Shown piece after piece: positions 1 through 33,204 of a stretch of DNA of 33,204 nt. How positions within the stretch are numbered: the stretch's first letter is position 1; each line of letters starts with the position of its first letter. The DNA is taken from contig JALSHB010000017.1 of assembly GCA_026982475.1 (NCBI GenBank), positions 1-33,204 of the forward strand, given 5' to 3'. Origin of the DNA: Chromatiales bacterium. Its GTDB lineage: Bacteria > Pseudomonadota > Gammaproteobacteria > SZUA-152. A program made the position numbers and the translations under genes. The notes beneath the pieces are model-generated. The model ran no database searches. It was not told the origin of the DNA and was given only the letters and a program-made list of their open reading frames with translations.

Positions 1-47
1 AGAAGCAGATCGCGGCAGATCGTGCCGCCGATGCTAAGTATCGATAA
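1..47 (+). CDS. nuoI: NADH-quinone oxidoreductase subunit I, C-terminal end (partial)
   Basis: The first bases read in frame from position 3 as KQIAADRAADAKYR followed by TAA at 45-47. A short charged tail of this kind is typical of the end of NuoI, the peripheral-arm subunit with two [4Fe-4S] clusters. The main support is position: it ends 21 bases before nuoJ, where nuoI always lies in a proteobacterial nuo operon. No cluster-binding cysteines fall inside the window, so the assignment is by context. Confidence 0.75.
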   Translation, partial: KQIAADRAADAKYR

Positions 48-68
48 TCGCAAATTGACGGTATAGGC

Positions 69-689
69 GTGGAACAAACAATCTTCTACATATTTTCGAC
101 CGTACTGGTGTTGTCCGCCGGTGCAGTCATCACTGTGCGCAATCCGGTGTTTGCGGCCCTGTTTCTGGTGCTGGCATTCTTTACCAGCGCGGCGATCTGG
201 ATCCTGCTGGAGGCCGAATTCCTCGCCCTTACGCTGGTGCTGGTCTATGTCGGCGCGGTGATGGTGCTGTTCCTGTTCGTGGTGATGATGCTGGACATCA
301 ATCTGACCGTGTTGCGCGAAGGCTTTGCCCGCTATCTGCCGGTTGGCCTGCTGGTCGCCATCATCATGGTGGCGCAATTGGCCTACATCGTCGGTCCCGC
401 GCGTTTTGGCCTGGACAAGTTTCCGGCGCCCGAGCCCCACGGTGCGGACTACAGCAATACGCGGGAAATAGGTCTGGTGCTGTACACCGAATATCTGTTT
501 GCCTTTGAACTGGCCGCCGTCATTCTGGTGGTGGCGATCGTTGCCGCCATTGCCCTGACGTTGCGCAAGCGGGTAAAGACCAACTTCATGAAACCCGAGG
601 AGCAGGTGCTGGTGAAAAGCAAGGATCGTGTCCGTCTGGTCAAGATGGCCGCCGAGAAGCGCGACGACCAGCAAGCTCCGAACGACTAA
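69..689 (+). CDS. nuoJ: NADH-quinone oxidoreductase subunit J
   Basis: Membrane-arm subunit of respiratory complex I, next to NuoA, NuoH and NuoK. It has about five transmembrane helices. The third holds the family-typical stretch [18 protein letters not shown], with the conserved Tyr and the glycine that makes the pi-bulge. The 206-residue length is normal, and the charged C-terminal tail from about residue 165 is cytoplasmic. The start is GTG at 69; no strong ribosome binding site is visible, but the N-terminus aligns with the family and the gene follows nuoI closely. It is the housekeeping copy and should be compared with the divergent nuoJ-like gene at 18093-18614. Confidence 0.95.
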
Positions 690-750
690 CAACCATCGTC
701 GGTTAGCGCATCAACCGACCTCAGACAAACTCACCGCGGGTGGGAACTAC

Positions 751-1056
751 ATGATTTCGATGTCACATTTTCTGATCCTGGGTGCAATTCTGTTCTGCAT
801 CAGTGTTGCCGGCATCTTCCTCAACCGGAAGAACGTCATCATCATATTGATGGCCGTGGAGCTGATGCTGTTGGCGGTGAACATGAATTTCGTCGCCTTC
901 TCGCATTTTCTGGGAGACATCGCGGGCCAGGTCTTCGTGTTCTTCATTTTGACGGTTGCCGCAGCCGAAGCCGCGATTGGCCTCGCCATCCTGGTGGTGC
1001 TGTTCCGCAATCGCAGGTCCATCAATGTCGATGATATCAACTCGCTGAACGGCTGA
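751..1056 (+). CDS. nuoK: NADH-quinone oxidoreductase subunit K
   Basis: Small three-helix membrane subunit of complex I (MrpC/MnhC-related), on the proton path between NuoJ and NuoN. Translation from ATG 751 gives 101 residues, the standard length, starting [15 protein letters not shown]. The two buried glutamates are present: one in [11 protein letters not shown] (helix 2) and one in [12 protein letters not shown] (helix 3). The reading frame is open from 628, but that upstream part overlaps nuoJ and is not NuoK-like, so 751 is the start; 760 is a possible alternative. It lies between nuoJ and nuoL in one operon. Confidence 0.95.
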
Positions 1057-1070
1057 TCCGGAAAAGAAAT

Positions 1071-3023
1071 ATGGAAAACGTATATCTGACCATCGTTCTT
1101 GCCCCCCTGTTCGGCGCCATCGTCGCCGGCCTGTTTGGCAAACAGATTGGCCGCAGTGGTGCCCACTGGATCACCATCATCGGCGTGGCCATTTCCTTCG
1201 TCATGTCCGTGATCGTGTTCAAGGATGTGATTTTCGACGGTGCCGCGGTCTACAACCAGGCGGTGTATACCTGGATGGTCAGTGACGGCATCCGTTTCGA
1301 GGTCGGTTTCCTCATCGACCAGTTGACGGCCGTGATGTTGCTGGTGGTCACCTTCGTTTCGCTGATGGTGCACATCTACACCATTGGCTATATGAAAGAT
1401 GACCCTGGATATCAGCGCTTCTTCTGCTACATTTCGCTGTTCACCTTCTCCATGCTGATGCTGGTGATGTCCAACAACTTCATGCAGCTGTTCTTCGGCT
1501 GGGAAGCGGTGGGCCTGGTTTCATATCTTCTTATCGGTTTCTGGTACAAGCGCGAGACGGCCATCTATGCCAACCTCAAGGCCTTCCTCGTCAATCGCGT
1601 GGGAGATTTCGGCTTCATACTTGCTATTGCCGCGGTGTTGATGTATTTCAACAGCCTGGACTATCAGGATGTGTTCGATGCCGCCCCGGCGCTGGCCGGG
1701 CTGACCATGGAGATCATCCCCGGCGTCGAGTGGTCGCTGATGACGGTGATCGGTATCCTGTTGTTCATCGGCGCCATGGGCAAGTCGGCGCAGGTGCCTT
1801 TGCACGTGTGGCTACCGGATTCCATGGAGGGCCCGACACCCATCTCCGCATTGATCCATGCCGCGACCATGGTTACCGCCGGTATCTTCATGGTCGCCCG
1901 CATGTCGCCCATCTATGAGCTGACCGAGACTGCGCTCAGTTTCATCCTCATCATCGGTGCCATCACCGCGCTGTTCATGGGTATGCTCGGCATCATCCAG
2001 AACGACATCAAGCGCGTGATCGCCTATTCCACGCTATCGCAGCTCGGCTACATGACCGTGGCGTTGGGCGTTTCCGCCTACGCCGCCGGCATCTTCCACC
2101 TGCTGACACACGCCGCCTTCAAGGCGCTGCTGTTCCTGGCGGCGGGTTCGGTGATCATCGCCATGCACCATGAGCAGGACATCCGCAAGATGGGTGGCCT
2201 GAAGAAATACATGCCGATCACCTACTGGTGCATGCTGATCGGTTCCCTGGCCCTGATCGGTTTCCCGGGGCTTTCCGGTTTCTTCTCCAAGGATGCAATC
2301 ATCGAGGCCGTGCACGCCTCGCAGATTCCCGGTGCCGGCTTTGCCTATTTCGCCGTGGTGCTGGGCGTCTTCATTACCGCCTTCTACAGCTTCCGCATGT
2401 TCTTCCTGGTGTTTCATGGCCAGGAACGCATGGACGAACACACGCGTTCGCACCTGCATGAGAGTCCACGCGTGGTGACCTGGCCGTTGCTCGCCCTGGC
2501 CGTTCCCTCCGTACTTGCGGGTGCGTATTTCATCGAGCCGATGCTGTTCGCCGGCATGTTTGGCGATGCCATCTACGTCAAGCCTGAGCACGATGTCCTT
2601 GCGCAGTTGGGCGAACGCTATAACGGCATCTGGGGTTTCATCGTCCATGGTGTGATGGCGCCGCCTTTCCTCCTGGCCATGGCCGGGCTGGCGACCGCCG
2701 CCTTCTTCTATCTGAAGCGTCCGGATATCCCGGCCATGATCAAGGACCGGTTCTCGCTGGTCTACAAGGTGCTGGAGAACAACTATGGCTTCGATGCCTT
2801 CAACGACAGCTTCTTTGCCGGCGGTTCACGCAAGCTGGGACGTTTGTTGTCGAATGTCGGCGATGCGAAGCTGATCGATGGGTTGATCGTCAATGGTACG
2901 GCGAAGAGTGTCGGCTGGATCTCCAGCAAGATCCGCTTCGTGCAGACCGGCTACCTGTACCACTATGCCTTCGCGATGATTGTCGGTTTGCTGGCCTTGA
3001 TCAGCCTGGCCGTTGGCTTCTGA
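1071..3023 (+). CDS. nuoL: NADH-quinone oxidoreductase subunit L
   Basis: Distal antiporter-like proton-pumping subunit of complex I, 650 residues. Visible hallmarks are the helix-5 glutamate in FFGWEAVGLVSYLLIGFWY (E145), the helix-7 lysine in GAMGKSAQVPLHVWLPD (K238), the GPTPISALIHAATMV segment, HLLTHAAFKALLFL with the helix-12 lysine, and SGFFSKDAII. The C-terminal region is long enough for the lateral helix and a final membrane anchor (YHYAFAMIVGLLALISL). ATG 1071 lies 14 bases after nuoK and is preceded by GGAAAAGAAAT. This copy looks fully functional. Confidence 0.97.
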   Translation: MENVYLTIVLAPLFGAIVAGLFGKQIGRSGAHWITIIGVAISFVMSVIVFKDVIFDGAAVYNQAVYTWMVSDGIRFEVGFLIDQLTAVMLLVVTFVSLMVHIYTIGYMKDDPGYQRFFCYISLFTFSMLMLVMSNNFMQLFFGWEAVGLVSYLLIGFWYKRETAIYANLKAFLVNRVGDFGFILAIAAVLMYFNSLDYQDVFDAAPALAGLTMEIIPGVEWSLMTVIGILLFIGAMGKSAQVPLHVWLPDSMEGPTPISALIHAATMVTAGIFMVARMSPIYELTETALSFILIIGAITALFMGMLGIIQNDIKRVIAYSTLSQLGYMTVALGVSAYAAGIFHLLTHAAFKALLFLAAGSVIIAMHHEQDIRKMGGLKKYMPITYWCMLIGSLALIGFPGLSGFFSKDAIIEAVHASQIPGAGFAYFAVVLGVFITAFYSFRMFFLVFHGQERMDEHTRSHLHESPRVVTWPLLALAVPSVLAGAYFIEPMLFAGMFGDAIYVKPEHDVLAQLGERYNGIWGFIVHGVMAPPFLLAMAGLATAAFFYLKRPDIPAMIKDRFSLVYKVLENNYGFDAFNDSFFAGGSRKLGRLLSNVGDAKLIDGLIVNGTAKSVGWISSKIRFVQTGYLYHYAFAMIVGLLALISLAVGF

Positions 3024-3068
3024 TGGGCCGCGCGGCTCAAACAAAAAATTAGAAAAGGGTCTTGTTGC

Positions 3069-4586
3069 ATGTTGGCTGATTTGCCTCTTCTCAGTTTAGT
3101 CATCTGGACACCGATCATCGGTGGCCTGCTGGTGCTGTTCTTCAGCAAGGATGAGCAGGCCCCGCTGGCGCGTGTGATTGCGCTGGCTGTCTCTGTGCTT
3201 ACCTTCCTGCTGACAATCCCGCTATGGACCGGCTTCGATAAAAGCACCTACCAGATGCAGTTTGTCGAATACGCCAGCTGGATCCCGGCTTTCAACATCA
3301 ATTACCACCTCGGCGTCGACGGCATTTCCATGCCGCTGATTCTGTTGACGGCTTTCTCCACCGTGCTGGTGGTGATTGCCGGTTGGGAAGTCATCAAGTA
3401 CAAGGCTGCCCAGTACCTGTCCGCCTTCCTGATCATGGACGGGTTGATGATCGGCGTGTTCAGTGCGCTGGACTCTATCTTGTTCTACGTGCTGTGGGAG
3501 GCGATGCTGATCCCCATGTTCCTGATCATCGGCATCTGGGGCGGCGAACGGCGCGTATACGCCACCATCAAGTTCTTCCTGTACACCTTCCTCGGTTCGG
3601 TGTTCATGCTGGTCGCGCTGATCTACATGTACACCCAGTCCGGTTCCTTCGGCATTCTCGATATGCAGAACATGCCGCTGGGGATGACCGAGCAGATCCT
3701 TATCTTCCTCGCCTTCCTGATCGCCTTTGCGGTCAAGGTACCCATGTGGCCGGTGCATACCTGGCTGCCTGATGCGCACGTGGAGGCGCCCACCGGCGGC
3801 TCGGTGATCCTGGCCGCCATCATGCTGAAGATGGGCACCTACGGTTTCGTTCGCTTCAGCCTGCCCATCACGCCGGATGCCTCGCAACAGCTGGACTGGC
3901 TGATGATCGTCCTGTCGCTGATCGCTGTGGTCTATATCGCCTTCGTCGCCCTGGTACAGAAGGACATGAAGAAGCTGATTGCCTATTCGTCCATTTCACA
4001 CATGGGCTTCGTCACCCTGGGTTTCTTCATGATCTTCGCCATCTACGCCAACACCGGCAGCACCCAGGGCATGGGCATGGCCATCGAAGGCGCGCTGGTG
4101 CAGATGATTTCACACGGCTTCATTTCCGGCGCCATGTTCCTCTGTGTCGGTGTTATGTATGACCGTATGCACAGCCGCCAGATCGCGGACTATGGCGGTG
4201 TCGCCAACACCATGCCGATCTTTGCCTCGTTCATGGTGTTGTTCGCCATGGCCAACGCCGGTCTGCCTGGTACCTCCGGCTTTGTCGGCGAGTTCATGGT
4301 CATTCTGGCCGCCTTCAAGGCCAATTTCTGGATTGCCTTCCTTGCCGCCACCACCCTGATCTTCGGCGCCGCCTACACCCTGTGGATGGTCAAGCGGGTG
4401 ATTTTCGGCGAGGTCGCCAATGACAAAGTCGCCGCCCTGAAGGACGTCAACAGGCGTGAATTCTTCATTCTGGGCGTGCTGGCTGTTGCCGTACTCGCGC
4501 TGGGTCTGTGGCCCGCACCGCTGTTGGATGTGATGCATGCAACGGTCGACCACCTCATTGAACAAGTGATGCACTCGAAACTATGA
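3069..4586 (+). CDS. nuoM: NADH-quinone oxidoreductase subunit M
   Basis: Central antiporter-like proton-pumping subunit of complex I, 505 residues, about 14 membrane helices. The helix-5 glutamate is in [18 protein letters not shown] (E144). The helix-7 lysine is in [19 protein letters not shown], followed by [22 protein letters not shown]. The later [22 protein letters not shown] segment is also typical. ATG 3069 has an AGGG 10 bases upstream. The stop overlaps the nuoN start in an ATGA junction, which implies translational coupling. Confidence 0.97.
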
Positions 4587-6034
4587 CGACCCCAAGCAGC
4601 TTTGAAATGCCCAATCTCCTGCCAGCGGTGCCGGAAATCTTCGTTCTCGCAGCCACCTGCGTTATCTTGTTGGCTGACCTTTTCATCAGCAAGGACAAAA
4701 AGGTGATTACTTACCTGATGTCTCTTGCCACCCTGATCGGTGCCGCGGTGCTGACCGTTACCCTGCACACAGGGGAAACGGTGATCACCTTCAGTGGCAG
4801 TTTTGTTTCCGATCCCATGGGTGATGTGCTGAAGGTGTTCGTTTACCTGGTGACCGCCGTGGTGTTCGTCTATTCGCGCAGCTACCTGATAGCCCGCAAC
4901 CTGTTCAAGGGCGAGTTTTTCATCCTCGGCCTGTTTGGCGTGCTGGGCATGATGGTGCTGATATCCGCGCACAACATGCTCACCCTCTACCTCGGATTGG
5001 AGTTGCTCTCCCTGTCCATGTACGCCATGGTCGCCCTGCAGCGTGACTCCATCAACGCCACCGAGGCGGCGATGAAATATTTCGTCCTCGGCGCGCTGGC
5101 TTCGGGCATGTTGCTGTATGGCATGTCGCTCATCTATGGCATCACCGGCAGCCTCGATCTGGCGGAGATCAACGCCGCCATCAAGTCCCTGGATGACTCG
5201 AAGATGATGGTCGCCGGGCTGGGCATGGTGCTGGTGATCGTCGGCATGGCCTTCAAGCTGGGCGCGGTGCCGTTCCACATGTGGCTGCCCGATGTCTACC
5301 ACGGTGCACCTACGGCCATCACCCTGTACATCGGCACGGCGCCAAAGATCGCCGCCTTCGCCATGGTCATGCGCCTGCTGGTGGAAGGGCTGGGCGACAT
5401 GCACGTGCAGTGGCAGGAGATCCTCATCATCATGGCGGTGTTGTCCATGGCGGTGGGTAATATCATTGCCATTGCGCAGACCAACATGAAGCGCATGCTG
5501 GCCTATTCGACCATCTCCCACGTCGGCTTCCTGCTACTGGGTATCCTCGCCGGCACCTCGGAAGGTTATTCCTCCGCCATGTTCTACGCCATCACCTATG
5601 CGCTGATGGGCGCCGGCGGCTTCGGTATGATCCTGCTGTTGAGCCGCGCCGGTTTCGAGGCGGATCGCCTGGAAGACTTCAAGGGCCTCAACGAGCGCAG
5701 CCCCTGGTTTGCCCTGATGATGCTGATCCTGATGTTCTCCATGGCCGGCGTGCCGCCCACCGTGGGTTTCTACGCCAAGCTGGCGGTGCTGCAATCCGTC
5801 GTCGGTGTCGGCCTGACCTGGCTGGCGGTGCTCGGCGTGATCTTCTCCATCATCGGCGCGTTCTACTACCTGCGCGTTATCAAGCTGATGTATTTCGACA
5901 AGCCGGTCGATACCACGCCCCTGCAGGGCTCGGCCGACATGCGCATCATCCTGTCCGCCAATGCATTGGGCATCCTCTACCTTGGCCTGATGCCGGGCAG
6001 CCTGCTGGCGCTCTGTGTGGCGGCCATTGGCTGA
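4583..6034 (+). CDS. nuoN: NADH-quinone oxidoreductase subunit N
   Basis: Third antiporter-like proton-pumping subunit of complex I, 483 residues. It keeps the helix-5 glutamate in [21 protein letters not shown] (E140) and the helix-7 lysine in [22 protein letters not shown] (K225). The ATGA overlap with nuoM fixes the start. It is the last gene of the operon, with an intrinsic terminator about 20 bases downstream. It is the reference for the nuoN-like gene at 13004-14374, where the aligned glutamate is missing. Confidence 0.97.
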
Positions 6035-6054
6035 CAACCGGGATATTTCAGCGC

Positions 6055-6083
6055 AAAAAAACGGGGCTTCAGCCCCGTTTTTT
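6055..6083. terminator. Bidirectional intrinsic terminator between nuoN and moeA
   Basis: A run of A (6055-6061) leads into the stem CGGGGC (6062-6067), the loop TTCA, the stem GCCCCG (6072-6077) and a run of six T. With A on one side and T on the other, it can terminate transcription on both strands. That fits its place between the convergent nuo (+) and moeA (-) operons. Confidence 0.9.
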
Positions 6084-6109
6084 ATGCCTGGTTTTTGCCG
6101 AACCGATGC

Positions 6110-7372
6110 TCAGATCAATCCCGCAAAGGGCTGAACGGTCACCAGGTTGCCGGCCTCGATAGCCTTGCTTTCCAATGGCAGAACAATAAAGCAGTTGGCC
6201 TTGCCCATGGAACTCAACATGCCGGAGCCCTGCTGGCCGGTGCTGTGTACCACCAGTTCTCCCTGCTCGTCGGTCTCCAGCCAGCCGCGTTGATAATCGA
6301 TGCGCCCCGGGGTCTTTTTCAGTCGTGAAGTGGTTCTTGCCTTCAGCAGCAGGGGAGGGCTGACTTCCCGCCCGGACATCTTTTGCAGCGCCGGCTGCAC
6401 GAACTGATAAAAGGTCACCATGGCGGACACCGGGTTGCCGGGCAGGCCGAAGAAATGACAGTGACCGATGCGCCCAACGGCAAGTGGACGACCCGGCTTC
6501 ATGGCGATCTTCCAGAAATTGACCTCGCCAATCTTCTCCAGCGTTTCCTTGACATAATCCGCCTCGCCCACCGATACGCCGCCGGAGGTGATCAGCACAT
6601 CGGCAATCTGTGAGGCATCCTGAAAGGCTGCCTCGATCTCATCGCGGCGATCCGCAATCACGCCCATGTCCAGCAGCTCGACGCCGAGGCGGGTCAGCAT
6701 GCCATGCAGGGTATAACGGTTGCTGTCGTAGATCTGGCCGTCGCCCAGCGGTTGACCGACACTGCGCAGTTCGTCGCCGGTGGAGAAGAAGGCAACACGC
6801 ACCCGCCGCCACACCCGCACCTCGGCAATGCCCATGGAGGCCAGCATGCCGAGATCGGCCGGGGTAATGAACTTGCCGGCGCTGAACACGCAGTCACCAG
6901 TAGCCAGATCCTCACCGGCCTGGCGCACATTCTGTCCTGGTTTATGACCGGCGCCGATGGCGATCCTTTCGCCCTCGACACTCACGTCCTCCTGCATGAT
7001 CACCGTGTCGGCGCCCTGCGGCATCATCGCCCCGGTCATGATGCGCACGCATTGTCCCGCTTCCACGCGGCCCGTGAACGGCACTCCGGCCAGTGCACGG
7101 CCGATCATCCGCAGACTGGCCGTACCCTCGGTCGGAATGTCGCTGCCACGCAGGGCGTAGCCATCCATGGCCGAGTTGGTGTGTGAGGGCACGTCGATGG
7201 TGGAATGGATGTCCTCAGCGAGAACCCGGCCGAGGCACTGTCGCACCGCAAGCTGCTCGACACCCTTGACGGTATTCAATGTGTCGAGGATGCGAGCACG
7301 TGCCTCATCGACACGCAGTGAATTCGGATCGAAATCGTCGCAGCTGTGCAACGGCGGGGTCTTGTCAGTCAT
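6110..7372 (-). CDS. moeA: Molybdopterin molybdenumtransferase MoeA
   Basis: Cytoplasmic enzyme that inserts molybdate into adenylated molybdopterin in the last step of Moco synthesis. It has 420 residues, a normal length. Family motifs run in order: SAMDGYALR (about 68-75), GAMMPQGADTVIMQED (114-129), STGDEL (197-202), the substrate-site loop TSGGVSVGEADYV (262-274), MKPGRPLAVG (291-300) and FGLPGNPVSAMVTF (308-321). The ATG at 7372 overlaps the end of mobB by 4 bases, so mobA-mobB-moeA form one coupled operon. No molybdoenzyme is encoded in the window, so the client enzymes are elsewhere. Confidence 0.96.
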   Translation of the reverse strand: MTDKTPPLHSCDDFDPNSLRVDEARARILDTLNTVKGVEQLAVRQCLGRVLAEDIHSTIDVPSHTNSAMDGYALRGSDIPTEGTASLRMIGRALAGVPFTGRVEAGQCVRIMTGAMMPQGADTVIMQEDVSVEGERIAIGAGHKPGQNVRQAGEDLATGDCVFSAGKFITPADLGMLASMGIAEVRVWRRVRVAFFSTGDELRSVGQPLGDGQIYDSNRYTLHGMLTRLGVELLDMGVIADRRDEIEAAFQDASQIADVLITSGGVSVGEADYVKETLEKIGEVNFWKIAMKPGRPLAVGRIGHCHFFGLPGNPVSAMVTFYQFVQPALQKMSGREVSPPLLLKARTTSRLKKTPGRIDYQRGWLETDEQGELVVHSTGQQGSGMLSSMGKANCFIVLPLESKAIEAGNLVTVQPFAGLI

Positions 7373-7965
7373 GGGTTCAACCTTTTATCAGCAGAATTGT
7401 TGTCAGCGGAATCGGATAACAGGGCGAAGCGGCTGAGCAGAAAGTCGGCAAGCTCCTGCGGCCGGTTCAGATCCAGGAAGGGAACGGGGCGCGCCGATGC
7501 ATCCAAGGCCCCGGCCTCGTTGCTGGCAAAGGCGATGATGCTGGCATCATCGGGGTATAGCAGTCGGTGGCCAAGCTCTGGCCGGTGCAGCTCGATCTTG
7601 GGAAAGGCCTCGTGCCTGAAACCCTCCACCAGGATCAAGTCGATGCCGGTCTGGTCGATATGGCCGATCAGTTCATTCAGGCAGGGCTCCCCACTACCGT
7701 CGGCGTTTTCCACCATCAGCGCCCAGCGGTGTCGCGAGGCCACCAGCATCTGTTCGACGCCGGCCTTGCGCAGTTCATAACTGTCCTTGCCGGGTGTGTC
7801 GATATCGAAACGGTGATGGGAATGCTTGACTGCCGCCAGTCGCGCGCCCTGGGCGCGCAACAGCGGAATCAGACGGGTGAGCAACGTCGTCTTGCCGGTG
7901 CCGCTGAAGGCCACGAAGCCGACCACCGGCACGCGGGCATTGGTGAGGGTTTGACTCAGGCTCAT
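7369..7965 (-). CDS. mobB: Molybdopterin-guanine dinucleotide biosynthesis adaptor MobB
   Basis: P-loop GTP-binding partner of MobA in making the guanine-dinucleotide form of Moco. The Walker A sequence GFVAFSGTGKTT is at residues 16-27, followed by the MobB-typical AAVKHSHHRFDIDTPGKDSYELRKAG. A start 9 bases upstream at 7974 is possible. I prefer the ATG at 7965 because it makes a 4-base ATGA overlap with the mobA stop, as at the next junction. That gives 198 residues. The C-terminal region includes LVEGFRHEAFPKIELHR, also typical. Confidence 0.93.
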   Translation of the reverse strand: MSLSQTLTNARVPVVGFVAFSGTGKTTLLTRLIPLLRAQGARLAAVKHSHHRFDIDTPGKDSYELRKAGVEQMLVASRHRWALMVENADGSGEPCLNELIGHIDQTGIDLILVEGFRHEAFPKIELHRPELGHRLLYPDDASIIAFASNEAGALDASARPVPFLDLNRPQELADFLLSRFALLSDSADNNSADKRLNP

Positions 7966-8564
7966 GGCTGGCATTGGATCCTGTCCCGTATGGCCGCCAG
8001 GTCTTCAGGGGTGTTTACATTGCGGAATGCGCCGGCGCAGCCGGAAAAGTCGACATACACCGGGTCGAGCGACCTTACCCAGTCATGCACCTTCCTGTCG
8101 CCCCGTTCGAGAAAGGCCGTCAGTCCCGCAAGCACCTCCCGGCTGAAAAGGCCAAACAATGGCTGCAGGCGCTCGCCATCGTGGGCGATGGTGGCCAGGG
8201 TTTGTCCACCAATGAAATGACCGCGCAGCCGCGCGACAAAGTCATTGGGCGCCAGCGGCGCATCGCAGGGCAGGGTGGCGAGCAAGGGCGTCCGGCAGGT
8301 TGCCAATGCGCGTCGAAGCCCCGCCAAAGGGCCTTCAAAGGAACCGAAGCGGTCTTCGACGACCTCAAAACCAAAGGCCCGGTATTGTTCCAGATTGCGG
8401 TTGGCGCTGATCATCAGTGATTGCACCTGCGGTGCAAGGGCATGAATGCTGTGCTCTACCATGGTACTGCCACACAGCTCGATCAAGCCCTTGTCCACAC
8501 CGCCCAGGCGGCGCGCCTGGCCACCAGCGAGAATCACCCCACTAACCTCGGTGTTTAGAGTCAT
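7962..8564 (-). CDS. mobA: Molybdenum cofactor guanylyltransferase MobA
   Basis: Nucleotidyltransferase that joins GMP from GTP to molybdopterin, giving the MGD cofactor of the DMSO-reductase family. The N-terminal nucleotide-binding signature VILAGGQARRLGGVDKGL is at residues 10-27. The LATLPCDAPLAPND segment carries the Asp expected to hold Mg2+. The length of 200 residues is normal. It is the first gene of the mobA-mobB-moeA operon. The 144 bases up to the divergent gene at 8709 must hold its promoter, but I could not pick a convincing one. Confidence 0.94.
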   Translation of the reverse strand: MTLNTEVSGVILAGGQARRLGGVDKGLIELCGSTMVEHSIHALAPQVQSLMISANRNLEQYRAFGFEVVEDRFGSFEGPLAGLRRALATCRTPLLATLPCDAPLAPNDFVARLRGHFIGGQTLATIAHDGERLQPLFGLFSREVLAGLTAFLERGDRKVHDWVRSLDPVYVDFSGCAGAFRNVNTPEDLAAIRDRIQCQP

Positions 8565-8708
8565 AGATCAAGACACGCCAAGTCAAAACGGCCTATAGTT
8601 TATACCAATTTCCCAACGTGAGAATGCCATTGCGTTGAGGATGGATCAGCCGGCTAAGCGGCATAGAGTTGGCTGCCGAGTTAATAATAGGATAGGCAGG
8701 AGAAAAAC

Positions 8709-9296
8709 ATGTCAATGATCACGACTGCAGAAAATCATAAATTTCCCTGGTATGTGCGGCTGTTTTTCTGGAACCAGAAACGCAAGTATGGCGCGATTCT
8801 GGAGCCTGCCCGCCTATGGGGGCGATCCCCCAAGGTGTTTGCCGCCCTCGCCTTGCTTTATGGCGCATTCGACCGCCGCTCGTCACCGCTCGAGCCCGCG
8901 CTGAGAACCCTGGTGACGGTGCGGGTTTCACAGATCAATTGGTGCCCCTTCTGTGTCGACATCAATTCCGCGACAGCGTTGAAGCGCGGCATCAGTGATG
9001 AGAAACTGACATCGCTCGCCAACTATGCCGACAGTGATCTTTTCAGCGACAAGGAAAAGACCGCACTGGCCTACGCCGAGGCAGTGACCTACAGCGACCG
9101 GCAGCCGACGAAGGCCCAGGTCGAGGCATTGCGCCATTACTTCGATGACGATGCGATCATCGAGCTTACCGGCTTGATCGGTTTCCAGAACATGTCGAGC
9201 AAATTCAATGCGGCCCTGGGTGTCGAGCCGCAAGGGTTTTGTTCCATTGCCCCGCAGCCCGACATGAAAACAAACAGTGATGGAAATACACCATGA
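8709..9296 (+). CDS. Carboxymuconolactone decarboxylase / AhpD-like family protein
   Basis: A 195-residue all-helical cytoplasmic protein. Residues 65-95 read as the AhpD-like core: LRTLVTVRVSQINWCPFCVDINSATALKRG, with the redox-type CPFC pair at 79-82. The C-terminal half (ELTGLIGFQNMSSKFNAALGVEPQGFC) resembles the longer CMD proteins. Such proteins are often peroxide- or thiol-linked, but the substrate here is unknown. The start is supported by AGGAG about 9 bases upstream (GGCAGGAGAAAAACATG). It lies 84 bases before cti in the same direction, which may mean co-transcription with that membrane stress enzyme. Confidence 0.88.
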   Translation: MSMITTAENHKFPWYVRLFFWNQKRKYGAILEPARLWGRSPKVFAALALLYGAFDRRSSPLEPALRTLVTVRVSQINWCPFCVDINSATALKRGISDEKLTSLANYADSDLFSDKEKTALAYAEAVTYSDRQPTKAQVEALRHYFDDDAIIELTGLIGFQNMSSKFNAALGVEPQGFCSIAPQPDMKTNSDGNTP

Positions 9297-9380
9297 TGCC
9301 CCGCACTCATGGCCGGAGAGGAATTCACAGGCAGGCCTGCATGAGCCTGTAAATCACCCTAAAGAACCATCGGACATAAC

Positions 9381-11783
9381 TTGAAAAATTACCTGGGCAG
9401 AAAAAGTCTACTCTTTGCTCTATTCGTCGCTCTGTTGTCGATAGCGGCTATCTATGGCAAGCGGGAGGCGCCGCATTCGATGGAACGCGACCTCGAGCAG
9501 GCGCTGTCCTTGGCCGCGACAGACGGTCGCGTGGACTACGAACAGGATGTCAGGCCGATTCTGGAGCGTCGCTGTGTGGTTTGCCACGGTTGTTACGATG
9601 CGCCATGTCAATTGAAACTTTCCTCCCATGAAGGCCTGCGACGCGGCGCCAGTGAAGAACGCATCTATGAACCCAAGCGCATTAACGAAATGCGGCCGAC
9701 ACGCCTGTTCATCGATGCCAAAACGCCATCCGAGTGGCGCTCACGGGGGTTTTCGCCGGTACTCAACGAGGGGCCATCGAGCCCGGAAAACAATCTGCGG
9801 AACTCGGTGCTCTATCACCTGCTGAGCTTGAAGCAGCAACATCCCCAGCCGAGTACGGGAAAGCTGCCGGACAGTTTCACCCTGGAACTCAACCGGGAAC
9901 AGACCTGCACCACCATCGAGAAGGTGGATGACTATGCCCGAGAGCATCCCCTGTGGGGAATGCCTTATGCCATGCCAAATCTTTCTGAAAAGGAATATCA
10001 AACCCTCGTTGCCTGGCTGGCACAAGGCTCACCCGCACCGGCGTTACCCGGACCTTCCGCCACGGTGCTGCCACAGATCAGGGAATGGGAACGGTTTCTG
10101 AACCAGGATTCCCCCAAACAGCGCCTGGTCAGCCGCTATCTGTATGAACATTTGTTCCATGCGCATATCCATTTTTCCGGATCTCCGACGCGGGAATTCT
10201 ATCGCTTGGTTCGTTCGACCACGCCACCCGGCAAGGTGATCGATGAAATTCCCACACTGCGCCCCTATGATGACCCGGGCTCCTCCACATTCTATTACCG
10301 GCTGTTGAGATACCAGCCAGGCATCGTGATCAAAAATCACATCGTCTACGAATTTTCCGGGCAACGGATGCAGCGTTATCGTGAACTCTTTCTTGAGCCG
10401 GACTATGACGTGCGTCAACTGCCAGGCTATGAGACCTGGGTCGCCTCCAATCCCTTCAAGGTTTTTTCCGCCATTCCCGCAGAATCACGCTACCGCTTTC
10501 TGCTGGACGATGCGTATTTCTTCATCGAAGGTTTCATCAAGGGGCCGGTCTGCCGTGGCCAGATCGCCCTGAACGTGATCGAGGACCAGTTCTGGGTGAT
10601 GTTCTTCGATCCGAACCAGCCGGTGATCACCAATAACGCCCAGTTCATCGGCGAGATGGCGAATGAACTTCAGCTACCCGCGGACGAGGGAAGCAACCTG
10701 GACCTGCTGCGCATCTGGACGGATTACTGGGAAGGGCAGCGGCGATACATGGAGGAAAAGCAGGCCTGGTTCAAGACCATTGGCAGCCACGACCTCGACC
10801 ACGCCATGAATTACATCTGGGATGGCGATGGCGAAAACCCCAATGCGGCTCTCACGATCTTTCGCCATTTCGACAGCGGCTCCGTGGCCTATGGGTTGAT
10901 CGGTAACGAGCCGGAAACGGCCTGGATCATTGATTACCCCCTGTTTGAACGCATTCATTATTTACTGGTGGCCGGATTCAATGTCTATGGCAACATCGGC
11001 CACCGCATGAGCACCAGGATCTACATGGACTTCCTGCGCATGGAAGGTGAGGATTACTTCCTGGCATTTCTTCCCGTCAGCCAGCGCAAGGCCATTCGTG
11101 ACAGCTGGTATGTGGGTCAGCGCCGCGCCATCGAAGAGCTGTTTTCCGCGCCACAGGCGTGGCTGCAGACCGAGTCGGTAACCGGTTACCAGACCGACGA
11201 CCCACAGGGCGAGCTGTATCGGCACCTCAAGGGAAGGCTTTCCGCTGTCTTGCAACAGACGCAAGCCATGAACCGCTGCGGCAAGACCGAGTGTGGAAAC
11301 AGGGACACGGAGAGCGCCCGCGCAGACAGCGCGATGCAGAAAATCGCACGCTTGCAGGGTGAGAATCTGCACGCCTTCCCGGACGTCGCCTTCGTCAGAG
11401 TGAAGACGGGCAGGGCGGAAGGCGACCTGGCCTATACGCTGATCCGCAACAAGGCTTACAAGAATGTCACGTCATTTCTCGCCGATGAACGCGAGCGGGA
11501 CCGCTCTGACATCAGCCAGGATACCATGACCGTGGTGAACTGGCTGGAAGGGTCCTATCCCAACTTCTTCTTTTCCGTGGCGTTGTCGGACATCGACGAC
11601 TTTACTCAGCGCTGCGCGACGATCCGCAACCATGACGACTATGAACAGTTTGTCAATCGATATGGCGTGAGACGAACCCATCCGGAATTCTGGGCCCTGG
11701 CCGACTGGTTTCAGGATCTGCAGGCCAGGCGCAAACCCATTTTGTCGGGATTGTTCGACTTGAACCGTTATCAGAATCACTGA
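9381..11783 (+). CDS. cti: Fatty acid cis/trans isomerase (Cti)
   Basis: Periplasmic c-type haem enzyme that turns cis-unsaturated phospholipid acyl chains into trans, a fast response to solvents, heat and some metals. The 800-residue length fits the family. An N-terminal hydrophobic segment (residues 9-25) is a signal peptide or anchor. The haem site CVVCH is at 65-69, followed by the Cti-typical GCYDAPCQLKLSSHEGLRRGA. The later blocks DPNQPVITNN, NVYGNIGHRMSTRIYMDFLRMEGE and FLPVSQRKAIRDSWY also match my memory of the family. The start is TTG at 9381; no better start precedes the signal sequence. It converges on the permease gene at 11832. Confidence 0.93.
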   Translation: MKNYLGRKSLLFALFVALLSIAAIYGKREAPHSMERDLEQALSLAATDGRVDYEQDVRPILERRCVVCHGCYDAPCQLKLSSHEGLRRGASEERIYEPKRINEMRPTRLFIDAKTPSEWRSRGFSPVLNEGPSSPENNLRNSVLYHLLSLKQQHPQPSTGKLPDSFTLELNREQTCTTIEKVDDYAREHPLWGMPYAMPNLSEKEYQTLVAWLAQGSPAPALPGPSATVLPQIREWERFLNQDSPKQRLVSRYLYEHLFHAHIHFSGSPTREFYRLVRSTTPPGKVIDEIPTLRPYDDPGSSTFYYRLLRYQPGIVIKNHIVYEFSGQRMQRYRELFLEPDYDVRQLPGYETWVASNPFKVFSAIPAESRYRFLLDDAYFFIEGFIKGPVCRGQIALNVIEDQFWVMFFDPNQPVITNNAQFIGEMANELQLPADEGSNLDLLRIWTDYWEGQRRYMEEKQAWFKTIGSHDLDHAMNYIWDGDGENPNAALTIFRHFDSGSVAYGLIGNEPETAWIIDYPLFERIHYLLVAGFNVYGNIGHRMSTRIYMDFLRMEGEDYFLAFLPVSQRKAIRDSWYVGQRRAIEELFSAPQAWLQTESVTGYQTDDPQGELYRHLKGRLSAVLQQTQAMNRCGKTECGNRDTESARADSAMQKIARLQGENLHAFPDVAFVRVKTGRAEGDLAYTLIRNKAYKNVTSFLADERERDRSDISQDTMTVVNWLEGSYPNFFFSVALSDIDDFTQRCATIRNHDDYEQFVNRYGVRRTHPEFWALADWFQDLQARRKPILSGLFDLNRYQNH

Positions 11784-11809
11784 TTCAGGTAATTGATAAT
11801 CAACGAAGT

Positions 11810-11828
11810 GGCCACCGCGACGGCGGCC
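11810..11828. terminator. G+C-rich stem-loop between cti and the permease gene
   Basis: GGCCACCG and CGGCGGCC form an 8-base stem with one A-C mismatch around a CGA loop, between the convergent stops of cti (11783) and the permease (11832). There is no T tract on either side, so it could be a weak or Rho-assisted terminator, or chance in G+C-rich DNA. Confidence 0.3.
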
Positions 11829-11831
11829 AGA

Positions 11832-12992
11832 CTAGCCAGCCGGTACGGCAAAGATCAAAACAAAGGCCAGGATGATCCCGATAAAGACAAACAGGCTGCG
11901 CTCCCGGTGATTCCTGCAAACGGAAAAGGCCACGACACACTGCAATAAATAATAAAAAGCGAAGGCGCGTGACGCCAGCGCAATGATTTCAAAGGTCGAT
12001 CCGGACCAGGCCAGCGCCATCGCGGTCGCCCCCACCAGCAAATAGCCCCAGCGCGTGTCAATACGTTGTTTGCTGGCTTCCTTCATGTTGGCGGCGGCCG
12101 CCAGGGTATCCGCGACGGCCGCGGAAAATTGCGACATGCTGGCGGCGATGATCAAGGGAATGGGCAATAGAAAGGAGGCCGTCGCCGCCAGCGTGATCAG
12201 GCTGTTGTCGTCATATTTTCCTTCCAGCACCGGAACGATGGGCTGCGCCAGCGCAACAAAAAGGACATAGACACCGAGTGAGAAATATTGTGACCAGCGT
12301 GATGCGCGGATGCGGGTGGCCACATCGAAATGCTCGCCAAGATAGCGGGTGGTTTCAAAGCCCTGAACCACGATCAACGTGCCCGCCACGATGGTGGCGA
12401 TCTCCCAGGCGCTGCGCGCCGGCATTTCCGGCAGGGTGAACTGCCCGGAGGCCTGCCATTGACCGGCATCATGGATGCCGAACAAGAGGAGAAGCGCGGC
12501 GAGTATCACGATGGTCACATAGAGTGCCCAGCGCTCCAGTTTCTCCAGGGGTTTCAACCCGCCCAGCAGGCCGATGATCGTGATCACGCCAATCACGAGG
12601 GTGGTCAGCAGGCTCTTGTTGAACGCCGTATCCAGTTCGAAGCTGGCCAGAACGAAAGCGGAAAGAATGTGGATATACAGGCACACGGAGACCACATAGG
12701 CGGCTACCAGGGCAAAGTCGGAAAGCCGCTCTACCATCACGGTCAGTGAATTTCCGCCTTTCGCCAACACGGGTTCTGCGCAAAGAATGTTGTGCCGGAC
12801 AATGCTGCCGACCAGGAAGGCGACTAACGCCACCACCACCATTGCCGGCACGGCGTAGGGGCCGACGGCGCTGGCAAGAATGGGCACCACGACGAGGAAC
12901 CCACTGCCAAAGATTGACGCCAGCGGCGTGCTCATTGCGGGAACGATGCTTCTTTCCGACATGTGGTCTGTCTCTGCCTTGCGGCTATCCAT
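11832..12992 (-). CDS. APC-superfamily-like membrane permease, substrate unknown
   Basis: A 386-residue integral membrane protein with about 11 hydrophobic helices. The N-terminal block (SIVPAMSTPLASIFGSGFLV) has the Ser/Gly-rich helix-1 break seen in APC-fold amine and amino acid transporters, and VVQGFETTRYLGEHFD resembles the helix-6 region of that fold. I do not recognise the exact subfamily. ATG 12992 lies 11 bases after the nuoN-like stop; a second ATG at 12962 (MSERSIVPAM) is equally possible, and neither has a strong ribosome binding site. It is the last gene of the complex-I-like operon, so it may carry a solute or ion linked to that complex. Confidence 0.7.
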   Translation of the reverse strand: MDSRKAETDHMSERSIVPAMSTPLASIFGSGFLVVVPILASAVGPYAVPAMVVVALVAFLVGSIVRHNILCAEPVLAKGGNSLTVMVERLSDFALVAAYVVSVCLYIHILSAFVLASFELDTAFNKSLLTTLVIGVITIIGLLGGLKPLEKLERWALYVTIVILAALLLLFGIHDAGQWQASGQFTLPEMPARSAWEIATIVAGTLIVVQGFETTRYLGEHFDVATRIRASRWSQYFSLGVYVLFVALAQPIVPVLEGKYDDNSLITLAATASFLLPIPLIIAASMSQFSAAVADTLAAAANMKEASKQRIDTRWGYLLVGATAMALAWSGSTFEIIALASRAFAFYYLLQCVVAFSVCRNHRERSLFVFIGIILAFVLIFAVPAG

Positions 12993-13003
12993 GCGTTATG
13001 AAA

Positions 13004-14374
13004 TCAGCCCATGGGCCCAAGCAGGGCCTGCGCCGCCAGGCCAATGCCCAGTGTGAAAGCAAAGGCCACTACGATAACCAGATTGACCAGCGGCAAGGAC
13101 ACCGGTGCCGCTGCCGCCTGGGTATCGGCTTGCCGGTACATGACGACGACTATGCGCAGGTAGACGGCCAGGGACAGCACGCTGTTGAGGATCGCGACGA
13201 TCGCCAGCCAGGTAAAGCCGGCATCCATGGCGGCGCCGAACAGCAGGAACTTGCCGACGAAACCGGCCAGCGGCGGGATGCCGGCCAGGGACAGCAGGAA
13301 CACCACCATGGCAATCCCTATGGCGACATTTCTGCGCCCGGCGGCGGCGAAGTCGTCTAGGCTTCGGCCGATGCACATCACCACGGCGAAGGCACCCAGA
13401 TTCATCACTGCGTAGGCGGCAGAAAAAATGATCAGGGAGGTGGTTGCCAATGGGCTTGTGCCGACAGCAACGATAGCGAGCAGAAAATAGCCCGCCTGGG
13501 CAATGGATGAATAGGCCAGCAGTCGCACCACCTTGCCTTGTACCAGTGCCGCCAGATAGCCATAGGTCATGGTCAGCACGGAGATGACAGCGACAAGCAG
13601 CGGCCAATCGCTGCCTAATGGTAAGTCACGCACCACCTGCGCCAGCGCGAGGATGGCGCCGATCTTGGGTACCACCGACATATACGCGGCGATGGATACC
13701 GGGGCCCCCTGGTAGGCATCCGGCGCCCAGAAATGGAATGGCACCAGCGAGGCCTTGTAGCCCAGACCAACGATCACGGCTACCAGGCCAACGCTGGCGA
13801 TCAGTCGAGAATCCTCAAGCCGGGACAGATCGCTGAGCAGTGTCGTACCGGTGCCGCCAAACCAGTAACTGAGGCCGAAGATCATCACCGCGCCGGTCAC
13901 CGAGGCAAAGACGAAAAATTTCATCGCCGCCTCGGTGGCGGCATCATCGCGTGGATAGGCCACCAGGGCGAAGGAACCCAGACCGGAGAGCAGGACGCCC
14001 AGCACCAGCAGCATGGTGTCGCCGGCGCTGGCCAACACCAGCGAACCGAGGGTAACCAGCATCAGCAGTACATAAACCGTGCCCTCGCGGTCACTGCCGC
14101 CGAGTTCCGCGCGCGCCAGCAGTATCGACAGCGCGGTCGCGGGCAACAGGATGAGTTTTGCCCAGACGCTCAAACCATCGATGCGATAGGTACCGCCGAA
14201 GACACTGCTGTCCAAGCCCAGCAAGGGCAGACTCAAGCCGCTGGCGAGCAGTAGTCCGGACAGGGCGACGCCCAGTGCGATGCGCGGCAGGCGCAGCATT
14301 TCGGCCACCAGGGCGAAGACGATGGTCAACAGCAGGGTGATCTCGGGGGTCAGCAGGGCAAGCTCGGCCGCCAT
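13004..14374 (-). CDS. NuoN-like antiporter subunit of the second complex-I-like operon
   Basis: A 456-residue multi-helix membrane protein of the proton-pumping NuoN/NuoM/NuoL family. ATG 14374 starts MAAELALLTPEITLLLTIVF and overlaps the upstream nuoM-like stop by one base (TGATG). The open frame runs further upstream, but only as a shadow of that gene. The helix-7 lysine is kept in GYKASLVPFHFWAPDAYQGAPV (K207). The helix-5 glutamate aligned with E140 of the housekeeping NuoN is not: the segment reads LLVLGVLLSGLGSFALVA, with Val at about 127. Pumping by this subunit may therefore be altered. Divergence from the housekeeping copy is too large for a recent duplication. Confidence 0.9.
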   Translation of the reverse strand: MAAELALLTPEITLLLTIVFALVAEMLRLPRIALGVALSGLLLASGLSLPLLGLDSSVFGGTYRIDGLSVWAKLILLPATALSILLARAELGGSDREGTVYVLLMLVTLGSLVLASAGDTMLLVLGVLLSGLGSFALVAYPRDDAATEAAMKFFVFASVTGAVMIFGLSYWFGGTGTTLLSDLSRLEDSRLIASVGLVAVIVGLGYKASLVPFHFWAPDAYQGAPVSIAAYMSVVPKIGAILALAQVVRDLPLGSDWPLLVAVISVLTMTYGYLAALVQGKVVRLLAYSSIAQAGYFLLAIVAVGTSPLATTSLIIFSAAYAVMNLGAFAVVMCIGRSLDDFAAAGRRNVAIGIAMVVFLLSLAGIPPLAGFVGKFLLFGAAMDAGFTWLAIVAILNSVLSLAVYLRIVVVMYRQADTQAAAAPVSLPLVNLVIVVAFAFTLGIGLAAQALLGPMG

Positions 14375-15843
14375 CAGAATTGCAGCGCCGCAGTGGTCTT
14401 GTGGATGACGTCCAGCAACAGCGCCGGCGCAATGCCCACCACCACGATCAGTATCAGCAGTGGCGCCAGAGAGAGAACCTCGCGCGCATTCAGATCCTTC
14501 ATGCCGATCCATTGTTCACGGGGCTCGCCAAGAAACACCTTGCCGATGGCGCGCAGATACAAGCCAGCGGTCACCACGATGCCGAGGATGACGACCACGG
14601 CCACGGGCTCCACCCGCAGCGTCGCCAGGAATATCTGGAACTCGGCGGGGAAGTGCGCCAGGCCCGGCAGGCCCAGCGAGGCGAAGGCGGCCAACACGAA
14701 GGACCAGCCGAGTATCGGCGTTACCTTCAGCAGACCGCCGAATCGATCCATCTCCCGGGTGTGGGCGCGGTCCTGCAACATGCCGACCAGCAGGAACAGG
14801 GCGCCGGTGACCAGGCCATGGCTGACCATCTGCAACACGGAGCCATCCAGCGCCGTGGCGCGCACCGCCGGATCGACCGCCAGCGCGGCAATGGCAACGC
14901 CAACCACGACATAACCCATGTGATTCACCGAGGTGAGGGCGATCATCCGCTTGAGGTCGCTCTGCGCCAGCGCCGCGAAGGCGCCGTAGAGCGCGGCGAC
15001 CACGCCGAAGGCGAGCACGATGATACCGGCCTCCCGGAAGGCCTCCGGGGTCATCTGCAGAGAGAAACGCACCAGGCCATAGGTGCCGAATTTCAGCATC
15101 ACGCCGGCGAGGATGACACTGCCGGCCGCCGGCGCCTGCACATGTGCGGCCGGCAGCCAGGTGTGAAAGGGAAACACCGGTATCTTGACCGCGAAGGTGA
15201 ACAGCATGGCCGCCAGCGCCAGCATGGCGGCGCTGCCGCTCAATGGCGGGTTGTCTATCCAGGCGCGCATGTCGAAGGTCTGCGGCTCACTGCCAAGATA
15301 CATGCCGAGGATCGCCAGCAGCAGCGGCAGGCTGCCTAACAGGGTATAGATGAAGAACATCAGCGCCGCACGTTGGCGGTCCTCGTGTCCCCAGCCAGCG
15401 ATCATGAAATACATGGAGACCAGCGATACCTCGAAGAACACATAGAAAAGAATCGCGTCGAGGGCGGTGAAGGTGCCAATGGCGGCCGTTTCCAGCAACA
15501 GCATCAGCACCACATAGGCATGGGGCCGTTGCTTCACCTTGGCTGAATAGATGAAACTCAGAAAGAACAACACTGCGCTCAGCAGGACCAGCGGCAGGCT
15601 GATGCCATCCACGCCGACGCGGTAGGCGGCGCCGATGGCCGGCATCCACGCAAGTTCTTCGACCTGGGCAAAGCCTGTCTCGTTGACCCCGCGCGACCAC
15701 ATCCACAGGGCACCCAGCAGGGTCAGCCCACTGGTGACGATGCCGATGAGATGCGCGATGGATGCCGGCGACCGGCGCAGGGCCATGACGAGCAGCGCGC
15801 CAAGCAGGGGCAGGAACAGGGTGATGGACACAATGGGAAGCAC
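14374..15843 (-). CDS. NuoM-like antiporter subunit of the second complex-I-like operon
   Basis: A 489-residue membrane protein of the NuoM family. The key pump residues are present: helix-5 glutamate in ILFYVFFEVSLVSMYFMIAGWG (E138) and helix-7 lysine in FAVKIPVFPFHTWLPAAHVQAP (K220). QMVSHGLVTGALFLLVG and LKRMIALTSVNHMGYVVVG are also typical. The start is GTG at 15843, supported by AGGAG 7 bases upstream. A 127-base gap holding an inverted pair of short repeats separates it from the nuoL-like gene, the only large gap inside this operon apart from the one after the flavoprotein gene (24 bases). Confidence 0.93.
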   Translation of the reverse strand: MLPIVSITLFLPLLGALLVMALRRSPASIAHLIGIVTSGLTLLGALWMWSRGVNETGFAQVEELAWMPAIGAAYRVGVDGISLPLVLLSAVLFFLSFIYSAKVKQRPHAYVVLMLLLETAAIGTFTALDAILFYVFFEVSLVSMYFMIAGWGHEDRQRAALMFFIYTLLGSLPLLLAILGMYLGSEPQTFDMRAWIDNPPLSGSAAMLALAAMLFTFAVKIPVFPFHTWLPAAHVQAPAAGSVILAGVMLKFGTYGLVRFSLQMTPEAFREAGIIVLAFGVVAALYGAFAALAQSDLKRMIALTSVNHMGYVVVGVAIAALAVDPAVRATALDGSVLQMVSHGLVTGALFLLVGMLQDRAHTREMDRFGGLLKVTPILGWSFVLAAFASLGLPGLAHFPAEFQIFLATLRVEPVAVVVILGIVVTAGLYLRAIGKVFLGEPREQWIGMKDLNAREVLSLAPLLILIVVVGIAPALLLDVIHKTTAALQF

Positions 15844-15887
15844 TAACAGTCTCCTGTGGGAATCACTGAAGGTGTGATGCCGTTTTT

Positions 15888-15953
15888 GGAAGCGGCTTCA
15901 GCCGCGAAGCTTTTCTCAGTACAGCCTTCGTGGCTGAAATCGCCCCTGCGGCA
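15888..15953. repeat. REP-like inverted repeat pair inside the nuo-like operon
   Basis: Unit 1 (15888-15910) contains AGCGGCTTCAGCCGCGAAG, which folds on itself. Unit 2 (15925-15953), read on the other strand, contains GGCGATTTCAGCCACGAAGG, a diverged copy in opposite orientation. Two facing copies of a palindromic unit with this core are the usual form of REP elements in gammaproteobacteria, where RayT/TnpA-REP enzymes spread them. In the mRNA it would form a strong hairpin between the nuoL- and nuoM-like cistrons. Confidence 0.6.
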
Positions 15954-15970
15954 CACGGAAACAATACTGT

Positions 15971-17788
15971 TCATCGAAACAGTGAGGTCGCCAGCAGCAC
16001 GGAGAGAATCACCGCCGTAGCCACCACCGTGATGGCCATTTCGCGGTGGATCAGACCACTTTGCAGGGTGCGGGCGCGATTGCCGAGATCGACCATGCCG
16101 CGCACCAGGGCGAAGATCAGCCCGTCGATACCGCGGTCGTCACTGCGGCGTGCCGCCTGGCCGATGGCAAGACCAAGCCGGCCCACGGCCAGCACCGCAG
16201 CATATAGGCCGCGCTCCACGCGCTCGCAGCCACGGGCAATGGCGAAGGCGGGGCGTACTATCCAGGCATCGAAGCCACCGGCTATGGCAAAGCCCTGCCG
16301 GGCCCACGGCAACAGCGGCCCCAGCAGGCGCGGCGCCGGCACCAGCCAGCCCAGCGCAAGACCCGCCAGGGCTGCGCTGAGGCCGAGGACCTGGGCCAGG
16401 GTGCTCACGGGCAGGGTGGAATCGAGCAAGGTCTCGATGGCCGGGAAGGCGGCTCCCAGGGTGACGGCCAGGGTGACCAGCCCGGCCAGCCCGGCGGCCA
16501 TCCAGCCCAGTCCGGCGATGGGGCGTTGTTGCCTGTCGCCATGCCACAGGACGCGTAGCGCCCGCGCCATGTAGGCGCCGGTCAGCAAGGTGCCCGCAAG
16601 GGCGAAGGGGGTCAGTAGCAGGGCCGTGGGTGACGCCAGTGTGGCGGCGATGATGGCGTCCTTGGAGAAGAAGCCGCTCAGGGGCGGGATGCCGGCCAGC
16701 GCCAGCGCGGCCAGGGCAAAGGCGAGGAAAATGCGTGGGCGCTCACGCCCGGCGCCTTGCAGCTTGGTCAGTGCGGTGCTTTCCCGGCCGTGCTGGAATA
16801 CCCCGGCGCCGAGAAACAGGGAACTCTTGATGGCGGCGTGGGCGATCAGGTGCAACAGCGCCGCCAGTGGCACGCCAGCGCCCACCGCCACCAGCATCAG
16901 GCCGTATTGACTGGAGGTGGAGGCGGCCAGCAGACGCTTGAGATCGCGCTCGCCCAGTGCAATCAGGCCGGTGACCACCGTGGTGATGCCGCCGACGACA
17001 CCAACCACAAGTAGCGTTTCTGCCGGCAGCATGGGTGTCGTGCGGATCAGAAGGATCGCCCCGGCCGCCACCAGGGTGGCCGAATGCAGCAGTGCCGAGA
17101 CCGGCGTGGGTCCGGCCATGGCGCGTTGCAACCAGTCGTGCAACGGTGTCTGCGCCGACTTGCCCATGGCCGCCACCAGCAGCAGAAGTCCGGCGGCGAT
17201 CGCCGCGCCGCCGCCGGTGTTCAGGGTGGTGGCGATGTCACTGCTGCCGGCCTCGGCGATGAGGATGAATGCCGCGAGATAGAGCCCCAGATCTGCACTG
17301 CGGGTATAGAGGAAGGCGCGGCTGGCGGCGGAACCGACGCCGCTTCGCCGGTACCAGAAGCCGATCAGCAGGTAACTGCACAGGCCGATGAGTTCCCAGG
17401 CGGCGAGCAACAGGACCCAGTCACCGGCCAGCACCAGGGTTTGCATGGCGGCGATAAACAACAGCAGGGTGGCAAAGAAACGCACCGGTTCATCGTCCTG
17501 CCGCATGTAGCCCACGGCATAGACCAGCACCAGGCCAGCGATGATCGCGACCAGGGTGGAGAGCAGCGCCGTCAGCGGCGTGGCGATCAGGCGCAGGGGC
17601 ATGCCTGGCAGACCGGGCAGCAGTAATTCGCCAGTCACGCCGGAGAAGGCATCGCTCAGCAGAGCGATGCTGGCGAGCAGGGCGATGCTGGCGCCGAGCA
17701 GCGCCAGCGCCACGGCGGCGCGCCGCAGCAGCAGGATCAGCACCGCCGCGACGAGGGGGGCGAGGATGACACTGGCGATCAGGCTCAC
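15971..17788 (-). CDS. NuoL-like antiporter subunit of the second complex-I-like operon
   Basis: A 605-residue membrane protein of the NuoL/HyfB family, about 45 residues shorter than the housekeeping NuoL. The charged pump residues are kept: E132 in LLLAAWELIGLCSYLLIGFWY, K210 in AMGKSAQTPLHDWL, H235 in SALLHSATLV, and K321 in LHLIAHAAIKSSLFLGAG, then SGFFSKDAIIA. The usual AYSTLSQLGYM reads AASTSSQYGLM here. The C-terminal third keeps an amphipathic stretch and a final anchor (MAITVVATAVILSVLLATS). The start is GTG at 17788, overlapping the nuoK-like stop as GTGA. Confidence 0.93.
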   Translation of the reverse strand: MSLIASVILAPLVAAVLILLLRRAAVALALLGASIALLASIALLSDAFSGVTGELLLPGLPGMPLRLIATPLTALLSTLVAIIAGLVLVYAVGYMRQDDEPVRFFATLLLFIAAMQTLVLAGDWVLLLAAWELIGLCSYLLIGFWYRRSGVGSAASRAFLYTRSADLGLYLAAFILIAEAGSSDIATTLNTGGGAAIAAGLLLLVAAMGKSAQTPLHDWLQRAMAGPTPVSALLHSATLVAAGAILLIRTTPMLPAETLLVVGVVGGITTVVTGLIALGERDLKRLLAASTSSQYGLMLVAVGAGVPLAALLHLIAHAAIKSSLFLGAGVFQHGRESTALTKLQGAGRERPRIFLAFALAALALAGIPPLSGFFSKDAIIAATLASPTALLLTPFALAGTLLTGAYMARALRVLWHGDRQQRPIAGLGWMAAGLAGLVTLAVTLGAAFPAIETLLDSTLPVSTLAQVLGLSAALAGLALGWLVPAPRLLGPLLPWARQGFAIAGGFDAWIVRPAFAIARGCERVERGLYAAVLAVGRLGLAIGQAARRSDDRGIDGLIFALVRGMVDLGNRARTLQSGLIHREMAITVVATAVILSVLLATSLFR

Positions 17789-18096
17789 CCCTTCAGCTCC
17801 GTTGCTTCTTCCATTTCCACCGAGCCCCTGGCGCGGAAGCGGGCGATGGCCACGCCGAAGCCCACCGCCATCTCGATCGCCATCACCGTCATGATGATCA
17901 GCACGAACATCTGCCCGGCCGGGTTGTCCGGGTGGAGATAGCGCCAGAAGGCCACCAGGTTGATCATCGCCCCGGCGAGGATCAGTTCCACACCCATCAT
18001 GATCATCACCAGGTTGGTTTGCGACAGGGCGCCGTAGATGCCGGTGCCGAACAATGCCGCGCCGGTGATGAGGGCGATGAGAAGCTCGATGCTCAT
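17785..18096 (-). CDS. NuoK-like subunit of the second complex-I-like operon
   Basis: A 103-residue three-helix membrane protein starting MSIELLIALITGAALFGTG. It keeps both conserved buried acids: E37 in MIMMGVELILAGAMINLVAF and E75 in MTVMAIEMAVGFGVAIARF. The true ATG is at 18096, in an ATGA overlap with the nuoJ-like stop; a longer open frame upstream is a shadow. The C-terminal tail is acidic (EMEEATELKG). Proton transfer through this subunit looks possible. Confidence 0.93.
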   Translation of the reverse strand: MSIELLIALITGAALFGTGIYGALSQTNLVMIMMGVELILAGAMINLVAFWRYLHPDNPAGQMFVLIIMTVMAIEMAVGFGVAIARFRARGSVEMEEATELKG

Positions 18097-18614
18097 GGTT
18101 TGCCGTTCCTCTTGACGGGCTGAATGGCCACCGCGGTAGCAGCGATCATGGCGGTGAGTATGGTGATGCCGGCGGTCTCGAAGATCAGCATCGAGCGTCC
18201 CAGCAGTTCGAGTCCCAGGTCGACGGTCTGCTGGGCGGCATCCGGCGGCGTGCCGGTCACGGGCCCCCAGTCGACGAACACGGCGACCGCCACGGCGGCG
18301 ATGAAGGCCACCAGGCCGGCGCCCAGCGACAGGCGCTTCTGATGGGTCATGTCCATCTCGCCGAGGCCACCCGGGTCCATCATGAACATCACCATGAAGA
18401 TGGCCATGATGCTCATCTCGGTGGCCATCATCATGATCTGCAATACGCCGAGGAATTCCACCTGCATGCTCAGGAACATGGCGCCCAGGGCGGTTTGCGA
18501 GAACAGCAGGGCGAGGGCGGAGCGCACCATGGAAAAGGTGCGGAATACGACGATGCCGAACCACACTGCCGCAAGGCCAAAGAAAGCGATGAACAACATC
18601 TGCGCAGTCATCAT
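18093..18614 (-). CDS. NuoJ-like subunit with a methionine-rich transmembrane helix
   Basis: A 173-residue membrane protein. ATG 18614 (MMTAQMLFIAFFG) makes an ATGA overlap with the nuoH-like stop; a second ATG follows at once. After the conserved EFL (53-55), the helix that normally reads [17 protein letters not shown] reads QIMMMATEMSIMAIFMVMFMMD: Met at 61, 62, 63, 67, 70, 74, 76, 78 and 79, a glutamate at 66, then GEMDM at 85-89. The conserved Tyr and Gly of normal NuoJ are lost. The rest (five helices, C-terminal helix FETAGITILTAMIAATAVAI) follows the family. Clustered Met in a membrane helix can bind Cu(I) or Ag(I), but this is inference. Confidence 0.88.
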   Translation of the reverse strand: MMTAQMLFIAFFGLAAVWFGIVVFRTFSMVRSALALLFSQTALGAMFLSMQVEFLGVLQIMMMATEMSIMAIFMVMFMMDPGGLGEMDMTHQKRLSLGAGLVAFIAAVAVAVFVDWGPVTGTPPDAAQQTVDLGLELLGRSMLIFETAGITILTAMIAATAVAIQPVKRNGKP

Positions 18615-19507
18615 GAAAACACCAGCACGAGGATGCCGACGAGAAGGATGTTCAGCAGCGCCAGGGGGATGCCCAGCATCCAGCACCAACCCAACAGATC
18701 CGTTTCGCGGATACGCGGCATGTAACGGCCGGCCGCCAGCATGATGGCGGTGACCAGGAGAATCTTGATGGCGCTCCATGCCCAGGGCGGCAGCCACGGA
18801 CCCTGCCAGCCGCCAAGATAGAAGACCACCGTTGCCGCCGCCAGGGTGATGATCAACACCAGGCGGGCGAGCCTAAACACCGCCAGCCGCACGCCGGCAT
18901 ACTCGGCCTCCACGCCACCGGCCAGTTCGCCCTTCGCCGTTGGCAGGTCGAAGGGCGGCAGAAAGGCCAGCGCCATGGCGGCGACGAAAAACAGGATGAA
19001 ACCCAAGGGCTGGTAGACGATGTTCCAGACCGTTGCCTGGGAGACCACGATCTGCGTGGTCAGTAACGATTCGGCGCGCATCACCACGGCGGTGATGGGC
19101 ATGACGATGAGCATGGCATAGGCGATCAACTGACCCAGGAAGCGCCAGCCACCAATCATGGCGTAGGCGCCGTTCGGCCCCCAGCCGGCCATCAGCAGGG
19201 CCACCAGCACGTAGACCAGGGCCGCATTGATGAACAGTGCGCCGGTCGCCAGGTCCGTGATGATCAGCCCCGGCGCCAGTGGCACCACCGCCGCGGCGAG
19301 CACCGCCGAGGCCAGCAGCAGCACCGGGGCAAGCTCGAAGAACACGCGGTCGGGCTTGCGGGGTACGATGGATTCCCGCCCCAGCAGGGCGATGCCGGCC
19401 AGTAGTGGCGAGCCTAACTGGAATCGTCCAGTCATGGTCCAGCTCTCAAGGACCGCAACCAGGTAGGCGCCGAGCGCCAGTAACAGCAGTATCACTGCCG
19501 TTGTCAT
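18611..19507 (-). CDS. NuoH-like subunit of the second complex-I-like operon
   Basis: A 298-residue membrane protein of the NuoH/HyfC family, shorter than usual NuoH (about 325-350). It keeps the loop and helix FLPPFDLPTAKGELAGGVEAEYAGVRLAVF, which matches NuoH [20 protein letters not shown], though the acidic PEGE part has become PTAKGE. The first loop, normally with a GPNRVGP motif, reads GRFQLGSPLLAGIALLGRESIVPRKPDR. NuoH forms the quinone tunnel and the start of the proton path in complex I, so these changes may mean quinone is bound differently or not at all. ATGA overlap with the upstream fusion gene fixes the start. Confidence 0.88.
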   Translation of the reverse strand: MTTAVILLLLALGAYLVAVLESWTMTGRFQLGSPLLAGIALLGRESIVPRKPDRVFFELAPVLLLASAVLAAAVVPLAPGLIITDLATGALFINAALVYVLVALLMAGWGPNGAYAMIGGWRFLGQLIAYAMLIVMPITAVVMRAESLLTTQIVVSQATVWNIVYQPLGFILFFVAAMALAFLPPFDLPTAKGELAGGVEAEYAGVRLAVFRLARLVLIITLAAATVVFYLGGWQGPWLPPWAWSAIKILLVTAIMLAAGRYMPRIRETDLLGWCWMLGIPLALLNILLVGILVLVFS

Positions 19508-21321
19508 TGCTGTATCTCCCAGGGTGACAGATCCAGGGAGTTGACGGCCGTCAGGGCATCGCCCAGCGCCTGCTGCGCGGTCAGCGCCTCGACCAGGCCG
19601 AGGTGGGATGTGGAGGGTGTCTCCAGCCGGGCCGACGTGACCTGACCCCTGGTCAGGGTCAATTGCAGGCGGGCCGCGCCGCGCGGCGTTTCGACGACCG
19701 CCTCGCCGCTTGCGGAGAGATCGTGGACCGGGGGCGGGGTGGGCAAGGCCATGGCGCCTGCCGCTTCGATGAGGGCCAGGCTGTGAAGCATCTCGTCCAG
19801 TCGAACCTGCAGGCGGGCGAGGGTATCGCCTTGCCTGCGACGGGCGGCCGTGAAACCCAACAGGGTGTAGATACCGTCCACCTGGCGTGCATCGTGATCA
19901 ATGCCGGCGGCGCGCGCCACGGGGCCGCGCAAGGCCGTGTCCGCCGTCAGCCGACCGATGCCGGCGGTGCGCGATTTCAGCAGGGGTGTTCGCTGCAATT
20001 TTTTGATCAGGGAGTGGATCGCCGGTTTCAGCGCCGGGATTTGTTTCAGGTCGGCACGAAGGAACGCCAGTTGCAGTGAGGTGGCGCGTTGCCTGAGCCA
20101 GTCGAAGCCGGTCTGCTGACCAAACAGCGCCAGCCAGCCCAGGTGACTCGTGACCCGCTCCCGTTCGAGGGCGGCGGCGCGCGCGCAGGCCTCGTCGACA
20201 GACAGGTTCATGCCGGCGGCCTTTTCCAGCGCCTGGCAGGCCAGCCATCCATAGGCCACCGGGGCCAGCGGGTCCAGACCGGTCAGCCGTTCGACGAACG
20301 CCGTCGTCCCCATGGGTAAAGCCCGAAGAAAATCCCCGTTTTTCGTTAGAGAGCGGGCGTTGCAGCCGGCCACCGTGTCGCCATCGAGTGTCAGCATCAA
20401 CAGCAGCCCAGCGGGCAGGCCGGGGAAAAACGGCCCGAAGGGAGCGTCGATCCAGTCCATCGGCAGGTCATCGCCACTGCGCGGCAGATCCCGGGTGACC
20501 TCGACCATGGACATGAAGGTCATGGCGTCATGGTCCATGGCGCTGTGATCCATGCCGGCATGTGCAGGTTGGTGCGCCGTCTCCGCCGTTGTTTCACGCG
20601 GCTCCAGATTCATGCCGCACTTGGGGCAGGAGCCGGGTTCGTTCCGCACGACCTCGGGATGCATGGGGCAGGTGTATTCGATGCCTGTATCATGCGCCTC
20701 TGTCGAATGAGTGCTTTTGCCATGCGTCAAAGCCATCGGCATGTCTGTACCGGTGCCTGACGGTGGGTGGGTCCCTTGTGCATGCCCTCTGTCGGCCTGT
20801 GCCTCACGCGGAACCAGGTTCATCCCGCACTTGGGGCAGGCGCCGGGTTCGTCACGCACGACTTCGGGGTGCATGGGGCAGGTATATTCGATACGAACTT
20901 GCAACACCGGCGCGTCGAAGTCGGCGATGTCCGGACGAAAGGCACCCTTAGCAAAGGCATGGCGTAACTGCTGCACACCGTCGAGCAGAGCCTGCTGGGA
21001 AAGTCCTGTGGCGACATCCGCGGTGGGCAGCGGTGGCAGGGCTTCCGCGCCCAGGGTGAATATTGCTCGTGGGCGCATCATCTGGGCATAAACAACCGCC
21101 GCGGCGTCGCGCAGCGCCGGGGGCAATGTGCCCACCACCAGCAGTACACTGGCATGGCGTGGACTGGCAACCGGTTGCAGTCCGGCCGCTTCTATATCCA
21201 GCCCATGGGCGCGTGCAATGTCGCTGCCGGGAATGACAAAGGTACCGAGGTCATGGGCCATCGCTGCCGCAATCAGTCGCCGCAGTCCGGTGTGCTTTCC
21301 CTGTCGGGCGCCGGTGATCAT
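19504..21321 (-). CDS. NuoB-like / two heavy-metal-binding domains / NuoD-like fusion protein
   Basis: A 605-residue soluble protein from ATG 21321 (MITGARQGKHTGL), with GGAG 8 bases upstream, 13 bases after the nuoA-like gene. Residues 1-130 are NuoB/HyfI-like (ASPRHASVLLVVGTLPPALRDA at 52-73; YAQMMRPRAIFTLGA) but have no cysteine, so cluster N2 is impossible. Residues 145-171 and 215-241 are two HMBD domains (YTCPMHPEVV...CPKCGMNL). The linkers are His/Met/Asp-rich, including MDHSAMDHDAM at 257-267. Residues 272-605 are NuoD/hydrogenase-large-subunit-like (FGPFFPGLPAGLLLMLTLDGD at 295-315; ERERVTSHLGWLALFG at 386-401; GDTLARLQVRLDEMLHSLALIEAAG). It has no CxxC, so no NiFe site, and the family GPxHPxxHG quinone His is replaced (Ala304). 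NuoC is absent. It probably forms the connecting module on the membrane arm. Confidence 0.88.
   Translation of the reverse strand: MITGARQGKHTGLRRLIAAAMAHDLGTFVIPGSDIARAHGLDIEAAGLQPVASPRHASVLLVVGTLPPALRDAAAVVYAQMMRPRAIFTLGAEALPPLPTADVATGLSQQALLDGVQQLRHAFAKGAFRPDIADFDAPVLQVRIEYTCPMHPEVVRDEPGACPKCGMNLVPREAQADRGHAQGTHPPSGTGTDMPMALTHGKSTHSTEAHDTGIEYTCPMHPEVVRNEPGSCPKCGMNLEPRETTAETAHQPAHAGMDHSAMDHDAMTFMSMVEVTRDLPRSGDDLPMDWIDAPFGPFFPGLPAGLLLMLTLDGDTVAGCNARSLTKNGDFLRALPMGTTAFVERLTGLDPLAPVAYGWLACQALEKAAGMNLSVDEACARAAALERERVTSHLGWLALFGQQTGFDWLRQRATSLQLAFLRADLKQIPALKPAIHSLIKKLQRTPLLKSRTAGIGRLTADTALRGPVARAAGIDHDARQVDGIYTLLGFTAARRRQGDTLARLQVRLDEMLHSLALIEAAGAMALPTPPPVHDLSASGEAVVETPRGAARLQLTLTRGQVTSARLETPSTSHLGLVEALTAQQALGDALTAVNSLDLSPWEIQQ
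20595..20892. repeat. Internal duplication encoding the two heavy-metal-binding domains
   Basis: The 88-base segments 20595-20682 and 20805-20892 are direct repeats, 210 bases apart and in frame, with 78 of 88 bases identical by my count. Each encodes one CPMHPE...CPKCGM domain of the fusion protein. The high identity, compared with the diverged linkers between them, points to a fairly recent duplication or gene conversion. Confidence 0.85.
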
Positions 21322-21334
21322 TCGTCGTCTCCGT

Positions 21335-21697
21335 TCATTGCCTGCGCAGAGCGCCCTGGCTCCAGCCATACAACAAGCCCAGAAACAAAATGGCGAGAAA
21401 GACGCCCATGTCGAGTAAGGCAACCAGCCCCACCTGCTTGTATACCACCGCCCAGGGATACATGTAGGCCATTTCCATATCGAAGGCCAGGAACAACAAT
21501 GCATAGCCATAGTAGCGCGCGTGGTAACGCACCCACACCGGGTCGCGTGATAGCTGGCCCGCGCTTGCGGGTACATCCTTGGCGGATTCCTGGCGCGTCC
21601 TGGCGATGGCGCGGGCAAGTGCATACAGGCTGAGGACAAACCCCAGTGTGCCCGTGATCAGGCCCAGCAGCAGTCCATATTGTGCCAATGTGCTCAT
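21335..21697 (-). CDS. NuoA-like subunit of the second complex-I-like operon
   Basis: A 120-residue, three-helix membrane protein (ND3/NuoA family). The conserved block FLAFDMEMAYMYPWAVVY is present, with the buried acidic residues, followed by VFLAILFLGLLYGWSQGALR, close to the usual VFLLILLVGLIYAWRKGAL. The normal YECG loop between helices 1 and 2, which carries a conserved Cys near the quinone site, is replaced (SAGQLSRDPVWVRYHARYY), and the protein has no cysteine. ATG 21697 (MSTLAQYG) has AGGA 9 bases upstream; TTG 21703 is an alternative. It follows the flavoprotein gene by 24 bases. Confidence 0.9.
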   Translation of the reverse strand: MSTLAQYGLLLGLITGTLGFVLSLYALARAIARTRQESAKDVPASAGQLSRDPVWVRYHARYYGYALLFLAFDMEMAYMYPWAVVYKQVGLVALLDMGVFLAILFLGLLYGWSQGALRRQ

Positions 21698-21721
21698 TTC
21701 CAATCCTCGTGGCAGGGCAGG

Positions 21722-22906
21722 CTACAGATGACGTAAATAGAACAGGTACAAGCGCTCAAACATATCCTTGACTTGAACGAGCCTGCGCGAGTGACGCGGG
21801 AAGATGTTCCAGAACGGAGGTCGGTCATCGCTGGCGGCATGCAGCCACATCGCATCGTCTTCCATGTTGAGAATACAGGAAAGCTCAAAACGATAGGTGT
21901 GCACAGGTTCATTTCCCTTCAACACAAGCCGCATGTTCCTGGCGGCCGCCTGCGCGCGTAATTGCGCCATATGTGCTTGATGTGGTACCCAGGGCGGTGG
22001 ATTTTCATGATTGCTGCAGTCACCGGCGGCGAAAACCTTGTCCAGTCCCTTTACGCGACCATACTTGTCGACCTCGATGTGGCCGCCAACGGAAACCGGC
22101 AGACAGGATTCGCCCACCCATTCCGGCGCCTTGATGCCGGATGTAAACAGGACCAGATCCGCCTCGCGGAAAGCGCCGTCTGCATCGATCATGCCGCCCT
22201 TGACGAACTCAGCCGGTTTGTAGCCATAGTCGAGAATGATGCCGCGCTCCAGCAGTCTGTCGGTGATGGCGCCAGTCTCTCCGGGTTCTATGTCTGGGGA
22301 AAAAAGATGGATCTCAAATTTGTCCCTCAGGCCCCTTTTCTTCAGTGCATAGTCGAGCAGGCAGGCGCACTCATACATTTGTCCGCCGCGGCCGGCGACG
22401 AAGCCATCGCGCTTGTTGAGCTCGAAACCTACATAGATGATGCCTGCCTGCAACGCGTCCAGTCTTTGCATAAAGGCAACCATATCGTCGGGCCCGGAAC
22501 AGGGTGAAAAGGTATGAATGCCTGTGCCTGGAATATCGTCGATCCTGAAGGCAGGGCCAGTGCCTATGAACAGGGCGTCGTTGGTGAAACGGCCCTGGGT
22601 CGTCAGCACGGTTCTTCCACCATCCTGAATGTCGATGACCTGATCGTCCACAAAGCGGATGTTTCTTCGCCACAGCCATGGGCGTATATCCAGCGTAATG
22701 GCATCCTTGGTTTTCTTGCCGATGATGAATTCGGGTATGGCGGGAAAATAGGTGAACTGACCATTGCCGATCAAGGTGATGTCATAGCGCGAATAGAGCC
22801 GGCGAAGAAAAAAGGCAATGACAGGAAACGCAGGTAAAGAGAGGAAATAGCCGACAAAAAACAGGGAGGCAAAGCCATTACCGATGATGACGATCCTCTT
22901 CTTCAT
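21722..22906 (-). CDS. NDH-2 / sulfide:quinone reductase-like FAD-dependent oxidoreductase
   Basis: A 394-residue two-dinucleotide-fold flavoprotein. The FAD-binding motif IVIIGNGFAS is at residues 5-14, a second GTGPAF follows FTNDALF, and DKVFAAGDCSNHENPPPWVPHQAHMAQ is the FAD-pyrophosphate block of the NDH-2/SQR superfamily. The C-terminal FERLYLFYLRHL is amphipathic and could sit on the membrane. Four cysteines (CSGPDD, YECACLL, ESCLP) do not clearly match the SQR catalytic set, so I favour an NDH-2-like NAD(P)H dehydrogenase. ATG 22906 (MKKRIV) is preferred; GTG 22915 is possible. As first gene of the nuo-like operon it may supply electrons to quinone or to the complex. Confidence 0.8.
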   Translation of the reverse strand: MKKRIVIIGNGFASLFFVGYFLSLPAFPVIAFFLRRLYSRYDITLIGNGQFTYFPAIPEFIIGKKTKDAITLDIRPWLWRRNIRFVDDQVIDIQDGGRTVLTTQGRFTNDALFIGTGPAFRIDDIPGTGIHTFSPCSGPDDMVAFMQRLDALQAGIIYVGFELNKRDGFVAGRGGQMYECACLLDYALKKRGLRDKFEIHLFSPDIEPGETGAITDRLLERGIILDYGYKPAEFVKGGMIDADGAFREADLVLFTSGIKAPEWVGESCLPVSVGGHIEVDKYGRVKGLDKVFAAGDCSNHENPPPWVPHQAHMAQLRAQAAARNMRLVLKGNEPVHTYRFELSCILNMEDDAMWLHAASDDRPPFWNIFPRHSRRLVQVKDMFERLYLFYLRHL

Positions 22907-23377
22907 GACACCCACTTATTGGTTGTTGTTTTTGAGCTTCTCGCCAGGCCGTCGAATGACGAGGCTCCATCAGTATACTGCACAAACCGAGGAAGAAAAT
23001 ATCCTTTCTCATTTGTCCGGGTCGTCGGTTTCCACATCTTATATACGTGACCAGTACCCTGCTTCAACCCATGGGTTGGTCAGGGGTTCGGCATGCAGGA
23101 TTGCGGCATGGCAAGGATATAAACACTGCGGGCCAGTTACGTGAATTTTCCATCCCTTGTGCTAGTGAACTATCCTCATGAATGATCCGATGCTTGGATG
23201 ATCGGGTTCGGACGTTGATCATGTCGTCCCTGCCGGAAATATGGATGTGGAAGAAGTCGTGACGGAGGGAAGGGTGCGTATCACCTACAACCATGTCCAT
23301 GAAGAAAGTCATTGACCTGTGTGCAGCACCCAGGGTCTATGCTTAGGACATACCAATTGGATCAAGGGCTATAGAAC
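22907..23377. other. 471-base intergenic region between the nuo-like operon and merR
   Basis: Regulatory region between the divergent nuo-like operon (-) and the merR cluster (+). I see a perfect 10-base palindrome CAGTATACTG at 22971-22980, which contains a TATACT in the direction of the flavoprotein gene but has no good -35 partner. I also see the MerR-type promoter at 23312-23343. The remaining 300 bases hold no recognisable gene or RNA. An 82-codon open frame on the minus strand (23064-23312) has no family resemblance and no ribosome binding site that I can see. Confidence 0.6.
23312..23343 (+). promoter_or_regulatory. MerR-type promoter and operator for the merR cluster
   Basis: The -35 TTGACC (23312-23317) and -10 TATGCT (23338-23343) are separated by 20 bases, the overlong spacing typical of promoters that MerR proteins activate by untwisting. 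The spacer region holds a 19-base dyad, CCTGTGTGCAGCACCCAGG (23316-23334), where 8 of 9 base pairs are symmetric about 23325. It lies 35 bases before merR, so the regulator and downstream genes are probably controlled by merR itself. Confidence 0.78.
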
Positions 23378-23782
23378 ATGTTAACCGTCAGTGAATTGTC
23401 AAAGGTGGCGCAAACGACACCAGACTCCATTCGCCATTATGTGCGCATTGGCCTGCTGAATCCCTCGCGTAATCCTGACAATGGCTATAAGCTCTTTAAC
23501 AGCAATGATGTTAAAAAGGTTAAGTTCATCTGTCGGGCCAAGGGGCTTGGGTTCACGTTGCACGATATACAGATCATCTTTGATCACAGCAGTGTGGGTG
23601 AATCACCTTGCCCAATCGTACGCCGGATTATTCAACAGCGTATCAATGAGAACAGGGACAGGCTGGTCGAGTTGAACCGATTGCAGCAACGCATGGACGA
23701 GGCGCTGGAAAAATGGAAATCAATGCCGGATGGTGAACCCGATGGAGATGCAATCTGTTATCTGATTGAGTCGACGAATTGA
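23378..23782 (+). CDS. MerR-family metal-responsive transcriptional regulator
   Basis: A 134-residue dimeric DNA-binding protein. The N-terminal winged helix-turn-helix reads MLTVSELSKVAQTTPDSIRHYVRIGLL, followed by the family KLFNSNDVKKVKFICRAKGLGFTL. A long dimerisation helix (81-114) and a short C-terminal metal loop follow. Cysteines are at 52, 78 and 127. C78 matches the helix-5 Cys of the divalent-metal sensors (MerR, ZntR, CadR, PbrR), while CueR-type Cu(I) sensors use two loop cysteines; only one loop Cys is visible here. The inducing metal is therefore uncertain. Its own promoter carries a MerR-type operator. The downstream YHS genes follow in the same direction. Confidence 0.9.
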   Translation: MLTVSELSKVAQTTPDSIRHYVRIGLLNPSRNPDNGYKLFNSNDVKKVKFICRAKGLGFTLHDIQIIFDHSSVGESPCPIVRRIIQQRINENRDRLVELNRLQQRMDEALEKWKSMPDGEPDGDAICYLIESTN

Positions 23783-23859
23783 CGAATGAGATCCACCTTT
23801 CCTCGCGGTAGCAGCTGAGGGAGGATCCTGTGAAACACGACTGGAAAAGGAGAATGATC

Positions 23860-24114
23860 ATGAAAACGGACCCGGTATGTGGCATGCATGTCAGTGAGGA
23901 CTCTGAGTTCAGCACGGAATATGCAGGCAAAAGGCACTATTTTTGCAGTGAAAGCTGCCTGAACAAATTCCTTGCCGAACCAGGACAGTTTGTTTCCGAG
24001 GGAGAAGGTGATGAGACGACAATATACACCTGTCCCATGCACCCGGAGGTCAGAGAGAAAGGGCCTGGCCGTTGCCCAAAATGTGGTATGTATCTGGAGC
24101 CACTTGCCTCATAG
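23860..24114 (+). CDS. YHS domain plus heavy-metal-binding domain protein
   Basis: An 84-residue soluble protein of two small metal-binding units. Residues 3-42 are a YHS domain (DPVCGMHV...YFCSESCLNKFLAEP). Residues 56-82 are an HMBD unit (YTCPMHPEVREKGPGRCPKCGMYLEP). These units also occur at the ends of P-type metal ATPases and in CusB-type proteins, so a free form is probably a metal carrier or buffer. ATG 23860 is chosen because AAGGAG lies 7 bases upstream; GTG 23830 and ATG 23854 are in frame but have poor spacing. The HMBD closely matches the two in the NuoB/NuoD-like fusion. Confidence 0.88.
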   Translation: MKTDPVCGMHVSEDSEFSTEYAGKRHYFCSESCLNKFLAEPGQFVSEGEGDETTIYTCPMHPEVREKGPGRCPKCGMYLEPLAS

Positions 24115-24141
24115 TGCTTGCTGGTTGAAGAGGATTGGTTG

Positions 24142-24816
24142 ATGCAGGATGGAACGGAATATGCCTATGGCATGTGGGTGGTAGCTGCCTTCAATGCCGG
24201 AATTTTCCTCTTTTTCATGTTGAGTTTCCTCAAGCCGCGAGGCAGCGAGGAATGGCGCAGCATGGGAGTGGTGGTCGCCTTTCTGGTGGCCCTGTTTAGC
24301 GAAATGTATGGTTTTCCCTTGACCATCTATCTGTTGAGTGGCTGGCTGGGTGATGCATATCCAGTCCTGCAACCCTTCAGCCACAAATTCGGCCACCTCT
24401 GGGTGGTGGTGTTCGGCGGTTCAACCCTGGCCTGGGCGTTGGTCATGGGGTTGAGTCTGGTATTGATGCTTATGGGTTACACCTTGCTTTCAAAAGGCTG
24501 GACGCAGATTCATGCCGCTCGTGGCGGCCTGGTCACCGATGGCATCTATGCCTATGTTCGTCATCCACAGTACACGGGCCTGTTCCTTGTCATCATCGGC
24601 TTTCTGGTGCAGTGGCCCACACTGCTCACGGTATTGATGGCGCCGATTATGCTCTATGCCTACGTGCGCCTGGCGCGCAACGAAGAGCGGCGCGCCAAGG
24701 CGGAGTTTGGCGAAGAATACAACGACTATGTGCGCAAGACCCCGGCATTTTTTCCGCCTCGCAATCAATGGAAGGCGTTTCTCACCGTGCAGGTACGTGA
24801 CGAAGAGGTACCGTAG
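24142..24816 (+). CDS. Isoprenylcysteine carboxyl methyltransferase (ICMT) family membrane protein
   Basis: A 224-residue membrane protein with about five helices. The C-terminal half has the ICMT/PEMT-like SAM-binding signature: GIYAYVRHPQYTGLFLVIIGF, then RLARNEERRAKAEFGEEYNDYVRKTPAFFPP. Bacterial members methylate small or lipid-like substrates, usually unknown; a Cys-carboxyl substrate is not implied. ATG 24142 is chosen since AAGAGGA lies 9-15 bases upstream; a TTG at 24118 has no such site. It sits between two YHS genes in the MerR-controlled cluster, a pairing seen in other metal-resistance islands. Confidence 0.85.
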   Translation: MQDGTEYAYGMWVVAAFNAGIFLFFMLSFLKPRGSEEWRSMGVVVAFLVALFSEMYGFPLTIYLLSGWLGDAYPVLQPFSHKFGHLWVVVFGGSTLAWALVMGLSLVLMLMGYTLLSKGWTQIHAARGGLVTDGIYAYVRHPQYTGLFLVIIGFLVQWPTLLTVLMAPIMLYAYVRLARNEERRAKAEFGEEYNDYVRKTPAFFPPRNQWKAFLTVQVRDEEVP

Positions 24817-24875
24817 CTGATGTTATCGGCAGCAATATAGGGTTGCCGGGTCAATGACAGACCAGGAGAAGAGAT

Positions 24876-25166
24876 ATGGAAGGCTTGGGTTCGCTGTTGC
24901 TGTTCGCCGCTTTCATTTACCTCATGATGCGCTTTGGCTGTGGTGCGCACATGGTGCACGGCCATGGACGTCATGCTCATGGCAGCAGCACAGAAAAATA
25001 CATCGACCCGGTCTGTGATATGGAAGTCGATACCGAACAGGGCTATGGCAAGATGCATCAGGGGACGCTGTATCGCTTTTGCAGCAAGAACTGCCTCGAC
25101 AAGTTCGATGCCGACCCTGAACGTTATCTCAATAAAGAAAAGGAGTTGGATCATGACAACAGGTGA
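24876..25166 (+). CDS. Membrane-anchored YHS domain protein with His-rich linker
   Basis: A 96-residue protein. Residues 4-20 form one hydrophobic helix (GSLLLFAAFIYLMMRFG). A histidine-rich stretch HMVHGHGRHAHG follows at 25-36. Residues 43-86 form a YHS domain (YIDPVCDMEV...YRFCSKNCLDKFDADPERYL) with three Cys likely to bind metal. AGGAGAAGAGAT before ATG 24876 supports the start. The end overlaps the next gene by 14 bases. Together with the preceding YHS-HMBD protein it suggests handling of a soft metal at the membrane. Confidence 0.88.
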   Translation: MEGLGSLLLFAAFIYLMMRFGCGAHMVHGHGRHAHGSSTEKYIDPVCDMEVDTEQGYGKMHQGTLYRFCSKNCLDKFDADPERYLNKEKELDHDNR

Positions 25167-25452
25167 GCGTCGCAGACAGGGGATTTCATTGCTCGGCGTT
25201 GGTCATGCCACCAGCCTTACCCTGGCGATCAGTTTTGCGTTATGTGTTGCGTTCGATTTCTTCCTTCCCGACCTCGCCATGTACCAAGCATGGCAAACGC
25301 TTTTGCCCGGTTTCGAGTGGCTCAGCTGGAAAAGCTTTTTTCTCGGGTTGTTGGAGGCCTATGGTTACGGTTGGTATTTCGCCCTTCTCTGGGTGCCGAT
25401 CTACAACGTTGTTACATTGCGGGGTGGAAAGGAGAAACGCCGCCATGGATGA
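25153..25452 (+). CDS. DUF5676-type small membrane protein
   Basis: A 99-residue protein with two hydrophobic segments (LTLAISFALCVAFDFFLP and YGWYFALLWVPIYNVV). It resembles DUF5676 proteins, which recur next to YHS, ICMT and metal-efflux genes and have no known biochemical role. AAGGAG 8 bases before ATG 25153 supports this start, which lies within the last codons of the YHS gene; the longer open frame upstream is a shadow of that gene. Confidence 0.75.
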   Translation: MTTGERRRQGISLLGVGHATSLTLAISFALCVAFDFFLPDLAMYQAWQTLLPGFEWLSWKSFFLGLLEAYGYGWYFALLWVPIYNVVTLRGGKEKRRHG

Positions 25453-25520
25453 CGCCCGAGTATTGTGATTGGTTTCTGCAAGAAAAAAGTCCGGAACAAC
25501 ATGCGCCATGGCACCATTGA
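25449..25520 (+). CDS. Possible 23-residue peptide coupled to the DUF5676 gene
   Basis: ATG 25449 overlaps the DUF5676 stop as ATGA and encodes MTPEYCDWFLQEKSPEQHAPWHH. The peptide is rich in aromatic residues with one Cys and three His. The GGAG upstream is about 15 bases away, a poor distance. It may be chance; the overlap and composition are the only support. Confidence 0.22.
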   Translation: MTPEYCDWFLQEKSPEQHAPWHH

Positions 25521-25564
25521 GGCCGTGTACATAAGGCGCTTGTTGATTCCGATGGGAGAGAAAG

Positions 25565-25897
25565 ATGCTGGAACATCGCGGAAAAAAACGCTGCCGAATC
25601 GCACTGGATGTTGTTGTCCGCAATCGCAGCGGTCTGGCCCTGAACGGCACAACCCGCGATATCTCCACTGAGGGCATGTTTATCAACCTGACATCAAAGG
25701 CCATAGCGGCGCGCACCATGGTGGAACTCGAATTGTCACCCTGTGGCTGGCTGCACGGCTGGGTGGTGCATGCAGGAAAAGAGGGTATCGGTGGCATGTT
25801 TCTTTCAAATGATAATGGTGAGAGATGTCTCCTCAAGATCGAGAAGTTTCTGTCAGCAGATACTCGTGAAAGGCGCGGAACCGGGCGCACGGATTGA
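25565..25897 (+). CDS. PilZ domain protein (probable c-di-GMP receptor)
   Basis: A 110-residue single-domain protein. The N-terminal EHRGKKRCRIAL resembles the RxxxR motif, and TRDISTEGMFI is the D/NxSxxG motif on the beta barrel; both bind c-di-GMP in PilZ proteins. GWVVHAGKEGIGGMFLS fits the later strands. The start has GGGAGAGAAAG directly upstream. It follows the metal cluster by about 45 bases after the possible peptide and may be transcribed with it. The target of the signal is not evident. Confidence 0.85.
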   Translation: MLEHRGKKRCRIALDVVVRNRSGLALNGTTRDISTEGMFINLTSKAIAARTMVELELSPCGWLHGWVVHAGKEGIGGMFLSNDNGERCLLKIEKFLSADTRERRGTGRTD

Positions 25898-26051
25898 GAG
25901 GCTGTGGCTCAAAACAAACCGCGGCCGCCATCCATGGTTCCCGCGCTGCGTCAACGTCCCGGACAGCTGGCCCAGTGCCATGAAATGTGGAACCGGGGTG
26001 CCGGGGCTGTCCGCAACACGCTGCTCGTGATGGCTTTTCTGGAGATCCTGA

Positions 26052-26843
26052 GTGAAAGCATTTTTCAATAATCCTCGAGAGATCGTGATTCACACACTGG
26101 CGGGTGCAGTGATCGGCATCCTTGTATTGCATCCGCTGACAAAGATCGTCTATTGGTTCGAGTTCCGTCATGATCTGGCGGCCGGCAATGAAAGCTTGTG
26201 GCGGTTCCTTGTCTCTCGTCTCGATTCGGCCTTTGTGCTGGAGATGCTGCCGATGAGTCTGATCTTTGCCCTCATTGGCGGCGGCATCGGCCTGGCCTTC
26301 GCCATCTATCACCTGGCACTTGTCAGGCAACAGCGCGCGATGCATTTCATGGAAAAGGAATTGGCGGAAGACCTCCCTTTTCTGGTCAAGGCGGGGGAGG
26401 GTGAACACCTGGAGTTCAAGGCGTCCGTTCGCTGGGACTTTCGTCAACAGAAGTCCAACCGCGCTCTCGAAACCGTGATTGCAAAGACGCTGGTCGGCTT
26501 TATGAATCATCGTGGCGGCAGCCTGCTGATTGGTGTGACTGACGATGGCGAGGTGGTGGGACTGGAGCACGATTACCAAACTCTCAAACACAAGGGCCGT
26601 GATGGTTTCGAGCGCTGCATCACCGATATCGTCACTACGCGCATGGGGGCGGAACTCTGCGCCTTCGTCCACTGTGTGTTCTATGAGTTGGAGGGCAAGG
26701 ACGTGTGTCGGGTGATCATCGAGCCGTCGCCGGTGCCGGTCTATTTGCAGGAGGGAAAGACTTCCAGATATTTCCTGCGCACGGGGAATGGCACGCGTGA
26801 ACTCGATGCGCGTGAAGCCATGGCACATGTGTTGCAACGCTGA
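26052..26843 (+). CDS. Membrane-anchored AlbA_2 (Schlafen-type) domain protein
   Basis: A 263-residue protein. Two N-terminal membrane helices (residues 11-26 and about 65-90) precede an AlbA_2 domain: EGEHLEFKASVRWD at about 116-129, ALETVIAKTLVGFMNHRGGSLLIGVTDDGEVVG at about 139-172, and TSRYFLRTGNGTRELDAREAMAHVL near the end. Free AlbA_2 proteins are usually predicted DNA-binding regulators; a membrane-tethered form is less usual. GTG 26052 starts just before the first helix. TGATG overlap links it to the cardiolipin-synthase-like gene, so membrane biology is a possible theme. Confidence 0.82.
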   Translation: MKAFFNNPREIVIHTLAGAVIGILVLHPLTKIVYWFEFRHDLAAGNESLWRFLVSRLDSAFVLEMLPMSLIFALIGGGIGLAFAIYHLALVRQQRAMHFMEKELAEDLPFLVKAGEGEHLEFKASVRWDFRQQKSNRALETVIAKTLVGFMNHRGGSLLIGVTDDGEVVGLEHDYQTLKHKGRDGFERCITDIVTTRMGAELCAFVHCVFYELEGKDVCRVIIEPSPVPVYLQEGKTSRYFLRTGNGTRELDAREAMAHVLQR

Positions 26844-27970
26844 TGCACGCAGTGATGACCGTGGACAGTTGTTCATGCAATCCACGCTCGCAGGCCAGGC
26901 CCGGGCGTGATGCCATCCAGCTTTTCACCGAAGGGGACCGCTTGTTCGAGGCCATGCTGGCGGCTATCGACAGTGCGCAAAAACAGGTATGGCTGGAAAC
27001 CTATATCTTTGCCGATGATGAAATCGGCCGTCGCTTCGCCGAGGCGCTGGTGGCGCGGGCAAGGGCGGGCGTGGAGGTGCGTTTGCAGGCGGATGCAGTG
27101 GGATCGCTGTTTCAGTTTCATCACTTCCTGGGCCGCGAGTTCGATGCGGCGGGTGTGCAGGTGCATTTCTTCCACCGCTGGCACTGGCGTGAGCCGCTGC
27201 GCTACAACCGACGTGATCATCGCAAGCTGCTGGTGGTCGATGGTCGGCAGGCCTTTCTGGGAGGATTCAATATCCACCGGCAAAGCTCGCAACGCTATTA
27301 CGGGGTGGCCCGCTGGCGGGACACCCATGCCGCCTTCCGGGGTCAACTGGCCCGGCAGGCCGCCGAGCTGTTCGACGCCTTCTGGCGCGGCGACCGGGAG
27401 CGCCTGCCCGTGGTGGATGAACAGGCCAGCAGCATCCTGGTGCCCAACCAGAGCCGCGCCTGCCGGCGGCGCCTGGCCTGTATCTACAACGACGCCCTGG
27501 GCCATGCCCGGCGGCAGGTGTGCCTGACGACACCCTATTTCGTGCCGGATCACCGTACCCAGAAGGCCCTGATCGGGGCCGTGAAAAGGGGCGTCGAGGT
27601 CCGCCTGCTGGTGCCGCACGCCGGTGATGTGCGCCTGGCGCGCTGGGCGGCCAATGCGGTGTATGCCCATCTGCTGGATGCCGGCATCCACATCTACGAA
27701 TATCAGCCCCGGATGCTGCACGCCAAGGTTGCCATCGTCGATGGGGACTGGGCGACGCTGGGCACCGCCAACCTCGACTATCGCAGCCTGTTCCAGAATT
27801 ACGAATTGAATCTGGTCAGCCGGGACCCGGATCTGTGCACCCGCTTGCAGGCCCAGTTCGAGGCCGATTTGACCGAGGCCTCGGCGGTGTGTGTAACACG
27901 CTGGCGACGACGCCGTTGGCTGCCGCGCCTGGCCGAACTCTTGGGCTGGAGTGTCAGGCGGTGGTTGTGA
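26843..27970 (+). CDS. Cardiolipin synthase-like phospholipase D family protein
   Basis: A 375-residue protein with two HxKxxxxD catalytic motifs: H126-K128-D133 (HRKLLVVDG) and H293-K295-D300 (HAKVAIVDG). Each is followed by the GGFN/GTANLD block typical of ClsB-type cardiolipin synthases. It would join or transfer phosphatidyl groups at the inner membrane. It lacks the N-terminal membrane helices of ClsA, and at 375 residues it is shorter than E. coli ClsB. ATG 26843 overlaps the AlbA_2 gene stop. A patatin gene follows, so a phospholipid-remodelling pair is likely. Confidence 0.9.
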   Translation: MHAVMTVDSCSCNPRSQARPGRDAIQLFTEGDRLFEAMLAAIDSAQKQVWLETYIFADDEIGRRFAEALVARARAGVEVRLQADAVGSLFQFHHFLGREFDAAGVQVHFFHRWHWREPLRYNRRDHRKLLVVDGRQAFLGGFNIHRQSSQRYYGVARWRDTHAAFRGQLARQAAELFDAFWRGDRERLPVVDEQASSILVPNQSRACRRRLACIYNDALGHARRQVCLTTPYFVPDHRTQKALIGAVKRGVEVRLLVPHAGDVRLARWAANAVYAHLLDAGIHIYEYQPRMLHAKVAIVDGDWATLGTANLDYRSLFQNYELNLVSRDPDLCTRLQAQFEADLTEASAVCVTRWRRRRWLPRLAELLGWSVRRWL

Positions 27971-28052
27971 TAACCCGGTTGAACACGCGTTATGCCGGCT
28001 TGCTATCAGCCATTGGTATTCCTTCGACAGGCTTTTATTCGTGGACGGTTTT

Positions 28053-29003
28053 ATGCAAAAAGATGTGAAAAGAAAAATAAAGGTTGGTGTGGTGTTGAGC
28101 TCCGGTGGTGGGCGCGGGGTGTTTGCCCATACCGGGTTTTTACTGGCCCTCGAGCAGCTGGGTATCGAGATCGGCGCGGTGACCGGCTGTAGCGCGGGCT
28201 CACTGGTGGGCGGCGTGTATGCCAGTGGCACCGATCTGCACCAGTGGGCGGATCGCCTCGCCAGGGTGAAGACATCGGAGTACTGGACCCCCGACTCCTG
28301 GTCGCGCATCCTCTGGCAGATGGTGGTGCGCAAGGGGCGGGGCTATACCGGCTTTTCGGATGCCGCGACAGCCATTGAATTCATTCGCAGCAACCTCGCC
28401 GTGCAGACCTTCGAGGAATGCCGGATTCCCTTCTACAGCCTCGCCACCAACCTGACCCAGGGCGACAAGGCCCTGTTCTCGTCGGGTGAGCTGGCGCCCC
28501 GCATCATGGCCAGCGCCGCGATGCCGATATTGTACCGGCCGGTCGAGATCGACGGCGAACTGTTCAGCGATGGCGCCACCATCAAGCTGGCCTCCACGGA
28601 GGCCATCTGCTGCCGACATCAACTGGATGCCCTGATCGTCCATCATACTTCCGGCCGCCGCGAAGGCCCCCAGGGGCTCGACCATGCCCTCCGCCAGCCC
28701 TGGTCGTTGGTGGAGATTCTCTACCTGTTGCTCTATCGCAAGCGTCCCTGGTACCTCAGCGACCAGCCCCTGGTATTCCGCCATTGTCGCTGTGGCTGTG
28801 GCGCGCCGGTGATCGTCATAGAGCCCGATCTTCCGGAAATTACCTGGCCACTCAGTGAGGGAGGAAACACGGTGAAGATGGCCGCCAAGCAACAGTGTGA
28901 AGCGCTGCTGGGACCCTATCTCGACACCCTGCGATCGGACCCGAAAAAACTGGTCGCACTCGTCCATGATGAGCCCGCCGAAAACGGCAGCGATGACGAG
29001 TGA
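28053..29003 (+). CDS. Patatin-like phospholipase
   Basis: A 316-residue lipid acyl hydrolase of the RssA/YchK type. The oxyanion loop is SSGGGRGVFAHTG (16-28), the nucleophile elbow GCSAG is at 45-49 (Ser47), and the catalytic Asp is in FSDGATIK (D173). A short Cys-rich stretch RHCRCGCGAP near 243-252 is unusual and could bind metal. The open frame continues upstream to 27951, but that part overlaps the preceding gene in another frame; ATG 28053 (MQKDVKRKIKVGVVLSSGG) gives the family N-terminus. GTG 28041 is an alternative. Confidence 0.9.
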   Translation: MQKDVKRKIKVGVVLSSGGGRGVFAHTGFLLALEQLGIEIGAVTGCSAGSLVGGVYASGTDLHQWADRLARVKTSEYWTPDSWSRILWQMVVRKGRGYTGFSDAATAIEFIRSNLAVQTFEECRIPFYSLATNLTQGDKALFSSGELAPRIMASAAMPILYRPVEIDGELFSDGATIKLASTEAICCRHQLDALIVHHTSGRREGPQGLDHALRQPWSLVEILYLLLYRKRPWYLSDQPLVFRHCRCGCGAPVIVIEPDLPEITWPLSEGGNTVKMAAKQQCEALLGPYLDTLRSDPKKLVALVHDEPAENGSDDE

Positions 29004-29004
29004 A

Positions 29005-29058
29005 GGGCTTCAGGAATGGCCCGTATCAAGGCGCCGCTCGCCGGCAAAGGGGGGTGTT
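29005..29058 (+). repeat. Dispersed intergenic repeat, copy 1
   Basis: Nearly the same sequence occurs at 32874-32929 in the same orientation. A 25-base core (29009-29033) is identical, and the following 25 bases match with a few changes, both ending in a GGGGGG tract. It starts directly after the patatin stop codon. Direct copies of this kind flank the dif region; I do not recognise the element. Confidence 0.75.
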
Positions 29059-29192
29059 CCCTTGGCCGCCGTGTCGCAGGTGGGCGGATGCCGGCTGAAC
29101 ACGACATGGTTGGCGCCGGCTTACTAGTTATCACACATACCACCCTGGCACCGCCATGGAGGGTGATGAAGTGGTTTTCTGGGCGTTATCAT

Positions 29193-29224
29193 GATCACCT
29201 GCAGACCGCGCCACGCGGGTGATC
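29193..29224. promoter_or_regulatory. Inverted repeat upstream of the lycopene-cyclase-domain gene
   Basis: GATCACC (29193-29199) and GGTGATC (29218-29224) form a perfect 7-base inverted repeat around an 18-base G+C-rich centre, 28 bases before the ATG at 29253. It could be an operator or a leader hairpin. Chance is not excluded. Confidence 0.3.
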
Positions 29225-29252
29225 TCAGACAAGAGAGAGAAGAGGGGAGTTC

Positions 29253-29954
29253 ATGAATTCGGATCAATACGTTTGGTTGCTGTGGTCGAGTGCATTCCTG
29301 ATTCCTTGGGCACTGGTCTATCTGGCGTTTCCCGCACAGCGCCGGGCGATGTTGTGGGCCAGCCTGTTTACGATGCCGTTCGGACTGAGCGAACCCCTTT
29401 TCGTGCCCGAATACTGGATGCCGCCCAGCCTGTTCGATCTGGCCAGGGATACCGGCTTTGATATCGAAAGCCTGATCTTCTGCTTCGGCATCGGCGGCAT
29501 CGGTTCGGTATTTTACAACCTGCTGGTCAGAAAGATCCCTCAGCCGGTGGGCAGCGATGAGCGTCATCATCCCTTGCATCGGCATCACTACAAGGCACTG
29601 GCAACGCCTTTTGTAGTGTTTGTCGCGCTCTATTTCTTTCCCTGGAATCCGATCTATCCCTCCATCCTGGCCATGTTTGCCGGTGCGGTGGCGACCATCC
29701 TCTGTCGGCCGGACCTGAAGCGCAAAACCTGGCTAGGTGGTTTGCTCTTCTTGGTCTATTACGCCATTTTTCTCGCTGGCCTGGAATGGAGCGCGCCAGG
29801 CTATATCGACAGGGTCTGGAACATGGAGGTATTGTCGGGCATCACCGTTGGCTTCATGCCCATCGAGGAACTGCTGTTTGCCATCGGCTTCGGCATGTAC
29901 TGGTCCGGGGTGTATGAGCACTTTACCTGGCGGAGACTGGCAGATCAGAGATGA
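29253..29954 (+). CDS. Lycopene-cyclase-domain-like membrane protein
   Basis: A 233-residue protein with about six or seven membrane helices. The C-terminal block DRVWNMEVLSGITVGFMPIEELLFAIGFGMYWSGVYEHFTW resembles the CrtYc/CrtYd-type lycopene cyclase domain, including the PIEELLF motif with paired glutamates. A cyclase role is not proven: no other carotenoid gene lies nearby, and many bacterial proteins with this fold are uncharacterised. The start is supported by GAGGGGAG upstream (AGAGGGGAGTTCATG). Confidence 0.6.
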   Translation: MNSDQYVWLLWSSAFLIPWALVYLAFPAQRRAMLWASLFTMPFGLSEPLFVPEYWMPPSLFDLARDTGFDIESLIFCFGIGGIGSVFYNLLVRKIPQPVGSDERHHPLHRHHYKALATPFVVFVALYFFPWNPIYPSILAMFAGAVATILCRPDLKRKTWLGGLLFLVYYAIFLAGLEWSAPGYIDRVWNMEVLSGITVGFMPIEELLFAIGFGMYWSGVYEHFTWRRLADQR

Positions 29955-30041
29955 GGCCGGCAGGGTGTTGCCAGGGTTGCCGTGACACCGTGCAACCCGA
30001 ATCCGGTGCCGCCGGCAGGCAAGTATGCGCAGGTCACTAAA

Positions 30042-30578
30042 ATGACGAGAAAATCACCAATAAAACGGCAGCGTCCAGCCCTGGCCATGGTGTTGCTGCT
30101 GGTTGCCGCTTGCTGGCCACAGATAGGCCTTGGCGCAGGCGCCGAATCATCCGGCGATGATCATTTCTTCGTGCAGGAACACACGAAGCGCTATGCCCTG
30201 AAGGCCGACTTCGCAGACGTCATGGAAGACCTTGAGTTGGCGATTACCGGGCAGGGACTGGTCATCAATCATGTCTCTCACATCGGCAACATGCTGGAGC
30301 GCACCCGAAGCGCAGCAGAGTCGAGCAAGCGCCTGTTTCTCGAGGCCAAGGCCGTGGAATTCTGCAGCGCCACGTTATCCCGGAAAATGATGGAGGCAGA
30401 TCCACACAACATCATTTTTTGTCCTTACATTATCTTCATCTATGTGTTGCCAGAGCAGCCGGATATTGTCTGGCTCGCCTATCGACGACCCACACCGGTG
30501 GGATCGCTTGCATCACGAGATGCCTTGAGCGCCGTCGAGTCATTGCTGGACGAAATCATTCATGTCGTGGTGGACTGA
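30042..30578 (+). CDS. Secreted DUF302 domain protein
   Basis: A 178-residue protein from ATG 30042. The N-terminus MTRKSPIKRQRPALAMVLLLVAACW looks like a signal peptide, possibly a lipoprotein type (VAAC), with cleavage near residue 25. The rest has DUF302 features: DFADVMEDLELAITGQGLVINHVSHIGNML, then VEFCSATLSRKMMEADPHNIIFCPYIIFIYVLPEQPDIVWLAYRRP. DUF302 proteins are small alpha/beta proteins of unclear role, sometimes linked to oxidative or metal stress. A GTG at 29982 would add 20 residues before the signal and is less likely. Confidence 0.8.
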   Translation: MTRKSPIKRQRPALAMVLLLVAACWPQIGLGAGAESSGDDHFFVQEHTKRYALKADFADVMEDLELAITGQGLVINHVSHIGNMLERTRSAAESSKRLFLEAKAVEFCSATLSRKMMEADPHNIIFCPYIIFIYVLPEQPDIVWLAYRRPTPVGSLASRDALSAVESLLDEIIHVVVD

Positions 30579-30621
30579 CTCATTCCGGCCGGGTTCGACA
30601 TGAGCCCAGCAGGCGTACCGC

Positions 30622-31473
30622 ATGAGAAACAACATCCAAGGCGGCATCACCAGCTTGCTCCTCATCCTTCTTCTGGTGGGCAGCCTGTTGTATCTGCTAC
30701 AACCCGGCATGGTTTTCTTCCCGTACCGTGAACTTTCCACCACGCCGACAGAGTGGGGGATGGCCTTTGAAGATGTCTCGATAGAGACGCGGGACGGCAC
30801 ACGGCTGCACGGCTGGTACATCCCGCATCCGGGGTCCGGCCGGGTTTTGCTTTTCTTTCATGGCAATGCCGGCAACATATCCCACCGGCGTGAATCCGTG
30901 GAGATCTTTCACCGGCTTGGGTTGAACGTATTCATGATCGATTATCGTGGTTACGGACACAGCCAGGGCAAACCCAGCGAGGCGGGCCTCTATGAGGATG
31001 CCAGGGCCGCCTGGCAATATCTGACGGTGGAGAGGGGCATCGAAGAAGCGAACATCATCCTGTTCGGACGATCGTTGGGCGCTGCGGTGGCGAGCAATCT
31101 GGCTTCGGAAGTCCAGCCAGGTGCCGTGATCCTCGAGTCGGCATTCAGTTCAGCGCGAGACATGGCCAACGTGATTCTCCCAGCACTTTCATACCTGACG
31201 ATTTTGCGTTTCACGTTTGACACGACGGAACATCTTCGGGGCGTAACGTCACCGTTGCTCGTGTTGCACAGCCCAGAGGATGACATCGTCCCATTCCGCC
31301 TGGGAGAAAAGGTTTATCGGGCGGCGAGTCAACCGAAGCGCTTCGTCGTCATCGAGGGGGATCACAATTCAGGCTTCCTGCGCAGCCAACCGCACTACGA
31401 ACAGGCACTGGAACAGTTCATTTCGAGATACACAGCCGATGCTTCGCTCGCCGGTTCTGAGCGAATTCCATGA
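30622..31473 (+). CDS. Membrane-anchored alpha/beta hydrolase
   Basis: A 283-residue serine hydrolase of the BEM46/ABHD13-like group. An N-terminal helix (residues 10-26) anchors it. FFHGNAGNISHR (78-89) is the oxyanion region, GRSLGA holds the nucleophile (S151), and SPEDDIVP (D220/D221) and EGDHNSG (H248) complete the triad. Such proteins are lipases or esterases with unknown natural substrates. It follows the DUF302 gene by 43 bases and converges on the HhH gene, with dif between them. Confidence 0.88.
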   Translation: MRNNIQGGITSLLLILLLVGSLLYLLQPGMVFFPYRELSTTPTEWGMAFEDVSIETRDGTRLHGWYIPHPGSGRVLLFFHGNAGNISHRRESVEIFHRLGLNVFMIDYRGYGHSQGKPSEAGLYEDARAAWQYLTVERGIEEANIILFGRSLGAAVASNLASEVQPGAVILESAFSSARDMANVILPALSYLTILRFTFDTTEHLRGVTSPLLVLHSPEDDIVPFRLGEKVYRAASQPKRFVVIEGDHNSGFLRSQPHYEQALEQFISRYTADASLAGSERIP

Positions 31474-31500
31474 AGCAACGAGATATGGATGAAGCAGGCA

Positions 31501-31528
31501 ATTTAACATAATATACATTATGCGCACT
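31501..31528 (-). other. dif: dif site: XerCD chromosome-dimer resolution site
   Basis: Read on the minus strand, this 28-base site has XerC arm AGTGCGCATAA, central TGTATA and XerD arm TTATGTTAAAT. The E. coli dif as I recall it is the same except for G at the first base (27 of 28). On the plus strand the XerD arm is 31501-31511 and the XerC arm is 31518-31528. It lies between convergent genes, and the FtsK-guiding motif GGGNAGGG switches strand across it. XerC and XerD join the two arms to resolve chromosome dimers at division, so the replication terminus is here. Confidence 0.93.
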
Positions 31529-31555
31529 AGGGGGTGGGCCTGTACCTGGTGCCAG

Positions 31556-32806
31556 TCAGTGCACCACCCGGGCAATCTTCTTGATGGTCTCCCTGCTCTC
31601 ACCGAAGGTGCAGATGGCGTCACAGTGGGTACGCAGGTCGGAGAACAGGATGTAGTGCATCTCGATGTGACTGCTGCGCAAGGATGGCCGGTGCAGTTGC
31701 AGCAGCAGTTCCTTCTCGCGCTGGTCAGGGATGATGAGGAACAGCGTCGAGGGATCTTCCGGAAAGGAGTGATACAGGTCCGTCAGGCGCAGGATGCCGG
31801 AATAGATGGAAGTGCTTTTTTCCACCTCGAAGGCGCTGACGATGCGCCTGCTGCCTTTTTCGAACCACATGACGTCGATCAGGGCGATGGTGTTGCGGGT
31901 GTCGGCATCGACATCGATTTCCGGAAACGCCGGCAGGCAGAGGAATGAAAAGCTGTTGCCGTCGTGGCAGCGCGAGCGGTCGTTGGAGGCGCTGATCACG
32001 TCATAGCCGAGGGCCTGACCGATTCTCAGCAGGTGGTACTGCATCTCGGTGTGCAGACCTTCCTGCTGCTTTTCGCTGAGCACCTCTGAATGGCGCTTCT
32101 TCAACAGCTTTTCGATCTTCTTCCGCTCGGCCTCGCTGAGTTCTTCCGCCTCGTCGAGCAGGATCTTGTTGACGCCGATATCGAACAACAGGCCGGTGAA
32201 CGCCCCCAGGTCTCTCGACAGGAGCTCTCTGTGCCTGTCGTTCATTTCCACGATGACTTCCCGCATGCGCAGATACTCCCGCCACGAGCCCAGTTTCACC
32301 TTTTCCCCGAACAGGCGGTTGAAGCCCTTGACGATGGCGGTGTTGAAGGGCGGAATGATTTCCGGGTGCAGAAAATACAGGATGTTGGCGACCGCCGGGC
32401 CGAGTCCCTTGATGTTCAACTGATCGAGCCGGATGATTTCGCGTAGAAGTTGTTCTTCACTGCCCGCCCTGTGGCAGTTTTCCAGGAACTGGCCGAAGGC
32501 CCGCTGGTTGCCCGGGTTCTCGTAGATGTCTGGAATGCGCAGCTTGGGCTTCCAGTAGAAGGCGTGCGAGGCGCCGATGAACACCTGCTTCTGTTCGGTG
32601 ATGCAGTTGAGGACGAACTCCAGTGACGAGCCCTTGTAGTCGTTGCCGAAGGTCCCCTGACGGATGTCCTGCACCACGTCCCGGACCCCGCGGCGGATGG
32701 AGCGGAAGGCCTTGAGTCGCTCGTCGTTGTTGATGAACCAGGTGTTGAAGACCGACTCCGGGTCGGCCCTGTAGTCGTGCAGCAGTTCCTTCAGTCCTCT
32801 CTCCAT
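31556..32806 (-). CDS. Helix-hairpin-helix protein, possibly a PD-(D/E)XK-type nuclease
   Basis: A 416-residue soluble protein with no signal peptide or membrane helices. Residues 129-149 look like a helix-hairpin-helix DNA-binding motif (LNIKGLGPAVANILYFLHPEI). A charged coiled stretch at 215-247 (EAEELSEAERKKIEKLLKKR) separates this from a C-terminal domain with IALIDVMW (D311) and SAFEVEKSTS (E327, E329, K330), which could form a PD-(D/E)XK-like active site with E254. Similar proteins are sometimes annotated as type II restriction endonucleases, but no methyltransferase is nearby. ATG 32806 follows AGGCACCCGATGG-like sequence with a weak ribosome site. It ends 28 bases from dif. Confidence 0.6.
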   Translation of the reverse strand: MERGLKELLHDYRADPESVFNTWFINNDERLKAFRSIRRGVRDVVQDIRQGTFGNDYKGSSLEFVLNCITEQKQVFIGASHAFYWKPKLRIPDIYENPGNQRAFGQFLENCHRAGSEEQLLREIIRLDQLNIKGLGPAVANILYFLHPEIIPPFNTAIVKGFNRLFGEKVKLGSWREYLRMREVIVEMNDRHRELLSRDLGAFTGLLFDIGVNKILLDEAEELSEAERKKIEKLLKKRHSEVLSEKQQEGLHTEMQYHLLRIGQALGYDVISASNDRSRCHDGNSFSFLCLPAFPEIDVDADTRNTIALIDVMWFEKGSRRIVSAFEVEKSTSIYSGILRLTDLYHSFPEDPSTLFLIIPDQREKELLLQLHRPSLRSSHIEMHYILFSDLRTHCDAICTFGESRETIKKIARVVH

Positions 32807-32873
32807 CGGGTGCCTCCGTTGCGCATCTTCGAATCGATAAACGGTCAGTTGTTCTGTAATTACACCGTGTTCA

Positions 32874-32929
32874 GGGGTTCAGGAATGGCCCGTATCAAGG
32901 CGTCGCTCGCAGGCCCAGGGGGGCTTGTT
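32874..32929 (+). repeat. Dispersed intergenic repeat, copy 2
   Basis: Second copy of the repeat at 29005-29058, in the same orientation, 3.9 kb away. The identical core is 32878-32902. It lies in the 204-base gap between the start of the HhH gene (-) and the 3' end of the gene at 33011. The copies flank a segment that includes dif. Confidence 0.75.
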
Positions 32930-33010
32930 GCGGGCCCGCGTGTGGGCCAGGTCCTCCCCTGCCCTGCCTGTTTCCATCCGCACGATGTCCTTCGGGCGCT
33001 ACCGTCTTCA

Positions 33011-33204
33011 TCAAAAGAACCGCTGCAGTTGAACATGGTAGAGGTTCTCAAAGGTACCATACTCGGTGCCGGGATCGCCGTGGAAGGCCTGTATGCCGAG
33101 CGTGCCTTCCAGGTTGTCGGTCAGCGAATAGATAAGGTTCGGCGCCAGGAACAGGCTGTCGTCGTCCAGGTTGACGATGAGGAAATTGTCCCAGCGCAGC
33201 AGGG
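33011..33204 (-). CDS. C-terminal end of a probable outer-membrane beta-barrel protein (partial)
   Basis: The minus strand is open from the window edge to TGA (33011-33013), giving about 63 residues. Alternating hydrophobic and polar residues (FLIVNLDDDSLFLAPNLIYSLTDNLEGTLGIQAFHG) and the final phenylalanine in YHVQLQRFF are typical of the last strands and BAM recognition signal of an outer-membrane barrel. The family cannot be named from this end; alginate-export-like or DUF1302-like barrels are possible. The start lies outside the window. Confidence 0.6.
   Translation of the reverse strand, partial: LLRWDNFLIVNLDDDSLFLAPNLIYSLTDNLEGTLGIQAFHGDPGTEYGTFENLYHVQLQRFF

Follow-up and report, generated by a model that had tools for sequence, protein, structure and literature searches.

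The window analysed here, 33,204 bases long, makes up an entire contig (G000:C17) in a draft genome that comprises 2,999,968 bases in 224 contigs. Close to its right end, an 82-bp non-coding gap harbours a 28-mer with the layout of a dif site: an 11-bp XerC arm on the higher-coordinate side, six central bases, and a conserved 11-bp XerD arm on the lower-coordinate side (Table 1). The G+C content of the 28-mer is 25%. The two flanking genes converge on the site, as the ends and strands of their reading frames show. A consensus scan of the gap detected neither a terminator nor a promoter, and neither RNA families nor tRNAs were found in the window.

Table 1. Coordinates of the dif site, its flanking genes and the KOPS-like octamers in the window.
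Feature	Position	Strand	Sequence or evidence
dif 28-mer	31501-31528	-	AGTGCGCATAATGTATATTATGTTAAAT
XerC arm	31518-31528	-	AGTGCGCATAA
Central 6 bp	31512-31517	-	TGTATA
XerD arm, perfect	31501-31511	-	TTATGTTAAAT
Intergenic gap with dif, 82 bp, non-coding	31474-31555		Reading frames end at 31473 (+) and 31556 (-)
Alpha/beta hydrolase, 283 aa, outside the dif system	30622-31473	+	Pfam Hydrolase_4, 2.4e-17
416-aa gene, outside the dif system	31556-32806	-	Weak type II restriction enzyme match, PADLOC REase_II, 1.5e-4
KOPS-like octamer toward dif, first of eight on + strand	6352-6359	+	GGGNAGGG
Seven further KOPS-like octamers	Starts 8268, 10729, 11408, 16409, 23267, 26394, 30249	+	GGGNAGGG
KOPS-like octamer beyond dif, toward dif, only one to the right	32957-32964	-	GGGNAGGG

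No Pfam family matched the 416-aa protein. Its gene ends 28 bp from dif and is patchy in the family; copies that are 77-79% identical occur in G006 and G015, the former located off the dif contig. The hydrolase has its nearest named homologues in Chromatiales and other Gammaproteobacteria, and no dif adjoins the hydrolase loci of the named genomes.

The neighbouring genes on the contig are ordinary chromosomal ones, such as nuo genes and moe/mob cofactor genes. The ordinary nuo genes are located at 1-6 kb; a second, distinct set of complex-I-like genes occupies 11832-22915 on the minus strand. It includes three antiporter-type subunits (matching the NuoN, Proton_antipo_M and NuoL-like families), together with a chain 4L-like and an NADHdh subunit. 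The 49-kDa-like protein of this set (19504-21639) bears heavy-metal-binding (HMBD) domains, and is adjoined by a pyridine-nucleotide disulphide oxidoreductase-like protein.

Identity, copy number and conservation of the 28-mer

The 28-mer matches the E. coli dif at 27 of 28 positions, the sole mismatch being G to A at position 1. Both the identity of the site and this count agree with the original prediction, and none of 100 shuffled sequences yields a dif match at up to 3 mismatches. The chance expectation of a match with at most 1 mismatch is about 6e-10 for 3 Mb on both strands. The prediction that dif should occur once in the chromosome is likewise borne out: a search of the whole draft genome with the dif pattern returns one match at up to 3 mismatches and no second site, and in the window the intact 11-bp arms are present at 31501-31528 only.

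The site is shared with related genomes. Among 24 genomes of the family, 15 match dif at up to 3 mismatches, including the genome studied here and five congeners; four of these congeners carry an identical 28-mer and one a single change. Within the genus, the 28-mer has a mean pairwise identity of 0.988, and the 100-bp flanks one of 0.25-0.27, equal to random. A conserved 28-mer amid random flanks is the pattern that would be expected of a selected site whose surroundings have been reshuffled. No dif was detected even by a looser pattern in seven of the 24 genomes, mostly incomplete ones; an eighth genome, G008, presents only a doubtful site with 2 mismatches (G008:C167:4477-4500). Genomes that gave no dif-like site even by the looser pattern include the well-covered relatives G015 and G018. 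For G015, G018 and G008, an assembly gap or divergence of the site may be the reason.

The genome also encodes the proteins that act at such a site. XerC (TIGR02224, 362 bits) and XerD (TIGR02225, 403 bits) both score above the curated cut-offs, and an FtsK gamma domain is present (PF09397, 97 bits). By analogy with the E. coli system, recombination between sister chromosomes would generate a dimer, and FtsK, loaded on the polarised GGGNAGGG octamers, would pump DNA at the septum toward dif. Activation by the FtsK gamma domain, of XerD first and of XerC second, on a pair of aligned dif copies would then split the dimer.

We considered two other origins for the 28-mer. It could be a mimic of dif belonging to a mobile element, i.e. 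the att site of a phage or island instead of the chromosomal dif, since elements are known to integrate at dif (PMC5357621) and one relative, G019, has such an element at its dif. However, one dif at up to 3 mismatches in the draft genome leaves no attL/attR pair, both arms are intact, the 28-mer is likewise fixed in congeners, whose flanks are unrelated, and the neighbouring nuo and moe/mob genes are chromosomal in character, so that we regard a mimic as highly improbable. Alternatively, the 28-mer could serve dimer resolution on a plasmid or second replicon instead of the main chromosome, given that the contig is only 33 kb long and that secondary chromosomes also carry dif sites. This seems less probable still, because the contig contains NADH-quinone oxidoreductase genes matching NuoL, NuoM and NuoN along with molybdenum cofactor genes, which are typical of chromosomes, and the genome has one dif only.

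Replication terminus and octamer polarity

In the window itself, the GC skew is weak (0.015 to the left of dif), and its cumulative maximum falls at the contig end and not at dif. With 1.7 kb only on the right side, the skew of the window is uninformative by itself. Because the genome is split into 224 contigs and the sequence extends only 1.7 kb beyond dif, the skew was measured in four relatives with long contigs. In all four, it is clearly positive before dif and negative after it, and the cumulative maximum lies 154 bp (G007), 2.0 kb (G020), 2.7 kb (G023) and 11.7 kb (G009) from dif. These distances are within the usual range, the published median between dif and the skew maximum being 7,277 bp (PMC2731167).

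The orientation of the KOPS-like octamers points to the same place. All nine GGGNAGGG octamers in the window are directed toward dif, eight of eight on the plus strand to the left and the single one to the right on the minus strand. This polarity, with eight or more octamers forward and no more than one reverse, is reached by 0.5% of first-order Markov sequences (P = 0.005). Across the relatives, with G019 left out, 75 of 85 octamers are directed toward dif. No matS (MatP) site was found in the window.

The skew peaks near dif and the octamer convergence in relatives thus support the placement of the window at the terminus, as had been proposed from the sequence. A dif site marks the terminus region; the forks of E. 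coli are arrested at Tus sites and not at dif (PMC3025954). The site sets this window of a draft genome near the terminus, and replication would proceed rightward toward dif over 1-31.5 kb. Consequently, the minus-strand genes at 11.8-22.9 kb would be transcribed head-on to replication; the orientation of the genes together with the octamer polarity lends support to the earlier claim that this operon runs against the fork.

In the window, a MerR-methyltransferase-PilZ block (23378-25897) adjoins dif on the side of the XerD arm, but in the congener G004 (G004:C80) it is found on the XerC side. This switch of sides suggests an inversion around the terminus.

On the basis of the sequence, the single copy, the presence of XerC, XerD and the FtsK gamma domain, the conservation among congeners, and the skew peak and octamer polarity in relatives, we conclude that the 28-mer is most likely the single chromosomal dif site, used for chromosome-dimer resolution (probability approximately 0.97). 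It is a real, canonical and ordinary dif near the terminus.

A conjugative element between two dif copies in a relative

The original prediction also described dif as a target of XerCD-using phages and mobile elements. This is true of dif generally but does not extend to the genome studied here, where no second dif is seen at up to 3 mismatches and hence nothing indicates an insertion at the site. An integrative mobile element exploiting Xer (IMEX) would be flanked by two dif-like sites; this genome has one such site, and G019 has two.

In G019, two direct dif copies are located 53.4 kb apart (G019:C77 25624-79042), an altered copy, AGTTCGCATAATGTATATTATGTTATGC, at 25624 and an intact copy, AGTTCGCATAATGTATATTATGTTAAAT, at 79015. 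The last bases of the XerD arm are changed in the altered copy (TTATGTTATGC). The approximately 53 kb between the copies encodes a MobH relaxase, a TraD-like coupling protein, TraU, TraG and TrbI-like proteins, as well as integrating-conjugative-element proteins, a topoisomerase and a ParA-type ATPase. The relaxase adjoins the altered dif and the ATPase adjoins the intact one; a Tn3-family transposase gene is located just outside the relaxase-side dif.

In its layout, the element agrees with the gonococcal genetic island, one end of which is formed by a dif whose XerD arm is divergent (PMC5357621). We infer from this one draft genome that it is a gonococcal-genetic-island-like conjugative element inserted at dif. 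As of 2014, such systems outside Neisseria had no assignable insertion site (PMC4207684). Although the dif locus is ordinary, we are inclined to think that in this family, and thus outside Neisseria, MobH-type conjugative islands such as that of G019 also use it as an integration site by means of the XerCD of the host.

Comparison with known dif sites

The sites published in PMC2731167 match the E. coli dif at 26/28 (Neisseria meningitidis), 25/28 (Thiobacillus denitrificans) and 24/28 (Nitrosococcus oceani) positions. Since the N. meningitidis site reaches 26 of 28, a match of 27 of 28 does little to single out Gammaproteobacteria; the gammaproteobacterial host that had been read from dif is better supported by the homologues of the adjacent hydrolase.

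Apart from placing the window, the site adds one more case of a well-described and widely conserved system. It resembles the dif/XerCD-FtsK system of E. coli in 27 of 28 bases, the 11-6-11 layout, the single copy, the XerC, XerD and FtsK gamma proteins, and the converging GGGNAGGG octamers, and differs from it in the outermost base of the XerC arm and, as dif sites usually do, in the genes around it. With the dif sites of other Proteobacteria (PMC2731167), it shares an identical XerD arm, a non-coding location and low G+C content; a position near the skew maximum, as those sites have, is seen for dif in the four relatives. Unlike the sites of N. meningitidis (AGTTCGCATAATGTATATTATGTTAAAT; Carnoy and Roten 2009, PMC2731167) and of Nitrosococcus oceani, another member of Chromatiales (TGTTCGCATAATACATATTATGTTAAAT; PMC2731167), it carries different bases in the outer XerC arm, and the Nitrosococcus site deviates also at two central bases.
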